A DNA stretch of 64,000 nt from Mesorhizobium sp. J428 (GTDB taxonomy: Bacteria > Pseudomonadota > Alphaproteobacteria > Rhizobiales > Rhizobiaceae). Below, in pieces: positions 1-64,000 of this stretch (position 1 is its first letter; every line of letters begins with the position of its first letter). Both the position numbers and the translations under genes were made by a program. Location of the stretch: assembly GCF_024699925.1 (NCBI RefSeq), contig NZ_JAJOMX010000001.1, forward strand, positions 2,332,001-2,396,000, read 5' to 3'. Under the pieces are notes generated by a model. The model was not told the origin of the DNA, did not search any database, and saw nothing but the letters and a program-made list of their open reading frames with translations.

Positions 1-580
1 GCTGGTTGCCGGCTTGTGTCGCCTGCAAGGCGCCGGTCGCGCCCTGGCTCTGACCGACCAGCGCAGACATCTGGGCGCGGTTGGTCTCGATATTGCCCAC
101 CACGCCGGCCTGGACGCGCATGGCGTCCTGCAGACCGCCGACGGTGTTCTCCCAGCGCGAGCGCGCATCGGCGACGAGCTGCTGTTCCGACGTGCTCAGA
201 TCGATGTTGCGGTAATTCTGCTGGAACGCCTGGTCGATCTGTTGGACGTCGAAGGCGATGTTCTGGGCCTCTTGGAGCAGGGATTGCGTTCGGCCCACCG
301 CCTGCTGGAGCTGCTGGAGGGACGAGTGAGGCAGGCTCGCGAGGTTGCGGGCCTGGTTGATGAGCATCTGCGCTTGGTTCTGCAGCGAGGTGATCTGGTT
401 GTTGATCTGCTCGAGCGCCCGCGCCGCCTGGAGCACGTTCTGCGCATAGTTGGTGGGGTCATAGACAATCCACTGTGCCTGCGCCGGCGGCGCCAGCACC
501 ATCGGCAACGCCGTGATCGGCGCGGCGATCAGAGCGGCGGCAAAGCGGGCCGCACGTGTGTGAGGTTTACGGGTCTTCAT
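1..580 (-). CDS. trbJ: TrbJ, conjugal transfer protein (3' end beyond the window)
   Basis: Encodes the N-terminal ~193 residues of TrbJ, a secreted mating-pair-formation protein of the trb (VirB5-like) system. A signal peptide is visible, starting MKTRKPHTRAARFAAAL and ending near AQA, followed by a long Gln/Asn-rich helical region with NYAQNVLQAARALEQINNQ, as is usual for TrbJ. The ATG at 580 overlaps the trbE stop by four bases (ATGA), indicating translational coupling. The C-terminus lies off the left edge. A competing plus-strand reading frame here is an antisense shadow. Confidence 0.85.
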   Translation of the reverse strand, partial: MKTRKPHTRAARFAAALIAAPITALPMVLAPPAQAQWIVYDPTNYAQNVLQAARALEQINNQITSLQNQAQMLINQARNLASLPHSSLQQLQQAVGRTQSLLQEAQNIAFDVQQIDQAFQQNYRNIDLSTSEQQLVADARSRWENTVGGLQDAMRVQAGVVGNIETNRAQMSALVGQSQGATGALQATQAGNQ

Positions 581-3033
581 GGCAGGGTCTCCTTTTCGGC
601 TTGGGGGATGAGATTGCTGAGGTCGGGAATGAGGTCGGCGGCCCAGTCGGCGCCGCGATGGCGGAGCCAGGCGCCGAGGAATTCGTCACGACCATGTTCG
701 GTGAGGATGCGGGCGATGGCGGTTTGATCGGTCTTGGCGGAGGTGGCGCAGAGCGCGAGCGCCACTTCGCTGAGCCCCAGCTCGAACAGCCGGTTGCCGC
801 GCCGCGACTGGCAGTAGTAGTCGCGCTTGGGCGTCGCCCGGGCGAGGATCTCGATCTGCCGGTCATTGAGGCCGAAGCGCCGGTAGATCGCGGTGATCTG
901 AGGCTCGATCGCCCGCTCATTGGGCAGGAGCAATCGCGTTTGGCAGCTCTCGATGATGGCGGGCGCAATGGGGGAGCCGTCGATGTCGCTGAGGCTCTGC
1001 GTGGCGAAGACGACGGACGCGTTCTTTTTTCTGAGCGTCTTCAGCCACTCGCGGAGCTGACCGGCGAAGCCTTCGTCGTCCAGCGCCAGCCATCCCTCGT
1101 CGATGATGATGAGCGTCGGCGAGCCGTCGAGCCGATCTTCGATGCGGTGGAAGAGGTAGGCGAGCACCGCAGGCGCCGCCCCGGTGCCGATCAGGCCCTC
1201 GGTCTCGAAAGCCTGCACGGACGCCTTACCGAGATGCTCGACCTCCGAATCGAGCAGACGGCCATAGGCGCCGCCGACGCAATAGGGCTTGAGCGCCTGC
1301 TTGAGGTCGTTGGATTGAAGCAGCACCGCAAGGCCGGTGATCGTGCGTTCTTCGACAGGCGCCGAGGCGAGCGAGGTCAGCGCCGTCCAGAGATATTCCT
1401 TCACCTCTGGCGTGATCTCGACGCCCTCGCGCATGAGGATCGCCACGACCCAGTCGGCGGCCCAGGCGCGCTCGGCCGTCTCCTCGAGGCGGGAGAGCGG
1501 TTGCAGCGAGACACTGTGCTCATCGCCTTCGGTCAGGCCGCCACCGAGATCGTGCCAGTCGCCGCCCATGGCAAGTGCTGCGGCGCGGATCGAGCCGCCG
1601 AAATCGAAGGCGAAGACGTGGGCACTCGCATAGCGGCGGAACTGCAGCGCCATCAGCGCCAGAAGCACGGACTTGCCCGCGCCGGTCGGACCGACGACGA
1701 GCGTGTGCCCGACATCGCCGACATGAAGGGAAAACCGGAACGGGGTCGAGCCCTCGGTCTTGCCGAACAGCAGTGGGGGCGCTGCAAAGTGCTCGTCCCG
1801 TTCCGGCCCCGCCCACACAGCACTCAGGGGGATCATGTGGGCGAGATTGAGCGTGGAGATCGGCGGCTGGCGGACATTGGCGTAGACATGTCCGGGCAGC
1901 GAGCCGAGCCAGGCATCCACGGCGTTGATGGTTTCGGGCATCGCGGTGAAGTCGCGGCCCTGGATGACCTTCTCGACGAGGCGCAGCTTCTCGTCGGCGA
2001 CACGCGGGTCGGCATCCCACACCGTCACCGTCGCTGTGACATAGGCGACGCCGGCATAGTCCGCGCCAAGTTCCTGAAGCGCGAGATCGGCGTCCGCCGC
2101 CTTGTTGGAAGCGTCGGTGTCCACCAGCACCGACGCTTCGTTGGTCATCACCTCTTTCAGGATCGCCGCGATCGACTTGCGCTTGGCGAACCACTGGCGC
2201 CGGATGCGCGTCAGCAGCTTGGTCGCATCGGTCTTGTCCATCAGGATGGCGCGGGTGGACCAGCGATAGGGAAAGGCCAGCCGATTGAGCTCGTCGAGCA
2301 GGCCGGGCGTCGTTACAGTCGGAAACCCGGTGACGGTCAGGACGCGCAGATGCTGGTCGCCAAGACGCGGTTCGAGCCCGCCGGCGAGCGACTGATCGGC
2401 GAGCAGCGCATCCAAATACATCGGCGTCTCGGGAACACGGACGCGATGGCGCTTGGTGGAGACGCAGCCGTGGAGATAGGTCAGAGTCTCGGCGTCATCG
2501 AGCCAATGGCATTCGGGCATGAAGGCTTCGACCAGGTGCAGCACACGGTCGGTTCGGTCGGCGAATCCGGCCAGCACCTCATGCGGGTCGACGCCCTTGG
2601 TCTCGCGGCCCTCATAGAGCCAGCCCTCGGCGCGGGCGGCATCCTCGGCCGGCGGCAGATAAGTGAGGGTGAGAAAATAGCTGGATTCGAAATGCGCGCC
2701 GGCCTCCTCGAAGCTCGCCCGGCGCTCGGCGTCGACAAGCGCGGATGCGGCGTCGGGAAAGCGGCTGTCGGGATAGCTGTTCGATGGATGGCGTTGCGCC
2801 TCCACGAAGATCGCCCAGCCCGAGCCGAGACGGCGGAAGGCGTTGTTGAGGCGTCCCGCGACCGCGACGAGCTCGGCCGGGACAGCCGAATCGAGGTCCG
2901 GGCCGCGGAACCGCGCGGTGCGCTGGAAGCTCCCGTCCTTGTTGAGGACGATGCCTTGGCCGACCAGCGCCACCCAGGGCAGGAAATCGGCGAGGCGTGC
3001 GTTGCGATTGCGATATTCGGCGAGGTTCATCAT
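577..3033 (-). CDS. trbE: TrbE, VirB4-type conjugative transfer ATPase
   Basis: Cytoplasmic ATPase that powers pilus assembly and substrate movement in the trb type IV secretion system. It is 818 residues, the usual TrbE length. A CagE/TrbE N-terminal domain is followed by a Walker A motif GPTGAGKS at 448-455 and a Walker B LIIIDE at 641-646, with the nearby FATQSLSDI segment typical of VirB4. GAGGAG lies six bases before ATG-ATG at 3033. It sits 16 bases after trbD and overlaps trbJ by four bases, so one operon is likely. A 848-codon open frame on the opposite strand is antisense and not a gene. Confidence 0.95.
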   Translation of the reverse strand: MMNLAEYRNRNARLADFLPWVALVGQGIVLNKDGSFQRTARFRGPDLDSAVPAELVAVAGRLNNAFRRLGSGWAIFVEAQRHPSNSYPDSRFPDAASALVDAERRASFEEAGAHFESSYFLTLTYLPPAEDAARAEGWLYEGRETKGVDPHEVLAGFADRTDRVLHLVEAFMPECHWLDDAETLTYLHGCVSTKRHRVRVPETPMYLDALLADQSLAGGLEPRLGDQHLRVLTVTGFPTVTTPGLLDELNRLAFPYRWSTRAILMDKTDATKLLTRIRRQWFAKRKSIAAILKEVMTNEASVLVDTDASNKAADADLALQELGADYAGVAYVTATVTVWDADPRVADEKLRLVEKVIQGRDFTAMPETINAVDAWLGSLPGHVYANVRQPPISTLNLAHMIPLSAVWAGPERDEHFAAPPLLFGKTEGSTPFRFSLHVGDVGHTLVVGPTGAGKSVLLALMALQFRRYASAHVFAFDFGGSIRAAALAMGGDWHDLGGGLTEGDEHSVSLQPLSRLEETAERAWAADWVVAILMREGVEITPEVKEYLWTALTSLASAPVEERTITGLAVLLQSNDLKQALKPYCVGGAYGRLLDSEVEHLGKASVQAFETEGLIGTGAAPAVLAYLFHRIEDRLDGSPTLIIIDEGWLALDDEGFAGQLREWLKTLRKKNASVVFATQSLSDIDGSPIAPAIIESCQTRLLLPNERAIEPQITAIYRRFGLNDRQIEILARATPKRDYYCQSRRGNRLFELGLSEVALALCATSAKTDQTAIARILTEHGRDEFLGAWLRHRGADWAADLIPDLSNLIPQAEKETLP

Positions 3034-3049
3034 GGACGGCTCCTCACGC

Positions 3050-3331
3050 TCAGACCGTCAGGTGCGCGGGAATGCGCAGGTGCCGGCGGCCGACTTCGAT
3101 GAAGAGTGGGTCGCGCTTGGCAGCCCAGACGGCGGCGAGATGACCGATGGCCCAGATCGCGATGCCCGCGAGCCATAGCCGCAAGCCAAGCCCAATGGCG
3201 CCCGCGAGCGTGCCGTTCATGATGGCGATGGCGCGCGGCGCACCGCCGAGCAGGATCGGCTCGGTCAACGCCCGGTGGACCGGGACCGAGAAGCCGAGCA
3301 ACTCGCCGCCCTGTTCGCCAAGGCCCGACAT
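3050..3331 (-). CDS. trbD: TrbD, small inner-membrane conjugation protein
   Basis: A 93-residue VirB3-like protein of the mating channel. The N-terminus (MSGLGEQGGELLGFSVPVHR) and the ALTEPILLGG segment are typical of TrbD, followed by two adjacent hydrophobic stretches at about 35-70. The longer in-frame ORF reaching to 3553 runs antiparallel in another frame of trbC, so the ATG at 3331 is chosen. That ATG overlaps the trbC TGA by one base (TGATG), a normal coupling arrangement. TrbD usually anchors TrbE at the membrane. Confidence 0.88.
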   Translation of the reverse strand: MSGLGEQGGELLGFSVPVHRALTEPILLGGAPRAIAIMNGTLAGAIGLGLRLWLAGIAIWAIGHLAAVWAAKRDPLFIEVGRRHLRIPAHLTV

Positions 3332-3663
3332 CAGACGAGCGCTCCGCCGCCGAAGGAGAAGAACGAAAGGAAGAAGGAGCTCGCTGCGAACGCGATCGAC
3401 AGACCGAAGACGATCTGGATGAGGCGCCGGAAGCCGCCCGACGTGTCGCCGAAGGCGAGCGTCAGGCCGGTGATGATAATGATGATGACGGCGAGGATCT
3501 TGGCGACCGGCCCCTCGATCGATTCGAGGATGGACTGGAGCGGTGCCTCCCATGGCATGGAGGAACCGGACGCATGAGCGGCAGGCGTGGTCATCAAAGT
3601 TATGACCGCCACCGATGTCGCCGCGGCGAGGCGATGGTAGGCGTTACGCAGGGTCTGGTGCAT
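3331..3663 (-). CDS. trbC: TrbC, prepilin (VirB2-like)
   Basis: 110-residue pilin precursor. It has a long signal region ending near AHASGSS, then two hydrophobic segments (ILAVIIIIITGLTLAFGD and IVFGLSIAFAASSFFLSF) separated by a short polar loop, which is the VirB2/TrbC pattern. In related systems the peptide is processed and cyclised by the TraF peptidase, and a TraF gene is present at 39.4-40.0 kb. The start at 3663 overlaps trbB by 20 bases. Length and placement between trbB and trbD match the standard trb order. Confidence 0.9.
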   Translation of the reverse strand: MHQTLRNAYHRLAAATSVAVITLMTTPAAHASGSSMPWEAPLQSILESIEGPVAKILAVIIIIITGLTLAFGDTSGGFRRLIQIVFGLSIAFAASSFFLSFFSFGGGALV

Positions 3664-4669
3664 GTGGACTTTCCTTTGCGGCTGGCGTGAGAAGAGATGC
3701 GTCAGGCGCGATGACGGCTGTCACGACGCGGTAATCGCCATCCGGCCCGAGGCCTTCGACGCCTGCGAGTTCGGAAAGACGGCGGGCCGTGCCACGGCCC
3801 GACAGCACCGCCACAAGATCGATCGTCTCGGCGATCAGCGCGCGCGGAACGGTGACGACGGCTTCCTGGATGAGCTGTTCGAGACGGCGCAGCGCACCGA
3901 GGGCCGAGCCCGCATGGATCGTGCCCACACCGCCCGGATGGCCGGTGCCCCAGGCCTTCAGGAGATCAAGCGCCTCACTGCCGCGGACCTCGCCGATGGG
4001 AATGCGGTCGGGACGCAGACGCAGGGACGATCGGACCAGATCGGAGAGCGAGGCGACGCCATCCTTCGTCCGCATGGCAACAAGATTCGGCGCGGCACAT
4101 TGCAGCTCGCGTGTGTCCTCGATGATGACGACGCGATCCGACGTCTTCGCGATCTCGGCCAGAAGCGCATTGGTGAGCGTCGTCTTGCCGGTCGAGGTGC
4201 CGCCGGCGATGAGGATGTTAGCGCGGGCCGCGACGCCGGCGCGCAACGCGGTGGCCTGTTCGGCCGTCATGATCCCGGTCGTGACGTAGTCGTCGAGAGT
4301 GAACACCGCGACGGCGGGCTTGCGGATCGCGAAAGCCGGGGCGGCAACCACCGGCGGCAGAAGCCCCTCGAACCGCTCCCCCGTCCCGGGCAGCTCTGCC
4401 GAAACGCGCGGGCTCCCGGTATGGACCTCCGCGCCGACATGATGGGCGACGAGGCGGATGATCCGCTCGCCATCCTCCGGCGCCAGGCGTTCACCGGTAT
4501 CGGACAGGCCTTCGGAGAGACGGTCGATCCACAGCCGCCCATCCGGGTTCAACATCACCTCGACGACGCCTGCGTCTTCCAGGAAGCGGCCGATGGCGGG
4601 ACCGAGCGCGGTGCGTAACATCCGCGCGCCGCGCGCAATACCTTCCGAATTGTGATGCGAAGTCGCCAT
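3644..4669 (-). CDS. trbB: TrbB, VirB11-type transfer ATPase
   Basis: Hexameric secretion ATPase of the trb channel. 341 residues with Walker A GGTSTGKT at 156-163, the [11 protein letters not shown]sp box and the [12 protein letters not shown] and [12 protein letters not shown] segments typical of VirB11/TrbB. I chose the ATG at 4669 (MATSHHN): it has GAGG seven bases upstream and fits the family N-terminus. A frame 14 codons longer begins with no ribosome site. First gene of the trbBCDEJ operon, preceded by about 200 bases of non-coding DNA. Confidence 0.93.
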
Positions 4670-4728
4670 CTGATCCTCGATTTGAACGGGGACAAGCCAG
4701 ATGGTCCCCATGCGGGGATGATTAAAAG

Positions 4729-4748
4729 GGCCTGATTTAGGGCTGATT
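4729..4748 (-). promoter_or_regulatory. Candidate operator upstream of trbB (direct repeat)
   Basis: Two near-identical 9-mers, GGCCTGATT at 4729-4737 and GGGCTGATT at 4740-4748, lie 60-80 bases upstream of the trbB start in the 4670-4876 gap. Ribbon-helix-helix proteins often bind such short direct repeats, and a ribbon-helix-helix gene is the next gene upstream, so autoregulation or trb control is possible. Nothing else in this gap looks coding. The functional assignment is inference. Confidence 0.3.
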
Positions 4749-4876
4749 CAACAAGGATTTATCGTCGTCGTAGTGTGGCGTGCAAAGACAGGAGAACGGC
4801 GGGGGTTTCCTTTGCCGGCTGGTTACGGCGGACCGTTCGAGATTCGAACCAAGCCATCGTTATGCCGGCATCGGCG

Positions 4877-5308
4877 CTATTGACCGCCTGAACCGCTGAC
4901 ATCCTCGGAAATCTCCTGCCTGAGCTTCGGCCCTTTGGCGAGGCGCCGGCCGAGAGCGGTAATGAACGTCTCATAGCGCTCGCCGGCTTTGGCACGCGCG
5001 GCCTGTGCAGCCGGCTCCGGCAAAGCCGGTGTCGTCGCAAGCCAGAACCGGACGAAGATTGCAAGGGTCTCGACGGAAATCCCGATATCGCGCTCCAAGC
5101 GGGTCATGCGGCGGTCGAGCTGGTCGAGACGCTTGGCGACCGCGGCCTCGCGCCTTTCAGCGTCATCCGGAGACAGGAAGGAGGCGATCGCGGCTTCTGC
5201 GATCATGGACTGCGATTGCTCGCGACGGGCGGCATAGTCCGCCAGCATCGTCATGATGTCCGGGTCGATATAGACGGAGATCTGCGCTTTCTTCTTGCGG
5301 CTGGACAT
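4877..5308 (-). CDS. Ribbon-helix-helix (CopG-like) protein between traG and trbB
   Basis: 143 residues. An N-terminal ribbon-helix-helix fold is visible: strand QISVYIDPDIMTMLADYA followed by helix residues to about 45. A coiled-coil-like segment (ERREAAVAKRLDQLDRRM) and a C-terminal hydrophobic patch (LAIFVRFWLATTPAL) follow. CopG-type regulators occupy this position between traG and trbB in many alphaproteobacterial elements. Its ATG lies four bases after the position where the frame-corrected traG would stop, so it was probably coupled to traG. Likely a repressor of the trb promoter (inference). Confidence 0.85.
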   Translation of the reverse strand: MSSRKKKAQISVYIDPDIMTMLADYAARREQSQSMIAEAAIASFLSPDDAERREAAVAKRLDQLDRRMTRLERDIGISVETLAIFVRFWLATTPALPEPAAQAARAKAGERYETFITALGRRLAKGPKLRQEISEDVSGSGGQ

Positions 5309-5311
5309 GGC

Positions 5312-5441
5312 CTAGAGCTCCATGCCGTCGTTGGGGTCCAGTGAGACCTGCCGCGCCACACGCTGCATCATGCGGTTCATCCCGCTCGTGCGCGCAGTCT
5401 CCTCCTGATCGTCATCGGCGGGATCGATCTCGAACTCGTTT
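5312..5441 (-). other. Out-of-frame 3' tail of traG
   Basis: Read one frame over from traG, this stretch encodes a tail beginning PIEKKAPLENEFEIDPADDD and ending RVARQVSLDPNDGMEL, then TAG at 5312-5314. I recognise that ending as the conserved C-terminus of TraG proteins in related elements. The shift needs one extra base near PEL codons at about 5475-5485. Either a sequencing insertion or a real mutation has replaced the last ~45 residues of TraG with a short aberrant tail. Confidence 0.7.
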
Positions 5442-7298
5442 TCAAGCGGGGCCTTCTTCTCGATGGGTTTGGGTACGGCTCAACTCGGGCTGGCGGCGCC
5501 GTTCTGAATCGGTCGTGTCCTCCTCCGGTGCAGCGCTGGCAGACATGTGAGCGGTTTCCAACGGGCTCGCCGGCAATGGCAGACTCGTCCAGTCATCAGT
5601 CTTCGTATGCACGGATTCGGTGTTCGAGGGCGGCGGCAGGATGCGTTCTTGGAACCGTCCGTCCTCGAAGTAGCGGACCTTCTTCGCTCGAATAGGCGAT
5701 GTCCCGGCGACCATGACGATCTCATCGGCTGGCGGAAGCTGCATGACCTCGCCGGGCGTGAGCAGCGGTCGCGCGGTTTCCTGTCGCGACACCATCAGAT
5801 GGCCAAGCCAGGGCGAGAGTCTGTGCCCGGCGTAGTTCTTCATCGCCCGCATCTCGGTCGCAGTGCCGAGCGCGTCGGAAACTCGCTTGGCCGTGCGCTC
5901 GTCATTGGTCGCGAAGCTCACGCGAACATGGCAGTTGTCGAGGATGGAGTTGTTCGGCCCGTAGGCCTTCTCGATCTGGTTGAGCGATTGGGCGATGAGA
6001 AAGCTCTTGAGCCCGTAGCCCGCCATGAAGGCGAGCGCGCTCTCGAAGAAGTCGAGGCGACCGAGCGCTGGAAACTCGTCCAGCATCAGCAGCAACCGAT
6101 GGCGGCCGGCCTTGGCCTCCAGGTCCTCGGTTAGGCGCCGACCTATCTGGTTGAGGATCAGGCGGATCAGCGGCTTTGTGCGGTTGATATCGGAGGGGGG
6201 CACGACAAGGTAGAGCGACGTCGGATGCTTGCGGCCGACAAGATCGGCAATGCGCCAGTCGCAGCGGCGCGTCACCGTTGCAACGACAGGGTCGCGGTAG
6301 AGGCCGAGGAAGGACATGGCGGTGGAGAGCACACCGGAGCGTTCGTTGTCCGACTTGTTCAAGAGTTCGCGCGCGGCGCTGGCGATGACCGGATGTGGGC
6401 CGGATTCGCCGAGATGGGCCGTCTTCATCATCGCGGCGAGCGTCGACCCTATCGGTCGCCTTGGGTCGGAAAGAAAAGCGGCGACGCCGGCGAGCGTCTT
6501 GTCCTTCTCGGCATAGAGAACGTGGAGGATGGCACCGACTAGCAGCGCGTGGCTGGTCTTTTCCCAGTGATTGCGCTTTTCGAGCGACCCTTCCGGATCG
6601 ACGAGGATGTCGGCGATGTTCTGGACATCACGAACCTCCCATTCGCCGCGCCGCACTTCCAGCAGCGGGTTGTAGGCCGACGAAGTCGGGTTGGTCGGAT
6701 CGAACAGCAGGACGCGGCCGTGCCGAGCGCGAAAGCCGGCTGTGAGCTGCCAGTTTTCGCCCTTGATGTCATGGACGATGGCGGAGCCCGGCCAGGTCAG
6801 CAGCGAGGGGATGACGAGGCCAACGCCTTTGCCGGAGCGGGTCGGTGCGAAACATAGCACATGCTCCGGTCCCTCATGGCGCAGATAGTCGTCCTTGAGC
6901 TTGCCGAGAACGACACCGTTGGGGCCGAGCAGCCCGGCCGCCTTGACCTCATCGGGCCGCGCCCAGCGCGCCGACCCGTAGGTTTCGACGTTCTTCGCCT
7001 CACGCGCCCGCCAGACCGACATGCCGATCGCGACGGCGATTGAGATGAAGCCGCCGGACGCGGCGATGAATGCGCCCTCGACGAAAATCTCCGGCGCATA
7101 GGCGTCGTAGAAATACCACCACCAGAAGAAGGCGGGCGGATAGTAGACTGCCCAGCCAAACAGCTCGAACCAGGGCCGACCGAGTTGTGGCTGGAAGCCG
7201 AGCTGCCATGCCGTCCACTGAGTCGCCGCCCAAGTCGTGGCGAGCGCGATGAGGAAGACGACGAGGATCTGGCCCCAGAGGATTTTGGTCGCGGACAC
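5442..7298 (-). CDS. traG: TraG, VirD4-type coupling protein (C-terminal tail frameshifted)
   Basis: Inner-membrane ATPase that links the relaxosome to the trb channel. 618 residues. Several hydrophobic segments in the first ~95 residues are followed by Walker A APTRSGKG at 151-158 and Walker B LLLMLDEFPALG at 402-413, plus the HDIKGENW and SYNP-like segments typical of TraG. The extreme C-terminus (from about QPELSRTQ) is aberrant; the conserved tail continues out of frame to 5312. Transcribed towards the ribbon-helix-helix gene and trb operon. The nucleotide-binding core is intact. Confidence 0.93.
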   Translation of the reverse strand: MSATKILWGQILVVFLIALATTWAATQWTAWQLGFQPQLGRPWFELFGWAVYYPPAFFWWWYFYDAYAPEIFVEGAFIAASGGFISIAVAIGMSVWRAREAKNVETYGSARWARPDEVKAAGLLGPNGVVLGKLKDDYLRHEGPEHVLCFAPTRSGKGVGLVIPSLLTWPGSAIVHDIKGENWQLTAGFRARHGRVLLFDPTNPTSSAYNPLLEVRRGEWEVRDVQNIADILVDPEGSLEKRNHWEKTSHALLVGAILHVLYAEKDKTLAGVAAFLSDPRRPIGSTLAAMMKTAHLGESGPHPVIASAARELLNKSDNERSGVLSTAMSFLGLYRDPVVATVTRRCDWRIADLVGRKHPTSLYLVVPPSDINRTKPLIRLILNQIGRRLTEDLEAKAGRHRLLLMLDEFPALGRLDFFESALAFMAGYGLKSFLIAQSLNQIEKAYGPNNSILDNCHVRVSFATNDERTAKRVSDALGTATEMRAMKNYAGHRLSPWLGHLMVSRQETARPLLTPGEVMQLPPADEIVMVAGTSPIRAKKVRYFEDGRFQERILPPPSNTESVHTKTDDWTSLPLPASPLETAHMSASAAPEEDTTDSERRRQPELSRTQTHREEGPA

Positions 7299-7436
7299 GG
7301 TCAGCCTTCAAAGCGGAGTTTTATCCGCAGAGAAAGTGAGCGAAACTCAGACTTCAATGCTTACGAGGCCTTGATAGTGCTCAAGCGTGCGATGGCGTAG
7401 AATTACTGATCTGACGAATCCGGGGATAGGCTAAAT

Positions 7437-8051
7437 ATGTCATATGCAAGTATTGTCATATCGATATTTTCGTTATGCATTGCTGTCGCATCAGCGTGGC
7501 TGACGCTCTTTCGGCGTGGGCGCCTCGCCATGACAAGGCCGAACGTCGTATTTTTCGGCTTTGATACCGCGCCAAAGACAACCGCCAAGATTTTCATTCG
7601 CACCCTCCTCTACAGCACGGCGGTTCGTGGCCAGGTGATAGAGGGAATGTTCGCCAAGCTACATCATGCAGGAAGCGAACAGATATTCAGCTTCTGGGGG
7701 TATGGCGAAACCAACCAACTTGTTCCCGGCAGTGGACTATATGTCGGGCAGACGGGTATCGCTGTGAACCATCACTTCGTCCTCTCCGTGCATCAGCCCG
7801 CCTACGAATTTACGAAGGGTGATTACGAGATCGAAGTGTTCGTCCGACTGGTGGGACGGAAGACGCCTATCCGGCTGAGCGGGTTCAAACTGACGCTTTC
7901 GGCGGAACATGCTGGCATCCTGGCCCGGCATGGCGGCGTCTTGTTTGAGCTGAACCCAGACGGTCGCGGCTATGTCGGGCACGCTCGTGATAGGGACGAC
8001 GAGCCGCCGCCGACTGACGTGATTCCTTTCTCCCGGCGATCAGAGTCCTAA
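7437..8051 (+). CDS. Hypothetical membrane-anchored protein
   Basis: 204 residues with one N-terminal hydrophobic helix (ASIVISIFSLCIAVASAWLTLF, about residues 4-25) followed by a soluble, beta-rich region. I do not recognise the family. AGG lies seven bases before the ATG. It is transcribed opposite to traG, from a 138-base gap at 7299-7436 in which I see no other gene. Its 3' end touches the relaxase 3' remnant at 8045. It could be cargo brought in with the metal region. Confidence 0.6.
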   Translation: MSYASIVISIFSLCIAVASAWLTLFRRGRLAMTRPNVVFFGFDTAPKTTAKIFIRTLLYSTAVRGQVIEGMFAKLHHAGSEQIFSFWGYGETNQLVPGSGLYVGQTGIAVNHHFVLSVHQPAYEFTKGDYEIEVFVRLVGRKTPIRLSGFKLTLSAEHAGILARHGGVLFELNPDGRGYVGHARDRDDEPPPTDVIPFSRRSES

Positions 8052-8278
8052 GCCTCGCTTGAGGCCGAAGCCCCAGTCGATACCCTCGTCGACGCCGGAG
8101 ACGTGGCGGCCGAGTTGGTTTTTCCAGCGACGGAGACCAGGGCACCAACTGGAACCCGAGGCCGTCGTCGATCATGGCGAACCGGCCGGAGGCGAGCGCG
8201 AAGCGCTGCCGGTAGGTCCCGGCGACATATTCACCGGTGGCGGATCGGCTGAATCGCCGGCCGGTCTCATCCTCAAGA
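8045..8278 (-). pseudogene. Remnant of a relaxase 3' end (DUF3363 C-terminus)
   Basis: Read on the minus strand, this encodes ETGRRFSRSATGEYVAGTYR..., matching the last ~75 residues of the intact relaxase at 36286-38025 (QTGQPFQRAANGEYVAGAYR...). The match continues through LGFQLVPWSPSLEK. The copy is diverged, shows one extra A in the run after LE (about 8125), and then recovers QLGRHVSGVDEGIDWGFGLK. No 5' part is present. It starts directly after the stop of the phosphorylase gene, so it marks a recombination border of the cargo. Confidence 0.8.
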
Positions 8279-9079
8279 TCATACGTATCCCAGGCACTCG
8301 GCTGCCCGGCATATAATGCGCAATGCATCAGACGTGCCGTTCGCCTCGCCCTTTTCAAAATCACCGTCGATTTGGCCCATTTGGTTCGTTACATGTGCGA
8401 AGCAGATGACGGGGTGCTGGCGGGCTTTTGCGAAGGCATAGAGAGCGGCTGCCTCCATTTCCACCGCAAGGATGCCGCGCTCCTTCATCGCTTCGATGGC
8501 TTGCGCGGTCTCGCGGAAGGGGGCGTCTGTCGTCCATGTCGGCCCCTGGAGCACGGGAACGTCGTCGTCGTCGAAGGTTTTGCTCAAACGGGCGACGAGT
8601 TCAGTGGAGGCCTCGCTCCATTCCGATGGCGGCAGGTAATGGTAGCTTGTCCCCTCGTCTCGGAGCGCGCGGTCGATCAGGATGAAATAGGGCGGCTGTT
8701 GTGCCGGAGAAATCTGGCCTGCCGACGTGATGCTGATCAGAATTTCGCAGCCGCAGGCAAAGAGTTCCTCAGCCACCAGAACGGCGAACGGGGCGCCGAC
8801 GGCACACCCGACCACGCCCATTGTCAGGCCGTCTTCTTCGAAGAGGTAGAGGTCGGTGTGATAGCAAACCCATCCATCGTGCCGCTTTGCCCTTCCTGCC
8901 ATCTTCAACTGGCGAACGATGTCTCCGTCCGGATCGAGCAGACAGACCTTGGGGACGGGAAGGAGCGGCGCCCCCTTCTGACGTCGCGCCTCGCGCAGCA
9001 GGCTGTCCGGCGTGAAGATCGATACCGAACGGAAGTGTTTGTGCGCCAGGATTGGTGGCTTGCTCTTACCGTCTGTCAC
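8279..9079 (-). CDS. Nucleoside phosphorylase family protein
   Basis: 266 residues of the PNP/UDP/MTA-nucleosidase superfamily, which cleaves the glycosidic bond of nucleosides such as methylthioadenosine or S-adenosylhomocysteine. Seen: the GVVGCAVGAPFAVLVAEEL phosphate-loop-like region and the conserved VEMEAAALYAFA near the C-terminus. A GTG start at 9079 with GGAGG eight bases upstream is chosen because it overlaps the previous stop as GTGA. The longer ORF to 9385 is out of register with a real N-terminus. It is the last gene of an operon with a methyltransferase, so recycling of the methylation product is a possible role (inference). Confidence 0.8.
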   Translation of the reverse strand: MTDGKSKPPILAHKHFRSVSIFTPDSLLREARRQKGAPLLPVPKVCLLDPDGDIVRQLKMAGRAKRHDGWVCYHTDLYLFEEDGLTMGVVGCAVGAPFAVLVAEELFACGCEILISITSAGQISPAQQPPYFILIDRALRDEGTSYHYLPPSEWSEASTELVARLSKTFDDDDVPVLQGPTWTTDAPFRETAQAIEAMKERGILAVEMEAAALYAFAKARQHPVICFAHVTNQMGQIDGDFEKGEANGTSDALRIICRAAECLGYV

Positions 9080-9447
9080 GTGGTCGTCCTCCGACCGCGG
9101 CTTCCCGCGCGCCAATCGAGATATGTCCCTGCACAAAGGAACGCGAAGCCAACGACCTCGACGGCGCGCGCGTAGACGACCGTCATCGTGAAGGTGATCA
9201 TCGCCACGCCGATGGCCGCGAGGATGACTGGCCACACAAGCCGGCGGCGGCGCCATCTGAGCCAGAGAGCCAACAGCGCCAACCAGGCGAAAATGACGAT
9301 CGCACCCGCCCAAACGGCTTCGTTCAACGCAATCGTGACGCCAAGTGCGCCGAGCAGACCGACCGCCGCGAGCGTTCCGTAGCAAGCGATGAGCGACAGT
9401 GCCGCTGCGGCTAGAGCGACCCAGCCGCGGAACCGTTCATTCTTCAT
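9076..9447 (-). CDS. Small four-helix membrane protein (MerC-like topology)
   Basis: 123 residues with four hydrophobic helices: about 9-33, 40-63, 70-90 and 94-108. The segment ACYGTLAAVGLLGALGV near residues 21-37 resembles the first helix of MerC/MerT transporters, but the paired cysteines that carry mercury in those proteins are absent. It overlaps the downstream phosphorylase by four bases (GTGA). Function not recognised; an ion or small-molecule membrane role is only a guess from topology. Confidence 0.65.
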   Translation of the reverse strand: MKNERFRGWVALAAAALSLIACYGTLAAVGLLGALGVTIALNEAVWAGAIVIFAWLALLALWLRWRRRRLVWPVILAAIGVAMITFTMTVVYARAVEVVGFAFLCAGTYLDWRAGSRGRRTTT

Positions 9448-9522
9448 GTTGATGCCATTTCAGACATCGTCCGAAGGATCGTTTCGGTGACGGCGCCAGC
9501 GCCAGGCGCAGGCAGATTTTCT

Positions 9523-10308
9523 TCACAAAAAGTCATCTGTTCTTCTCATCAACTCTGCGCGGGTGATACCGAGGCGCGAGACCTTAGCGACGACGTCGCA
9601 AGTCTTGGTTGCGGCAAGTGCCAGGAATGCGGCGCCGAGCGTCGTGCATGCACCAATCTTGTGGTCGATGGGCCCGAGCATTCGCGCGGCGAGTCCGCTC
9701 GGTGGGTAGAAGACGGCGCCCTTCACCGAGACATCGACCAAACCGGCACCGGAGGCGAGGCTTCTGAGTTCGACGGCGCTTCGGAACCTGGCGCGACGCC
9801 AGACGGGAGAGCCGAGCCATGCCTTGATGCGCCGGATGGCTGCCCAGGTGCTCCATTTGCCAAGTTCGCCAACGATCAATCGGCCGCCCGGCTTGAGGAC
9901 GCGAATCATCTCGCGGAGCGCACCGGCGGTATCCTCGACGAAGCACAGCACGGTGACGGCGACAACCACATCGAACGTGTCGGCTTCGAAGGGTAACTTT
10001 TCTGCCTTCCCGAGTTCCAAGGAGACTTCACGCCTTTGCCGTTCCGCCCGCCGCCGGGCGGCGGCGATCATTTCGGGAGAAGGGTCAACGCCGGTGACGT
10101 GCGCCGCGGGTCCGGCAAGCTCCACGACGAGAACGCCGTCGCCGCATCCCACATCGAGAATGCGCAGACCTGCCGGAGGGCCGATCAGCTTCAGGATGAG
10201 ATCCTGTTCGAGGGCGTCGGTGACCTGGCCGAGCCTTCTCGCGCGCCAGGCTGCATAGGCAGGGGGCAGGCTTTCAAGGTCGCTGCTACTTGCCCTTTCC
10301 GCCTTCAA
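9523..10308 (-). CDS. Class I SAM-dependent methyltransferase
   Basis: 261 residues with motif I LDVGCGDG at 51-58, the acidic motif II end VTGVDPSPEM, the post-I segment FDVVVAVTVLCFVED and the LKPGGRLIVGEL motif, as in UbiE-like methyltransferases. The substrate cannot be told from sequence. It follows the cysteine desulfurase by nine bases in the same operon, so a thiol, metalloid or lipid substrate is conceivable. The C-terminal ~90 residues show no recognised domain. The gap 9448-9522 upstream of the next gene has no evident gene. Confidence 0.88.
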   Translation of the reverse strand: MKAERASSSDLESLPPAYAAWRARRLGQVTDALEQDLILKLIGPPAGLRILDVGCGDGVLVVELAGPAAHVTGVDPSPEMIAAARRRAERQRREVSLELGKAEKLPFEADTFDVVVAVTVLCFVEDTAGALREMIRVLKPGGRLIVGELGKWSTWAAIRRIKAWLGSPVWRRARFRSAVELRSLASGAGLVDVSVKGAVFYPPSGLAARMLGPIDHKIGACTTLGAAFLALAATKTCDVVAKVSRLGITRAELMRRTDDFL

Positions 10309-10317
10309 TATATCACC

Positions 10318-11448
10318 TCACTGCGCAGTCGGCGTGACTGCCGACGTCAGCCGCAGAATGGCCGCATCCACCTCGTCTCCGGTCGTGTTCCGCCCCAGGC
10401 TGAGTCGGATCGCGCCCATGCCGATTTCCGGTGCCACGCCCATCGCTTCGAGGACCGGCGAGAGTTCGATCCGCCCAGAATGGCAGGCGGAGCCGGTGGA
10501 CGCGGCAATCTCGGGCGCCGCGGCGAGAATCTCCGCGCCGACCCGACCAACGAAGGAGACGTTCAGCGTATTCGGCAGTCGGTGTTCGGTATGTCCGTTG
10601 AGCCTAACGCTTTCTCCGAAACGCTCCTTGAGCGCCGCCAAGAAGCGGTCGCGCAGGGTCTTGACCTCATGCATTGGCGACAGGTCGCGCGCCAGAGTGC
10701 AGGCTTGGCCGAGGGCCGCACAGAGCAGGGCACTCTCCGTACCGGCGCGCCGGCCGCCTTCATGCTCCGCCCCGTGGATCAGCGGCTCAAGGAATGTCCC
10801 GGCACGGATGTAAAGGGCGCCCACGCCCTTCGGGGCATAGAGCTTGTGCCCGGCGATCGTCAGGAGATCGACGCCGAGTTCGTCCACGCGCGTCGGGATC
10901 TTGCCGACCGACTGCGCGGCATCGGTGTGAATCGGGATACCGTGTTCGCGCGCAATCGCCGAACAATCCTCGATGGGCTGGATTGTGCCGACCTCGTTGT
11001 TGGCATGCATGACGCTGATCAGGATCGTGTCGGATGTGATCGCGCGGCGCAGGTCGTCGGGATTGATCCGCCCGGTGCCATCGACCGGCAAGAAGGTCAC
11101 CGTCGCGCCGAGGCGTTCCAGAAAGCGCAATGGCGCCATGATCGCCGGATGCTCGACGCTGGTGGTGATGAAGTGGGGTTGTGACCGCTTGCCCTTGAAG
11201 AACAGGCCCTTGATGGCAAAATTGTTCGCCTCGCTGCCGCCGCTGGTGAACACCACCTCTTCGCGGTCGCAGCCGAGAAGCTCCGCCACTTGGCCCCGGG
11301 CGGTCTCGACGATCTGACGCGCAGGCGCACCCGCCCAATGTCCGCTGGACGGATTGCCGAATGCTCCTTCCATCGCGTCGCCCATGACGGTGGCGACCTC
11401 GGGCGCGATCGGCGTGCTGGCGTTGTGGTCGAGATAGATTTTCCGCAT
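10318..11448 (-). CDS. Cysteine desulfurase, NifS/IscS family
   Basis: PLP enzyme that takes sulfur from cysteine as a protein persulfide. 376 residues. The start MRKIYLDHNASTPI is typical, with SGGSEANN (69-76), the substrate-binding HANNEVGTIQ, the PLP lysine in AGHKLYAPKG (Lys202) and the catalytic Cys322 in STGSACHSG. It lies three bases after the DsrE gene. The DsrE and rhodanese neighbours suggest that the persulfide is passed to dedicated carriers in this operon rather than to general Fe-S assembly (inference). Confidence 0.95.
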   Translation of the reverse strand: MRKIYLDHNASTPIAPEVATVMGDAMEGAFGNPSSGHWAGAPARQIVETARGQVAELLGCDREEVVFTSGGSEANNFAIKGLFFKGKRSQPHFITTSVEHPAIMAPLRFLERLGATVTFLPVDGTGRINPDDLRRAITSDTILISVMHANNEVGTIQPIEDCSAIAREHGIPIHTDAAQSVGKIPTRVDELGVDLLTIAGHKLYAPKGVGALYIRAGTFLEPLIHGAEHEGGRRAGTESALLCAALGQACTLARDLSPMHEVKTLRDRFLAALKERFGESVRLNGHTEHRLPNTLNVSFVGRVGAEILAAAPEIAASTGSACHSGRIELSPVLEAMGVAPEIGMGAIRLSLGRNTTGDEVDAAILRLTSAVTPTAQ

Positions 11449-11451
11449 GGC

Positions 11452-11802
11452 TCAGAAGACCAGAACTTTGTCGGCGGCGAGCGTCGCTTCCCCCAGTTCG
11501 TCCATGGTGCTGCGTTTCGCCCCGTCCATGACGTCGTCGTCGGTCATGCCGCGCGCATCCATGCAGGTGCCGCAGAGCAACACGGCGCCTTTCGCGAGCA
11601 CGCGTTTCAGCATGCGTTCCATGTTGTAATAGCCTTCCGGCGTCTTCTGGCCCTTGCGTGCGGCGATGACCGCATCGGCCATTAGGAAGACCGTGATTTC
11701 TGCCTCTGGCTCCTTTTTCAGCAGCGTGTGGGCAAGGCGAAGGGCGTTGTAGCAGCGCTCGGTGCCGTAGGGCGGGTCGTTGAGGATGAACAGAGTCTTC
11801 AT
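11452..11802 (-). CDS. DsrE family sulfur-carrier-like protein
   Basis: 116 residues, the length of single-domain DsrE/YchN proteins. It begins MKTLFILNDPPYGTERCYNALRLA and carries a conserved-looking LLCGTCMDARG segment near residue 75-85, where a cysteine would carry a persulfide. Proteins of this family shuttle sulfane sulfur. Its position between a SHOCT protein and a cysteine desulfurase, three bases from the latter, supports a sulfur-relay role. Confidence 0.85.
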   Translation of the reverse strand: MKTLFILNDPPYGTERCYNALRLAHTLLKKEPEAEITVFLMADAVIAARKGQKTPEGYYNMERMLKRVLAKGAVLLCGTCMDARGMTDDDVMDGAKRSTMDELGEATLAADKVLVF

Positions 11803-11829
11803 GCGCGTTGTCTCCGGTATGGATGAGGG

Positions 11830-12195
11830 TCATTCGCCGAGGATGCGGCGACGCTCATCGAACTCCTCCTTGTCGATCTCGCCGCGAGCGAAGCGCTCCT
11901 TAAGGATGTCGAGCGGCGTGCGAGCCGGCTGTTGCGGCGGTTGTGACGTAGTGGCCTGCCACGGCCCGCCGAGCCAGCGCACGAGGAGAACCGCGACCGC
12001 GATCACCAAGGCGAGCACGAGAATCATGAAGATCGGCCCGAAGATCATTCCGAACCATCCGCCACCCCATCCCATCATATGCGGTCCCCATCCGTAGCGA
12101 TCGGGATCGGAAGATGCCTGTGCCAACGCCGCAACTGGCAAAAGGGCAATAGGGGCGCCTGCGGCCGCTGCAGTTGATATCCAAATTCTTGTCAT
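11830..12195 (-). CDS. SHOCT domain membrane protein
   Basis: 121 residues. A signal-like N-terminus ending near ALAQA is followed by a Gly/Trp/Met-rich patch (WGPHMMGWGGGWFGM), one strong transmembrane helix (about 54-74) and a C-terminal SHOCT motif (LDILKERFARGEIDKEEFDERRRIL). SHOCT proteins of this layout are common beside metal-resistance genes and may aid oligomerisation or membrane attachment. Function unknown. Confidence 0.82.
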   Translation of the reverse strand: MTRIWISTAAAAGAPIALLPVAALAQASSDPDRYGWGPHMMGWGGGWFGMIFGPIFMILVLALVIAVAVLLVRWLGGPWQATTSQPPQQPARTPLDILKERFARGEIDKEEFDERRRILGE

Positions 12196-12240
12196 ATTCC
12201 TGCTCCTTCGTTGGTCGTGCCGTCCGCCACCTGCGTTCGG

Positions 12241-13245
12241 TCATCTATTTGGGCCGGTTCGTTCTCTGTTGCTGATCTCGACCGGCTTGCCGTCGCGGTT
12301 CCACTGTTCCATGCCACCGCGCAGGACGCTGACATCGCGAAATCCGGCGTCGCTCAATAATGTTACGGCAGCCGCAGAACGCTTGTCGGTCTTGCAGACG
12401 AGAATGACAGACCGGTCCCGAGATGCCCTGATCTCGGTCAAACGTTCAGGCAACTCACCGAGTGGCAGGTTGAGTGCCGAGGCGATATGGCCGAGCGCGC
12501 CTTCAAACTCGTCCGGCCCGCGCACATCGACGACAGTGACGCCGTCTTTGCGAAGCTTGTGCGCTAGAGTGTCCGCGTCGATCCACCGGTGTTTTTCGCC
12601 GCGCATTCGCCTGATCAGCTGCGGCAGCAAGGCGATTGCCGCGAGCAGTCCGAGCGCAAGCAAGCCGTAGCGGATCGCGGAGGCATCGCCGGAAAACGCC
12701 TCACGTCCGGCATGACCGAGCCAAGTATAGGCGATCGCGCCGGGCGCCATGGCGATAAGCGAGGTGATGACATAGGACCAGAAGTTGATCCGGGTGAGAC
12801 CGAGCGCGTAATTGGTCAGATTGAACGGAAAGAGCGGCACGAGACGCACGAAGGCGACGAAGCGCCAGCCTTCCGCCTCCACGCCTTCGATCAGCCGTTT
12901 CAGCCGTCCGCCGGTCCGCGCAGCCACCCAACCACCGGCGAGGTAGCGGGCGATGAGGAATGCAAGGCTTGCCCCGATCGTCGCGCCGACCAGATTGAGC
13001 AGCGAGCCCCATACCGGACCGAACAGGGCGCCGCCCGCCAGCGCGAACAGGGCGCCCGGCAGGAAGGCGATTGTTCCAACGGCATAGAGGCCGAGATAGG
13101 CGAGCGGCGCCACGAACCCGAGCCCTGAAAGCCAGGCATCGAGCGCGGCAAGGTCCAGCCGGTCGCGGTTGAGGGCCGCCCAGATGATGGCCGCTATCAC
13201 GCCGATAAGCAGGATGAGGCGCGGAAGAACCTGCCGGACGTTCAC
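12241..13245 (-). CDS. TVP38/TMEM64 (DedA-like) membrane protein fused to a rhodanese domain
   Basis: 334 residues. Residues ~10-215 form a polytopic TVP38/TMEM64 domain with the signature FLPGALFALAGGALFGPVWG and a re-entrant-like FVRLVPLFPFNLTNYALGL segment. Residues ~220-325 are a rhodanese with VVDVRGPDEFEGALGHI and the active-site loop CKTDKR (Cys284). The GTG at 13245 is used because it overlaps the preceding stop as GTGA; a longer frame upstream is antisense-like. The fusion puts a sulfurtransferase at the inner face of the membrane, fitting the sulfur theme of the operon. Confidence 0.9.
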   Translation of the reverse strand: MNVRQVLPRLILLIGVIAAIIWAALNRDRLDLAALDAWLSGLGFVAPLAYLGLYAVGTIAFLPGALFALAGGALFGPVWGSLLNLVGATIGASLAFLIARYLAGGWVAARTGGRLKRLIEGVEAEGWRFVAFVRLVPLFPFNLTNYALGLTRINFWSYVITSLIAMAPGAIAYTWLGHAGREAFSGDASAIRYGLLALGLLAAIALLPQLIRRMRGEKHRWIDADTLAHKLRKDGVTVVDVRGPDEFEGALGHIASALNLPLGELPERLTEIRASRDRSVILVCKTDKRSAAAVTLLSDAGFRDVSVLRGGMEQWNRDGKPVEISNRERTGPNR

Positions 13246-14129
13246 CGCTCGTCGCCTTTCTCGCGATTGATTGGATAGCCGCTGGCCGGGCCGCGCAGCG
13301 GCTGGAACAGCATGCGATCGAGCCAGAGATCGCGGCGGGTGCGGAACTGTTCGATGCCGATGGTCATGGTCTCGTGACCGTCCCGCGGCTGCGGCCTGTA
13401 TGTGCCGAGCAGCCGGTCCCACCAAGGCAGATTGAAGCCAAAATTGCTGTTCGTCTCGCTCGGATGGATCGAGTGATGAACCCGGTGCATGTCCGGCGTC
13501 ACCACGATGAGCCGCAGCACCCGGTCGATGGCCGCCGGGATGCGGATATTGGAATGGTTGAACATCGCCGTGGCGTTAAGCAGCACCTCGAAGACCAGCA
13601 CCGCGACAGCCGGCGGCCCGAGCGCCGCGACCACGGCGAGCTTGATACCCATCGACAGCAGGATCTCGACCGGGTGGAAGCGTAGTCCCGTCGTCACGTC
13701 GAATTCGAGATCTGCATGGTGCATCCGGTGCAGCCGCCAGAGCGCCGGGACCGCGTGGAACATCACATGCTGTAGATAGATGGCGAGATCGAGCGCCAGC
13801 ACGGAAACGATAAAGGCGAGCCAGCCAGGAGCATCGAAGATGTTGAACAGTCCCCAGCCGCGCTCCTGCGCCAGCAGCGCCAGTCCGACGGCGACTATTG
13901 GAAATGTCAGCCGCACCAGCAGCGTGTCGATAACGACAACGCCGAGATTGCTGCTCCAGCGCAGAAGGCGCGGGATTTCCCGGCGGCGCCGCGGCGCCGC
14001 CACCTCCCAGAGCGCCATCACCAGCAGGATACCGAGAAAGAAGGCCATGCGGATGAGTGGCTCGTTCGCCAATATTAAGTCGGTCACTTGGTTCGAGGTC
14101 CTTGCAATGGTAACTTCTGTGAGATACAT
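13242..14129 (-). CDS. Sterol desaturase/fatty acid hydroxylase family protein
   Basis: 295 residues with membrane helices and the di-iron histidine motifs of the family: HVMFH, HRMHH with HADLEFDVTTGLRFHP, and HRVHHS followed by NSNFGFNLPWWDRLLGTY. These proteins hydroxylate or desaturate lipids using a di-iron centre. It opens the minus-strand operon that continues with TVP38-rhodanese. The ATG at 14129 lies inside a palindrome and has no clear Shine-Dalgarno, so the true start could be slightly downstream or the mRNA leaderless. It diverges from an ArsR-rhodanese regulator. Confidence 0.88.
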   Translation of the reverse strand: MYLTEVTIARTSNQVTDLILANEPLIRMAFFLGILLVMALWEVAAPRRRREIPRLLRWSSNLGVVVIDTLLVRLTFPIVAVGLALLAQERGWGLFNIFDAPGWLAFIVSVLALDLAIYLQHVMFHAVPALWRLHRMHHADLEFDVTTGLRFHPVEILLSMGIKLAVVAALGPPAVAVLVFEVLLNATAMFNHSNIRIPAAIDRVLRLIVVTPDMHRVHHSIHPSETNSNFGFNLPWWDRLLGTYRPQPRDGHETMTIGIEQFRTRRDLWLDRMLFQPLRGPASGYPINREKGDER

Positions 14130-14148
14130 TCAATTATTCACTTGAATG
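14127..14148. promoter_or_regulatory. Inverted repeat in the divergent promoter, candidate ArsR-family operator
   Basis: CATTCAA at 14127-14133 and TTGAATG at 14142-14148 form a perfect 7-base inverted repeat around an 8-base AT-rich spacer. It sits in the short gap between the divergent desaturase operon and the ArsR-rhodanese gene, and overlaps the desaturase start codon. Imperfect AT-rich dyads of this size are typical ArsR/SmtB operators. Binding would silence both directions (inference). Confidence 0.6.
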
Positions 14149-14170
14149 ATATAATGTGAGGCAGTTAGGA

Positions 14171-14830
14171 ATGTCAACCGGTCCCAAGCAGGCGCTCTAT
14201 TCAGAGTTCGCATCCGTGGCGCGCGCGCTCGGATCGCAGCACCGTCTGGATATTCTCGAGCACCTGGCCCAAGGCGAGCGCGGCGTGGAAGCGCTAGCGG
14301 AGCGCGTTGGTCTGTCAGTAGCCAATGCGTCGCAGCATCTGCAGCAATTAAGACGCGCGGGACTGGTCACTTCACGCCGGAACGGCAAATTCGTGCTGTA
14401 CCGGCTAGCGGACGATAGTGTGCTCGGACTGATGGCGGCGCTTTCAGGCATCGCGGAACGCAATCTCGCCGAGGTCGACCGCATCCGGCGGACCTATTTC
14501 GATGACCGTGACAGCATGGAGCCGGTGTCGCGCGAAGAGCTCTTGCAGCGAACGCGCGATGATCTCGTCACGGTGCTCGATGTCCGCCCACCTGACGAAT
14601 TTGCGGTCGGACACGTCCCCGGCGCCATCAACATTCCGCTAAGCGAACTCGAGGAACGACTGACCGAACTCGATCAGGATCACGAGATCGTCGCCTATTG
14701 CCGCGGTCCGTGGTGCGTGCTGTCTTTCGAGGCTGTGGCCGCCCTGCGCGCCCGCGGCTTCACGGTGCGGCGCCTTGAGGACGGTCTACCCGAATGGCGG
14801 GCGGCCGGGCTCCCGGTCGAGCACACCTGA
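14171..14830 (+). CDS. ArsR-family regulator fused to a rhodanese domain
   Basis: 219 residues. Residues ~10-95 are a winged HTH of the ArsR/SmtB family (ALGSQHRLDILEHLAQGERGVEALAERVGLSVANASQHLQQLRRAGLV). Residues ~115-215 are a rhodanese with VLDVRPPDEFAVGHVPGAINIPLSEL and Cys177 in AYCRGPWC. No classic metal-binding cysteines are seen in the HTH, so the signal may be a persulfide on the rhodanese domain. I prefer the ATG at 14171 (GAGG nine bases upstream) to the one at 14156. It is divergent from the sulfur-relay operon it probably controls. Confidence 0.9.
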   Translation: MSTGPKQALYSEFASVARALGSQHRLDILEHLAQGERGVEALAERVGLSVANASQHLQQLRRAGLVTSRRNGKFVLYRLADDSVLGLMAALSGIAERNLAEVDRIRRTYFDDRDSMEPVSREELLQRTRDDLVTVLDVRPPDEFAVGHVPGAINIPLSELEERLTELDQDHEIVAYCRGPWCVLSFEAVAALRARGFTVRRLEDGLPEWRAAGLPVEHT

Positions 14831-14923
14831 ATACAGGTCCTCGGTTCGGAGCCGCTTCAACAGTCCTGTTGCCGATGCTTGGCCACCTCGTGGTAGACGG
14901 GCATTGCCTGCGGATTTCTTCGT

Positions 14924-15526
14924 TCAAGCCCGTGCCGCATGATGCTCTTGGCGCGCGGCTTGCCATACTTCGCGCGCCGCATCGGCATTCATGGCGACGA
15001 TGCCCAGGCCGACGATCAGATCCGGCCAGGCTGTATGCCATACCCATGCGGTGATCATGCCCGCTGTTATGATTGCGATATTGGCCAGTGCATCGTTGCG
15101 TGCCGAAAGAAAGGCGGCGCGCGTGAGGCTGCCCTGATGCGCGCGGTAGCGCGCGAGGATGAACGCGCAGGCGAGGTTGACGGCAAGTGCGCCGGCGCCG
15201 GCGAGTGTCAGCGGCACCGGATCAGGTGCGACGGGCAGATTGAGCTTCTGCCAGGCCATCCAGAGGGCAGCAAGGCCGGGCACGAGAATGATGCCCGCAA
15301 GCGCCATCCCGGTCCACGCGCGCCGCTTTGGGCTCCAGCCGAGTGCGGCGAAGATCAGGAGGTTGATCGCGGTGTCTTCGAGAAAGTCGACGCTGTCGGC
15401 GAAAAGTGACACCGAGCCGATGGCGAGCGCCACCGTGAACTCCACCCCGAAATAGCCGAGATTGAGCAGTGCGACGAGGCAAACGGCGCGGCGCAGGCTC
15501 CCGTCGATCACCTCGGATTCCTGCAT
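14924..15526 (-). CDS. Short cation diffusion facilitator-like transporter
   Basis: 200 residues forming about six transmembrane helices and lacking the cytoplasmic C-terminal domain of ordinary CDF exporters. The metal-site helix reads SLFADSVDFLEDTAINLL and the second site reads SARNDALANIAII, keeping the acidic residues of CDF proteins while the usual histidines are replaced. It ends upstream of no other gene on its strand and begins four bases after dmeF stops, so it is probably co-transcribed with dmeRF. Metal specificity is unknown. The gap 14831-14923 holds no gene. Confidence 0.8.
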   Translation of the reverse strand: MQESEVIDGSLRRAVCLVALLNLGYFGVEFTVALAIGSVSLFADSVDFLEDTAINLLIFAALGWSPKRRAWTGMALAGIILVPGLAALWMAWQKLNLPVAPDPVPLTLAGAGALAVNLACAFILARYRAHQGSLTRAAFLSARNDALANIAIITAGMITAWVWHTAWPDLIVGLGIVAMNADAAREVWQAARQEHHAARA

Positions 15527-15530
15527 CGTC

Positions 15531-16496
15531 CTATGCTGCCTTCTTGATGTGGCGACACGGGTGCACTTCGACCGTCACATGCGAAAGCTTCGAAAACCGC
15601 GCCAGTCTCGCCTTGTAATGGGCCGGCTCCTGCGGACGATCCGAGATGATGGAGACGATCGCCGCCATGTGGCCCGGTCCGACGCGCCACAAATGCAGGT
15701 CGGCGACGCGGTCTCCATTCTGTTCGAGCGTCGTTCGGATATCGTTGGCCGTCGCCTTGTCCGGCTTCATGTCCAAAAGCACCGCTCCCGCGCCTTTCAG
15801 GAGGCCCCAGGACCAGCGCGCGATTACGACGCTGCCGACAATCCCCATGAGTGGATCCATAAAGAGCCAACCGTAGAAGCGGCCCGCCAGAAGTGCGACG
15901 ATCGCCAGTACCGAGGTCAGCGCGTCGGTCAGCACGTGAAAATAGGCCGAGCGCAGGTTGTGATCGTCATGGCCGTGGTGATGGTGGTCGTCATCCTGTG
16001 CGTGCTCATGGTCATGATGGTGGTTGCGGTCTTCGCCTCCTCCGGCATGAAGGAACCATGCACTGGCAAGATTGACGATGAGGCCGATGACGGCGACGAA
16101 GATCGCCTCGGTGAAGCGGATCGGGACCGGCGCCGTGAGCCGCAGAACGGATTCGACACCAATCATCAGCGCGACGATCGCAAGGATCACGGCGCTGGAA
16201 TAGCCGGCCAGTTCGCCGAGCTTCCCCGTGCCGAAGCTGAAACGCTCGTCATGGGCATGCCGGCGCGCATACCAATAGGCAAACCCTGCGATCGAAAGCG
16301 CTCCCGCATGGGTCGCCATATGGAAGCCGTCGGCAAGCAGAGCCATCGAACCGAACGCCATGCCGGCAACGATTTCGCCAACCATCATGATGGTGGTAAG
16401 CGCGACGACGATCCATGTGCGCCATTCGTTGCGGGCATGGTCCGCTCCGAGGAAGACATGAGGGTGGCGCCAGTTCTCGATCGATTGCGAATGCAT
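15531..16496 (-). CDS. dmeF: DmeF, CDF-family Co(II)/Ni(II) exporter
   Basis: 321 residues of the cation diffusion facilitator family. Six predicted helices carry the metal-site segments LLADGFHMATHAGALS and HVLTDALTSVLAI. A very histidine-rich loop lies between helices IV and V at about residues 156-178. The layout matches DmeF, which exports cobalt and nickel in rhizobia, and the gene directly follows a DmeR-like regulator. A proton-antiport mechanism across the inner membrane is typical of the family. Confidence 0.88.
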   Translation of the reverse strand: MHSQSIENWRHPHVFLGADHARNEWRTWIVVALTTIMMVGEIVAGMAFGSMALLADGFHMATHAGALSIAGFAYWYARRHAHDERFSFGTGKLGELAGYSSAVILAIVALMIGVESVLRLTAPVPIRFTEAIFVAVIGLIVNLASAWFLHAGGGEDRNHHHDHEHAQDDDHHHHGHDDHNLRSAYFHVLTDALTSVLAIVALLAGRFYGWLFMDPLMGIVGSVVIARWSWGLLKGAGAVLLDMKPDKATANDIRTTLEQNGDRVADLHLWRVGPGHMAAIVSIISDRPQEPAHYKARLARFSKLSHVTVEVHPCRHIKKAA

Positions 16497-16509
16497 GGGT
16501 GTTCTCTTC

Positions 16510-16776
16510 TCAAAGATACTTCGTGATCTCGCGGAATCCCGCGAGTTTTTCCTTCAGTTCGGGTGACAGCGGTCCTGCGATCTCACCCAGGTGATGATCG
16601 ATGTGATCGTGGATGATCGCCTGCTTGGATTTCTCCAGAGCTCGAATGACGGCCTGCAGCTGCTGGGCGATCACCAGTCCGTCCCGTCCTTCCGCGACCA
16701 TGCGCAGAACGGCGGCAAGGTGCCCCTCCGCCCGCCGCAGCCTGCTTGTGATTTCCGGATTGTTTGCGTGACTCAT
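16510..16776 (-). CDS. dmeR: DmeR, RcnR/CsoR-family metal-responsive repressor
   Basis: 88-residue all-helical repressor. I chose the second ATG at 16776 because AGGA lies seven bases upstream and the product then begins MSH, giving the His3 ligand known in RcnR. By eye alignment His58 and His62 match RcnR His60 and His64, but the RcnR Cys35 position is Gly33 after a two-residue gap. In RcnR, those residues bind Co/Ni. It is followed by dmeF. A G/C-tract palindrome upstream is the likely operator for autoregulation. Confidence 0.85.
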   Translation of the reverse strand: MSHANNPEITSRLRRAEGHLAAVLRMVAEGRDGLVIAQQLQAVIRALEKSKQAIIHDHIDHHLGEIAGPLSPELKEKLAGFREITKYL

Positions 16777-16786
16777 GTTCATATCC

Positions 16787-16805
16787 TATCCCCCTGGAGG
16801 GGATA
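16787..16805. promoter_or_regulatory. Candidate DmeR operator (G/C-tract palindrome)
   Basis: TATCCCC and GGGGATA form a perfect inverted repeat separated by five bases, 11 bases upstream of the chosen dmeR start. AT-flanked G/C tracts of this type are the binding sites of RcnR/CsoR-family repressors. Binding in the leader next to the Shine-Dalgarno would repress dmeRF until Co or Ni binds. Confidence 0.75.
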
Positions 16806-16809
16806 AGTG

Positions 16810-17208
16810 AATAGCTAGATAAATCGTGTTCTGCTGTCGCAGGATCGCTGGAGGAGGCTGTCGTGATCATCCGTCGAGTTCACTGGTCGGCCGTTCGTGT
16901 CCCACACTACGGATGCGCCTCCGGGCTGATGTCGAATTGGAATGCGAATCGCATCCATTCGCCTCTTGGCAGCACGAGACGAAGCCAATCACACATCGAG
17001 CTGCCTAACGATAACTAGCGAAAATTCAAGGGCTTCGGTTTCATCGGTTTAGATCAAGAATTTTTGACGAGGCCAAGAAATCGTCGCTAGATATTTAGCT
17101 CCAAAGCTACATTTTCTTTTCGAACATTGATCAACACTTGGATCGATGCGACAAATGCGACGGAAACGCATATCGACAGGCCAAACGGTTTCGGGTATTC
17201 AATACGCT
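16810..17208. other. Non-coding gap upstream of the copper operon
   Basis: About 400 bases between the divergent dmeRF and copper operons. I see no convincing gene. The right half (about 17010-17140) is clearly AT-richer than its surroundings, as expected for a promoter region. A GCGAAT/ATTCGC inverted repeat with a 7-base spacer lies near 16944-16962. No standard CueR-type promoter was recognised. Confidence 0.5.
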
Positions 17209-17547
17209 ATGGCAAGGTATGTCCGCATTTTCATGATCCTGGTGCTTGCCGCTTTCGCGGCGGGAACGGTCGTGCATGCCGCGAATGCCGCCACGATGAG
17301 CGCGAAGATGACGCTCGCCGCTATCGATGGCGCGGGCATGGGCGGCTGTCAGGATTGCCCGGACGGTAGCGACAACATGCCTCCGTGCGACAATGTCTGC
17401 ATGTCGCCGATCCTGGCTGTTGTGCCGTCAGGCCAGCTAAGCCTGCCAGTCGCCGAGACGACTACCGAGAGCCTGGTTTTCCAAAGCGAGATAGGGCGCA
17501 CCGGACCGCCCGACCCTTATCCTCCCCGATCCATCATCCTGAGCTGA
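17209..17547 (+). CDS. Small exported cysteine-containing protein at the head of the copper operon
   Basis: About 112 residues from ATG 17209 (MARYVRIFMILVLAAFAAG), with a signal peptide ending near ANAA. The mature part has four cysteines in GGCQDCPDG and PPCDNVCMSP, then a Pro-rich end (GPPDPYPPRS). Size, position before a multicopper oxidase and the cysteine cluster recall the CopL-type regulatory or metal-binding proteins, but similarity is too weak to name it. An upstream in-frame extension lacks a ribosome site. Confidence 0.65.
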   Translation: MARYVRIFMILVLAAFAAGTVVHAANAATMSAKMTLAAIDGAGMGGCQDCPDGSDNMPPCDNVCMSPILAVVPSGQLSLPVAETTTESLVFQSEIGRTGPPDPYPPRSIILS

Positions 17548-17680
17548 CGCCGCCCGGACTCCGTTCCGGTTAGCGGCGCCTAAAATCATGCGCGGTCAAC
17601 CTGGCCGCCCGTGACCCCGCTTCGCTTCGCGCGGTTAGCGCGCTGCGGGCTCAAGCGCCCTCTCAGGATGGTTGGACATC

Positions 17681-19162
17681 ATGGTTTTGTATCTGCCGAC
17701 GCCGACGCGTCGGACCGTTCTCACATCCGCCGCGGCATTCACGGCCAGCGCGGTGCTTTCGGTTTCCGGACTCCGCACCGCTCGGGCCGCTTCCGTCAAG
17801 GAGTTCCGGTTGAAGGCGGCACCGGGCCGGACGCACCTCGTTCCTGAGCCTTACGGAGAAACGCCGGTCTGGGCCTACAACGATGCGGTGCCCGGCCCGG
17901 AAATCCGTGTCCGCCAGGGCGACCGACTGCGCGTCGTGGTCGACAACGGCCTCGATGAGGAAACCACGGTTCACTGGCATGGCGTGCGCACGCCCAACGC
18001 CATGGATGGTGTGCCACATCTGACGCAGGCGCCGATCGCTCCGGGTGAAACCTTCACCTACGAGTTCGACGCCGTCGATGCCGGCACCTTCTGGTATCAC
18101 CCGCACCAGAACAGCACGGTGCAGGTAGGGCGCGGTCTCTACGGCCCCCTGATCATTGAGGAAGCCGATCCCGTTCGCGTCGACCGCGAATTGACCTGGG
18201 TGCTGGACGACTGGCGTCTGACCCAAGCCGCTGCGATCAGCGACGATTTCGACAACCGGCATGACTTGATGCACAACGGCCGCGTCGGCAACACGGTCAC
18301 CATCAACGGCCGGGTGCCGGAGAGCATTGCGGTTCGTGCGGGCGAGCGAATCCGGCTGCGCCTGATCAATGCCGCCAATGCCCGCATCTTCGGACTCGAT
18401 TTCTCCGGGCTCGAGCCGGTCGTGATCGCTCTCGACGGACAGCCGGTCACGCCCCATGCACAGTCAGATGGAGTCGTCACGCTCGGTCCGGCCATGCGGA
18501 TGGATATGATCCTTGACATGACAGACCGGCCGGGAATCCGGACCACTGTGGTGGACCGGTTCTACCAAGGGCTGGAGTACCGCTTGGTCAAACTCGCCTA
18601 TGCGGAAACAGCGCTGAGGGAAGGTGCTCCGGACTGGCCGGTGGAACTACCGGCCAATCTGCTTGCCGAGCCGGACCTACGCGACGCGATCCGCCACGAG
18701 GTCACGTTTAACGGGGGCATGATGGGCCAGATGGTCATGGCCGAAATGGGCGGCAGCATGGGGGACGGTTCCTCCGGCGGCAAGATGGGCAACATGATGA
18801 ACATGATGCATGGCCAGGGCATTTGGTTCATCAACGGCAAGGCTGCCACCGGCCATGTCATGGATCCGCTGCTGACGATCCCGCGCGGCCGCACGTGCGT
18901 CCTGAGAATGACCAACGCGACGGCCTGGCATCACCCCATCCACCTGCACGGGCATTCATTCCGTGTCCTGTCAAGGAACGGGCAGCCGACAACCCATCGC
19001 GAGTGGCAGGACACCGTGCTGATGGCGCCGCGCGAGAAGGTCGAGATCGCCTTTGTCGCCGACAATCCGGGCGACTGGATGTTCCACTGCCACATCCTCG
19101 AGCACCAGGCCGCCGGGATGATGGGGGTGATCCGCGTATCCGAGACGGAGGAGCGGATATGA
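17681..19162 (+). CDS. Three-domain multicopper oxidase (CueO/CopA-like), Tat-exported
   Basis: 493 residues. A twin-arginine signal (TPTRRTVLTSAAAF, Arg10-11; cleavage near ARA-AS) is followed by three cupredoxin domains. All four copper motifs are present: HWHG 98-101, WYHPHQ 138-143, HHPIHLHGH 417-425 and HCHILEH 469-475. A Met-rich insert at about 347-376 resembles the CueO methionine region that binds Cu(I). It probably oxidises periplasmic Cu(I). An upstream TTG would add three residues, but the ATG is preferred. Its stop overlaps the next start by three bases. Confidence 0.93.
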   Translation: MVLYLPTPTRRTVLTSAAAFTASAVLSVSGLRTARAASVKEFRLKAAPGRTHLVPEPYGETPVWAYNDAVPGPEIRVRQGDRLRVVVDNGLDEETTVHWHGVRTPNAMDGVPHLTQAPIAPGETFTYEFDAVDAGTFWYHPHQNSTVQVGRGLYGPLIIEEADPVRVDRELTWVLDDWRLTQAAAISDDFDNRHDLMHNGRVGNTVTINGRVPESIAVRAGERIRLRLINAANARIFGLDFSGLEPVVIALDGQPVTPHAQSDGVVTLGPAMRMDMILDMTDRPGIRTTVVDRFYQGLEYRLVKLAYAETALREGAPDWPVELPANLLAEPDLRDAIRHEVTFNGGMMGQMVMAEMGGSMGDGSSGGKMGNMMNMMHGQGIWFINGKAATGHVMDPLLTIPRGRTCVLRMTNATAWHHPIHLHGHSFRVLSRNGQPTTHREWQDTVLMAPREKVEIAFVADNPGDWMFHCHILEHQAAGMMGVIRVSETEERI

Positions 19163-19869
19163 GCCGGATAGTCCTTTGCCTCGCCGCATTGGCCAGCCTT
19201 TCGGTCAGCACGGCCGCACTTGCCGACGGGGACGCACGGCGTGGTGCACAGGTCTATCGCGCCTGCGTCGCTTGCCATGCCCTCGAACCCGGCCTGCATC
19301 TCAGCGGACCGAGCCTCGACGGCTTCATGGGGCGCATGGCGGGCGCGGCGGAAGGGTTTGTTCGCTATTCGAGCGGACTGCGGGACGCGGGCTTTTCCTG
19401 GAACGCGGCCGCGCTCGATGGTTGGCTGAAAGATCCGGCGGGCATGATACCCGACACCTACATGACGTTCCGCGGGATCGACGACCCTCAGGCGCGCGCA
19501 GACCTCGTCGCCTTCCTCGAAATCGCCGGCCAGCCCGGCGGCGGCAGGAAGGTCGTCGACGAACGTCTCATCCCGGGCGGCTGGCTGCGGGCCGGAGCGC
19601 CGGAGCCAATTGGCGATCTGCCGCCTGAAACGCGTGTCACGGCAATCCGCCATTGCGGCGACAGCTATTTCATCACGACCGAGGACGGCCGGGAAACGCC
19701 CTATTGGGAGAAGAACATCCGGCTCAAGATCGACAGCGTCGAAACCGGTCCTCCGGCCGGCGTCGCCGTGATTCTTGGAGCCGGCATGGGCGGTGACCGT
19801 TTCTCGGTGATCTTCCGGAGCCTCGCCGACTTCGATCATCTCGTCACGGAGCGCTGTGAGGCGCGCTGA
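19159..19869 (+). CDS. c-type cytochrome, exported
   Basis: 236 residues with a signal peptide ending near ALADG and one haem-binding motif CVACH at 36-40. The class I cytochrome region runs to about residue 130 (GPSLDGFMGR, Met in MIPDTYMTFRGI as likely axial ligand, ARADLVAFLEIAG). The C-terminal ~100 residues (from about VDERLIPGGW) are not recognised and include RHCGDSYFITTEDG. ATG overlaps the oxidase stop, so electrons may pass between oxidase and cytochrome. The chosen start discards a long out-of-register extension. Confidence 0.85.
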   Translation: MSRIVLCLAALASLSVSTAALADGDARRGAQVYRACVACHALEPGLHLSGPSLDGFMGRMAGAAEGFVRYSSGLRDAGFSWNAAALDGWLKDPAGMIPDTYMTFRGIDDPQARADLVAFLEIAGQPGGGRKVVDERLIPGGWLRAGAPEPIGDLPPETRVTAIRHCGDSYFITTEDGRETPYWEKNIRLKIDSVETGPPAGVAVILGAGMGGDRFSVIFRSLADFDHLVTERCEAR

Positions 19870-19871
19870 AC

Positions 19872-20822
19872 ATGAAAGACACCAGCATGACAACCACGCC
19901 CAGATACTCCACTCGTCTTTCCAGGCGAACCTTCCTTGGCGCGATGGCGACGGGCGCCGGGCTGATAAGCCTGCCTTTCAACCTTCGCGCCGCACCCGGA
20001 GCAACCGGTCCCGCAATCGCCTTCGATGGCGATGCGTTGATCCTGGCTGAAGGCACCCTTTCCCGCAGCGATGGCGCTGGCGGCTGGATAGAGCTGTCCG
20101 CTCCGGCGGCAGGCGGCATCCTCTCGCTCGCGACACATCCGGGCCGTCCCGGCCGGATAGCGGCCGGTCTAGCGGGCGGCGGCGTCACGCTCTCCGAAGA
20201 CGGCGGGCACGGTTGGGAGGCGAGGAGCCAGGGCTTGCCCGACGCCCCGGTGACGGCGGTCACCGTGGCAGCGGCCGAGCCGGATACCATCTATGCCGCC
20301 ATTCGCGGCGACGGCCTTTGGAAAAGCGAGAATGCCGGTCGATCATGGGCCCTCGCGATGGACCGGCCGTGGCTCGCAGACGCCGAGCGCGATCTGACGG
20401 CACTGGCCTCGGTCGATCTGGCAACGGGCATGGGCGGCATCTGGATCTATGCCGGAACCGAACTGGGTCTCACGCGCGTGCCGGATTGCTTCTGCCGCTG
20501 GCAGAGCGTGCAGCCGGGCGATGCGATGGACGCGCTTGCCTCGGGGAAACCGGCTCCATCGGAGGCGCCCCTTCCTGAAGGCGAGACGATTAACGCACTG
20601 GTCAGCGCGTCTTCGCTGCCCACTCGGCTTTACGCCGCGCTGCCTTCAGGCATCTGGATGTCGGAGGACGCCGGAGTGGTGTGGTCGCAAAAGTCGAACG
20701 CGCGCGCGCTGGCCGTCGCTGTTCACGCCACCAATGCCGATCATGTCGTCGCCATCACACGAGACGGCCTCATTGAAAGTCGCGACGGCGGCGCGAACTG
20801 GACCGCGCTCGTGCGCGCATAA
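19872..20822 (+). CDS. Tat-exported BNR/Asp-box repeat (beta-propeller-like) protein
   Basis: 316 residues. A Tat signal is seen (LSRRTFLGAMATGAG). Asp-box/BNR repeats follow, the consensus S-x-D-x-G-x-x-W type: SEDGGHGWE, SENAGRSWA, SEDAGVVWS and SRDGGANWT. These repeats form propeller blades as in sialidases and photosystem assembly factors. No enzymatic residues can be assigned. It lies two bases after the cytochrome gene and may be a scaffold or assembly factor for the exported oxidase and cytochromes (inference). Confidence 0.8.
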   Translation: MKDTSMTTTPRYSTRLSRRTFLGAMATGAGLISLPFNLRAAPGATGPAIAFDGDALILAEGTLSRSDGAGGWIELSAPAAGGILSLATHPGRPGRIAAGLAGGGVTLSEDGGHGWEARSQGLPDAPVTAVTVAAAEPDTIYAAIRGDGLWKSENAGRSWALAMDRPWLADAERDLTALASVDLATGMGGIWIYAGTELGLTRVPDCFCRWQSVQPGDAMDALASGKPAPSEAPLPEGETINALVSASSLPTRLYAALPSGIWMSEDAGVVWSQKSNARALAVAVHATNADHVVAITRDGLIESRDGGANWTALVRA

Positions 20823-20833
20823 TGGAGAATGTC

Positions 20834-21322
20834 ATGAACAGGAAAACAATTGCCGCAGCCGTCGTCGCCGTGGTCGCCATTGGCGGTATCGCCTACTGGA
20901 CGCTGGGTTCGGCGAACTCGCCTCTGCAGGGTTCCGCCGTCGCGGCAGCCTCGGACAGCAAGACGATCACAATCTGGCGCGATCCGGGCTGCGGGTGTTG
21001 CGATGCCTATGCCGACTATCTGGAAGGCAACGGCTACACGGTGACGCGCGTCGATGATCGCGATTTCGACAAGCGCTCGGTTGACATGGGCGTTCCCGAG
21101 CGGGGTATCGGGTGCCACCTGGCCGAGATCGACGGCTATGTCGTGAGCGGCCTCGTACCTGTGGAAATCGTCGAGCGGCTGGTCAGTGAGCGCCCGGACA
21201 TCACCGGGATCACACTGCCTGGCATGCCGGCCAACGCTCCCGGCATGGCACGCGAAAAGTCCGGCACGTTGAAAACTTACGCCTTCGGCAAGGACGGCGT
21301 CACCGTCTACTCCGAGGAGTGA
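20834..21322 (+). CDS. DUF411 metal-binding protein
   Basis: 162 residues with an N-terminal membrane/signal helix and the DUF411 signature WRDPGCGCCDAYADYL (Cys53, Cys55, Cys56), RGIGCHLAEIDGYVVSGLVP and ITGITLPGMPANAPGM. DUF411 proteins occur with copper-resistance genes and are thought to bind copper in the periplasm. ATG 20834 is chosen (GGAG six bases upstream) over 20822. The Met-rich MPANAPGM region is typical of the family. Confidence 0.9.
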   Translation: MNRKTIAAAVVAVVAIGGIAYWTLGSANSPLQGSAVAAASDSKTITIWRDPGCGCCDAYADYLEGNGYTVTRVDDRDFDKRSVDMGVPERGIGCHLAEIDGYVVSGLVPVEIVERLVSERPDITGITLPGMPANAPGMAREKSGTLKTYAFGKDGVTVYSEE

Positions 21323-21326
21323 TCCC

Positions 21327-21461
21327 GTGGGTGGAATGATGACGGACAAGTCCATGATGATGTTGATGATGGCCGGAATTATTCTCGGGGCGCTTCTGGT
21401 CCTCGCTATCCTGATCCTCGGCCTCTTCGCGCTCGTGAAGTATCTGCGGGGGTCGCGATGA
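21327..21461 (+). CDS. 44-residue Met-rich single-helix membrane peptide
   Basis: A short frame from GTG 21327 to the TGA at 21459-21461. The product starts MGGMMTDKSMMMLMMAG, continues with one strong hydrophobic helix (IILGALLVLAILILGLFALV) and ends KYLRGSR. GAGGAG lies about ten bases upstream. Its stop overlaps the start of the next cytochrome gene (ATGA), which supports it as a real coupled gene. The eight methionines before the helix could bind Cu(I) at the outer face (inference). Confidence 0.65.
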   Translation: MGGMMTDKSMMMLMMAGIILGALLVLAILILGLFALVKYLRGSR

Positions 21462-21943
21462 GGCGCAAGGTGATCCTCCTTTCCGTTGTCGCCGTTGCGA
21501 GCCTGGCGGCCATCGCCTCGTTTGCGCAAGTGCAGGGTGGCAATGTGCGAGCAGCGGACGTGACCTTCCTTGGCCAGCCCGTGACGGCGGAGCAAATTGT
21601 CCGCGGCAAGGAGATCTATGCCGAGAACTGTGCCTCCTGCCACGGCGCAAAGCTCGAAGGCCAACCGGACTGGAAACGTCGGCTGGAGAACGGCCGCATG
21701 CCAGCGCCGCCGCACGATGAAAGCGGCCACACCTGGCACCACTCGGACCAGGACCTGTTCGCCATCACCAAGCTCGGTGTCGGCGGTGTCGTCCCGGGCT
21801 ATGAGAGCGACATGCTCGCCTTCGGGGACATCCTGAGCGACGAGGAGATCGCCGCCGTGCTCGCCTTTATCAAGAGCACCTGGCCTGAGCGCCAGCGGGA
21901 CGTCCAGGCTCGAATTACGGCCAGCGACGGGAACGGCTCATGA
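21458..21943 (+). CDS. Second c-type cytochrome, exported or membrane-anchored
   Basis: 161 residues: an N-terminal hydrophobic signal/anchor to about residue 23, haem motif CASCH at 58-62 in YAENCASCHGAKLEGQ, and a likely axial Met in the DMLAFGDILSDEEIAAVLAFI segment typical of class I cytochromes. Overlaps the next gene by four bases. Together with the 19.2-kb cytochrome it could carry electrons released in copper oxidation. Confidence 0.9.
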   Translation: MRRKVILLSVVAVASLAAIASFAQVQGGNVRAADVTFLGQPVTAEQIVRGKEIYAENCASCHGAKLEGQPDWKRRLENGRMPAPPHDESGHTWHHSDQDLFAITKLGVGGVVPGYESDMLAFGDILSDEEIAAVLAFIKSTWPERQRDVQARITASDGNGS

Positions 21944-22545
21944 TCAGAACCGACGAATATTCCACGGCCCCGATGCGCCGCCGCAACGTCCTGGCCTTCC
22001 TGCCGCTTGCTGTAGCGGCCATGCTCGGCGTGGTGCTGGCCTGGGGGCTCACGCGTGATCCAAGCAACCTGCCGTCTACGCTGATCAGCAAGCCGGTGCC
22101 CGACTTTGCGCTGCCGCCGGTCAAGGGCCGGACCCTTGGCCTGTCGAGCACCGATCTCAAGGGCGAAGTCTCGCTGGTCAATGTCTTCGCCTCCTGGTGC
22201 GTTGCCTGCCGCGCGGAGCACCCCTTGTTCATGAAACTTGCGGCGCAAGGCACCGTGCCGCTGCACGGCCTCAACTACAAGGATCGGCCGGACGATGCGG
22301 CGAAATGGCTGGACAGCCTTGGCGATCCCTACACGCGCACCGGGGCCGACATCAGCGGACGCGTGGCCATCGATTGGGGTGTCTACGGCGTGCCCGAGAC
22401 ATTCGTCATCGGCGCGGACGGACGTGTTGCCTACAAGCATATCGGCCCGGTGAGCGAAGAGGCACTCACGGGCACCATCCTGCCGCTCGTGGAGGAACTG
22501 CGCCGTCAGGCGGAAGGCGATAAAGCCCTCGGAGACGGCCAATGA
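21940..22545 (+). CDS. DsbE/CcmG-like thiol:disulfide oxidoreductase
   Basis: 201 residues: one N-terminal membrane helix (about 16-37) and a periplasmic thioredoxin fold with active site WCVAC at 86-90 and the cis-Pro loop GVYGVPETFVIG. FASWC and the long HPLFMKL stretch match CcmG/DsbE, which reduce apocytochrome c for haem attachment. Here it may serve the two local cytochromes or copper-site thiols. Overlaps both neighbours by four bases. Confidence 0.88.
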   Translation: MIRTDEYSTAPMRRRNVLAFLPLAVAAMLGVVLAWGLTRDPSNLPSTLISKPVPDFALPPVKGRTLGLSSTDLKGEVSLVNVFASWCVACRAEHPLFMKLAAQGTVPLHGLNYKDRPDDAAKWLDSLGDPYTRTGADISGRVAIDWGVYGVPETFVIGADGRVAYKHIGPVSEEALTGTILPLVEELRRQAEGDKALGDGQ

Positions 22546-23150
22546 GGAACCTCCTGCGGGGACAGCGCACAATCGTATTTCTGGCGGCAGGCACGCTAAC
22601 CCTGGCCGCGATCGCGATCGTCGGCGTGATCTATTTCAGCGGAGGCACGCCAGTGCGTGCGCCTCAAAGCGGAGGACAGGCTGAGACGGCCTCGTCCCGG
22701 TCCTTCGTGATGCACGAGGCGCCGCGGCCGCTCCCCGAAATCGAGTTTGAGGACGGGAACGGTGAGGCTCTTACGCTGGCCGATTTGAGGGGCAAGACCG
22801 TGTTGCTCAACATCTGGGCGACGTGGTGCGTGCCCTGCCGCGAGGAGATGCCGACGCTCGATGCACTTGAAGCGGAACTAGGTGGCCCGGGCTTCGAGGT
22901 CGTGCCGCTCTCGGTCGACCGGGCCGGGCCGGAGGTGGTTCGGAAGTTCTACGCCGAAATCGGCATTGAGCATCTTGGCCTCTACATCGACGCCTCCATG
23001 CGGGCTTCGTTCGACCTGCAGGCGCCAGGACTGCCGACGACGCTTCTGATCGACAGCGAGGGCCGAGAATGGGGAAGGCTCGTCGGTCCGGCCGAGTGGG
23101 ACACGCCCGAGATGATTGCATTTCTCAAAAACCATCTGACGTCAAACTGA
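22542..23150 (+). CDS. TlpA-like membrane-anchored thioredoxin
   Basis: 202 residues with one membrane helix (about 11-33) and a periplasmic thioredoxin domain: NIWATWCVPCREEMPTLDAL (active site 95-99) and cis-Pro segment GLPTTLLIDSEG. TlpA-type proteins keep Cu-site cysteines reduced for SCO-dependent copper insertion. A second thioredoxin directly after a DsbE-like one suggests separate client proteins. Confidence 0.88.
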   Translation: MRNLLRGQRTIVFLAAGTLTLAAIAIVGVIYFSGGTPVRAPQSGGQAETASSRSFVMHEAPRPLPEIEFEDGNGEALTLADLRGKTVLLNIWATWCVPCREEMPTLDALEAELGGPGFEVVPLSVDRAGPEVVRKFYAEIGIEHLGLYIDASMRASFDLQAPGLPTTLLIDSEGREWGRLVGPAEWDTPEMIAFLKNHLTSN

Positions 23151-23163
23151 GAAGGAAGCCTCC

Positions 23164-23589
23164 ATGGCCGATACACAACAGTCACAATCTCAAGACGGCT
23201 CGCTCGGTCGCGACCTGCTCTATGCCCTTCGCTACTACCTCGGCAGCCGACGCGGTCTGCTCGTGCTCGCCGGACTGACGATCGTGGCGGGCCTGGCGTT
23301 GAACTGGAGCTGGTTGGCCGCTGCCGGCATCGCGCCGATCCTGATCAGCGTGTTGCCCTGCCTCGCCATGTGCGCCCTCGGCCTGTGCATGAACCGGTCA
23401 GGCGGCAAGTCCTGCTCGACCGCTGCGAGCAACTCCGACCCGGCGGCGATCGCGGACGCAGGGCCAGTCACGCAGGCAGTTGTTCTCGACGCATCGCCCG
23501 ACCGCGCGGCTCCCATGAGTGGTGGCGCCGCCGTTCTTGCAATTCCCGAACCGCGTCCCTCCAAGGAAAGGAGACCGACCGATGCGTAA
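23164..23589 (+). CDS. Small membrane protein with a Cys-rich loop
   Basis: 141 residues. Two hydrophobic stretches (LLVLAGLTIVAGLALNWSWL and AAAGIAPILISVLPCLAMCALGLC) end in a cysteine-containing loop, PCLAMCALGLCMNRSGGKSC. The C-terminal ~55 residues are low-complexity. Proteins with this cysteine-helix arrangement are seen beside copper and mercury genes, but I cannot assign a named family. GAAGGAAG precedes the ATG by about seven bases. Confidence 0.7.
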   Translation: MADTQQSQSQDGSLGRDLLYALRYYLGSRRGLLVLAGLTIVAGLALNWSWLAAAGIAPILISVLPCLAMCALGLCMNRSGGKSCSTAASNSDPAAIADAGPVTQAVVLDASPDRAAPMSGGAAVLAIPEPRPSKERRPTDA

Positions 23590-23851
23590 ATTGATCAAAG
23601 CGCTTGCCATTGCTTCCGCCGTTATCGCGGGCCTCGCGGCTGCACCCGCGCTCTACGCCCATGACTCAGAGGGGTCCGACGACGCCATGATGGGCTCCGG
23701 CATGATGGGCATGATGGGCCAGATGAGCGAGATGATGGAGGGCTGCAACAGGATGATGCAGTCCATGAGCCATGACGGCACCGGACGGCCCAACGAGCAG
23801 TGGCGCGAGAAGTCGCCCGACTACAACGGCGCCCCAGGAACGAACGGCTAA
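23582..23851 (+). CDS. Exported Met-rich small protein
   Basis: 89 residues from ATG 23582, with GGAG seven bases upstream. A signal peptide ends near ALYAH. The mature part contains a dense Met cluster (DDAMMGSGMMGMMGQMSEMMEG, about residues 34-55) and a single Cys in GCNRMM. Met clusters bind Cu(I). It overlaps the upstream gene by eight bases. A periplasmic copper buffer is the most economical guess. The gap 23852-23941 shows nothing else. Confidence 0.72.
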   Translation: MRKLIKALAIASAVIAGLAAAPALYAHDSEGSDDAMMGSGMMGMMGQMSEMMEGCNRMMQSMSHDGTGRPNEQWREKSPDYNGAPGTNG

Positions 23852-23941
23852 GCACAGCTTGGCATCGCAACGTGTCCAGACAATCGAGAGGCCGTATCGC
23901 GATGGGTCGTGCTTGGGCAGGGCCTTTCGAGAAAGACTGAT

Positions 23942-24583
23942 ATGACACCAACCAAAACAACGCAGCTCGGACGTATCCGCTTCAGCCTATGGATACTCGT
24001 GGCCGCTGCCGTGCTGGCGCTCGGTGGCGCTTATTTCGTCCGGACGATCGGCGTCCGCGAGCCGCCGCCGGTCACCGTCGGCGAAGCCGACGTACGCTCC
24101 GAGTTTTCATTGACCGATCACAACGGGAACCACGTTACCGAGGCCGATTTTCTCGGGCGCTGGCAACTCGTGTTCTTCGGATTCACCCATTGCCCGGACA
24201 TTTGCCCGACCACCCTCGCCTTTATGGCGAATGTGCTGGATCGGTTTGGTGACGAGGTCGAGCGCGTCGCACCGATCTTCATCACGGTCGACCCGACACG
24301 CGACACGCCGGAGGTGATGGCGGAATACGTCCAGGCCTTTCACCCGAAGCTGGTTGGACTGACCGGGTCGGAAGCCGAAGTCGCCGCGGCTGCCCAGTCC
24401 TTCCGCGTCTACTACGAGAGAATGGAAGAGGAAACGGCTCCGGACGGCTACCTGATGGCTCACTCCGGGCACATCTACCTGATGACAACTGAAGGTCGTT
24501 TTGAAGATGTTTTCCGCGAAGGTGAACAGTCCGCCGCAGACATGGCCGCCGATATCCTTGCAAGAATGAATGGAAAACAATGA
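23942..24583 (+). CDS. SCO1/SenC family copper chaperone
   Basis: 213 residues: an N-terminal membrane helix and a thioredoxin-like fold with the SCO copper motif FFGFTHCPDICPTTL (Cys84, Cys88) and the conserved His near residue 174 (LMAHSGHIYLM). SCO proteins deliver copper to the CuA site of cytochrome oxidases or maintain thiol redox state. ATG 23942 is chosen over a frame 11 codons longer. It overlaps the PCuAC gene by four bases, and the two families act together in CuA assembly. Confidence 0.92.
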   Translation: MTPTKTTQLGRIRFSLWILVAAAVLALGGAYFVRTIGVREPPPVTVGEADVRSEFSLTDHNGNHVTEADFLGRWQLVFFGFTHCPDICPTTLAFMANVLDRFGDEVERVAPIFITVDPTRDTPEVMAEYVQAFHPKLVGLTGSEAEVAAAAQSFRVYYERMEEETAPDGYLMAHSGHIYLMTTEGRFEDVFREGEQSAADMAADILARMNGKQ

Positions 24584-25032
24584 TGAAAATACTGATTGCA
24601 ACACTGGTGGCGGTCTGGGCGATCGCATCGCCGGCACAGGCGGAGGAGAGTGTCCGCGTGTTCAATGCGTGGGCGCGGGCCTCCGTCCTCGCCTCCCGTC
24701 CCGGCGCCGCCTATCTCACCATCAAGAGTGCGTCGGACGATACGCTGATTGGCGCGAGCACGCCTGTTGCCGAGCGGGTCATGATTCACGCAATCGAAAA
24801 GGACGGCGATGTAAGCCGCATGAAACACATCGAAACGCTTGAATTGCTGGCGGGTGAGCGGATCACGCTCGCGCCCGGCGGCATGCACCTGATGTTGATG
24901 GCGCTGCAAGACAAACTTCGCGAGGGCACGACATTCCCTATGACGCTCAGCTTCGAGGCCGCCGGCGAAATCACCGTTGAGGTTTCGGTGCTCGGAATAG
25001 CAGCCGAGGGGCCAAGGGAGACAGCTGAATGA
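24580..25032 (+). CDS. PCu(A)C periplasmic copper chaperone
   Basis: 150 residues with a signal peptide ending near PAQA. The full family motif H-X10-M-X21-H-X-M is visible: His70, Met81, His103 and Met105, in MIHAIEKDGDVSRMKH and GGMHLMLM. PCuAC binds Cu(I) and passes it to SCO or directly to CuA. Flanked by two SCO-like genes with four-base overlaps. Confidence 0.92.
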   Translation: MMKILIATLVAVWAIASPAQAEESVRVFNAWARASVLASRPGAAYLTIKSASDDTLIGASTPVAERVMIHAIEKDGDVSRMKHIETLELLAGERITLAPGGMHLMLMALQDKLREGTTFPMTLSFEAAGEITVEVSVLGIAAEGPRETAE

Positions 25033-25655
25033 AGCGCATCCTGATCTTAGCTTTCCTATTGGTCGCACAGCCGGCATTTGCACACCATCCAGGTGAGCGC
25101 ATTGACGAGGTGATGACCGAACAGGAGCCGGCCTTCGAGGTGATGGATCGTCCTTCCACGCCTGAACTCAGCCTCGAAGAACCGGGCGGCAGCGTCCTGG
25201 GCCTCGGCGATCTCCATGATCAGATCATCGTGCTGAGCTTTGTTCCGCAGAACTGTGACAGTCCATGCGCCAAACAGCAGGCCGTTCTCGCGGGCGTGCA
25301 AGAGCAGGTGAATGTTTCGCCGATGAAGCAAATCGTCACGTTCGTTACCGTTCACGACGCAGATGCGTCGATCGAAGCAACTTGGGACGAGGCGAACTGG
25401 CGGCAGGCTATCCCATCGAACGACGAGATGACTGCCGCCGCGGCAAACCGTTTCGCTGCGCTGAGTAGGCGCGGCCAGGAGCTGCCGATGGCGCATGTCA
25501 TCGACCGCAACGGACGGCATGCCGGAATTTTCCATGGTTCCGATTTCAGCAAGACAAATCTGACCCTCTACATCAACCAACTCATCAACAACGCGCATGC
25601 GCCGAAGCCACCTGCCGAAAAGGGGTGGTGGGAATGGCTGACAGGCTGGTTCTGA
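25029..25655 (+). CDS. SCO-like exported thioredoxin-fold protein
   Basis: 208 residues with a signal peptide (MKRILILAFLLVAQPAFA-HH) and a CxxxC motif in QNCDSPCAKQQA (Cys76, Cys80), the spacing used by SCO proteins. The downstream MAHVIDRNGRHAGIFHGSDF segment places a His as expected. It lacks the CPDICPTTL signature of the other SCO protein here, so it is a diverged paralogue. A C-terminal Trp-rich tail (GWWEWLTGWF) is unusual. Confidence 0.8.
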   Translation: MKRILILAFLLVAQPAFAHHPGERIDEVMTEQEPAFEVMDRPSTPELSLEEPGGSVLGLGDLHDQIIVLSFVPQNCDSPCAKQQAVLAGVQEQVNVSPMKQIVTFVTVHDADASIEATWDEANWRQAIPSNDEMTAAAANRFAALSRRGQELPMAHVIDRNGRHAGIFHGSDFSKTNLTLYINQLINNAHAPKPPAEKGWWEWLTGWF

Positions 25656-26476
25656 ACGGCAGGAGAAGGAAGTTGACGCAATTTTCGAGATTCACGGGGC
25701 GCCGTTTCGGCTTCCTCCTGCTGCCCCTGCTGCTGATCATCGCGGCAGGCGCCTGGTATCTGTTCGATCCGGGGTTCAGGGCAGGCCGCCAACCGATGAC
25801 TGCGTCGGAGAACCTGCCGCAGGACGCGTTCGACCGGCGGGTGCGCGACTATCTTGTCGCCAACCCGGAGGTCATCGTCGAGGCCATGCAAAACCTTGAA
25901 CGGAAGCAACGGGAGGCGGAGCAGTCGGAGGCTCAGGCGGCCCTTGCCGCGCACCGTGACGAACTGCTTAACAGCCCCGAAAGCCCGGTCGGCGGCAATC
26001 CGCAAGGCGACGTGACCTTGGTCGAGTTCTTCGATTACAACTGCCCCTACTGTCGGCAGGTCGCGCCGGCGATGGCGGAAGCCGAGGAAGGCGATCCCCA
26101 ATTGCGGATCGTCTACAAGGAGTTTCCCATTCTGGGGCCGAACTCCGTGTTCGCGGCAAGGGCAGCGCTCGCGGCCCGCAGGCAGAACCTCTACCCGCAG
26201 TTCCACAAGGCGATGATGCAGGTGTCAGGTGCCGCCGACGAAACGCAGGTCATCGCTGTCGCCGAAAAGATCGGCCTCGATGTCGAACAACTCCGGACCG
26301 ACATGCAAGATGCCGCGATCGACACCGAGATCGAGCGCAATCTCGCGCTCGCCCGGGCGCTGAGGATCAACGGGACGCCGGGCTTCGTGATCGGAGACGA
26401 GATCCTGCGCGGCGCCACCGACTTGCAAACCATGCAGCGGCTGATCGACCAAGCCCGGAAGGATCAGAATCGATGA
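25634..26476 (+). CDS. DsbA-family thiol oxidoreductase
   Basis: 280 residues: N-terminal membrane helix (about 24-44), then a DsbA/DsbG-like domain with active site NCPYC (Cys137, Cys140), cis-Pro segment INGTPGFVIGDEI and a helical insert. ATG 25634 has AGGGG eight bases upstream. It overlaps the 3' end of the SCO-like gene by 22 bases. The coiled N-terminal region (NLERKQREAEQSEAQAAL) is usual for family members similar to BdbD/ScsC. A CcdA gene follows, supplying reductant. Confidence 0.9.
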   Translation: MADRLVLNGRRRKLTQFSRFTGRRFGFLLLPLLLIIAAGAWYLFDPGFRAGRQPMTASENLPQDAFDRRVRDYLVANPEVIVEAMQNLERKQREAEQSEAQAALAAHRDELLNSPESPVGGNPQGDVTLVEFFDYNCPYCRQVAPAMAEAEEGDPQLRIVYKEFPILGPNSVFAARAALAARRQNLYPQFHKAMMQVSGAADETQVIAVAEKIGLDVEQLRTDMQDAAIDTEIERNLALARALRINGTPGFVIGDEILRGATDLQTMQRLIDQARKDQNR

Positions 26477-26506
26477 AGCTGGAGTCGCCTCTGAAAGTTT
26501 GTCCAA

Positions 26507-27247
26507 ATGCCTGAACTCTCCAATGTCGGTATCCTCAGCGCCTTCCTAGCCGGTATTATCTCGTTCCTTTCGCCGTGCGTGCTGCCGCTGGTGCCGGGAT
26601 ATGTTGCCTATGTCGCCGGCCGATCGAGTATTGCTTCGCCGTCCGGCGAGATCGCCGTCACCCGAAGCGTGACGCTCGGCCTGAGCCTTTGCTTCGTGCT
26701 CGGTTTCACCACGGTCTTCGTGATCCTCGGAGCCAGCGCCTCGGTGCTTGGCCAGTTGCTGCTCAGTTACCGGTTCGAGTTAAACATCGTCGGGGGCGGG
26801 ATCGTCACGCTGTTCGGGCTGTTCATGCTCGGAACGATCCGCCCGGCTTGGATGATGCGCGAGGCACGCTTCCACCTCGATTTGCCGGGCGGGCGAACCG
26901 TCTCGGCATATGTCCTTGGCCTGGCCTTCGCCTTTGGCTGGACACCGTGCATTGGCCCCATCCTCGGAGCCATCCTGACGGTCGGCGCCGCGTCGGCGAC
27001 GCTCGCCGATGGTATTGGGCTGCTCACGATCTATTCGCTCGGCCTTGGCGTGCCGTTTCTGCTTGCAGCGCTGTTCACCGACACGCTGTCCGCCAGGTTG
27101 AAGGCGTTCGGACGCCTCGGGCGCAGTCTGCGAGTAATGGCCGGAGTCGTCATGATCGCGATGGGGGTCGCTATGATGACGGGATATCTCTCTGCCTTCG
27201 CCTTCTGGCTCCTGGAGACCTTTCCTATACTGTCTTCGATCGGTTGA
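26507..27247 (+). CDS. ccdA: CcdA, cytochrome c biogenesis / thiol-reductant transporter
   Basis: 246 residues, six membrane helices. Two conserved cysteines are seen in FLSPCVLPLVPGY and FGWTPCIGPILGAIL. CcdA passes electrons from cytoplasmic thioredoxin to periplasmic thioredoxin-fold proteins, so it would serve the DsbE, TlpA, SCO and DsbA partners encoded just upstream. Last gene of the copper/thiol operon. No strong terminator was recognised after it. Confidence 0.93.
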   Translation: MPELSNVGILSAFLAGIISFLSPCVLPLVPGYVAYVAGRSSIASPSGEIAVTRSVTLGLSLCFVLGFTTVFVILGASASVLGQLLLSYRFELNIVGGGIVTLFGLFMLGTIRPAWMMREARFHLDLPGGRTVSAYVLGLAFAFGWTPCIGPILGAILTVGAASATLADGIGLLTIYSLGLGVPFLLAALFTDTLSARLKAFGRLGRSLRVMAGVVMIAMGVAMMTGYLSAFAFWLLETFPILSSIG

Positions 27248-27335
27248 GTTTGACCTTGGGGAGTGTTGAAGAAATCGTGATTTGACCCTGCCATTGCTGG
27301 ATAGCGCAGGCTTGCCTACTGGCAAGGAGGTGACG

Positions 27336-27539
27336 ATGATCTCGAAAACGGAAATATTGGAGCGGGATATCCTACGTGTATTCAGATGTGCCTGCCGGCA
27401 AAACCGGCCAGACATCGCCGAATTCATGCTCGCAGCACTGGAGAGACTGGACAGCGAACGTGTGAATTCCGCTGCAAGAAAAACCCCGTTGATTGATGCC
27501 TACCAGGAGATTGCAGGCATCGGCACTTCACAGCAGTAG
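27336..27539 (+). CDS. Small hypothetical protein
   Basis: 67 residues from ATG 27336, chosen because a near-perfect Shine-Dalgarno AAGGAGGTGA lies four to five bases upstream. The protein is helical (KTEILERDILRVFRCACRQNRPDIAEFMLAALERLD) with two nearby cysteines. I do not recognise a family. It follows ccdA by 88 bases. The interval 27540-27705 towards the convergent MerR gene has no gene. Confidence 0.6.
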   Translation: MISKTEILERDILRVFRCACRQNRPDIAEFMLAALERLDSERVNSAARKTPLIDAYQEIAGIGTSQQ

Positions 27540-27705
27540 CCGAGCGGTGTCGGCTATTCCGATCGATTCGATGCCGAATTCACGCCGCTCGTGCAGAGGC
27601 CAGCGGACCGGTGCGGACCATCAGCCGTGGCGGTGATGCGGGTCGAGATAGTGCGGGTGGCTGCGGCGCAAGGTTGATAACGATACCAGTGCGAATGCGA
27701 ATCGG

Positions 27706-28128
27706 TCACTGGCTGTGTTCCGACCGGCATTGTCCGTGGTCGGCCAGCACCTCGATGATCCGGCAGTCGCAGACGCGACCGCGACCGCACTCGCTGATCA
27801 TGCGTGCCAGTTCGGCCTTCAACGTGGTCAGGCTGGCGATCCGGCGGTCGATTTCGATCAGATGGCTGTTGGCGATGCTGTCGACGTTGTGACACGAGGA
27901 CTGTGGCTGCTCGGACATGGCTAGCAATTCCCGGATATCGTTGATCTCGAAGCCCAACTCGCGGGAATGCCGGATGAAATTCAGCCGATCGACCTCGGCT
28001 TGCCCATAGAGGCGCCGGTTGCTGTCGGTGCGCGGTGCCGCAGGTAGCAACCCGATCTGCTCATAATACCGGATGGTCGGCACCTTAACCGCAGTGCGAC
28101 GGGAGAATTCACCAATCGAAAAAACCAT
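27706..28128 (-). CDS. MerR-family Cd/Pb/Zn-responsive regulator (CadR/PbrR type)
   Basis: 140 residues. An N-terminal MerR HTH (IGEFSRRTAVKVPTIRYYEQIGLLP) is followed by the dimer helix and metal-site cysteines Cys79 (SSCHNVD), Cys114, Cys120 and Cys122. The Cys79/Cys114 pair and the Cys-rich tail match CadR/PbrR-type sensors rather than MerR or CueR. It diverges from a Zn/Cd/Pb-type ATPase with a MerR-type promoter between them, so it likely activates that ATPase. Confidence 0.88.
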   Translation of the reverse strand: MVFSIGEFSRRTAVKVPTIRYYEQIGLLPAAPRTDSNRRLYGQAEVDRLNFIRHSRELGFEINDIRELLAMSEQPQSSCHNVDSIANSHLIEIDRRIASLTTLKAELARMISECGRGRVCDCRIIEVLADHGQCRSEHSQ

Positions 28129-28138
28129 GGAATGCCTC

Positions 28139-28169
28139 TTGCTCCTCTAGTCGCTAGAGGATTTAGCAT
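28139..28169 (+). promoter_or_regulatory. MerR-type promoter of the P-type ATPase
   Basis: A -35-like TTGCTC at 28139-28144 and a -10-like TAGCAT at 28164-28169 are separated by 19 bases, the long spacer typical of MerR-activated promoters. Between them is a perfect dyad CCTCTAG-TCG-CTAGAGG at 28144-28160. The regulator start is ten bases away on the other strand, so one operator can serve both directions. Confidence 0.85.
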
Positions 28170-28197
28170 CGCGCGGTATCGAATGGAAGGACCGAGG

Positions 28198-30389
28198 ATG
28201 GCAGAACCGATCAAGACAAAGTACCGCGTCGGAGGAATGGACTGCGCGGCTTGCGCGAGCAAGATCGAGACCGCGGTAAGCCGGATCCCTGGCGTTTCCG
28301 AAGTCGGTGCCAGCTACACCGCCGGCACGTTGAACGTGATCCATGACGCGGTTGAGTTCAGCGCTATCCAAAAAGCCGTCAAATCGCTGGGCTACAGCAT
28401 CTCGCCGGACGGCCCCGCACCACGGGCGGGCGATGAAACCCTTCACCAGAACGCTCATGACCATGGCCACGCCGACGGTCATCTCGATCCTGGCGACGGC
28501 CCATGGTGGAGAACACGCAAGGCGATACTTACACTGGCCTGCGGCCTTGCGCTGATCGTGGCCTATCTGGCGGGACGGCTTGCGCCCGATACCGGTCATT
28601 TCGCATTCATAGCTGCGCTGCTAGTCGGCCTGATACCGGTCGGGCGACGTGCGCTGGCCGGCGCCATGGCCGGCACGCCGTTCTCCATCGAAACCCTGAT
28701 GACCATTGCCGCCACCGGAGCCGTCATCATCGGCGCGACCGAGGAAGCGGCGATAGTGATCCTGTTGTTCCTTGTCGGTGAACTGCTCGAAGGCGTGGCC
28801 GCAGGCAGCGCCCGCGCCAGCATCAGGGGGCTGGCCGATCTGGTGCCCAAAACGGCGCTCCTCGTTGAAGGCGATCAGACCCGTGAGGTGCCGGCAGCAA
28901 GCCTCGCAGTGAACGCGATCGTCATGGTACGTCCCGGAGATCGGATACCTGCCGATGGCGACATCGTTGAAGGGCACAGCGCGATCGACGAATCCCCCGT
29001 CACCGGCGAAAGCGTGCCCAAGTCCAAGCAGGTGGGCGATCAGGTGTTCGCCGGCACGATCAATACCGATGCCGTCCTTAAGATACGGGTCACGGCGAGC
29101 GCGAGCGACAACACCATCGCGCGGGTCGTGCGGCTGGTCGAGGAAGCCCAGGAGAGCAAGGCCCCGACCGCCCGGTTCATCGATCGCTTCTCGATGTACT
29201 ACACACCCGGCGTGCTCGTCGTCGGTGCCCTGGTGGCGATCGTACTCCCCTCCTGTTCGGGCAGTCGTGGGGCGAATGGGTCTACAAGGGCCTTGCGATT
29301 CTGCTGATCGGGTGTCCGTGCGCCCTTGTCATCTCGACGCCGGCCGCGATCGCCGCCGCGCTGTCAGCCGGTGCGCGTCAGGGCCTGCTCCTCAAAGGCG
29401 GCGCGGTGCTCGAACGCCTGCGCTCGATTTCGATGGTTGCGCTCGACAAGACCGGAACGCTGACCGAAGGCAAGCCACAGGTGACAGATATCGTCGGGGT
29501 CGGCAGTTCGGAGAGCAAAGTGTTGTCGCTTGCAGCCGCGCTCGAGACAGGATCGAACCATCCGCTGGCAATCGCGATTCTTGCCAGGGCACAAGCTGAC
29601 AAGACGCCGATTCCGCCCGCGGCATCGGCAATGGCCATCGCCGGCAAGGGGGTCTCGGGTAGGGTTGGCGGCGAGGACGTATTCCTCGCATCGCCTGCGG
29701 CTGCGGCCGAACGCGTCAAGATCGAGCCCGAACTTCAGGCAGTGATCGACAAGTTCAATGATGACGGCAAAACTGTTTCCGTCCTCGTTATCGGTTCAGA
29801 AGTCGCCGGCTTACTAGCGATGCGCGATGAACCTCGTGCCGACGCCGAGGCCGGCCTTCATGCGCTCAAGGTCGCCGGCGTCGGTGTCGTCATGCTGACC
29901 GGGGACAATGCGCGGACCGCTCGGGCAATCGGCTCGAAGCTCGGCATCGAGGTTCGGGCCGGCCTGTTGCCCGAGGACAAGCAGCGCATCGTTCGCGAGT
30001 TGCAGTCCGAAGGGAACGTCGTGGCCAAGGTCGGCGACGGCATCAACGACGCTCCAGCGCTGGCGGCGGCAGATATCGGCATCGCCATGGGCGGCGGCAC
30101 AGACGTTGCGCTCGAAACTGCTGACGCCGCGGTGCTGCATGCCCGCGTGCTCGACATCGCGGGAATGATCGACCTGTCCAAGGCGACCATGGCCAACATC
30201 TGGCAGAACATCGCCGTCTCACTTGGTCTCAAGGCCGTCTTTTTCGTGACCACCATCGTGGGTGTAACCGGGCTCTGGCCGGCTATCCTGGCCGATACCG
30301 GTGCAACGGTGCTCGTCACCCTCAATGCGATGCGCTTGTTGGGTTGGGGCGTTCGCCGCCTCCCAGTCGCCGCCGCTGCGGCAGCCTAG
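28198..30389 (+). pseudogene. ZntA/CadA-type P1B-ATPase, frameshifted
   Basis: Heavy-metal exporter for Zn, Cd or Pb. Starts at ATG 28198 (GGAAGG upstream) with an HMA domain GMDCAAC at 13-19 and a His-rich linker. Membrane domain, actuator TGES and then a break: at the C run 29247-29250 one base seems missing, so the first frame ends at 29307. The next frame supplies LLFGQSWGEWVYK, the transport motif GCPCALVISTP, phosphorylation site DKTGTLTEG and hinge GDGINDAPALAAADIG, to 30389. With one C restored the protein is complete (about 730 residues). Sequencing error or real inactivation cannot be told apart here. Confidence 0.88.
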
Positions 30390-30434
30390 GCCATGCTGTG
30401 ACCGTCGATCGAGCGGGCGCGGTCCGCCAAGGCT

Positions 30435-31643
30435 TCAGACTTTGACCAGCATGGCCGTGCCATACATGAAGGTGACACCGAAGAAGAGCCCAGACATAAC
30501 CGGCCACGACAGGAGAGCTGCTGTCCCACGCCCGTCGGATCTCGCCAGATAGGCGCCGACTTCGATTACCACCTGTAGTATGGCGCCGGCACCGATCGCC
30601 AGCGCCAGCGCCGACCATTGCGGCGCATTGGCGAGGCTGCCAATCCACAGGCCCAGGACGGCGGGGCCGCCGGCAAGCAGGGTCAGCGCCGGGAAAGTCC
30701 ACAGCGACGGACGCTTCTTCAGCATCGGCGCGGCGATGCCTATACCCTCGGTAATGTTGTGAATGGTGAAGCCCAGCACGAGGAAGGTGCCAAGCCCGGC
30801 CGCCCCGGCGGCGAAGGCCGCGCCGATGGCAAGACCCTCGCCGAGATTGTGCAGGCCGATGCCCAATGCGATGAGTGTCGCAAGCGTCAACCCGGTTGGC
30901 GTTCCCCCACGCCGGCCGGTCGCCATGAGAATGAGGAAGGCGGCGGACGCTGCAAGAACGACCATGGCCTGCCCCTGGAAAATGGCGGCGGCTTCGCCAG
31001 CGAGTTCGAAGGCCTCGCCCGCGGCGTCGATCATCAGGAACACCAGCAGGCCCACCGTCATCGCGAGAAGGAAGTTCATGCCGCCGCGGCCGATACCGCG
31101 CAGCGCTGGATAGAACATCAGTCCGATGGCGACCGGCACGATGCCGACGAGAGCCCCCAGAAGCATCTGGCTCCAAAGCGTTGCGGCATTGGCAACCGGG
31201 GTCGGTACGGCAACGGCGATCTCGTGTTCGAACGTGGCGCCGGTGTTGGTGATGATCTTCACCGCATGCGCCTCGCCAAGAACCCAGGGGTAGGACAAGC
31301 GAATCCATGCAGTGTCGCCACGACCGAGGGCGCGGGCCGGTTCCTGCACAAACTGCCAATAGGCGTCGTCGACCTGCACTTGAGCGATCGTCATCGGCTC
31401 CGATCCACCGGCGCGGACGAGAAGGTCGATGCCGCCGTCGGACAGGACGGTGCGCTCGAAGGTCAGGTTTTCCACGGGCGGCGCACCATTGTCGAAACGG
31501 CTCAACGGATTGGCCGTGACAAGCCAGGCGATTGCAAACGCCAGCACGGCAAGTGGCAGAAGAAGCCAGATGAGGACCGCGCGTGACCGCCGCGGCTCGA
31601 CCGGAACCGATCCGGTTTCGGCAACAGGGCGAGTCTCGTTCAT
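30435..31643 (-). CDS. ZIP-family metal transporter with an N-terminal extracytoplasmic domain
   Basis: 402 residues from ATG 31643. After an N-terminal membrane helix (about 24-45) comes a soluble ~115-residue domain, then eight helices with the two ZIP metal motifs HNLGEGLAIGAAF and HNITEGIGIAAPM. ZIP proteins import Zn, Fe or other divalent metals. The additional soluble domain is not usual for ZupT. It overlaps the oxidase gene by four bases, so oxidase and transporter are made together. Confidence 0.85.
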   Translation of the reverse strand: MNETRPVAETGSVPVEPRRSRAVLIWLLLPLAVLAFAIAWLVTANPLSRFDNGAPPVENLTFERTVLSDGGIDLLVRAGGSEPMTIAQVQVDDAYWQFVQEPARALGRGDTAWIRLSYPWVLGEAHAVKIITNTGATFEHEIAVAVPTPVANAATLWSQMLLGALVGIVPVAIGLMFYPALRGIGRGGMNFLLAMTVGLLVFLMIDAAGEAFELAGEAAAIFQGQAMVVLAASAAFLILMATGRRGGTPTGLTLATLIALGIGLHNLGEGLAIGAAFAAGAAGLGTFLVLGFTIHNITEGIGIAAPMLKKRPSLWTFPALTLLAGGPAVLGLWIGSLANAPQWSALALAIGAGAILQVVIEVGAYLARSDGRGTAALLSWPVMSGLFFGVTFMYGTAMLVKV

Positions 31644-32782
31644 GCCACGGCCTCCTTGACATCGAAAAAGCTCATCCAGCCGAGTTCGGCGAATTCCGAT
31701 TGGTGCGCGTGGAACATGTAGAGGCCCGGTTCGTGGTCCTTGAAGGAGAACTCGAGAATGCCACGCTGCGCCTGGCACTGGGTGATCGTGTCGACGGTAC
31801 GCAGCGTTGGCGTCAGCGTCGTGCCATGATCGTAGTAGTCGTAGAAATTGCCATGCAGGTGGAACGAGTTGATCGGATCGAACTCGACCGCGTTGACGAG
31901 ATAGACGCGCACCGGCTTCTCGCGCAGGATGGCGATCGGACGCTTCATATAAGTATGCGCGACCGTGTTGACCGCATAGACCTCGTTCTCGTCGTCGAAA
32001 TTGGTGTCGAACGCGTTCATCACCATGGCAAACTCCTGCCACTCGGCATTTTCCGGCGTACCGAGGAGGCGTGAACGGGCGATTTGCATCTGATCTGGAT
32101 GCCGCTCGGGATCGGGATCGACCACGAAAAGCCCGTAGAGGCCCTTGTGGATATGCCGCTTCAAGGGTAGCGCATGGCAATGGTAGAAATGGCAACCGAA
32201 CGGCTTGGCGTCGAACTCGTAGACAAACTCATCGCCCGGATCGATCACGCCAGAGCCGGGTACGCCGTCCATCCGTGCCGAATGAATGCCATGGAAGTGG
32301 ATCGAGTGCGGGTGAGAGCCGAAATTGCGGAAGACGATCCTCAACCGCTCTCCTTCGGTTGCCCTCAGCGCCGGGCCGGGTACACGGCCGCTATACGTCC
32401 AGGCCGGGAACATCACTCCGGGCGCAATCTCGATTTCCTTGTCGACGGCGTCAATCTGGAAGGTGCGCAGAACGCGTCCGTCGGGCAGGCGGGAAACCGT
32501 TCCGGTCTCCCACTCGGTCAGCATCTCGGTCGTGTCGAACCCGTTCCTCGCTTCATCGACATCACCGACCGTCATCATAGCGCCGTGGCTGGAGCCATGA
32601 CCGGACTGATGACCTGAATCAGCCGCCCCTTGATACGGCTTGCCGCCGACATAGCCCGGTTGCTTGACCTCCTGCGCGCTGCCCACCGCGGCGACCGCGG
32701 ACCCGCCCGCGGCCGCAAGGCCCGCGCCCAAAACCATGCGCCGGCTCAACCGTGTTCGCAGCCAATCAGAAATCTCGAACAT
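31640..32782 (-). CDS. Two-domain multicopper oxidase, Tat-exported
   Basis: 380 residues with a Tat signal (RLSRRMVLGAGLAA, Arg14-15), then two cupredoxin domains holding HFHG 162-165, CHFYHCH 197-203, HLHG 308-311 and FHAHQ 357-361. This is the two-domain laccase or nitrite-reductase-like layout. A Gly/His-rich linker follows the signal (SGHQSGHGSSHG). ATG 32782 has AGGA seven bases upstream and is chosen over a TTG. Translationally coupled to a ZIP transporter, it may oxidise the metal that the ZIP imports, or handle copper toxicity. Confidence 0.88.
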   Translation of the reverse strand: MFEISDWLRTRLSRRMVLGAGLAAAGGSAVAAVGSAQEVKQPGYVGGKPYQGAADSGHQSGHGSSHGAMMTVGDVDEARNGFDTTEMLTEWETGTVSRLPDGRVLRTFQIDAVDKEIEIAPGVMFPAWTYSGRVPGPALRATEGERLRIVFRNFGSHPHSIHFHGIHSARMDGVPGSGVIDPGDEFVYEFDAKPFGCHFYHCHALPLKRHIHKGLYGLFVVDPDPERHPDQMQIARSRLLGTPENAEWQEFAMVMNAFDTNFDDENEVYAVNTVAHTYMKRPIAILREKPVRVYLVNAVEFDPINSFHLHGNFYDYYDHGTTLTPTLRTVDTITQCQAQRGILEFSFKDHEPGLYMFHAHQSEFAELGWMSFFDVKEAVA

Positions 32783-32792
32783 TAAACGTTCC

Positions 32793-32813
32793 TGCAACTG
32801 AGAATTATTTGCA
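32793..32813. promoter_or_regulatory. Candidate Fur-family operator upstream of the oxidase-ZIP operon
   Basis: A 21-base site begins TGCAA and ends TTGCA, as an inverted repeat around an AT-rich centre containing GAGAATTATT. It lies just upstream of the oxidase start. Fur-family boxes of alphaproteobacteria have this general form, so iron, manganese or zinc control is possible. I compared it by memory only. Confidence 0.4.
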
Positions 32814-32965
32814 ACTTAGCAGGAGCTATAATTTGGAGCAAGAGCTGCATTCTTTGGCCCGGCGCGCCGGTGCGAGCGAAATGGGTGGGCGCATCCATCT
32901 CTGGTGACCTATGCCGTCGCCGCGCCCCGTACGCGTTCACGGCAATGAGTTGGACATCCGAGACG

Positions 32966-33292
32966 TCAGCCCGGTCGCGGTCCCCACAGGATGATTGCGG
33001 CGCCAACCAGACAAACCGCAGCACCGGTCACGTCCCAGCGGTCGGGTCGCTGGGATTCCGCCGTCCAAAGCCAGAACAGCGACACCGTGATGTAGATACC
33101 GCCATAGGCGGCATAGGTGCGGCCTGCGAAATCGCTGTCGATGCGTGTCAGGAGCCAGGCAAAGAGAGCAAGACTGGCCATGCCTGGCGCGAGCCACAGC
33201 GGCGAGCGGTCGAGACGCAGCCAGGCCCAGAAGGCAAAGCAGCCGCCGATTTCCGCCAGCGCCGCGCCGACATAGATTGCGAGTGTTGCCAT
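32966..33292 (-). CDS. YnfA/UPF0060 family small membrane protein
   Basis: 108 residues, four helices. Recognised from [34 protein letters not shown] and the conserved [20 protein letters not shown] and [17 protein letters not shown] segments. The ATG at 33292 overlaps the merR stop by one base, so it is coupled to merR; the longer ORF upstream belongs to another frame. YnfA resembles small multidrug-resistance proteins; its function is uncertain. The gap 32814-32965 shows no gene. Confidence 0.85.
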
Positions 33293-33720
33293 CACGATGC
33301 CAGCGCCTCCAGCACCGGGCATTCCGGTACGTCCTCGCCGGAACACTGCTCGGCCGTTTCCGCCAACACCTTCTCGATCCGCTTGAGGTCGGCGATTTTA
33401 GCTCGGACATCGATAAGGTGTCGCTCCGTCCGCTCCTTCACTTCGGCGCAGGTCTGGGTGCCGCGATCGACGAGTTCGAGTAGGCCTCGGATCTCATCGA
33501 TGGAAAAGCCGAGCTCGCGGGCGCGCAGGATGAAACGCAGCCGCGAAACGTGGCTGTCGTCGTATACGCGGTAACCCGAAGCCGTACGCGGCGGATCGGG
33601 TATCATCTTAATCTTCTCGTAATATCGGATGGTTTCGAGGTTGCAGCCTGTGCGCCTTGCGAGTTCGGCGCGCTGCAACGTGTTACCGGACACTCGCTTC
33701 GCGGAAACGTGATCGGTCAT
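33292..33720 (-). CDS. merR: MerR, Hg(II)-responsive regulator
   Basis: 142 residues. HTH region [24 protein letters not shown], then metal cysteines Cys86 (TQTCAEVK), Cys121 (EQCSGED) and Cys129 (PECPVLEAL). The spacing follows the Hg site of MerR (35 and 8-9 residues). Divergent from merTPFA across a classic mer operator. It represses and, with Hg, activates that operon. Confidence 0.93.
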
Positions 33721-33733
33721 CTCAAAATTCCTC

Positions 33734-33764
33734 TTGAGTCTGTAGTTGCTACAGACTGTAGCTT
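33734..33764 (+). promoter_or_regulatory. mer operator-promoter
   Basis: TTGAGT (-35-like, 33734-33739) and TAGCTT (-10-like, 33759-33764) have a 19-base spacer. The spacer holds an 8-base dyad GTCTGTAG-TTG-CTACAGAC at 33738-33756. This is the MerR-type layout in which Hg-MerR untwists the promoter. merR lies on the other strand. Confidence 0.88.
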
Positions 33765-33794
33765 GCTTTCAATTGAAATTCGAGGGCGAACCGC

Positions 33795-34193
33795 ATGAGC
33801 GAGACAAAAATCGAAACCGTGGCGTTAGACGCGCCGACGCAAGTGGTGGATCGGAAGAAGGGATGGTTTGCCGCCGGTGGTGTCGTCGGCGCGATTCTGG
33901 CTTCAACCTGCTGCATTGCGCCGCTTGTACTGTTGATGCTCGGCGTATCGGGCGCCTGGATTGGCAATCTCACGGCGCTCGAACCCTACAAGCCGATCTT
34001 CGCCGGTGTGGCGCTCGTCTTCATCGGGCTCGGATTCCGGCAGGTCTACTTCAAGCCCAAGGTCGCCTGCGAGGACGGGTCCTACTGCGCCCGTCCCGAA
34101 TCCGCCCTCATCACCAAATCCGCCCTGTGGCTGTCCACGGTTCTGGTCGTCCTGGCTCTGACGATCAATTGGTGGGCACCGCTTTTCTATTAG
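33795..34193 (+). CDS. merT: MerT, mercuric ion transporter
   Basis: 132 residues, three helices. The Cys pair at 39-40 in the first helix (STCCIAPLVLLMLG) and Cys92/Cys98 in the second cytoplasmic loop match the mercury-passing cysteines of MerT. It takes Hg(II) from MerP across the inner membrane to reduction in the cytoplasm. First gene of the mer operon, 30 bases from the operator. Confidence 0.92.
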   Translation: MSETKIETVALDAPTQVVDRKKGWFAAGGVVGAILASTCCIAPLVLLMLGVSGAWIGNLTALEPYKPIFAGVALVFIGLGFRQVYFKPKVACEDGSYCARPESALITKSALWLSTVLVVLALTINWWAPLFY

Positions 34194-34203
34194 GAGAACT
34201 GAC

Positions 34204-34536
34204 ATGAAACGACTTCTCTTCGTCACAGTGGGATTGCTGGCTATCGGCGTCTTAGGCCTTCCCCTAATCGGTTCGGTTTCCTCGCCGGTGCTCGTTTCGG
34301 CCGCGCAGGCGGCGGAGACCGAACAGACGGCCACCTTCGACGTCCCGGGCATGACCTGTGCGCTCTGCCCCGTCACGGTGAGAAAGGCGATGGAAGCTGT
34401 CGAAGGTGTTCGGGAGGTCGAGGTCAATTTTGATGCCAGGACGGCGACCGTCGTGTTCGACCCGTCTGTCACGACCATCGAAGCCATTGCCGCCGCTTCG
34501 GCCAATGCCGGATACCCGGCGGCGGTGAGAGGCTGA
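34204..34536 (+). CDS. merP: MerP, periplasmic mercury-binding protein
   Basis: 110 residues: a signal region ending near AQA-AE, then a ferredoxin-like HMA fold with the motif GMTCALC (Cys52, Cys55). The N-terminus is longer than in Tn501 MerP. Binds Hg(II) in the periplasm and passes it to MerT or MerF. Confidence 0.93.
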   Translation: MKRLLFVTVGLLAIGVLGLPLIGSVSSPVLVSAAQAAETEQTATFDVPGMTCALCPVTVRKAMEAVEGVREVEVNFDARTATVVFDPSVTTIEAIAAASANAGYPAAVRG

Positions 34537-34541
34537 GTCCG

Positions 34542-34814
34542 GTGAAGGACGCGACGATCCTCAGGACCGGTATCATCGGATCGGTGATCGCCGGGGTCTG
34601 CTGCGCCACGCCGGTCGTCGTCATCGCGCTTGGCGCTCTCGGAATGACAGCATTGATCGGCTGGGTGGACTATGTGGTCATTCCGGCGCTCGCCCTGTTC
34701 CTCTCAATAGCCGCTTACGGGCTGTGGCGGCGGCAGCGGTTGGCAGAATGCTGCTCTTCTGAAACTCAATCTTGCAAGACAACACCCAGCGAAGAAGGGG
34801 CCAGACATGGCTGA
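34542..34814 (+). CDS. merF: MerF, small mercury transporter
   Basis: 90 residues from a GTG start, two helices. Cysteine pair at 20-21 (AGVCCATPVVVIALGALG) and a second pair in ECCSSE, as in MerF. The C-terminal tail has an extra Cys (TQSCKT). Its end overlaps the merA start by eight bases. Provides a second Hg(II) importer beside MerT. Confidence 0.9.
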   Translation: MKDATILRTGIIGSVIAGVCCATPVVVIALGALGMTALIGWVDYVVIPALALFLSIAAYGLWRRQRLAECCSSETQSCKTTPSEEGARHG

Positions 34815-36235
34815 CTGCTGCAACACCGAAGGCGCCCGAAAGGGATACGACTTGGCCGTCATCGGCGCGGGCTCCGCAGGTTTCTCCGCCGCCATTACGG
34901 CGGCCGAACAAGGCGCGAATGTCGCCCTCATCGGTCAGGGCACGATCGGCGGCACCTGCGTCAATGTCGGCTGTGTGCCGTCCAAGACAATGATCCGTGC
35001 TGCGGAGGCGCTTCACGGCGCTCGCGCGGCAAGCCGGTTTCCCGGATTGACCGGCGAAGCCCATGTCAGAGACTGGCGGGCACTGGTCGCGGCCAAGGAC
35101 GATCTGGTCGGCACACTGCGGCAGAAAAAATATGTTGACCTGCTGCCCGAATATAACGGCGTTGCCTATCTCGAAGGCGCGGCGCGTCTGAACGGCCAAG
35201 GCATTCTCGTCGACGGCGCCGCCATAGCGGCGGACAAGATCATCGTGGTGACGGGGTCTGCGCCGGGCCTGCCGGACATTCCCGGCATCGCGGATGTTCC
35301 TTATCTCACCGAGTACCACCGCCCTGGAATTGACCGATCAGCCTGCTTCGCTTCTGGTCATTGGGGGCGGCTATATTGGCTGCGAGCTGGCGCAGATGTT
35401 CGCCCGGGCGGGGACGAAGGTCACCCTCATTACCCGCAGCCGTCTTTTGCCCGAGACTGAGCCGGAAGTCTCCGAGGCATTGACCCACTATCTGGCGGAC
35501 GACGGGATATCCGTTCTGACTGGGCTCTCCTACCGGGCGATCAAAGCCATCGAGAACGGCGTCGAGCTTGCCATTGAACGCGAGGGCCGGCCGGATTTTC
35601 CGACGGCACAGCACATTCTCGTCGCAACCGGTCGCAGGCCGAATTCGGCAGACCTCGGGCTTGAGGAAGCTGGGGTGAGGCTTTCCGCCAACGGCGGCAT
35701 CGTCGTCGACGACCGGATGCGCACATCAAAAACCGGCGTCTACGCCGCAGGCGACGTGACCGGACGTGACCAGTTCGTCTATATGGCGGCCTATGGCGCA
35801 AAGCTTGCCGCACTGAACGCGCTGAACGGCGACAGCCTCGTCTATGACAACGCCGCCATGCCCTGGGTTGTGTTCACCGATCCGCAAGTGGCTGGCGTCG
35901 GCCTTTCCGAGGCCCAAGCCAAGGCGCAAGGCCTAAAGACTAAGACCTCGGTCGCGCCCCTCGACCAAGTGCCGCGGGCGCTTGCCGCCCGCGACACACG
36001 CGGGCTCATCAAGCTGGTCGCAGACGCTCAGACCGATCGCTTGCTCGGCGCGCAAATACTGGCACCGGAGGGCGCGGACAGCATCCAGACCGCTGTGCTC
36101 GCCATCAAGCACGGCATGACAGCAAAGGCTCTCGGGGAAACGATCTTCCCATACCTCACCACGGTAGAAGGGTTGAAGCTCGCGGCACAGGGCTTCGACA
36201 AGGATGTCGCCAAGCTCTCTTGTTGTGCTGGTTGA
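34807..36235 (+). pseudogene. merA: MerA, mercuric reductase, frameshifted
   Basis: Flavoprotein that reduces Hg(II) to Hg(0) with NADPH. Start MADCCNTEGARKGYDLAVIGAGSAGFSAA with the FAD motif, then the redox pair GGTCVNVGCVPSK. The frame breaks near 35311: after YLT, one extra base shifts the reading into EYHRPGID and a stop at 35460. The correct frame resumes as STTALELTDQPASLLVIGGGYIGCEL and ends at 36235 with the C-terminal mercury pair SCCAG. No N-terminal HMA domain. Restored length is about 475 residues. Either the sequence has an insertion error or reductase activity is lost while transport remains. Confidence 0.92.
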
Positions 36236-36285
36236 TACCCGTGGGCAAGATTGGCTGACTCACCGTCGCCTGAGCTCATGCTTCT

Positions 36286-38025
36286 CTACAATCCGAGGTC
36301 TCGCTTCCGGCCGAAGCCCCAGTCGATACCGCCATCGCCGCGCGCGACGCCCGAGACGTGGCGGCCGAGGTGCTTCTCCAGCGAGGGCGTCCAGGGCACG
36401 AGTTGGAAGCCGAGGCCATCGTCGATCATCGCGAAGCGGCCGGAGGCGAGCGTAAAACGCTGGCGGTAGGCGCCGGCGACATACTCGCCGTTGGCCGCAC
36501 GCTGGAAGGGCTGGCCGGTCTGAGCCGCGAGCTTCTCGCCGAGTGTGTCCACTTCGCGCCGGCGGAGCGTGTTGAGGAGATTGCGACTGAAGATGATCCG
36601 CCGGCCCTGCCGTTCGGCGAAGCCTTGCTCGATCAGGTGATCTGCACGCCGGTCCAGAGCATCGCGGACTTTAGCGCCGAAGCCCCCTTCGGACAGAGCT
36701 GCGGGATCACGCGCGATGTTTTGCCGATCCAGCCAGGTTGCGCCCGATGCGGTCACCTGCCGTTCGATGTCGAGATCGGAACGCACCGCGAGCGCGACAC
36801 GCCGCTGTCCGCGGGAGTCGTCATAGGCGCGCAGCTCGACGATCGAGCCTGGCGTGCTGTCGCCGGCCGCATCGAGATCGGCGAGCTTGATGTGGTGGGT
36901 CCGTCCGTCGACGCCGTCGACCACGGCATAGGCCGTGCCCTTCAGTTCGTCGTCGAGTCCACGTTCGACCAGGCGGCCGACGATCGGCGTGTCGAGACTT
37001 TCGGCGGCCAGCACGTAATCCGCCGATCCGCGCCCGATGCCGCGCTCGGTCAGCGCCCGGTGCATGCGCTTGATGATGTCACCGCGTTCGCCAAGTTCGC
37101 GCAGCGTCGCCTCGGCCTTGTCGTCGATCATCCATTGGCCGGGTCCGACCTGCTCGGCCAGGCCGAGCGTCTCCAGCTTGCGCAGCCGCCCGACCTTGAG
37201 CGCGTGGAATTCGTCGGGCTGCTCGCCCGGATGCGGCGCGAGGTCGATGATGCCGGTGCGCCGGCCATCGCGAACGAGCTGACGGTCGAGCTGCGTCCAG
37301 CGCTCGGAGGCGATCTGGTTCTCGAGGCTGCGCCGGATGTCGAGGTCGGTGCGCGGCCCGAGCTCCTGGGTGATGAGGTCGCGCGCCCGATCGCGCATGC
37401 CCTCCTTGATGTAATCGCGCGAGATGACGAGGTCCTGGCCGTCCTCCCGGACACCGCGCACGATCAGATGGACATGCGGGTGTTCGGTGTTCCAGTGATC
37501 GACAGCGACCCAGTCGAGACCTGAGCCGAGATCCTTCTCCATCTGGCCGACAAGATCACGGGTGAAGGATTTGAGGTCCGACATCTCCAGCGCGTCGTCC
37601 GGCGAGACGATGAAGCGGAAGTGGTGGCGGTCGTCCCCGCAGCGTTCGGCGAAGGTGCGTCCATCCGCATCCTCCTCTCCCGGCCCGAATAGCCGCGCCT
37701 TCTCGCCATCGCGAGTCACGCCGTCGCGGCGCAGATAATCGAGATGCGTGCCGAGCGGCGCGGCGCGCGCGGAATGCCGAACCACACGCGCCTTGATCAC
37801 CGCGCCGCGCGAGCGCGCCGTGATGAGCCGGTTGGCCTGGATGCTGGCACGCTGGCCATACCCGAAGCGCGAGCGGTTGCCGGAGACGACGCGGCCGGAG
37901 CGCGACACGCCGCCGCCCGCCTTCTTCGCTGCCGCAAGCGCCTGGGCGATGAACGGGCGCGCGGCCTGCGCGCGGGTCGAGCGGATGCGGCCGGGACGGA
38001 TGCGGAACTCGCGATCATCGGCCAT
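36286..38025 (-). CDS. Relaxase with DUF3363 (RlxS-like)
   Basis: 579 residues. The nuclease domain has the metal triad HPHVH at 182-186 preceded by VDHWNTE. Upstream are a basic N-terminus and the REHHFR-like segment GDDRHHFRFIVSPDDA. The C-terminal DUF3363 ends with GDGGIDWGFGRKRDLGL. ATG 38025 (MADDREFRIRPGRIRS) has GGAG seven bases upstream; a longer frame to 38160 runs through the oriT-like repeats and is rejected. It nicks oriT and leads the strand into the recipient. A diverged copy of its 3' end lies at 8.0-8.3 kb. Confidence 0.92.
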   Translation of the reverse strand: MADDREFRIRPGRIRSTRAQAARPFIAQALAAAKKAGGGVSRSGRVVSGNRSRFGYGQRASIQANRLITARSRGAVIKARVVRHSARAAPLGTHLDYLRRDGVTRDGEKARLFGPGEEDADGRTFAERCGDDRHHFRFIVSPDDALEMSDLKSFTRDLVGQMEKDLGSGLDWVAVDHWNTEHPHVHLIVRGVREDGQDLVISRDYIKEGMRDRARDLITQELGPRTDLDIRRSLENQIASERWTQLDRQLVRDGRRTGIIDLAPHPGEQPDEFHALKVGRLRKLETLGLAEQVGPGQWMIDDKAEATLRELGERGDIIKRMHRALTERGIGRGSADYVLAAESLDTPIVGRLVERGLDDELKGTAYAVVDGVDGRTHHIKLADLDAAGDSTPGSIVELRAYDDSRGQRRVALAVRSDLDIERQVTASGATWLDRQNIARDPAALSEGGFGAKVRDALDRRADHLIEQGFAERQGRRIIFSRNLLNTLRRREVDTLGEKLAAQTGQPFQRAANGEYVAGAYRQRFTLASGRFAMIDDGLGFQLVPWTPSLEKHLGRHVSGVARGDGGIDWGFGRKRDLGL

Positions 38026-38036
38026 GGGATCGCTCC

Positions 38037-38180
38037 GCAATGTGCGAAAACCCGCGTAGACACAGGCCCTTGAGCGGTCCGCGCACATTGCGCCAAGGCT
38101 GGGCAATGTGCGGAACGCGCCAGAAAATCCAAGTAAAACAACCGACCGACCGGCGCGCAATGTGCGCCCTTTTATCCTGC
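38037..38180. other. Candidate oriT: repeats and IncP-like nick site
   Basis: Directly upstream of the relaxase gene. The 10-mer GCAATGTGCG occurs at 38037-38046, 38103-38112 and 38157-38166, and in inverted form at 38082-38091. The inverted and following direct copy make a long dyad. Immediately after the last copy is TTATCCTGC (38172-38180), matching the IncP/Ti nick consensus ATCCTG-C. The position beside the relaxase gene fits. Exact nick position not shown. Confidence 0.7.
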
Positions 38181-38268
38181 CATCGTGCGGTTGTTGGGGC
38201 TGCCGCCCCCACTTGCGCTCGCCATGCTACGCCAGAACCCGACAGGGCAAGAATGCACATGGCGTCGG

Positions 38269-39036
38269 TCACGATGAGCCCGTTGTGCTGCCGTGGGCGA
38301 CGAATATCGGTTCCGACTGTGGCTGTTGATGGTGTTCGCGCTGCTCCGGGACGGGAGAGTGGGACGTCTTCGACGGCTCCTCGGAGGCAGGATTGTCGAC
38401 AGTCCGATGGTCACTTGAGCGCGGGACGAAAAGCGGTGCCTCGCGCCAGTCCGGTGGCGATGGCGGTGCGGCCGGAGCGTTCGGCGACGGCACAGCGGCG
38501 CCAAGCGCGGGCGCAAGCAAATCGACATAGGCACGCGTTTCGGCAGGCAATGGCCGACCGGTTGCAAGGTGCTCGTCGTAGCGGGCTGGCCCCGCATTGT
38601 AGGCCGCCAGCATGGCCGGAATGGTGCCGTAGCGGTCGTGCATCTCGCGCAAATAGGCTGCGCCCGCGAGGATGTTGTCGCGCGGATCGAACGGATCGCG
38701 GCCGAGGCGATACCGGGCGCGCAGGTGATCCCAGGTATCGGGCATGACCTGCATCAGCCCCATCGCGCCCGCAGATGAGACGGCACGCGTAGCGCCGGCG
38801 CTCTCGGCGCCCAAGACGGCGACGATCCAGTGTTCGGGAATGCGAAAGCGCTGCGCTGCCTCGGCAATATGAGCGGCGAATGGATGGCCGATCTGCTGCT
38901 GCCCGGTGGTTGCCGGCTGAGCAAAGACGGCGCCGCTTTCGACCAGGCTGAGGGACAGGCCGGAAAGGAGAAGGAGGGCAATGCGGCCGCAAGGGCCGCA
39001 CCGCTGCAGTGCTGGGGACAGGCGGACGCAGCGCAT
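38269..39036 (-). CDS. Lytic transglycosylase (VirB1/TrbN-like)
   Basis: 255 residues with a signal region ending near VFAQ, then an SLT domain with catalytic Glu in AVLGAESAGATRAVSS, GAMGLMQVMPDTW, RDNILAGAAYLREM and MLAAYNAGPARYDEH. The last ~90 residues are Pro/Ser/Gln-rich. It opens peptidoglycan for the mating channel. Follows the DUF736 gene by three bases, same strand as the backbone operon. A small region 38181-38268 lies between this gene and oriT. Confidence 0.92.
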   Translation of the reverse strand: MRCVRLSPALQRCGPCGRIALLLLSGLSLSLVESGAVFAQPATTGQQQIGHPFAAHIAEAAQRFRIPEHWIVAVLGAESAGATRAVSSAGAMGLMQVMPDTWDHLRARYRLGRDPFDPRDNILAGAAYLREMHDRYGTIPAMLAAYNAGPARYDEHLATGRPLPAETRAYVDLLAPALGAAVPSPNAPAAPPSPPDWREAPLFVPRSSDHRTVDNPASEEPSKTSHSPVPEQREHHQQPQSEPIFVAHGSTTGSS

Positions 39037-39039
39037 CGT

Positions 39040-39375
39040 TCAGTCCTGGTCGTCGCGCTTTTTGGGGCGGGTCCAGTGCAGGCCCCAGTCGCGTCCATCC
39101 TCGTCGGACTGGAACAGCCGGGCGCGGACCGGAAACGGAAAGGCCGGATCGTCCAGGACGACCGAGATAAATGTGCCCGCCCGTTCGCCGGAGTGTTTCC
39201 AGCCCGCGCCGACCTCCGGGCCGTCCTCGTCACCGAGATGAACCCGGTAGGCGGGCGCGTTGTCGCTGTCGGCGTTGTCGGCGGTGACAAAGGTGAGTTC
39301 GCAGTCGAACCAGAGGGTGCGGAGCCGGCCCGAATATCCTCCGGGCGTGCGTGTGAATTGACCGATCTGTGGCAT
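39040..39375 (-). CDS. DUF736 family protein
   Basis: 111 residues. MPQIGQFTRTPGGYSGRLRTLWFDCELTFV and the conserved RVHLGDEDGPEVGAGWKHSGERAGTFISV and LFQSDEDGRDWGLHWTRPKK segments place it in DUF736. AAGGAG precedes the ATG at 39375 by six bases. DUF736 proteins are typical passengers of alphaproteobacterial conjugative elements, function unknown. A second one lies at 44.7-45.0 kb. Confidence 0.88.
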   Translation of the reverse strand: MPQIGQFTRTPGGYSGRLRTLWFDCELTFVTADNADSDNAPAYRVHLGDEDGPEVGAGWKHSGERAGTFISVVLDDPAFPFPVRARLFQSDEDGRDWGLHWTRPKKRDDQD

Positions 39376-39422
39376 AGGAATCTCCTTTTGGTTGCGGTGG
39401 GATTGCAGGAAGGCGCGCGTCG

Positions 39423-39968
39423 TCACCGCATCGGCGCGCGCCAGACGAAGCGGCCGTTTCCGTCTTCGTCGGTGTAAAGGGGGATGGCCCGGCCGATGAC
39501 GGTGGTGGCCGGGAGCGGGCCGAAGTAGCGACCATCGAGACTGTCGGGGACGTCGATGTTCATGAGAAACAGCTCGTCCGGCTGGACGCGGCGGCAGCCG
39601 TGCCAGACCGGCAGGGGGCGGCCGTGACTGTCGCCGTCGCGCGCTTCGCCAACAGGAATGTCATCGACGGTGATGGCGTGGCCGGTGCGACACACCCGCT
39701 GCCCGGGACGCCCCATGACGCGCTTCAGGAGCGGCACGTCGCGGCCGATATAGCCGCGCTCGACCATGAAATCTTCGAGCGGCTCGGGCGGCATCACCGC
39801 GACCAGGTCGGGAACTTCTAGACGCTCGGCCGGATCGATCCGATAGAGCCCGATCGGCGCGCTGGCCGACACGTTCCAGACGAGCCTCGTCGATGTCGGA
39901 ATGACCGCCGCGGCGGCAATGCCCATCGCGGTGACGGAGGTGAGCATGACATAGCCGAAGCGGGTCAT
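39423..39968 (-). CDS. traF: TraF, S26-family conjugal transfer peptidase
   Basis: 181 residues from ATG 39968, with one N-terminal membrane helix. The nucleophile segment VSASAPIGLYRI (Ser36) and the general base LLKRVMGRPGQ (Lys82) match the Ser/Lys dyad of TraF and leader peptidases. TraF matures and cyclises the TrbC pilin. It overlaps the DUF2840 gene by four bases (ATGA). Confidence 0.92.
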   Translation of the reverse strand: MTRFGYVMLTSVTAMGIAAAAVIPTSTRLVWNVSASAPIGLYRIDPAERLEVPDLVAVMPPEPLEDFMVERGYIGRDVPLLKRVMGRPGQRVCRTGHAITVDDIPVGEARDGDSHGRPLPVWHGCRRVQPDELFLMNIDVPDSLDGRYFGPLPATTVIGRAIPLYTDEDGNGRFVWRAPMR

Positions 39969-40486
39969 TGTTCGATCTCCCGCCGCTTGAGCCATGCCTG
40001 ATGGCGCTCTTGGGTGTAGGGGCGCGGTTCGTGACCGGCGTTCATCCTGTGCGCCACATGGCGCCAATGGTCGGGAGCGACGTCGCAGGGATCGACGCCG
40101 GCGGCTTCCACCGCGTCGATGTGCAGGAGCACTTTCTCGACCTTGGGCCAGCCTTCGATCTTGAGAAGGATTTCACCGCCGGGGCGCACGAAGGGCAGCG
40201 TCTGATGGGCCGCCCCCGGTTCGACGGCGCGCACGATGTCGATGCGCGAGATGACCGTGCCGAAATCGTTGGCCGCCCACCGGACAAAGGCGAAGACGGC
40301 GCGGGGACGGAAGGACACGACACGCCGACGACGATCGAGAATCCGTTCACCGGCCTGGCGGCCGAAGCGGATCCAGTATTCGATTCTGCTCTCTATCCAA
40401 GTCAGCTCGACATCGGTGAGCGCATCGGAGCTGTTGGCGGACGGCACCGGGCCGCCGCCAACGCGGGGGGCCGCGGTGCCAGTCAT
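39965..40486 (-). CDS. DUF2840 domain protein
   Basis: 173 residues. WIESRIEYWIRFGRQAGERILDRRRRVVSF, FAFVRWAANDFGTV and the closing HRMNAGHEPRPYTQERHQAWLKRR are typical of DUF2840. ATG 40486 is chosen by overlap with the ribbon-helix-helix gene; the longer ORF upstream reads antisense to it. DUF2840 genes always sit beside traF and parA in these elements. Function unknown. Confidence 0.85.
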   Translation of the reverse strand: MTGTAAPRVGGGPVPSANSSDALTDVELTWIESRIEYWIRFGRQAGERILDRRRRVVSFRPRAVFAFVRWAANDFGTVISRIDIVRAVEPGAAHQTLPFVRPGGEILLKIEGWPKVEKVLLHIDAVEAAGVDPCDVAPDHWRHVAHRMNAGHEPRPYTQERHQAWLKRREIEQ

Positions 40487-40737
40487 GAAGGGTCTCCTTC
40501 GTTTGTTGGGAATTCGCGCGCGAGCAACTCGCGCAGCATGTCGGCAACCGTGACGCCGCGCTGGAACGCGGCGATCTTGATGCGGCCGCGCAGCTCGGGC
40601 GTGACGTCGATCGTCAGCCGGGCGGTGAAACCGGCGGCGCCCGCGTCGCGCGCCGACGGTGCATCCGGCGCCTTGATCCAGCGCTCGGGATCGGCGGGGC
40701 GCGACGCGAAACCGCGTTTCGGAGCGCGCCCGCTCAT
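40483..40737 (-). CDS. Ribbon-helix-helix protein, ParA partner
   Basis: 84 residues. The basic N-terminus is disordered; the C-terminal ribbon-helix-helix reads TARLTIDVTPELRGRIKIAAFQRGVTVADMLRELLAREF. Its position next to a ParA gene, with a four-base overlap, suggests the ParG-like DNA-binding partner of a type Ib partition system. Confidence 0.82.
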   Translation of the reverse strand: MSGRAPKRGFASRPADPERWIKAPDAPSARDAGAAGFTARLTIDVTPELRGRIKIAAFQRGVTVADMLRELLAREFPTNEGDPS

Positions 40738-41372
40738 GGCGCAAGCCTCCCCACCTCGGCGCCAAGGGCCGCGACCTCGCGCGCGGCCGGGCTGTCCTCG
40801 TCGATCTCGAAGACGAGCCGCCCGGATTGCGCCGTATCGGCGAAAGCGACGCGCTGACCGATCCGCGCCGTCAGCACCGGCGGATCGTGATCGGCGAGCG
40901 TCTCTGCCGTTTCGCGGGCGATGACGGTACGCGCGCCGCAGCGGTTCAGAACGAAGCGGGCGGCAAGCTGCGGGCGATAGATGCGCGCTTCATGCAGGAG
41001 CGACAGCATCTCGGCAGAGGCCCAGCCATCGAAGGGCGACGGCTGCACCGGGATCAGCACCAGATCGGCGGCGAGCAGCGCCGAGCGCATCAGCGAGGCG
41101 ACACGGGGCGGTCCGTCGATGACAATGTGATCGGCGTCCCGCGCCAGCTCCGGCGCCTCGCGATGCAGCGTGTCACGCGCGAGGCCGACGACGCCGAACA
41201 GGCGTGGCAGGCCTTCGCGCGCCCGCTGCTGCGACCAGTCCAGCGCCGAGCCCTGCGGATCTGCGTCGATCAGGGTGACGCGCCTTCCCTGCCGTGCCCA
41301 TTGTCCCGCGAGATGGAGCGCCAGCGTCGTCTTGCCGACGCCGCCCTTCTGGTTGAGGAACGCGACGATCAT
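40734..41372 (-). CDS. parA: ParA-family partition ATPase
   Basis: 212 residues with deviant Walker A KGGVGKTT at 9-16, TLIDADPQGSALDWSQ and the DHIVIDGPPR Walker B region. Short ParA lacking an N-terminal HTH, the type Ib class. Segregates the element with the adjacent ribbon-helix-helix protein. Overlaps repA by four bases. Confidence 0.93.
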   Translation of the reverse strand: MIVAFLNQKGGVGKTTLALHLAGQWARQGRRVTLIDADPQGSALDWSQQRAREGLPRLFGVVGLARDTLHREAPELARDADHIVIDGPPRVASLMRSALLAADLVLIPVQPSPFDGWASAEMLSLLHEARIYRPQLAARFVLNRCGARTVIARETAETLADHDPPVLTARIGQRVAFADTAQSGRLVFEIDEDSPAAREVAALGAEVGRLAP

Positions 41373-42514
41373 CGTGCCCCTCCCGGCTTGCGCCCGAGGG
41401 GGAGTCGCGATGGGTGAGCGGCGTCGCTGCCGGTTGGGCGCGCCCCGGATGTCTTTCGGAGGAGACCGTTGATGGCGGCAGCGACGGTGTTTTCCACATC
41501 GCTGCGCGCAACATAAGAGTTAGATTCTCTGTTAGAGTCTAAGTTAAGATCCGGAATCGTCGTTTCCGGCCAGAGACTTAACTGCGATCTCTGCGTGCGA
41601 AGTCCCGATGGTCCCGCGTGCGAAATCCCGATACCGCTTGCGTGCGAAGTCCCGACCGCGTCCACAGCGTCGTCCACAGGTACGGCGGATGGCTTCGCCG
41701 GCAGGATGCGCAGCAGCTCGCGGCGGCCTTTGCGCTCGATGTGCAGGCGGTAGCCGGGCAGCGGCTGGCGCGGGACGATGCGCCGGAGCTGGAGCGCGAA
41801 GTCGGAGACGCGCATGAGGCTGCCGGACTTTTCGTGGAGATGGGCGAACTCGAAAATCCAACCCCGTGGCTGGCGGCCGGCATGCTTGCGCGCGACACGG
41901 TAGAGCCAGCGTTCGATACCGCCCGTCAGCCGGAAATAGGCCGGGTCGATGGTGAGCACCAGCGAGCGGTCGGTGACGCCGCGATAGAACCAGTCGGGCA
42001 GCACGAACTCCATGCCCTCGACGCGGCCGTCGCGCGTGACGCATTCCTCCCATTCGTTGATCCAGGAGAATTGGTGGCGGCGCCAATGCTCGCCTTGGCG
42101 GATGGTGGTGCGGATGACGGTCGATTGCAGGCGGGTGAGCGCGCCTTTCAGCAGCTTGTAGTCGCGCTGGCCGGTTTTGCGGCCGATCGATGTCAGGAGC
42201 TGATAGGGTGTGAAACGCAGGAAGCGGGAGGTCTTGAAGCCAAGATTTTCGGCCTCGACGATCTGCGAGGCGGCCCAGATCAGCACGTCGGCATCCCAAA
42301 TGGTCGCCATGCCGTGCTCGGGCACGGCGAAGACCTCGACGCGGACGCCGCCGGCCTCATAGAGGATCGGTGCGATGCGCTTGGCCTTGGCGAGCGAGAA
42401 GAACGGCCGCTCCATGAGATCGCGCTGGTCGCGCGGACTGGCATCGCCGGTCGCAACGATGAAGGGATCGAGCCTGGCCCGCTCGGTCGAGGTGATGAGG
42501 CGACGCCGCTTCAT
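41369..42514 (-). CDS. repA: RepA, replication initiator protein A
   Basis: 381 residues with the RepA core DQRDLMERPFFSLAKAKRIAP, GMATIWDADVLIWAASQI, TPYQLLTSIGRKTG, LKGALTRLQSTVIRTTIR and SWINEWEE followed by the FVLPDWFYRGV segment, typical of initiators of alphaproteobacterial plasmids and elements. The C-terminal part holds three near-identical DNA repeats (41593-41655). Its presence means the element can probably replicate, at least transiently. Confidence 0.9.
   Translation of the reverse strand: MKRRRLITSTERARLDPFIVATGDASPRDQRDLMERPFFSLAKAKRIAPILYEAGGVRVEVFAVPEHGMATIWDADVLIWAASQIVEAENLGFKTSRFLRFTPYQLLTSIGRKTGQRDYKLLKGALTRLQSTVIRTTIRQGEHWRRHQFSWINEWEECVTRDGRVEGMEFVLPDWFYRGVTDRSLVLTIDPAYFRLTGGIERWLYRVARKHAGRQPRGWIFEFAHLHEKSGSLMRVSDFALQLRRIVPRQPLPGYRLHIERKGRRELLRILPAKPSAVPVDDAVDAVGTSHASGIGISHAGPSGLRTQRSQLSLWPETTIPDLNLDSNRESNSYVARSDVENTVAAAINGLLRKTSGARPTGSDAAHPSRLPLGRKPGGAR
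41593..41655. repeat. Three iteron-like repeats inside repA
   Basis: GCGTGCGAAGTCCCGA at 41593-41608 and 41640-41655, with GCGTGCGAAATCCCGA at 41616-41631. Start-to-start spacing is 23 and 24 bases, about two helical turns. They lie within the repA C-terminal coding region in different phases, and the translated protein does not repeat regularly there, so the repeat is probably kept for DNA binding rather than protein. Confidence 0.75.
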
Positions 42515-42525
42515 GATCGGACGTC

Positions 42526-42807
42526 TCAGCGACGGTTGCGGCCGGCGTGGGCCGCCGGCATCGGTTCATGGCGCTTGGCGGGCAGCACAGACCCGCGCGG
42601 GTCGGAGGTGGAGGTGACGGCGCCCCGATCGGCCCAGGCCTGGAGATCCTCGATCGCATAGACGACGCGGCCGCCGAGCTTGCGATAGGCCGGGCCGGTT
42701 CCATAGGTGCGGTGCTTTTCCAGCGTCCGGCCGGAGAGGCCGAGGAAACGCGCGGCTTCGGGAGTTCTGAGAAAGCGCGGCGGCAAGCCGGCGAGATTGG
42801 GTGACAT
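42526..42807 (-). CDS. AlpA/excisionase-like helix-turn-helix protein
   Basis: 93 residues from ATG 42807 (GGAGG upstream). MSPNLAGLPPRFLRTPEAARFLGLSGRTLEKHRTYGTGPAYRKLGGRVVYAIEDLQAWAD is the winged MerR-like/AlpA HTH_17 fold. Such proteins act as excisionases or repA regulators. Precedes repA by 11 bases. No integrase is in the window. The gap 42808-42941 shows no gene. Confidence 0.85.
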   Translation of the reverse strand: MSPNLAGLPPRFLRTPEAARFLGLSGRTLEKHRTYGTGPAYRKLGGRVVYAIEDLQAWADRGAVTSTSDPRGSVLPAKRHEPMPAAHAGRNRR

Positions 42808-42941
42808 GATCGGGCCTCCGTGGGTTGGTTGAGGCCGCTGGCAATGAGCGGCGGACGCAGGCCACGGTGGCGAAGGAGAGCCGCGAGGGGGGAGTGCGAA
42901 CAAGGGAATGCCAAAATCGCACCCCCTCTGCCGACATCGGA

Positions 42942-43755
42942 TCAGGATCGGCGGCGATGGCGCAGGAGAACGCGATAGCCCCCGGCGATCATGGCGAGGG
43001 CATCCTTGACAAGGTCCATGGTCGCGTCGCGCAGCGCCGAGGACTTCCAGGGATCGGATGCAACGCGGGACACGCCGTAAATGACGTTTGCGATCTCACG
43101 GTAGGTCGCGCCGTTCATGCGCCCGTCGACCGCTTGTAGCATGTGGCGGATGCGCCGGCGCTGCTGGCTGGTCAGGCGGGTATCTGCGGGCACGGCGCGG
43201 CCAAGCAGGGATTTGAGCAGACGCTGAACGGCTTCGAGGCGGTCGAGGCCGTCAAGGTTGAGCGGGACCAGCGCGGCAAGGGGTTCGCCGCCGGCAACGC
43301 CTGCCAGCCGCAGGAGATGGAGAACCTGCCCATCTCCGGGATCGTGCAGGAAATGGACGCCTTGTTCGTCGGAGCGGGCGGCGGTTTCCTGAACGACGGT
43401 GAAGAGATTGCTATCGGCGGGAAATACGGAAGGTGCGGCCGTTAGCAGCACGGTGCTGGTGTCATCTTCGGGACACCAGAAGACCGGCGCTTCAGTGGCG
43501 TTGAGCGATGGACGGGCGACGAAATTGCAACCCCCAGCGTTTCCGCACCCGGTTCGTCAATTCCCGGAGATCGCACGCCGGACGCCTGGTCTCGGCATAG
43601 TCGCGCTGATAGTCGCCATTGCGCCGCAGCCATTCCCAGCCGAGATCGGGCGATACGAGATCGTCGAGATAGTCGTAGGTCGATGTCGACCGCCACCGGG
43701 ATATGTCAGGGATCATGGGCGTCCTCTGCGCGTTGACTACCGGGAGGCGCACCAT
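42942..43755 (-). pseudogene. DUF6499-DUF2285 regulator-like protein, frameshifted
   Basis: From ATG 43755 to about 43535 comes the DUF6499 part (DISRWRSTSTYDYLDDL... GWEWLRRNGDYQRDYAE). At the C run 43531-43535 (five bases, G on this strand) one extra base shifts the frame and stops at 43492. The continuing frame reads CNFVARPSLNATEAPVFWCPEDDTSTVLL and on through DUF2285 (RRRIRHMLQAVDGRMNGATYREIANVIYG) to 42942. In related elements this is one protein of ~270 residues. Function unknown, probably regulatory. If the shift is real, DUF2285 could still be made from the GTG at 43451. Confidence 0.75.
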
Positions 43756-43827
43756 TCCCGGTTGCAGAGGCTGCCGGAAGCCCCAAAGGTGGCAACGGGC
43801 GATGCCTGACCGGCATCGCTATTCCGG

Positions 43828-44025
43828 CTAGTGGGGACGGCCCTCGCGGACGAGCAGGCGATAGCCGTGCTCGGTCATCCAGCGGGCGCGGGCGAGATGG
43901 GTATCGTGGACATGGCGCGCGCGATCCGGCTCGCGAGCCGGATCGAGGCCGAACAGGATCGTGACGGCCTCGCGCCAGTCGGCGCCGTCGGTCGCCGCAT
44001 CGAGCAGGCGCATGTAGAGCTTCAT
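43828..44025 (-). CDS. Small conserved element protein
   Basis: 65 residues from ATG 44025: MKLYMRLLDAATDGADWREAVTILFGLDPAREPDRARHVHDTHLARARWMTEHGYRLL. I recognise this as a small protein that accompanies DUF2285 genes in these elements, without a known function. The frame is open upstream to about 44090 (...ALTAYDREH), which resembles the usual N-terminus but has no start codon, so the 5' end may be damaged. The gap 44026-44227 otherwise shows nothing. Confidence 0.6.
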   Translation of the reverse strand: MKLYMRLLDAATDGADWREAVTILFGLDPAREPDRARHVHDTHLARARWMTEHGYRLLVREGRPH

Positions 44026-44227
44026 GTGCTCACGGTCATAGGCCGTGAGCGCCGCGCTCTGCGGCGGTTCATCGAGGAATTGCTTGCGTCACCCCAGCCC
44101 CCAGAGCCACACCATATCCGCCCGCGCCCCATTTGTTAACCAGGCGTTCGATGGGCAGAGGCAAGACCGCTGGCGCATCGCGCGATGCGTGGCAGGCATC
44201 GCCGAGGCGCTGAATGGGATGTCGGGG

Positions 44228-44476
44228 CTATTTTCGGCTGTCGATTTTCGCACGAACGAACATCACCCCTTCTCCTTGGTCGGAGTTGAGGAAGACGATG
44301 CCATTGGCCTCGAACGCCCGGCGCACCTGATCGCGCGTCGTCTCATACACCTTGAGTCCGCTCTCGGACTCGAGGCGCTTCAACGCGGTCAGGGATACCA
44401 AGGCCTTTTCAGCGAGCGTCTCCTGCGTCCAACCAAGCAACGCGCGTGCGGCCCGCGTCTGTCGGGCGGTGATCAT
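44228..44476 (-). CDS. XRE-family transcriptional regulator
   Basis: 82 residues with an HTH_3 domain at about 5-55: ARQTRAARALLGWTQETLAEKALVSLTALKRLESESGLKVYETT. Small XRE repressor of unknown target. Stands alone between the small element protein and the DUF736 gene, on the minus strand. The 190-base gap 44477-44667 holds a strong hairpin but no gene. Confidence 0.82.
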   Translation of the reverse strand: MITARQTRAARALLGWTQETLAEKALVSLTALKRLESESGLKVYETTRDQVRRAFEANGIVFLNSDQGEGVMFVRAKIDSRK

Positions 44477-44629
44477 GCATGATCACCTCCCACCGACACG
44501 AACGCACATGCCAGAACTACGACTATAATAGTCGTTCTTTAGGTGAAGGACCAGACACAAAACGCTGTGTTGGTGTCCTTCGGAGCGATCGGCGTTGTGA
44601 CTGATTCGGTCGGCTACGAACGGCGAACG

Positions 44630-44656
44630 GCCCCGCCCGGATCGTCCGGGCGGGGC
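44630..44656 (-). terminator. Strong hairpin after the DUF736 gene
   Basis: GCCCCGCCCGGA and its exact complement TCCGGGCGGGGC flank a 3-base loop, a 12-base GC-only-type stem, 11 bases beyond the DUF736 stop. No T tract follows, so it is a hairpin terminator or mRNA 3'-end stabiliser rather than a textbook intrinsic terminator. Confidence 0.6.
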
Positions 44657-44667
44657 GTCGCGGCGCA

Positions 44668-44988
44668 TCAGTCGCCGTTGCGGCGGGTGGGACGGGACCA
44701 GATGAGGCTGAAACCGCCGTCCTCGTCGTCGAAGAGGTTGGCGTAGATCGGAGCGGTGAAGCTCGGATCGTCGAGCTTGAGGCCCAGATAGTCGCGGCCC
44801 TCGTTGGACTGCTTGGACCAGGCGGCGCCGATCTCGGCGCGGCCGACCAGAACGCGGTGGCTGGGGGCGTTCTCGCTGGTCTGGTTGGTTTCCGGGACGA
44901 TGCGGACGTTCTTGGCCTGCACATTGAGGGTGACGATTTCGCCGGTGTATTCGTTGCCGGTCTTCTTGAAGGTGCCGATGGTCGCCAT
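44668..44988 (-). CDS. DUF736 family protein (second copy)
   Basis: 106 residues from ATG 44988 with AAGGAG seven bases upstream. MATIGTFKKTGNEYTGEIVTLNVQAKNVRIVPE, then RVLVGRAEIGAAWSKQSNEGRDYLGLKLDDPSF and GGFSLIWSRPTRR are typical of DUF736. It is nearer the family consensus than the copy at 39.0 kb. A repeat shared with the DUF2493 gene lies about 90 bases upstream of its start. Confidence 0.9.
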   Translation of the reverse strand: MATIGTFKKTGNEYTGEIVTLNVQAKNVRIVPETNQTSENAPSHRVLVGRAEIGAAWSKQSNEGRDYLGLKLDDPSFTAPIYANLFDDEDGGFSLIWSRPTRRNGD

Positions 44989-45079
44989 GTCAGTTCTCCT
45001 TGATTTGAAGCTCCGAGCCCGCACCATTGCGGCCTCGATGGCGATCGACGGGCCGGAGGCGATCGACGCCGCACCCGCT

Positions 45080-45140
45080 AGGGCCGCAGCGCCAGCGGAG
45101 GATGGCGCCCGAGCGACTTTGTTGTTTCGCGAGGAATGAG
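45080..45140 (-). repeat. Shared upstream element, copy A
   Basis: AGGGCCGCAGCGCCAGCGGA followed by GGATGGCG and, after a variable stretch, TTGTTTCGCGA. The same arrangement appears at 50489-50550. Both copies sit 90-150 bases upstream of a minus-strand gene (DUF736, DUF2493). A common promoter or regulator-binding region is likely. The rest of the 44989-45583 gap shows no credible gene. Confidence 0.6.
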
Positions 45141-45583
45141 CGCGCAGCGCTCAGGGGAAGAAAGTTGATCGGCGCCATTGCGGCATAGGCGATCGAGGCG
45201 CAGCCGGTCTTCGGCCAGATCAGGCCATTGGAGAGGCCGTTTGGAGCGGTCGACCCGACAAAAAGATCAAGGGAGAACGTGGCGGTCCTGTGCAGCCGTA
45301 GGAATCCTGGCAACGGGTCGCTGCCGGTGACGACGTGCACCTGTCCTGGCGAGAACCGCGATGGGCTTCCCGCAGCCCTCGGCTCGTGAGACGCCATCCG
45401 CGCCTTCGTCGTCGAGTGGCTGTGCAGCGGACCAGCTACCTGTCCAGCGCCGCTTCAACGTGCCTTACGCTATTTCGGGCCTGACATTGCGATCTCTGCT
45501 CGAGGCCCAGTTTCGTCCATCTCCTGCGTCGAGGATGGCAGGCGTGCCGGCTTGCTGGCCATGCTCCGACGGCTGTGTCTGTG

Positions 45584-46024
45584 TCAGCCCCGCGCCATGC
45601 CCTGTCCGGCCGGTTCGGGCGCGGGCATCGCCGAGATCCGCAGGAATGCCGTGACGCCGACCGCAATCGCACCGACGACGGAAAAGGCGATCTGCCAAGT
45701 CTCCGACGGCATGGCGTGCTTCACGATGCCATGGGTCGCGTGATAGCCCGCGATCGCCGCAGGCGCGACGAAGGCAAGCGCGATGACGATGCGCAGCCAG
45801 AGCGGCCGTGCGAAGGCAAAGAGCAGTTGGCCAACGCCGAAAATCAGCGCGGCCGCGACCAAGCCGATCGCGATGCCGCCCGGCCAGCCTGCGCCGGTGT
45901 CATAGGCCCACATTCCGGCGGTGACGCCGGCGAAGGCTGGGAGCGCGTAGATAGCAAGCGTGAACAGCAGCCAGCAGAGAACGCCGATGGCCGCGATGCT
46001 GAAGATGATGCCAAGGAAGATCAT
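45584..46024 (-). CDS. Polytopic membrane protein of unknown function
   Basis: 146 residues from ATG 46024 with four or five helices: MIFLGIIFSIAAIGVLCWLLFTLAIYALPAFAGVTAGMWAY, GGIAIGLVAAALIFGVGQLLFAFA, IVIALAFVAPAAIAGY and IAFSVVGAIAVGVTAFLRI. It is a commonly seen but unnamed member of these elements. An in-frame extension to 46090 reads a G/T-rich tract (VVVVEG) that can pair with the leader and is probably not translated. Confidence 0.7.
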   Translation of the reverse strand: MIFLGIIFSIAAIGVLCWLLFTLAIYALPAFAGVTAGMWAYDTGAGWPGGIAIGLVAAALIFGVGQLLFAFARPLWLRIVIALAFVAPAAIAGYHATHGIVKHAMPSETWQIAFSVVGAIAVGVTAFLRISAMPAPEPAGQGMARG

Positions 46025-46168
46025 GGTGGTGGTCTCCGTGAGAAAAGGTCTGACGGTCGCGCCTTCCACCACCACCACGGCGCGGTGCAAAGTGTAGCTG
46101 AAGATGAGCGGCCACGGGAGCGGAAATCGGTTAGGAAGTTCCGCTCGCCAGACCAGGCGCTCCCTTCG

Positions 46169-46336
46169 TCAGGGCTGGAAGGGATCGAATTCATGAATGA
46201 TGGCGGCGGTGTCGCCGTCGTATTCGTTCGCGGGAGCGACCGACAGGCTGCCGTCGCCGGCCCGGAAGATGATGATGGCGACCATGAGGGTGGTGGCGAG
46301 GCTGAAGGCGAAGGCGTGAGCGTCGTTGAGAGACAT
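46169..46336 (-). CDS. Small membrane protein (55 residues)
   Basis: Starts at ATG 46336: MSLNDAHAFAFSLATTLMVAIIIFRAGDGSLSVAP, one membrane helix and an acidic tail ending DTAAIIHEFDPFQP. It is one gene upstream of the membrane protein at 46024, same strand. AGGAG lies eight to nine bases before the start, inside the 3' arm of a hairpin. Function unknown. Confidence 0.65.
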   Translation of the reverse strand: MSLNDAHAFAFSLATTLMVAIIIFRAGDGSLSVAPANEYDGDTAAIIHEFDPFQP

Positions 46337-46346
46337 CGTTCCGGCT

Positions 46347-46384
46347 CCTGTCTGGAGGCGGGGGACCATCCCCCGCGCGACAGG
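46347..46384 (-). promoter_or_regulatory. Nested hairpin leader of the 55-residue gene
   Basis: Outer stem CCTGTC (46347-46352) with GACAGG (46379-46384), and inner stem GCGGGGGA (46358-46365) with TCCCCCGC (46369-46376), loop of three. On the minus strand it ends at the Shine-Dalgarno of the gene. Same shape as leaders near 50.4, 56.2, 59.9 and 61.55 kb. Confidence 0.65.
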
Positions 46385-46419
46385 CGCCCGATGTGTCCGG
46401 CCGAGGGCCGCAATCACCG

Positions 46420-46890
46420 CGGAGGCGAAGCCTCAAGGCCGCACGCTCGCGTAGCGGACCCTTCACGGGTTGATGGCGTCAGGCTCTCGGACGGACCAAG
46501 GATCAGCGCATTGGAAGCGGGGGATGGTGTTTCGTCCTCATCAGGAACGATCGGACCGCACTCGACGATGCCTCAGCCGTCGTGGTCGCATCGGCACCAT
46601 GTTCGAGTTCGGCACGACGCGGTCGCTCGGGTTCATCGTTGCTATGGCGCGAGTTGACCCGCTGCCGCAATCGGCTCGGCGGTCGGCCGCCCCCGGACCA
46701 GGCCTTCGCCGGCAGCGGCGCCGTGCCCGCCGGCCACACGGTGGTATTCGGCTGGATGCCTGCGACATAGAGAGCCTGAGGGCGGGCGGTGAGAACAGCC
46801 GTTCCGGCTGGCTCTTACTGAGCCTGAAAGAAGCACATTCCGTTACCGAAGCCGGCATGTTACATGAGTCTCACAGATAGGGAGATAACA
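46420..46890. other. Gap with no credible gene, left edge of the AT-rich island
   Basis: About 470 bases. Open frames here have arginine/proline/serine compositions typical of shadow translation in GC-rich DNA. The last ~50 bases become AT-richer and supply the ribosome site of the next gene. No repeat or terminator stands out. Confidence 0.5.
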
Positions 46891-46891
46891 C

Positions 46892-47077
46892 TTGCCGCGT
46901 GCCAGATCCAAGGATAAGCGCTCCGATGGGACACGCATGGTTCATGTCCGGCTGGCCCCGGAGCTTCACCGGCGTCTTCGGATTGTCGTGGCGGATGAAG
47001 ATACGTCCGTCCAGGAGTGGGTTGCACGCGCTATTGAAAAGGCGGTGGGGGAGAAATGGTCGAATATCTCGAATTGA
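46892..47077 (+). CDS. Ribbon-helix-helix small protein
   Basis: 61 residues from a TTG start, chosen because GGGAG lies seven bases upstream. Basic N-terminus, then RMVHVRLAPELHRRLRIVVADEDTSVQEWVARAIEKAV, a ribbon-helix-helix fold like antitoxins or small regulators. It overlaps the next gene by 22 bases. Probably autoregulates the three-gene island (inference). Confidence 0.75.
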   Translation: MPRARSKDKRSDGTRMVHVRLAPELHRRLRIVVADEDTSVQEWVARAIEKAVGEKWSNISN

Positions 47078-48447
47078 GCATAGATGAACTTCTACTTGAC
47101 GAAGACAACCCCCGTCTCGGTTCTGTACACAGCCAGTCGGCGGCGCTGGAGGCAATCGTTCACCTGAACGAAGCCCATTTCCGCAATCTAATGCTTAGCA
47201 TCAAGAACAATGGTCTTGATCCCGGAGACAGCCTCTATGTTATAGAGGCTGAGGATGGAGAAGATTTCGTCGCACTTGAAGGAAATCGGCGTCTCTCGGC
47301 GTTGATGGTGTTGAACACCCCTGACGTGCTGAATGGCACCGAAGTTCCCGATACGATCAAAAAATCGCTCGCTCGTGCAGCGTCCGGATTTGATCGAACG
47401 AAGATCGAACCAATTCGATGCGTTAAATTTGAACATCGTGAAGATGCCAACGAATGGATATATCGACGGCATACTGGAACAGCGGACGGCGAGGGCAGGA
47501 TACAGTGGGGGCCGCTAGAAATTCAGCGTTTCTCTGGCGACCGATCCATACTCGATGTCATCGACTTTGTAGGCCGCAACGCCGACTATTCGGATGACGA
47601 ATGGGAATCGACGAAGTCAGTGATTGAAAGCCGGAAATCCAGCAACCTTGCTCGCTTGCTCGAATCCGCACCGGGGCGCAAACATCTCAGCATTTCGATA
47701 TCAAATAACGGCGACGGCAAGACCCCTGAGCTGGGGTCGGAGCCCAAGTGGGCTCTCAAAGTCTTGCGTCGGATTATTGACGACGTGCGGGACGGAATAG
47801 TGGATTCGCGTGATCTCAACAAGGCATCGGATATCGAAGGTTACTTTCAGAACCTTCCCAAGGACCTTCAACCGCAAAAGGGCAAATCCGGCACCCCACG
47901 TCCCTTCAAGGACATTGACATCAAGAAGCGACCGACAGCGGCCACTACCACGAAAACCTCGACTAAACAGAAGACAAAAAGCACCCCGAAGGCTAGGACT
48001 ACGCTTGCACCCAAACGACACAGCTTCCACGCGCCGAACTCGACCAAAGGCGAGGCTCTACTTCGTGAAGCGGGAAACCTCGATGCAAACAGGTTTACCG
48101 TCTCTGCCGCTTTTGTGCTTCGCAGCTTCGTGGAGCTTGTGATTAACGACTACATGGATGCGAACAAGATCGCGAAGTCTGAAAAAAATGCCAAGGGAAC
48201 CGATGTCGAGTTGGACCTGACGCAGAAAGCAGACAGGGTCTTGAAGCATATAGTGGCGGCGGACAGTTCCAAGAATGCTGATCTGCGCGGCTTCCGCAAC
48301 AACATCCTGACGAAGACCTCAGCGACGTCAATTCAGTCGCTGAATGGGTTCGTCCATAACAAGTTCCAGATTCCAACGGCTGACGCGCTCCGGGCGGGTT
48401 GGGATTGCTCTGTCCCAATCTTTATTGCCGCCTATGGAAGCGTGTAA
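47056..48447 (+). CDS. ParB-like protein with a C-terminal HEPN-like helical domain
   Basis: 463 residues. An N-terminal ParB/Srx-like domain shows LELSIDELLLDEDNPRLGS and the GNRRLSAL signature (GNRR 76-79). Residues ~300-340 are a Lys/Thr-rich linker. The C-terminal ~120 residues (ANRFTVSAAFVLRSFVELVINDY... LRGFRNNI... SIQSLNGFVHNK) look like a HEPN/DUF4145-type helical domain; this is judged by pattern only. It is AT-richer than its surroundings. Its TAA overlaps the methyltransferase ATG by one base (TAATG), so the two are coupled. ParB-like domains can bind nucleotides, cut DNA or regulate. Function unknown. Confidence 0.7.
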   Translation: MVEYLELSIDELLLDEDNPRLGSVHSQSAALEAIVHLNEAHFRNLMLSIKNNGLDPGDSLYVIEAEDGEDFVALEGNRRLSALMVLNTPDVLNGTEVPDTIKKSLARAASGFDRTKIEPIRCVKFEHREDANEWIYRRHTGTADGEGRIQWGPLEIQRFSGDRSILDVIDFVGRNADYSDDEWESTKSVIESRKSSNLARLLESAPGRKHLSISISNNGDGKTPELGSEPKWALKVLRRIIDDVRDGIVDSRDLNKASDIEGYFQNLPKDLQPQKGKSGTPRPFKDIDIKKRPTAATTTKTSTKQKTKSTPKARTTLAPKRHSFHAPNSTKGEALLREAGNLDANRFTVSAAFVLRSFVELVINDYMDANKIAKSEKNAKGTDVELDLTQKADRVLKHIVAADSSKNADLRGFRNNILTKTSATSIQSLNGFVHNKFQIPTADALRAGWDCSVPIFIAAYGSV

Positions 48448-49389
48448 TGCCAGAAACACATCCATCGCTCACTCAAACCGGCCGTTACTCCCCACTTCGT
48501 TATCCCGGTGGCAAAGGAAAACTCGCACGCTTCATGAAGGAGATTGTGCGCTCAAACGGCTTGTCGGATGGCCGCTATGTCGAACCGTATGCGGGCGGCG
48601 CTGCGGTCGCCTGGGAACTCCTGCTTACCGGCGTGGTACGCCGCGTTTCAATCAATGACATCAGCCTGCCGATATTCGCATTCTGGCATAGTGTCCTGAA
48701 CTCGACAAATGATCTTTGCAGGATGATCCATGACTGCCCGCTGACCATGGATGAGTGGGACAAACAAAAGGAAATATTCCGACGACCGGATGAAGCCGAC
48801 AATCTCAGTCTAGGTTTCTCTTTCTACTTTTTGAACCGAACGAACCGATCTGGAATCTTGAATGGCGGCGTCATTGGCGGCCGTGGCCAGACCGGAAAAT
48901 GGAAAATCGACGCCCGTTTCAACAAACCCGACCTCATTTCTCGGATCGAGAAAATTGCATCGCTGAGGGATCGGATCGAGTTGACCAATCTCGACGCGGT
49001 GAAGTTCATCGAGATTAATGCCAAGCGTTTCGGGAATAGAACGCTTCTATATATCGACCCCCCCTTATTTCGACAAAGGACGTTTTCTATATTATGACGC
49101 CTACCGCCCTGAGGATCACGCTATTGTTGAAAAATCTGTCGCAAAACTGGAAGGGCTGAATTGGGTCGTTTCCTATGACGATGTGCGACCGATCCATGAT
49201 CTGTACGCCAAATCACCTTGGCTTCAATACACTCTTAACTATAGCGCGCGTAACGTCACGAGAGGACGAGAGGTGATGTTCTTTAGCAAAAACCTCATTG
49301 TTCCAGACGTGACTGCACCTTTGCACGAGATTGATCGCGACCTTCGTAGTCGGCCGAGACCCGTTTCCAGGCGCGAGTTTGCCGCCTAG
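48447..49389 (+). pseudogene. D12-class adenine-specific DNA methyltransferase (Dam-like), frameshifted
   Basis: Starts at ATG 48447: the FxGxK-type motif PLRYPGGKGKLARFMKE binds S-adenosylmethionine, followed by VEPYAGGAAVAWELL and the insert NRTNRSGILNGGVIGG typical of Dam. The catalytic motif IDPPY is broken: a run of seven C at 49058-49064 has one base too many, and the frame then reads RQRTFSIL and stops at 49097. The other frame gives YFDKGRFLYYDAYRPEDH and runs to 49389. Corrected length is about 313 residues. Likely methylates adenine to protect or mark DNA within the island. Confidence 0.85.
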
Positions 49390-49458
49390 CAGCCTGTCGG
49401 ACTCGGACTCCCCACGGTACATCGGTTCCGTCTGTGTTCACTCAGATTGTGGCGGCGC

Positions 49459-50394
49459 TCACGCGCCGCCGCTGCCGAACTTCCAGACCGGAATGCCAAG
49501 CTTGCGGGCCTTGTCGGCGAGATTGTCCTGGATGCCGGTGCCGGGGAACACCATCACGCCGATCGGCAACACCGCCAGCATGGAGTCGTTGCGCTTGAAC
49601 GGCGCCGCCTTGGCGTGACGGGTCCAGTCAGGCTTGAAGGCGACCTGCGGCACCTTGCGCTGGTCGGCCCAGCGGGCGGCGATGCGCTCGGCGCCCTTCG
49701 GCGATCCGCCGTGCAGCAGCACCATGTCGGGGTGTTTGGCGTGGACCTGATCGAGCTTGGCCCAGATCAGGTGGTGGTCATTGAACTCGAGTCCGCCGGT
49801 GAAGGCGATCTTCGGTCCCGCCGGCAGCAGCACCTCGGTCTCGGCCCGGCGCTTGGCGGCGAGGAAATCGCGGCTGTCGATCATCGCCGAGGTCATGGCG
49901 CGATGGTTGACCATCGATCCGCTACGCGGCCGCCAGGATGACCCGGTGTGGCGGTCGAAGTGCTCGGCGGCCTGGTCGCGCATCAGCTCGAAGGCGTTGC
50001 GGCGCTCGATCAGGGTCTGCCCTTCGGCGGTGAGGCGCTCCAGTTCGACCGACTTGACCTCCGAGCCGTCCTGTTCGCGCTGGCCGCGGCGCTGCGCCTG
50101 CTCGTTGTCGTCGAGCTCGCGCTCGATCCGGCCGGTGGCCCGATGGAAGAGGTTGACGGTCGACCAGAGGAGGTCATCGAGGTCGGGCTCGAGGCGGGTG
50201 TCCTCGAGTGTGGCGATCAGGGCGTCGAAGATATCGGCGATGGCCCCGGCGACGATGTTCCCCTCCGGGAGTGGCCTCGGATCGGGTTCGTCCTGGAAGG
50301 GGCGGTATCCGTAGAGCTGGAGTTCGGTGAGGACATGGTCGGTGGGGGATGAGGCGTGGTGAGGCTCGAAGCCGTCGTCGTGTTCGCTCGTCAT
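49459..50394 (-). CDS. DUF2493 (SLOG-like) protein
   Basis: 311 residues. Acidic N-terminus and a coiled region (IERELDDNEQAQRRGQREQD), then the DUF2493 domain at about 190-305: GPKIAFTGGLEFNDHHLIWAKLDQV, MVLLHGGSPKGAERIAARWADQR and PIGVMVFPGTGIQDNLADKARKLGIPVWKFG. SLOG-type Rossmann folds bind nucleotides or NAD-like ligands. AAGGAA lies seven bases before the ATG. Standard gene of such elements, function unknown. Confidence 0.88.
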   Translation of the reverse strand: MTSEHDDGFEPHHASSPTDHVLTELQLYGYRPFQDEPDPRPLPEGNIVAGAIADIFDALIATLEDTRLEPDLDDLLWSTVNLFHRATGRIERELDDNEQAQRRGQREQDGSEVKSVELERLTAEGQTLIERRNAFELMRDQAAEHFDRHTGSSWRPRSGSMVNHRAMTSAMIDSRDFLAAKRRAETEVLLPAGPKIAFTGGLEFNDHHLIWAKLDQVHAKHPDMVLLHGGSPKGAERIAARWADQRKVPQVAFKPDWTRHAKAAPFKRNDSMLAVLPIGVMVFPGTGIQDNLADKARKLGIPVWKFGSGGA

Positions 50395-50404
50395 GGGATG
50401 TTCC

Positions 50405-50447
50405 TTCGTCGGTTTGACCGCGACCCTCGCGGCCTTCTGGCGACGAA
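50405..50447 (-). promoter_or_regulatory. Nested hairpin leader of the DUF2493 gene
   Basis: Outer stem TTCGTCG (50405-50411) with CGACGAA (50441-50447), inner stem CCGCGA (50418-50423) with TCGCGG (50427-50432). It begins 11 bases upstream of the start codon and its arm adjoins the AAGGAA ribosome site. Confidence 0.6.
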
Positions 50448-50488
50448 AGCCGTCGGGCGGTCCGGACCTGCACCCGGAGCGTCAGCGC

Positions 50489-50550
50489 AGGGCCGAAGCG
50501 GCAGCGGAGGATGGCGAAGGCCGGCCATTTTGTTTCGCGATGGAAAGCGC
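50489..50550 (-). repeat. Shared upstream element, copy B
   Basis: AGGGCCGAAGCGGCAGCGGA, GGATGGCG, then TTTTGTTTCGCGA and a GAGCG-containing imperfect palindrome (GCGCTCCTCTTGGAGCGC). Matches copy A at 45080-45140 and lies the same distance from its gene. The remaining non-coding 50551-50718 shows no gene. Confidence 0.6.
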
Positions 50551-50718
50551 TCCTCTTGGAGCGCGCCGGAAAATAGCCGGGCGCAGCCATTGCCGGTCCG
50601 GGCCGCTTGACGGCCGATCGCCCTCTCGAAGGCCGGGTCGCGGTCCCCTCCGATGCAAGGGGAGCAGCCTCGTGCGATGCGGCGACGGCTGCCGCTGCCC
50701 CGCGCTTGCCCCTTCCGG

Positions 50719-51762
50719 CTATGCCGCCAGGGCGAGAAAACGGGCGACGTCCTCCGGGGCGAGCTGCTGGCGGACCGCTGCCCGCAGAGCGTCGATGCCG
50801 AAGGTGCGGAGATCCTCGTTGAAGTCCCCGAGCACCGGCGACAGCACGATCGCCTCGATCCCGGCGGCGTTCGCCCGCTCGATCAGGCTGTCGCGCGCGC
50901 CATCGCCGGCCGGATCGTCGTCGCGGACGATGTAGAGTCTGCGGAGTGCCGCCGGGAACAGGACGGCGGCAAGGTGGGCGGCCGAAAGCGCGGCGACCAT
51001 CGGCATGTGGGGCAGGACACAGTGCAGCGACAGGATCGTCTCGATGCCTTCTCCCGCCGCTATCACGTCATGCGCCACGCTGAACCGGACCGCATGGCCG
51101 AGAAGGTTGCCCATTGCCCGCCTCGGTGTGTCGATCGGCGCCTTGCCGCCGCCATCGGCGGAGAGCCAGGTGCGGTGCGCGCCGGTGATCCGGCCTGCGA
51201 GGTCGGTGACGGAAGCGATCATCGCCGGCCAGGTCTCGGTCGGGGAATGCTCGTCGGGCCGATAATAGCAGCGCGGGTGGAAGCGGAGCGATCCGGCTCC
51301 GTGCAAAGCCGTGATGCCGCGCTTCCGTAAGTACGCTTCTGCGACTGTGCCCGTAATCGGCTGCGACATGGCGAAGAGTCGGCGTGCGGCCTCCGGCGAT
51401 CCGGTTGGCGCGCACGTCGGCCTATGCCTCGGTTGCGGCGCCGGTTCGGAATGCGGCAGATTGAGGAAAGTCCGCGCCTCGTCGGCGACGTCCTTGAAGT
51501 CGACCAGCCCGCAGCTCTCGCGAATGACGTCGAGCAGGTCGCCATGCTCGCCGGTAGCGGCGTCGGTAAATTTGCCCGCCGCGCCCTTGCCAGACTCCGG
51601 TCCCTTGAGCCGGACGAACATGGAGCGACCCGGCGTGCCCTGCACATCGCCGACCAGCCAGTAGCGGCCCTCGCGATGACCGGCGGGCAGATAGTGCCGG
51701 CACACCGCCTCGGCCTGGCGAGCAAGGCGCCGCGCCAGTTCGGAAGCGTCGTGGCGAGCCAT
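50719..51762 (-). CDS. Toprim domain protein (primase-like, DUF7146 type)
   Basis: 347 residues. N-terminal ~130 residues contain the FVRLKGPESGKGAAGKFTDAATGEHGDLLDVIRE zinc-binding-like region without classical cysteines. The toprim fold is seen in HDVIAAGEGIETILSL, AALSAAHLAAVLFP and LRRLYIVRDDDPAGDGARD. It resembles the toprim proteins next to strawberry-notch-like genes in these elements, perhaps a primase for the incoming strand. Begins one base after the helicase stop. Confidence 0.88.
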   Translation of the reverse strand: MARHDASELARRLARQAEAVCRHYLPAGHREGRYWLVGDVQGTPGRSMFVRLKGPESGKGAAGKFTDAATGEHGDLLDVIRESCGLVDFKDVADEARTFLNLPHSEPAPQPRHRPTCAPTGSPEAARRLFAMSQPITGTVAEAYLRKRGITALHGAGSLRFHPRCYYRPDEHSPTETWPAMIASVTDLAGRITGAHRTWLSADGGGKAPIDTPRRAMGNLLGHAVRFSVAHDVIAAGEGIETILSLHCVLPHMPMVAALSAAHLAAVLFPAALRRLYIVRDDDPAGDGARDSLIERANAAGIEAIVLSPVLGDFNEDLRTFGIDALRAAVRQQLAPEDVARFLALAA

Positions 51763-54700
51763 TTACGCAGCCTCCCGCTCGCCGATCCGCCCGACCGGGT
51801 AACGCTCCATGATCCGTGCCAGGATGGCGGGGCCGGTCGCGTCCGTCGGCACGAACATGCGCAAGGTCCACGATATGATCTCGTGGAACAGCCCATAGGC
51901 GGCCAAGCGATCGCGCATGGTATCGGTGAACCCGCTGAGTTCGATGCGATGGGCGCCCATGACCCGGACCCGGCGTAGTTGGAGCCCTTCAGCAAGGTCG
52001 AGGATCGTCTGGCCGTCCATCAGGGCCGCGAAGGCATCATCCGGCGTCAGCGTCGTGGCGCCGGTGGCGGTCGCTCCCGCCACCCATGCCGGCGAAACCT
52101 TGCGGCCGACGACACGCTCGCCGTCATCGGTCTGAAGCCGATAGACCCGCGTCGACTCGTTTGGCAGGCGCTTCCAGATCGGCAACAGCAGCCCGGCGAC
52201 GACGTGGATGGTGCTGTCGGAGAATTCCGGAACCTCGGCCAGCTCGGCATTCCATGTCTTGGCGAAACTACCTTCGTCGGCCTCGATCCAGTGCGTCTCG
52301 CCCATCATCTTCACCGGGATATTGTGCGCTTCCATCGGCCGGATCAGGCGGACACGCCGTTCGATCTCGCCATCGTCGAGCATCACGCTGCTCGCCGGAA
52401 TCTGAACGGCGGCCCGGCCCGAACGCTCGTTGACGAGCAGCACGGCGCGACGATCAGAGAGGTGGGCAAGGGCCTGGTCGAGCGCGACCGGCCGGTTGCG
52501 TTCGCGTTGGGTGATGGTCAGCAGGCGGGTTTCAGCCCCAGTGCCGGGATGGACATGGATGGTGCGCCGGCCGGTGACGACGAAGCTCTCGGCCTTGAGC
52601 GTCTCCAGCCCCATGTCATAGGCTCCGCAAGCGATGGCGCCTTCGATCCGGGCATTGAGAAGCTGCTCGAACGCCGTGAACAGGATGCCTTGAAGTTCGA
52701 TGGTGAGCGCCAGCAGCCGGTTGAGGAAGGTGGTGATCGGCGGCAACTCGTCCTTGATGCCGTTCGCGTCCATGAGCGAAAGGCCTGTGGCATCCTCGAA
52801 CATCTGAAGCGAGCAGCCCTCGACCTTGCCGCGCGCCAGCAGCAGGTAGAGCTGCCGCAACGCGTCGCGGGCATAGGGACTTTCCAGATTGTCCTCGGGC
52901 CGGAACAGGCCTTGGCCGCCGGTCTGGCGTTGGCCGCGCGTGATCGCGCCGAGCGTGTCGAGCCGCCGCGCGATCGTCGACAGGAAGCGCTTCTCGGCCT
53001 TCACGTCGGTTGCGATCGGCCGGAAGAGCGGCGGCTGCGCCTGATTGGTGCGGTTCGTCCGCCCCAGGCCCTGAATGGCGGCGTCGGCCTTCCAGCCCGG
53101 TTCCAGGAGATAGTGGACCCGCAGCCGCTGGTTCCGCGCCGACAATTCGGCATGGTAGCTGCGGCCCGTCCCGCCCGCGTCGGAGAAGACGAGCACACGC
53201 TTCTGATCGTCCATGAAGGCGGCCACATCGGCGAGCGAGGCCGAGGCGGCACGGTTCTCGACCATGAGGCGGTCGATGCCGTCCGCGCCGGTCTTGCGCA
53301 GGATGCGGCGCGAGCGGCCGGTGACTTCCGCCACCGTGCCGGTGCCGAAATGCTGCAGGACCTGATCGAGCGCGCCGGGAACGGGCGGCAGGGAGGCGAG
53401 CTTCTCGATCAGGCGGTCACGGCGGGCGACGGCCTCGCGGCTTTCGACCGGCTGGCCGTCGCGGAAAACCGGCCGGGACGACAGGTTGCCCTCGCTGTCG
53501 GTGAAGGGTTCATAGAGCTGCACCGGGAAGCTGTGCTGCAGGTACGACAGCATGCGTATTCGCGCGGCGTGATATCGACCCGGACGTCGTTCCATTCCTC
53601 GGTCGGGATTTCCGCCAACCTGCGCTCCATCAGCGCCTCGCCGGTCGAAACGATCTGGATGACCGCGGCATGGCCCTCCGCCAGATCGCGCTCGATCGAG
53701 CGGATCAGCGTCGGTGTCTTCATCGAGGTCAGGAGATGACCGAAGAAGCGCTGCTTGGTGGATTCGAACGCGGAACGGGCCGCCGACTTCGCCTGCCGGT
53801 TCAGCGTGCCATGCTCGCCGGTGATGTTGGCGGCCTGCATCGCCGCGTCGAGATTGTTATGGATGATGGCGAAGGCCCCGGCATAGGCGTCGTAGATGCG
53901 CGTCTGCTCCTGCGTGAGTTGGTGCTCGACCAGCTCATATTCGACGCCGTCATAGGAGAGCGAGCGCGCCATGTAGAGGCCGAGCGCCTTGAGGTCGCGC
54001 GCCAGCACTTCCATCGCCGCGACGCCGCCCGCCTCGATCGCCTCGACGAACTCGGCCCGGGTCGCGAAGGGGAAATCCTCGCCGCCCCAGAGGCCGAGCC
54101 GCTGCGCATAGGCGAGATTGTGGACGGTGGTCGCGCCCGTGGCGGAGACGTAGACGACACGGGCATTGGGCAGTGCGTGCTGGAGGCGGAGGCCCGCGCG
54201 TCCCTGCTGCGAGGCGGCCTGCTCGCCGCGGTCACCCTTGCTGCCAGCGGCATTCTGCATGGCGTGGCTTTCGTCGAAAATGATCACTCCGTCGAAGGAC
54301 TTTGCATTCCCTGTCGCGGCTTCGCCGCTTCCCGCCTCTTGGCCCAACCATTCGACGATCTGTTTGACCCGGGAAAGCTTCTCGCCACGCTCGTCGGAGC
54401 GCAGCGTGGAATAGGTGGTGAATAGGACGCCTTGCGTGAGCGTGATGGGCTTGCCCTGTGGGAAGCGGGAAAGCGGCGTCACCAGCAGCCGCTCCATGCC
54501 GAGCGCCGACCAGTCGCGCCGGGCGTCCTCGATGAGATCGGCCTTGGAGATCCAGACCGCCTTGCGACGCCCTTGCATCCAGTTGTCGAGGATGATGCCG
54601 GCCGACTGGCGGCCCTTGCCGGCGCCGGTCCCGTCACCGAGCATGAAGCCGCGCCGGAAACGCACGGCATTCGGCGCATCGTCGCGCGCGGCCGAAACGA

Positions 54701-56158
54701 TGTCGAAGGTCTCGTCCACGGTCCAGGACCCGGCGAGGAATTCGCCATAGGCATCGCCGGCATAGATCACCGTCTCGAGCTGGGCGTCCGACAGCAGGCC
54801 ATCGGTGACGATGTTGGCCGGCAGGCGTGGCCGGTAGCTCGGCTTCGGCGGCGCGACCGAGGCCATGGCCGCCGACTGCACCAGCTTGGTGGGGTGGGCC
54901 TGCGCGCCGAGAATACGGATCGACTGAAGAACGTATTCCTCATAGATCGCATCCGTCAGCCGGGTGTCCTCGGGCGGCGTCCAGTCCACCGTCTCATAGT
55001 CGAGCTCGACGCCGACGGGCTCGGTGAGGCTGGTCGGAACGGGAGTGGATGGCTGTGAGGCAAATCCCCGGGCGGGGCGCGGAGCGACGGTATGCGCGGC
55101 GGCGGGAATGGCGGAAACGCGAGTCGAGGCCGCGACCGGCAGTCGCGCCGGAACATGGGCGTCGATCCAGCCGAACAGCGTGGCGACGTCGGGCGCGACG
55201 CCTGGCGGGACCGGGAACACCGCCGGATCATCGGCGGGCAGCTTGTCGATGACGGTCAAGCGCGTATCGATGGTGGTGCCGTGCCTGGCATAGACCGAGC
55301 CGTCGATGGCGGCGGTGAACACCACGCGCCCGCGCGCCTGCAAGCGGGTGAATGCCGCAGTCCAGGCCGGATTGTCGGGAGCGAAGTTCGCGCCGGTGAT
55401 CGCCACCAGCCGCCCGCCGTCAACCAAGCGCGCCAGGGCCGAGGCGACATGACGATAGGCGGCGTCGGCCATCCGGCCCGAGACGTTCGCCATCACCGAA
55501 AACGGCGGGTTCATAAGCACGACGGACGGCACGATGCAGGCAACGAGATGATCGTCGATCTGCGCCGCGTCGAAACGGGTGACGGGAATGGCCGGAAAGA
55601 GGTGGATGAGAAGACCGGCGCGGGTCTCGGCCAGTTCGTTCAAGACCAGCGATCCGCCCGCGATCTCGGCCAGGATGGCGAGCAGGCCGGTGCCGGCAGA
55701 GGGCTCCAGCACGCGGTCGGCGGAGGTCATCGCCGCGGCGGTTAGGGCCGCAAGGCCGAGCGAGATCGGGGTCGAAAATTGTTGGTAGGTCTCGCTCTCT
55801 GCCGAACGGCGCGTGTGGGTGGGAAGAAGGCCGGCGATCTTCGTCAGCATCGGCAGCATGGCCGCCGGAGAGCCGGCTTTGCGGAAAAGCGCCTTTCCGT
55901 ATTTGCGCAGGAACAGCACGGTCGCCGCCTCGCAGGCGTCATAGGCGGTCTTCCAGTCCCAGGCGCCGGTCGCATCGGAGGCGCCGAAGGCCGTCTCCAT
56001 GGCGGCGCGCAGGATGCCCGCGTCGATGCGCTGGCCGCGTTCGAGATGGGGAAGGAGAATCCGCGCCGCGTCGGCGATGCGAGCGGCCGGATCGGCGGTG
56101 GGAACAAGCGGGAGGGACGTGGCCGCGCGGGCGGCCGCGGAAGCGGAAACACTGGTCA
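51763..56158 (-). pseudogene. Methyltransferase-strawberry notch-like helicase, frameshifted
   Basis: Starts at ATG 56158 (MTSVSASAAARAATS). The N-terminal methyltransferase has LEPSAGTG 151-158 and NPPF 217-220. The helicase part has FMLGDGTGAGKGRQSAGII, VWISKADLI, and VIIFDESHAM, then the C-terminal helicase SNO-type ALMERRLAEIPTEEWNDVRVDI. Near 53575 one base is missing: the first frame ends at 53409, and the next (MLSYLQHSFPVQLYEPF) continues to 51763. Restored length is about 1465 residues, the full size of the family. Large polyfunctional proteins like this are hallmark genes of these elements. The upstream reading frame to 56342 is out of register. Confidence 0.85.
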
Positions 56159-56185
56159 TGGAGGGAACCTCGAGGAGAGCGGAAC

Positions 56186-56237
56186 GGGACGAGCCGGCTG
56201 GCGCTCTCTCTCGACCGCACCGGCTCAAACCCGTCCC
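56186..56237 (-). promoter_or_regulatory. Nested hairpin leader of the methylase-helicase gene
   Basis: GGGACG (56186-56191) pairs with CGTCCC (56232-56237) and GAGCCGG (56191-56197) with CCGGCTC (56220-56226), a continuous stem of about 12 base pairs enclosing a purine-rich loop. It stands about 30 bases upstream of the start, overlapping the 3' end of the DUF4326 gene. Confidence 0.55.
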
Positions 56238-56564
56238 GGCCGTCCTCTCCCTCTCGCCGCCGCCGCCTTCACCGCGCGCCACCACGCGATGCGCTCTTCG
56301 CGCGTCGCGTTGGCGAGCCGCAGCAGCAGATCGCCGTGGCACGTACGCGGCGCGCAGAAGCAGACGAGATCACGGCCGCGCAGTTCGTCGAGTTCGCGCA
56401 AGAGATGATGCCGATCGGCCAGCCAGCGCTCGTACTTCGCGATGACGGCGGCGCGGTCGCCGTCGGGGCCGATCCGGAACGGATTGCCCCATTTCGAGCC
56501 GCGGCCAATGTAGACGGCGGCCGCCGGCACGCCCACGTGATGCCTGTTGAGTACCCCTGCACAT
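56225..56564 (-). pseudogene. DUF4326 family protein, frameshifted at codon 3-4
   Basis: ATG 56564 has a strong AGGAGG eight bases upstream. The start reads MCR, then a run of four G (C on the given strand, 56554-56557) has one base too many: the ATG frame gives nonsense (GTQQ...), while removal of one G gives MCRVLNRHHVGVPAAAVYIGRGSKWGNPF, the DUF4326 start. It continues to 56225 with the domain end DLVCFCAPRTCHGDLLLRLAN. About 112 residues when restored. Function unknown. Confidence 0.82.
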
Positions 56565-56706
56565 CCAATCGCCTCCTGATCCCGTTGCGGCGGACTGGCG
56601 ACGGGACGCGGCCGAGGCTCGCCGGTCACGCATCGCGAGCGATGCGGAAACGGCTCGTCCGTTGACCGGCGCGCCGCCGCGTCCAGACAGGCCACGACGC
56701 GCGGGA

Positions 56707-56949
56707 TCAGGGAGGCGGCTCGTCCGGCAGGGTTGCGGACGGCGGCACGTAGGCGTCGAAGGGATTGCCGCCGGCGAGATGGCCGAACGGCGCGAACACG
56801 AAGTCCGCGCCGTCGCGACCGACGGCACAGATGACGTAGCGCGGCTCTCCGGTGATGGCGTCGGCGCACTCCATGAGCGCGAGGTTGCCGTCCGCCGCCG
56901 CCCGGAGCAGCGTTTCGAAATTGGCACTTGCGTGATGGGGGATGCTCAT
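56707..56949 (-). CDS. DUF6117 family protein
   Basis: 80 residues: MSIPHHASANFETLLRAAADGNLALMECADAITGEPRYVICAVGRDGADFVFAPFGHLAGGNPFDAYVPP, which matches my memory of DUF6117, a conserved element family without a known role. ATG 56949 overlaps the previous gene stop by four bases; longer frame upstream is antisense-like. The 142-base gap to the DUF4326 start has no gene. Confidence 0.8.
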   Translation of the reverse strand: MSIPHHASANFETLLRAAADGNLALMECADAITGEPRYVICAVGRDGADFVFAPFGHLAGGNPFDAYVPPSATLPDEPPP

Positions 56950-57371
56950 GACGCACCCCGCCTTCCGCGCCCGGCCGACAAGGTGCGGTCGAGCCAGCCA
57001 TCGGTCGCGACCCACGCGACGGTCTTGCGGCGCCCGAGATCGAGCACTTGGGCGCCGCCTCGGAAGGCGTCGACGCGTGGGCGCGAGCAGGTATTCGCCC
57101 ATTGGAAGCCCCAGCGCCCCGAGAGGCCAAACTCCGCTGCGCAGCGGAGCACAAAGTCGATGACGGCCTGCGGATCGCCGGTCGCGTCATCGCGAATCCA
57201 GAGCTGCGCGCCGCCGTGCTCAGGCTGGATGGACAGGAGAAAGGCTTCGGAGGGCGGGTCCTCCGCAGCGTTTTCCTCCATCATGCGGGTGTAGAGGTCG
57301 AGCGCACGCGCGGCGTTTTTCGGCGTGCCGACATCGAGAAGACAAGAGAAATGCGTGAAGTAATCGGCCAT
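56946..57371 (-). CDS. Conserved element protein of unknown function
   Basis: 141 residues from ATG 57371 with CAGGAG seven bases upstream: MADYFTHFSCLLDVGTPKNAARALDLYTRMMEENAAEDP, then AQLWIRDDATGDPQAVIDFVLRCAAEFGLSGRWGFQWANTCSRPRVDAFRGGAQVLDL. I recognise it as a recurring protein of such elements, without domain knowledge. Forms an operon with the DUF6117 gene. Confidence 0.78.
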   Translation of the reverse strand: MADYFTHFSCLLDVGTPKNAARALDLYTRMMEENAAEDPPSEAFLLSIQPEHGGAQLWIRDDATGDPQAVIDFVLRCAAEFGLSGRWGFQWANTCSRPRVDAFRGGAQVLDLGRRKTVAWVATDGWLDRTLSAGRGRRGAS

Positions 57372-57392
57372 GTCAGGCTCCTGAAACGAGAA

Positions 57393-57414
57393 AGCCCGGC
57401 GCGGTGGCCGGGCT
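57393..57414 (-). terminator. Hairpin terminator candidate
   Basis: AGCCCGGC and GCCGGGCT, a perfect 8-base stem with a six-base loop, followed on the minus strand by TTTCTCGTTT. Lies between the stop of the upstream 73-residue gene and the next start, so it may attenuate transcription within the block. Confidence 0.55.
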
Positions 57415-57441
57415 GGTGGGGCGATTTGAGAGGGATGCGGG

Positions 57442-57663
57442 TTAGTAGCCGAACTCCCATGATGGCCAGGACTGGCCGTCATCGGCGGCCTTCACCGCTT
57501 CCTTGAGATATTCGGCGTGCCCTTCCACAAAGGTCGGGTTTTCGACGGGTGTTTCGTCGATCACCGTCACGCCGCAGACGAGGCCGTCTTCGACCTCGAC
57601 ATGGACGGGCACGAGATATTGGAAGACGACGCGTCGCGGCGCCGCCGAGCTTGGCTTCGTCAT
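57442..57663 (-). CDS. Small conserved element protein (73 residues)
   Basis: From ATG 57663: MTKPSSAAPRRVVFQYLVPVHVEVEDGLVCGVTVIDETPVENPTFVEGHAEYLKEAVKAADDGQSWPSWEFGY. Beta-rich, one cysteine. Follows the ParB gene by 61 bases on the same strand. No recognised function. A longer frame upstream reads in a different composition and was not used. Confidence 0.7.
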   Translation of the reverse strand: MTKPSSAAPRRVVFQYLVPVHVEVEDGLVCGVTVIDETPVENPTFVEGHAEYLKEAVKAADDGQSWPSWEFGY

Positions 57664-57724
57664 CGGGGTGCTCCGTGATGGTGGGAATTGGCGGAGCGGT
57701 TGAAGCCGCCCCGCCACTCTTGGG

Positions 57725-59866
57725 TCACTCGGCTGCGATCATCGCCGGCTCGTCGGGGTCGGTTTCCTCGTCACCCGCTTGCTCGGCCTCGTCGTCCGAG
57801 AGGAATGCGGGCAGCGCCTCGTCGCTTTCGCCGCCGCTTGGATCGGCGGTCGCCGTCGCGTCCGCATCAGCGGAGCGCAGCGGCTCGGGCAGCCAGCCGG
57901 TGTCTGCCAGCAGCCGCTCGGCTTCCTTCGCCATATCGCCCTTCTTCAGGTGATCGATGAGCTGGGCGGCCTGTTCGCCCCGGGCCTCGCGCACGGCTTC
58001 CAGGATGCGCGCCTTGGTGACACGGCCGAGATAGTTCTCGACGGTCGGCTTCCAGCCTGCCTCCACCATGTCGAGCCCACAGGCACGGGCCAGCCGGTCA
58101 GCCTGGCCAAGGCGGCGTTCGAGCCCATGCTGCGAGAGGCCGGAGCCGCCATAGCGGTCGACCTTCTCATGGAGGGCGTTGACGCCATAGCTGACGCAAT
58201 GGGCGAGCATCGCCATGCGGCTGGCGTCATCGAGCGCGTCGAGCCAGTCCCACAGGGCCTGATCGTCCTGCGGGATGTCGGTTTTCCACGCTTCCTGCCG
58301 CTCGTTCACCGACTTCGCGGACGGACTGTCCTTCAGGTCGGCGGACTGGGCGGGGAAGAAGACATGGTGGATGGAGGCCTCCAGGCAGCCACCAGCGCTC
58401 GACATGCGCTGGAAGGCATCGGTGACGAGCTTGTGCAGGAGCGCCGTCATGGCGACGTGGGGATTGTTGGCCATTGCGTCGCGCAGTGCCAGCGTGCGGT
58501 GCGCGGTCAGCTCCATCACCAGACGATCGGGCAGCGGCTTGATGACGTCGTCCTCGTCCTCCTCCGGCTCGACGGGTTGGCCGCCGATGGTGATGACGGC
58601 GCGCTGGACGGAAGGCGCCGCAGGATCGCCCGTGTTGGCCGGTGTGTCTTCGCCATCCTCGCCATCGACGGCGGTCGGCGCCTCGTCCTCGGGGCGGACA
58701 TAGCCGCGATCGACGAGGAGCGAGCCGTCCGCATCGATGCTGACGAAGACGCCCGCGCGAACGATGTCGGCCGGATCATATTGGACCGGTCGGCTCTCGA
58801 AATTGGCGAGCGCCGTCTCGATCTCGCCGAGCCGCTCGTCCACCTCGTCGGGCAGCTCGTCCGCGCCGTCATATTCGGCCTCCAGCTTCGCATATTCGGC
58901 TTTCAGGGCGTCGATCGTCGCCTGCTCATCGGCGGTAATGTCGATCGGCGTGCCTGCGAGTTCGCGCAGGCCGCGGGCGTTGTCGTAGGGAAAGCTGACG
59001 GCGACCTCGATCCACTTCCAGCCTTCATTGGCGATCTCGTCGGCCATGATCTTCAGCTTCTCGGCGGCCAACCGGTCGAGTAACGCCGCATCCTGCAGCC
59101 AGCCGCCATCGTCGGACTGGAAAAGGTCGCGCAGGACGATGCCGCCCGCCGCCTCATAGGCGTCGATCCCGACGAACACGGCGCGCTTGTCGGAGGCGCG
59201 CACCGTCGATTCCGTCAGCATGCGGCGGATCTGATAGGGCTCCTTCGACCAGCTGTTGCGGGTCGCCTCCCAGACCTGTTCCTGGCGGGCATGGTCGGAG
59301 GAGACGGTGAAGGCCATCAGCTGCTCGAGCGACATGCCGTCCTCGGCATAGGTTTCGAGCAGCGTCGCCGAAACGGACGCGAGCCGCAGCCGCTGCTTGA
59401 CGACGTTGACGGGCACGAAGAAGGCGGCCGCGATCTCGTCCTCGGACTGGCCCTTTTCGCGAAGGGTCTGAAAGGCGCGAAACTGGTCGAGCGGATGGAG
59501 CGGGGCGCGCTGGCAGTTTTCGGCGAGCGAATCGTCCTCGGCGAGGATGCCGGCCGCTGGATCGCGGACCACGCAGGGCACGGGCGCGGTCTTCGCTAAA
59601 CGCTTCTGCTTGACCAGCCGTTCGAGCGCCCGGAAGCGGCGGCCGCCGGCCGGGATCTCGAACATGCCGGTTTCCTTGTCTTCGGCATCGAGCACAGGGC
59701 GGACATTGAGGCCCTGAAGCAGGCCGCGCCGGGCGATGTCCTCGGCCAGCTCCTCGATCGAGACGCCGGCCTTCACGCGCCGGACGTTCGACTGGCTGAG
59801 CACCAGCTTGTTGAAGGGGATGTCGCGCGAGGACGACAGGGTGATCTTCTGAACGGCAGTAGCCAT
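57725..59866 (-). CDS. ParB/RepB/Spo0J-family protein
   Basis: 713 residues from ATG 59866 (MATAVQKITLSSSRDIPFNKLVLSQSNVRRV). The ParB nuclease-like domain shows GLLQGLNVRPVL, IPAGGRRFRALERLV, DSLAENCQRAPLHPLDQFRAFQTLREKGQSEDEIA and the HTH RLRLASVSATLLE. The long remaining part is acidic and helical with no recognised domain, ending in an Asp/Glu-rich tail. Such large ParB proteins are common on plasmids of Rhizobiales and may act in segregation or as a DNA-entry protein. Distinct from the short ParB-like protein of the AT-rich island. Confidence 0.9.
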   Translation of the reverse strand: MATAVQKITLSSSRDIPFNKLVLSQSNVRRVKAGVSIEELAEDIARRGLLQGLNVRPVLDAEDKETGMFEIPAGGRRFRALERLVKQKRLAKTAPVPCVVRDPAAGILAEDDSLAENCQRAPLHPLDQFRAFQTLREKGQSEDEIAAAFFVPVNVVKQRLRLASVSATLLETYAEDGMSLEQLMAFTVSSDHARQEQVWEATRNSWSKEPYQIRRMLTESTVRASDKRAVFVGIDAYEAAGGIVLRDLFQSDDGGWLQDAALLDRLAAEKLKIMADEIANEGWKWIEVAVSFPYDNARGLRELAGTPIDITADEQATIDALKAEYAKLEAEYDGADELPDEVDERLGEIETALANFESRPVQYDPADIVRAGVFVSIDADGSLLVDRGYVRPEDEAPTAVDGEDGEDTPANTGDPAAPSVQRAVITIGGQPVEPEEDEDDVIKPLPDRLVMELTAHRTLALRDAMANNPHVAMTALLHKLVTDAFQRMSSAGGCLEASIHHVFFPAQSADLKDSPSAKSVNERQEAWKTDIPQDDQALWDWLDALDDASRMAMLAHCVSYGVNALHEKVDRYGGSGLSQHGLERRLGQADRLARACGLDMVEAGWKPTVENYLGRVTKARILEAVREARGEQAAQLIDHLKKGDMAKEAERLLADTGWLPEPLRSADADATATADPSGGESDEALPAFLSDDEAEQAGDEETDPDEPAMIAAE

Positions 59867-59881
59867 CGGGATTTTCTCCGC

Positions 59882-59921
59882 GACGGGCGCCGAGAGCTTC
59901 TCTCTCGACTTCCAACCCGTC
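59882..59921 (-). promoter_or_regulatory. Nested hairpin leader of the ParB gene
   Basis: Outer stem GACGGG (59882-59887) with CCCGTC (59916-59921), inner stem CGAGAG (59891-59896) with CTCTCG (59902-59907). On the mRNA the GGAG ribosome site follows four bases after the stem. Its outer stem is identical to that of the ArdC leader while the inner stem differs but still pairs. Confidence 0.7.
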
Positions 59922-60028
59922 ACGAAAATCCCCTCGGCCCTCTTCCTCTCGGCTAGCGGCGAAAGCGAAGGCCGAGGGGCGGAGAAGCGAGGATCGGCGG
60001 CCGGCGCGCAGGAGACGCCGGTGTCCGG

Positions 60029-60556
60029 TCAGTGGCCGGAACGGGGACGCCCCGCCACGGCGGCGAGAACATCGTCCAGCAATCCTTCAGCCGCCCGCAA
60101 CGCCCGTTCAGGCGATATTGGCGCCGGGTCGCGTCTCGCCAGTTCTCGGACGCGATGGCAGCGATAATAGGGCGACAAAACCCGCGTCAGCATTCGCACG
60201 TCCGGATGACGTCGATGAAATCCGAGCCGCTCCGCGGCGGCGAGCGCTTCGACCAGATCGTGCCGGACCTCGCGCCTGCATTGGTCATCGTTCCACCCCC
60301 GGAAATGCAGATAGGATTTCAGCGATAGCTCGACGGCGCATCCGATGAGATGAAAAAGGACTTCGCGAGAATGGGGATCGCCCGCCGCCACGAGGTGGCG
60401 CGCCCCGGCGAGGAACTCAACCGCATTGTCGAAGAGATACTTCCCCCGCCAATACGTCGAGGAGTGCCACGCCCGCGCGGACACATGACCGGCCTCGGGG
60501 GATGACGGGGATTCCTGCCGGAAGCTTCGCCGGCCCGATGGAGACGGCGCGCGCAT
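60029..60556 (-). CDS. HEPN-domain-like protein
   Basis: 175 residues from ATG 60556, which overlaps the ArdC stop by one base (TGATG). Disordered N-terminus, then LFDNAVEFLAGARHLV, LFHLIGCAVELSLKSYLHFRGWND and CRREVRHDLVEALAAAERLG, the helix pattern of HEPN domains with an R-x4-H-like motif. HEPN proteins are often RNases in toxin-antitoxin or defence systems. No nucleotidyltransferase antitoxin of the MNT type is adjacent. Function is inference. The gap 59922-60028 shows no gene. Confidence 0.65.
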   Translation of the reverse strand: MRAPSPSGRRSFRQESPSSPEAGHVSARAWHSSTYWRGKYLFDNAVEFLAGARHLVAAGDPHSREVLFHLIGCAVELSLKSYLHFRGWNDDQCRREVRHDLVEALAAAERLGFHRRHPDVRMLTRVLSPYYRCHRVRELARRDPAPISPERALRAAEGLLDDVLAAVAGRPRSGH

Positions 60557-61518
60557 CAAGCCGCCTCCCGCTCGCCGGCGTCGGCGGACACCGGAGCAAG
60601 CCGTTCGTCTTCGGGCAGAAAGCCGAGCAGGAAATCGGCAGCCTTGCTGGCTTGCGACGCTGCGCGGACGATGGCGCGATTGTCCTCGCGCAGAACCTCG
60701 GCCCAGGAGCCGATGTAATCGGCGTGCCGCACGGTCGGCACGATGCCGAGCGCAGCACAGCAGAATGCCGCTGAAATCTCGGCTATCAGCTCCTCGAAGG
60801 CGCATTTCTTCGTGCCAAAGGAACCGGAGAGGTCGCGGTTCAGGCGATGCGGCGCCCCGCTGGCATGGGAGCATTCATGCAGGGCGGTCCGATGCCAGTT
60901 GATGGGCTCGAAGAAAGCCTGAGGCGGCGGGACCATGACATAATCGTGCGCCGGCACATAGAAGGCACGGTCGCCGCCGATCCGGAAATCGATCCCGCTC
61001 GCCTTGATCAGCGCATCCACCTTCGGCTCGATCAGGCCGGGTTCGGGCGGTGGCGCGACAATGGCGAGGTCGCCTGGCAGGCCCTCGCATTGCGCCAGGT
61101 TGAAAACCGTGAAGCGCTTCAGAAACGGGATCGCCTGGGCTTTTTCACCAGTCTCCCGCGACCGTTTCTTCTCGTCGTCGGGAATGAATCGATCAGCATA
61201 GACGACCGTCGTTCCGCGTTCGCCCTTACGCACATTCCCGCCGAGCGCGAGCGCCTGCCTGAAGGTGAGCCAACTCTGGCCGGGGAAGCCATGCTCGATC
61301 ACAGCACCCCAGAGGATCAGCACATTGATGCCGGAATAACCTCGGCCGGTGGCGGCGTTCTTCGGCATGGCGAGCGGCGCCTTCGCCGCCGCCGTGCCCC
61401 AGGGCTGGATCCAGGGCAGCCGGCCGGCCTCCAGCTCGGCGAGGATCTTTCCTGTGATTTCGTCATAGAGGCTCGTCCGGTCGGAGCCGGAACGGGCGCG
61501 AACGGCATGTCTGGACAT
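60556..61518 (-). CDS. ardC: ArdC-like antirestriction protein
   Basis: 320 residues. The N-terminal ssDNA-binding ArdC domain (LYDEITGKILAELEAGRLPWIQPWG, YSGINVLILWGA, LTFRQALALGGNVRKGERGTTVVYA) is followed by a zincin-like metallopeptidase domain with HECSH at 214-218 (HExxH) and GSFGTKKCAFEELIAEISAAFCCAALGI. ArdC protects the incoming single strand from restriction. GGAG lies eight bases before ATG 61518. Coupled to a HEPN-like gene. Confidence 0.93.
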   Translation of the reverse strand: MSRHAVRARSGSDRTSLYDEITGKILAELEAGRLPWIQPWGTAAAKAPLAMPKNAATGRGYSGINVLILWGAVIEHGFPGQSWLTFRQALALGGNVRKGERGTTVVYADRFIPDDEKKRSRETGEKAQAIPFLKRFTVFNLAQCEGLPGDLAIVAPPPEPGLIEPKVDALIKASGIDFRIGGDRAFYVPAHDYVMVPPPQAFFEPINWHRTALHECSHASGAPHRLNRDLSGSFGTKKCAFEELIAEISAAFCCAALGIVPTVRHADYIGSWAEVLREDNRAIVRAASQASKAADFLLGFLPEDERLAPVSADAGEREAA

Positions 61519-61531
61519 CGCGGGTCTCCGC

Positions 61532-61675
61532 GACGGGCGCCGGAGGCCTTTCCTCCAGCCTTCAACCCGTCACGGCAAACCCGGTCCGCACTCTCACTCT
61601 CGGGGCGTTGCGGGGTTCACCCCGCAGAAGGGGTCGGCCGAGACCGTGGCTCGGCCGCAGGGGAAGGCTTTCCCC
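61532..61675 (-). promoter_or_regulatory. Hairpin series upstream of ardC
   Basis: Four stems in 145 bases. Nearest the gene: GACGGG (61532-61537) with CCCGTC (61566-61571) and inner GGAGG (61542-61546) with CCTCC (61552-61556). Then a palindrome TGCGGGGTTCACCCCGCA (61609-61626), CGGCCGAG (61635-61642) with CTCGGCCG (61650-61657), and GGGGAA (61660-61665) with TTCCCC (61670-61675). The rest of the 61676-61825 gap has no gene. Confidence 0.65.
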
Positions 61676-61825
61676 TCCCGCCCATTTCCGGATCACGGCT
61701 CTGCGGCTTCCAATCTGCAGACCGTTGACTTCCAATTATCATGCTTCACGGTTCCAATGTTCCGGGATCGGAATTTGGCGTAGCCAATGCGGGCGTCCGA
61801 GCGGGCTATCAGTATCGTCCGGCTT

Positions 61826-61876
61826 ATGATACAAAACCTCAGAGTATAGAATCCATATACCGAGTATTTGTATCAT
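61826..61876 (+). promoter_or_regulatory. AbiE promoter with autoregulatory inverted repeat
   Basis: ATGATACAAA (61826-61835) and TTTGTATCAT (61867-61876) form a 10-base perfect inverted repeat flanking the AT-rich presumed promoter. The right arm overlaps the antitoxin start codon. AbiEi antitoxins are known to repress their own promoter by binding two inverted repeats, which fits this layout. Confidence 0.75.
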
Positions 61877-62492
61877 GCGCCAGACCGGCTCCCAGCGCCA
61901 AGCCGCCCAAGCTCTTCTCAAAGAGCGCGGAATCGTGCGCCTGGCCGAACTGCGCGCTGCTGGCATAACCGCTGCCACGATGAGCCGCATGGAGCGCGAT
62001 GGCGAGGTGCTGCGGCTCGCCCGGGGGCTATATCAGCTCCCCGATGCGCCGCTGGATGCAAGCCATGGCCTGGCCGAAGCCGCCAAGCGTGTGCCCAAGG
62101 GCGTGATCTGCCTGGTTTCGGCGCTCGCTTTCCACGGCCTCACCGACCAGCTTCCGAGGAAGGTCTGGCTCGCTATCGGACAGAAGGACTGGGCACCCAA
62201 GCCCGATAATTCCTCCATTCGGATCGTTCGCTTCACTGAGGCCCTGCTCACGGAGGGCATCGAGACGCACAAGATCGAAGGTGTGCCGGTGAAGGTCTTC
62301 GGTGTCGCCAAGACCATCGCAGATTGCTTCCGGCATCGCAGCAAGATCGGCCTGACAGTCGCGATCGAAGGCCTCCAGGAAGCACTGCGTCAACGCAAGG
62401 CCACGCCGGGCGAGATTGCCAGCCAGGCCGAGCGCGGCGGCGTGGCCACGGTCATCCGGCCTTATCTGGAGGCGCTGACAGCCAATGGCTAA
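61875..62492 (+). CDS. AbiEi-family antitoxin (type IV)
   Basis: 205 residues: N-terminal winged HTH (RQAAQALLKERGIVRLAELRAAGITAATMSRMERDGEVLRLARGLYQLP) and a C-terminal AbiEi domain (GVICLVSALAFHGLTDQLPRKVWLAI, KTIADCFRHRSKIG). It neutralises the AbiEii nucleotidyltransferase without direct contact and represses the operon. Overlaps the toxin gene by eight bases. Confidence 0.9.
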   Translation: MRQTGSQRQAAQALLKERGIVRLAELRAAGITAATMSRMERDGEVLRLARGLYQLPDAPLDASHGLAEAAKRVPKGVICLVSALAFHGLTDQLPRKVWLAIGQKDWAPKPDNSSIRIVRFTEALLTEGIETHKIEGVPVKVFGVAKTIADCFRHRSKIGLTVAIEGLQEALRQRKATPGEIASQAERGGVATVIRPYLEALTANG

Positions 62493-63354
62493 GGAGATCA
62501 GGAATATCGGCGCCTCCGTCCGGGCGCGACTGCTGCAACTGTCCAGGCAGAACGGCCAGAGTTTCGAGCTGGTGCTAACCCGCTTCGCGCTGGAACGGCT
62601 CCTCTTCCGTCTCGGCCAGTCCCGTCATTCAAACCGCTTCGTGCTCAAGGGCGCCATGCTCTTCATGAGCTGGTTCGACGATCCGCACCGCGGCACGCGC
62701 GATCTCGATCTGCTGGGCTTCGGGGATCCCGAGCCCGAAGAGATGTTGGAAACATTCCGGGAAATCCTTGCCGATGCCGCGAATGACGGGGTGAGCTTCG
62801 ACGTCGGCGCCCTTCGGGTCGATCGCATCCGGGAAGATGTGGACTATGGCGGGCTGAGGCTCAAAACCACGGCCTCGATCAGCGGAGCACGGATCAGCCT
62901 GTCGATCGATATCGGCTTCGGCGACGCGCTGGAGCCGGGCGCTGAGATGCTGGACTATCCGACGCTGCTAGATTTCCCTGCGCCCCGGCTAAGGGCCTAT
63001 GCCCGCGAGACGGTCATCGCCGAGAAGTTCCAGGCGATGGTGGCGCTCGGCCGCGCGAACAGCCGGATGAAGGACTTCTATGACATCTGGATTCTCAGCC
63101 GATCGTTCGCATTCCACGATGACCGGCTGCCGCGTGCCATTGCAGCGACCTTCGCCCGTCGCGGAACGCCGATTCCGACAGAATTGCCGGACGCACTCAC
63201 ACCAGCATTCGCGGCAGACGAACAGAAACAGCGGCAATGGAAGGCATTCGCTGAAGACGTCGCCCTCGATCCCGGCGATCTGACGAATGTTATTGGGGAT
63301 ATCGCCGAATTCCTGATGCCGCACGCTGCGGTTGCCGCACAGGTGACACAATAA
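62485..63354 (+). CDS. AbiEii-family nucleotidyltransferase toxin
   Basis: 289 residues. The nucleotidyltransferase motif reads FVLKGAMLF (Lys55) then GTRDLDLLGFG (Asp73 and Asp75 of the D-x-D), with a conserved AEKFQAMVALGRANSRMKDFYDIWILSR segment. AbiEii toxins transfer nucleotides to target RNAs and stop growth; they stabilise elements and can abort phage infection. Ends in DUF1814 style. Following 40 bases are non-coding. Confidence 0.92.
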   Translation: MAKEIRNIGASVRARLLQLSRQNGQSFELVLTRFALERLLFRLGQSRHSNRFVLKGAMLFMSWFDDPHRGTRDLDLLGFGDPEPEEMLETFREILADAANDGVSFDVGALRVDRIREDVDYGGLRLKTTASISGARISLSIDIGFGDALEPGAEMLDYPTLLDFPAPRLRAYARETVIAEKFQAMVALGRANSRMKDFYDIWILSRSFAFHDDRLPRAIAATFARRGTPIPTELPDALTPAFAADEQKQRQWKAFAEDVALDPGDLTNVIGDIAEFLMPHAAVAAQVTQ

Positions 63355-63395
63355 ATAGAGCGTTAGGGCACAACCGATGCCAGCCAGGGGCGCTA

Positions 63396-64000
63396 TTATG
63401 GATGCCGATCATATCTTAGCCCAGCCGCAGTGATAAAGGCATGGTTCCGCAAGCGCGCGTCCCCGATCAAATCGGCCCACTCTATCACCTCGATTATGCC
63501 GCGGAACTTGCCGCCGAGCTCCTGAATGCGGCCACGACCATTTGACGTTGTGCGCCAACCATTCGTGTGAATCTCGAGCTTTCCAACGATGTCAGCGACG
63601 ACGTAGCAATAGAAAATGCAGTCATCCGCAACGCGCACTCGCGCATTGCGGAAGTCCATAATCTCGCCCTTTTGCAGCTTTGTAATTACTCGCTGATTTG
63701 GCTCATGGGCGTGTAGCGCTCGTCGTAGTCTTTCCGCCCAGGGTGCTTGAATTCGACCAGCATAACCCGTTTCAGCGGGTCTTCACCCTCAGCTCCTAAC
63801 CCATGAAGGCGATCATAGATGAGGAGATCGGGCCGTTTCGTGCTTGCATCGCCCTCGACAAGCTGCGTGAACGGCACGTCGGACGCAAAGTATTTCGTGA
63901 ACGTGAGGCGTTCATCAATAATCCAGAGATCGTGGTCCGCCCGTTCAACTTTGGCCGGATCATCGCCCCGGAGCTTCATGGGGCAGATGAACTGATGCAG
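63396..64000 (-). pseudogene. 3' end of an unidentified gene, frameshifted, cut by the right edge
   Basis: Read from the right edge: LHQFICPMKLRGDDPAKVERADHDLWIIDERLTFTKYFASDVPF... VMLVEFKHPGRKDYDERYTPMSQISE then TAA at 63686. One base appears missing there: the next frame continues as ITKLQKGEIMDFRNARVRVADDCIFYCYVVADIVGKLEIHTNGWR to 63396. The VEFKHPGR segment resembles restriction-nuclease-like folds. I remember similar C-termini in large ATP-binding proteins of defence islands but cannot name it. The 5' portion is outside the window. Confidence 0.65.

Follow-up and report, generated by a model that had tools for sequence, protein, structure and literature searches.

What is the role of the nested hairpins that precede five accessory genes in a stretch of 64,000 nucleotides (the window) from Mesorhizobium sp. 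J428? The genes encode an ArdC-family protein, a ParB-like protein, a Strawberry-notch helicase, a DUF2493 protein and a protein of 55 amino acids (Table 1), a module that probably serves a mobile element in establishing itself in a new host. Relaxase, RPA and ParA are found downstream, on the same strand as the module. A sequence-only reading had proposed either translational control by RNA or promoters on single-stranded DNA (Frpo-like). We consider it likely that the five leaders are cis-acting structured 5' UTR RNAs controlling the translation of a conserved mobile-element module of Alphaproteobacteria.

Table 1. Genes, leaders and leader elements of the module in the window.
Feature	Position	Strand	Basis
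55-aa small protein gene	46171..46338	-	named plasmids carry homologues at the equivalent module position
55-aa gene leader, four-way-junction RNA, ~190 nt	46334..46525	-	R2 186.1 bits (row in R2 training set)
DUF2493 / YAcAr (SLOG family) gene	49459..50394	-	Pfam PF10686 8.7e-34; named DUF2493 on named plasmids
DUF2493 gene leader, long structured RNA	50392..50660	-	alignment A6, covariation
Strawberry-notch-like helicase gene, N-terminal part (AAA_34)	53409..56159	-	Pfam PF13872 7.6e-118
Helicase gene leader, type II	56157..56259	-	R3 110.9 bits (row in R3 training set), covariation
Purine box of the helicase leader	56243-56254	-	
Hairpin of the helicase leader	about 56186-56237	-	
ParB-like gene, 713 aa	57725..59866	-	Pfam PF02195 2.7e-6
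ParB-like gene leader, type I	59864..59963	-	R1 98.8 bits (row in R1 training set)
Purine box of the ParB-like leader	59938-59949	-	
Hairpin core of the ParB-like leader	59882-59921	-	
ArdC-family anti-restriction gene (ArdcN + MPTase-PolyVal)	60556..61518	-	Pfam PF08401 1.2e-41, PF18818 1.2e-47
ardC leader, type I, with purine box, spacer, nested hairpin, Shine-Dalgarno and ATG	61516..61614	-	R1 covariance model 98.0 bits (row in R1 training set), alignment A1
Purine box of the ardC leader, AGAGTGAGAGTG	61589..61600	-	near-invariant, 55 non-redundant leaders
Nested hairpin (P1/P2) in the ardC leader	61528..61575	-	folding, covariation

All five hairpins lie on the minus strand where the sequence-only reading had placed them (46347-46384, 50405-50447, 56185-56238, 59882-59921 and 61532-61571); its statement that they end beside the Shine-Dalgarno fails for the helicase gene, whose hairpin is separated from that site by a CGCTCTCC tract. 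Since a lax scan of the whole 64 kb returns 213 nested hairpins per strand, a nested hairpin is by itself weak evidence; what carries the case is the comparison with shuffles and the conservation. Relative to dinucleotide shuffles, the folding energies (MFE) of the window leaders give z values of -6.18 for ArdC, -4.47 for ParB-like, -4.32 for the helicase, -3.13 for the 55-aa gene and -1.63 for DUF2493. Among non-redundant homologues the mean z is -3.99 for ArdC (n=11), -4.09 for ParB-like (n=29), -2.99 for DUF932-like (n=7), -2.01 for helicase (n=21), -1.49 for DUF2493 (n=28) and -2.32 for 55-aa leaders (n=9), against a control mean of -0.40 at 32 other gene starts of two plasmids. The five window hairpins are not due to chance, and they fall into four leader types. 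None of the window copies matched a family of Rfam 15 (positions 40000-64000, up to E 5); the best sub-threshold scores of the window copies, 8.1 and 14.2 bits, are below the gathering score.

The type I leader is an element of about 100 nt common to ArdC and ParB-like genes and also found before DUF932-like genes. It consists of a near-invariant purine box, AGAGNNAGAG, which is a direct repeat of AGAGNN, a spacer of near-constant length and a nested hairpin that includes part of the Shine-Dalgarno; in ardC, the GGAG at 61526-61529 overlaps the 3' arm of the P1/P2 hairpin. The box stands 26-28 nt upstream of TGACGGG in 182 of 183 leaders of the redundant set, a constancy that is partly built in, because the box was chosen as the best match with ties resolved towards 28 nt, starts were looked for only 45-75 nt after P1, and the A1 pattern fixes part of P1. 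Covariation was detected at 7 of 18 pairs in alignment A1 and at 13 of 18 in alignment A2, whose rows come from a model search rather than directly from the hairpin pattern and which was fitted to its model; in both, none of 500 shuffles reached any of five measures. An R1 match is located immediately before the ArdC start in all 80 loci kept, many of them R1 training rows, and the strict type I pattern is present in 75 of these, the remaining five having been recognized by eye. A further hairpin, P0, with the purine box in its loop, was rejected as a general feature, as swapped arms were equally good (31 of 100 swaps in ArdC leaders; 83 of 100 in DUF932-like leaders, n=5); ParB-like leaders lean towards P0 (2/100).

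The type II leader of the helicase genes is related to type I and also precedes PF03230 antirestriction genes. The purine box and the purine loop are retained and the hairpin is larger. A MAFFT alignment of 22 helicase leaders contained almost no consensus structure (3 pairs); the structure emerged when 18 similar leaders were taken as a seed and a model guided the alignment. In the resulting alignment A10, which is fitted to its model, 14 of 20 pairs covary (0/500 shuffles). The GAG of the purine box pairs with a downstream CUC in 94.9% of cells, again in a model-fitted alignment. The box as part of a helix was discarded as a general feature, given that four leaders (L211, L213, L217 and L224) have no CTCTC tract, yet keep the box. 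R3 found no match at the divergent helicases L223 and L226.

The remaining two leaders are larger. The DUF2493 hairpin, which alone is near its shuffles, is the 3' tip of a structured RNA of about 260 nt with covariation at 17 of 31 pairs (0/500 shuffles) in alignment A6, which gives its own structure rather than a model-fitted one; distant DUF2493 genes whose start is unclear or which have no like leader were left out. The 55-aa hairpin is the Shine-Dalgarno arm of a four-way-junction RNA that is also present on other plasmids. In alignment A7, likewise not model-fitted, 11 of 49 pairs covary, and no shuffle of 500 reached the observed value on four of five measures. Three rhizobial plasmid copies carry CCAUC/GAUGG in place of CCUGUC/GACAGG in the Shine-Dalgarno stem. 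The 55-aa protein has no Pfam match. As in a riboswitch, several conserved helices precede the start codon in both leaders, and these large folds may act as sensors; Shine-Dalgarno pairing of the kind expected of a riboswitch expression platform is above control in the 55-aa leader and not in the DUF2493 leader.

The sequence-only reading had held that pairing is kept although the leader sequences differ, and had proposed a covariation search; covarying pairs were found among homologous leaders in all four leader types. It had described compensatory inner stems (CGAGAG/CTCTCG versus GGAGG/CCTCC in the ParB and ArdC leaders of the window) inside a shared GACGGG/CCCGTC outer stem, and this pattern of compensation is true across 92 leaders.

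The strand that folds can be read from the mismatches. On the sense strand, A1 contains G·U in 321 of 1652 pair cells and A·C in 14; the corresponding counts are 156/14 in A2, 91/13 in A10, 59/18 in A6 and 18/11 in A7, where the difference is small, all cell counts being inflated by related sequences. The sense-strand G·U pairs of A1, including the almost fixed pairs of columns 48-93 and 56-86, are C·A mismatches on the template strand. It is therefore the sense strand that folds, not the template strand required by an Frpo-like promoter. Over the 130 nt that precede the purine box, a -35/-10 pair with at least 9 of 12 matches to the E. coli consensus was present in none of 46 ArdC and one of 52 ParB-like leaders, bearing in mind that alphaproteobacterial promoters can be weaker than this consensus. 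The A1 stems themselves, inspected by eye, are GC-rich and without TATAAT or TTGACA.

Predicted pairing of the Shine-Dalgarno exceeds the control value of 0.67 in ArdC (0.89), ParB-like (0.92) and 55-aa leaders (0.84), and does not exceed it in helicase (0.57), DUF2493 (0.65) and DUF932-like leaders (0.67). Masking of this site is thereby supported for the ArdC, ParB-like and 55-aa leaders in the folding predictions, not for helicase or DUF2493. Structure, covariation and position together suggest that the leaders control translation. The idea of control at the RNA level is supported, in that covariation, the location next to the start codon, sense-strand G·U and, in three of the five leaders, Shine-Dalgarno pairing agree with an mRNA leader that folds; the regulation itself is what we infer.

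The folds might instead work through mRNA stability, attenuation of transcription or ribosome standby. The leaders whose Shine-Dalgarno pairing is not above control would fit such roles, as would the similarity of the purine-rich box to a ribosome-binding sequence. We regard this as unlikely, given that the Shine-Dalgarno is paired well above control in ArdC, ParB-like and 55-aa leaders and that the 55-aa stem is compensated. It is quite improbable that the elements are double-stranded DNA sites, with the purine box and inverted repeat recognized by a regulator that binds DNA, for instance the ParB-like protein. A nearly invariant box at a nearly constant (partly built-in) distance and a spacer of variable sequence are what a protein on DNA would leave, but the inner stems covary as their sequence changes, which such a protein would not require, G·U is favored over A·C, and the box was not seen in the DUF2493 and 55-aa hairpin leaders. 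Single-stranded DNA promoters (Frpo/ssi), with the incoming strand folding and ardC and other genes transcribed before second-strand synthesis, are very unlikely, even though these genes should be required on entry and the anti-restriction genes share one orientation, as reported for leading-region anti-defence genes in parts of PMC11541004: C·A mismatches would fall on the template strand (321 G·U versus 14 A·C cells in A1, with the other alignments pointing the same way), E. coli-type -35/-10 elements occur in one of 98 leaders, and hairpins adjoining the start codon would leave almost no leader if transcription started at their base. The promoter half of the sequence-only reading is thus not supported.

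In the preferred reading, that of leader RNAs controlling translation, folding would lower translation, and in type I the P1/P2 hairpin would do so while pairing part of the Shine-Dalgarno. The purine box at its near-fixed upstream distance and the purine-rich apical loop form a likely docking site for one shared, putative trans-acting factor (protein or small RNA), which may serve types I and II alike. The DUF2493 and 55-aa leaders have the 3' arm of their larger folds beside the Shine-Dalgarno. The purpose could be to match the expression of establishment genes to the time around arrival in a new cell. A tentative and rather doubtful extension is an RNA regulon, in which one trans factor would read the AGAG box and purine loop of ArdC, ArdB-type, ParB-like, DUF932-like and helicase mRNAs and repress them in settled hosts; a naive recipient, which has no such factor, would then experience a burst of anti-restriction proteins (translational zygotic induction), and the riboswitch-like DUF2493 and 55-aa RNAs would sense the state of the host.

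The type I leader (R1) was found in 28 of 385 genomes of the class, one match being doubtful. The type I leader and DUF2493 (28 and 29 of 385) are found together in 21 genomes (Fisher p 2e-22). R1 gave no match in 25 genomes of other classes of the phylum, an empty result that alone shows little. The ArdC leader had no match in phage records, nor the 55-aa RNA core in E. coli genomes. R1 (up to E 0.1) was also absent from the metallopeptidase/ArdC-type genes of N. hamburgensis plasmid 2, pTi_Tun180 and S. meliloti Rm41, the first two being cut by the stretch examined; because the gene is cut there, the pTi_Tun180 leader may lie outside that stretch.

Among known systems, riboswitches that regulate translation and mRNA leaders that bind proteins share with these elements a conserved, covarying fold before the start codon and, in ArdC, ParB-like and 55-aa leaders, a Shine-Dalgarno within one arm; they differ in that four leader types are gathered here inside one mobile-element module, without an Rfam 15 match. 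The STAXI motif (RF01728) is also a structured element near anti-restriction and DNA-handling genes, and its authors, comparing single-stranded DNA with RNA, preferred RNA (sections of PMC2864571). As described there, it consists of repeated pseudoknots in Enterobacteriales, unlike the nested hairpins and junctions before alphaproteobacterial start codons, and the window leaders had no Rfam match to it. The radC motif (RF01754), listed for Proteobacteria and apparently marked as likely RNA and likely cis-regulatory in a table of the same paper (PMC2864571), had no Rfam match in window positions 40000-64000. Frpo/ssi elements, too, are hairpins that precede anti-defence genes of conjugative elements, with -35, -10 and UP sequences in a structure mimicking double-stranded DNA (parts of PMC11541004); here, promoter motifs occur in one of 98 leaders and it is the sense strand that folds. 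The open literature searched gave no account of these leaders, and an earlier one may exist in a 2017 survey of 224 candidate RNAs or in subscription journals.

The window holds four types of leader for which Rfam 15 has no match, and two of these have a size that would allow them to be sensors. For conjugative elements, the early expression of entry genes has been attributed to transcription, from Frpo single-strand promoters (parts of PMC11541004). A common and widespread set of RNA leaders in front of anti-restriction and DNA-handling genes would mean that part of this timing is set at translation.

The window (G000:C1:2332001-2396000, within a 5.88 Mb genome) carries on its minus strand, listed by descending coordinate, genes for ArdC, a ParB-like protein, a helicase, a toprim protein, DUF2493/YAcAr and a 55-aa protein, and downstream of the last lie RovC-like, RPA, ParA, signal peptidase, transglycosylase and DUF3363 relaxase genes. 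The module order is also annotated, on a single strand, on pCHQ1 (Sphingobium indicum UT26S; extra genes interspersed), MesoLj131b4 and pMLb, and the gene content suggests that it serves a mobile element as its accessory or establishment module. The window's helicase (51763-56159) consists of two overlapping ORFs; elsewhere it is mostly a single open frame of ~1440-1560 codons. Between the DUF2493 and 55-aa genes, which adjoin each other on MesoLj131b4 and pMLb, lies an opposite-strand insertion with a 463-aa ORF without Pfam match and then more ORFs up to its end. An AbiEi/AbiEii-type pair (type IV toxin-antitoxin) adjoins the ArdC leader.

Genes of the module and neighboring features in the window
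Feature	Coordinates	Strand
ArdC gene	60556-61518	minus
ParB-like gene	57725-59866	minus
Strawberry-notch-like helicase	53409-56159, continued by 51763-53595	minus
Toprim gene	50719-51762	minus
DUF2493/YAcAr gene	49459-50394	minus
55-aa gene	46171-46338	minus
Opposite-strand insertion	47056-49389	plus
AbiEi/AbiEii-type pair	61875-63354	plus

The five nested hairpins that the sequence-only reading placed before five of these genes were all found as described, and their fold energies were compared with those of shuffles and of 32 other gene starts. In the ArdC and ParB-like genes the leader (type I) follows the consensus AGAGNNAGAG (purine box), spacer, CCGUGACGGG, inner stem P2, a loop that is mostly AGAGG, and CCCGUCGCGGAG. 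Its covariance model, R1, matches directly before the ArdC start in 80/80 loci, the best 80 of 286 relatives in named genomes, many of which trained the model. A strict pattern of outer stem (P1) and box fits 75 of them; the remaining five, assigned by eye, each contain a G·U in P1; one of them (L080) also starts at a contig end. Of the 183 leaders in the redundant set, 182 have the box 26-28 nt before TGACGGG and one has it 30 nt before; the ATG comes 48-58 nt after TGACGGG. This constancy is partly built in, since start codons were sought only within 45-75 nt downstream of P1 and box ties were resolved towards 28 nt. There is little conservation at fixed distance upstream of the box. On the window's minus strand the box pattern is found three times, at the three leaders of types I and II; the plus strand has it once (0.28 expected per strand).

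Alignment A1 holds 92 of 95 type I leaders (left out were two rows of helicase/antirestriction type and the near-duplicate L004), harvested with a pattern that fixed the outer stem and left the inner stem free. In it, 98.5% of cells are paired, both-sided changes affect 7/18 pairs, six of them within the unconstrained inner stem, and none of 500 shuffles attains any of five measures. In the model-fitted A2 (52 R1 matches, 48 distinct, from 37 genome loci including the window's own copies), such changes occur in 13/18 pairs, with 95.8% paired and 0/500 shuffles.

The helicase and antirestriction leaders form a second type, whose model, R3, was seeded with 18 similar leaders (A9), part of them pattern-harvested. 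It matches 25 of 30 helicase loci from 40 genomes picked for R1 matches; three misses are later gene pieces and two (L223, L226) divergent helicases. A10, a fitted alignment of 33 matches found across 35 sources and including one type I leader, has double changes in 14/20 pairs, 92.0% paired and 0/500 shuffles. R3 also matches before PF03230 antirestriction genes, which we take to be ArdB/KlcA, in L065, L070, L197 and L202, and on pCHQ1 (leader at L122:22416-22518) before a 333-aa gene without Pfam match, whose start presumably resembles PAPS-reductase-like proteins.

The two remaining hairpins belong to longer RNAs. That of DUF2493 forms the 3' end of a ~260-nt conserved RNA. From 51 loci (13 dropped for an unclear start or divergent leader), 32 non-redundant leaders were obtained, 22 of which entered A6, ten that were divergent or carried long insertions being omitted by choice. 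RNAalifold gave 31 pairs, double changes in 17, 93.7% paired and 0/500 shuffles, with covariation at 5/5 pairs of the helix at columns 123-127/374-378. The 55-aa leader RNA (A7; 12 sequences, five found by pattern and seven by protein homology) folds into a four-way junction with a long closing helix, then a stem including the Shine-Dalgarno sequence. Double changes affect 11 of its 49 pairs, and 95.2% of cells are paired. None of 500 shuffles attains the observed value for four of the five measures; 32 do so for the number of further pair types.

Which strand folds can be judged from sense-strand non-Watson-Crick cells, many of which are related by descent: G·U/A·C counts are 321/14 in A1, 156/14 in A2, 91/13 in A10, 59/18 in A6 and 18/11 in A7. 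Since shuffling partner letters in A1 yields means of 369 G·U and 59 A·C, A·C is the depleted class there; by pair, any G·U occurs in 14/18 and any A·C in 6. The asymmetry is as expected if the sense strand folds, as it would in mRNA, and is compatible also with folded sense-strand DNA. It speaks against the earlier suggestion of an Frpo-like single-stranded DNA promoter, which needs a folded template strand.

Cis-acting RNA control of translation is the most likely mechanism, and we consider it probable. Mean pairing probability of the best Shine-Dalgarno-like six bases is 0.89 for ArdC (p 1e-6), 0.92 for ParB-like (p 1e-8) and 0.84 for 55-aa leaders (p 0.002) against a control of 0.67, which DUF932-like (0.67), DUF2493 (0.65) and helicase leaders (0.57) do not exceed. 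Masking is therefore supported in only three of the five leaders. The shared box and purine loop would point to one factor common to types I and II, and the two long RNAs look like possible sensors or protein-binding sites.

The type I leader recurs within a limited range. The own genome has nine R1 matches at E<=1, two inside the window and seven on C4 (112551-116493) and C5 (6449-177958), before ParB-like, unassigned and DUF932-like genes, the last a weak assignment (Pfam 18.7 bits, cut-off 23). In some C4 copies a stable upstream hairpin seemingly, by eye, replaces the box. In the class survey, R1 matched at E<=0.001 in 28/385 genomes, one match being doubtful (G255, 26.3 bits, without box); DUF2493 occurred in 29/385 (E<=1e-40), together with the leader in 21, and its strict RNA core in 7/385. 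A phylum draw gave 34/398 genomes, each being either the own genome or one from its family, order or class; R1 matched in none of 25 genomes from other classes. Some ArdC-type genes have no type I leader.

The 55-aa protein is present in 7/40 genomes picked for R1 matches, and its leader model, R2, matches in 5/270 genomes of the class. By blastn, the element occurs at least partly in 260 plasmid records, 164 typed conjugative, and 59 span 80% of the query. All seven plasmid loci inspected (two chosen for the ParB-like leader, five for the 55-aa leader element) have an R2 match; no R1 match was found in the fetched stretches of N. hamburgensis plasmid 2, pAt, pTi_Tun180 and S. meliloti Rm41 accessoryA. 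A script found a related 55-58-aa protein after the RNA in 5/7 loci; its beginning was seen by eye in pTi_Tun180, and none was seen downstream in pAt. The Shine-Dalgarno stem reads CCAUC/GAUGG in pAt, pTi_Tun180 and Rm41 versus CCUGUC/GACAGG. The pTi_Tun180 RNA (L240:11951-12135) is located close to traC; the surrounding region holds three copies of traC/traD/traG.

The window's leaders matched no family in Rfam 15, and no description of them was found in the portion of the literature covered. The closest known system, by context, is the STAXI motif (PMC2864571). We rate the leaders as cis-regulatory RNA leaders, a known sort of element, occurring here as a set on one establishment module.
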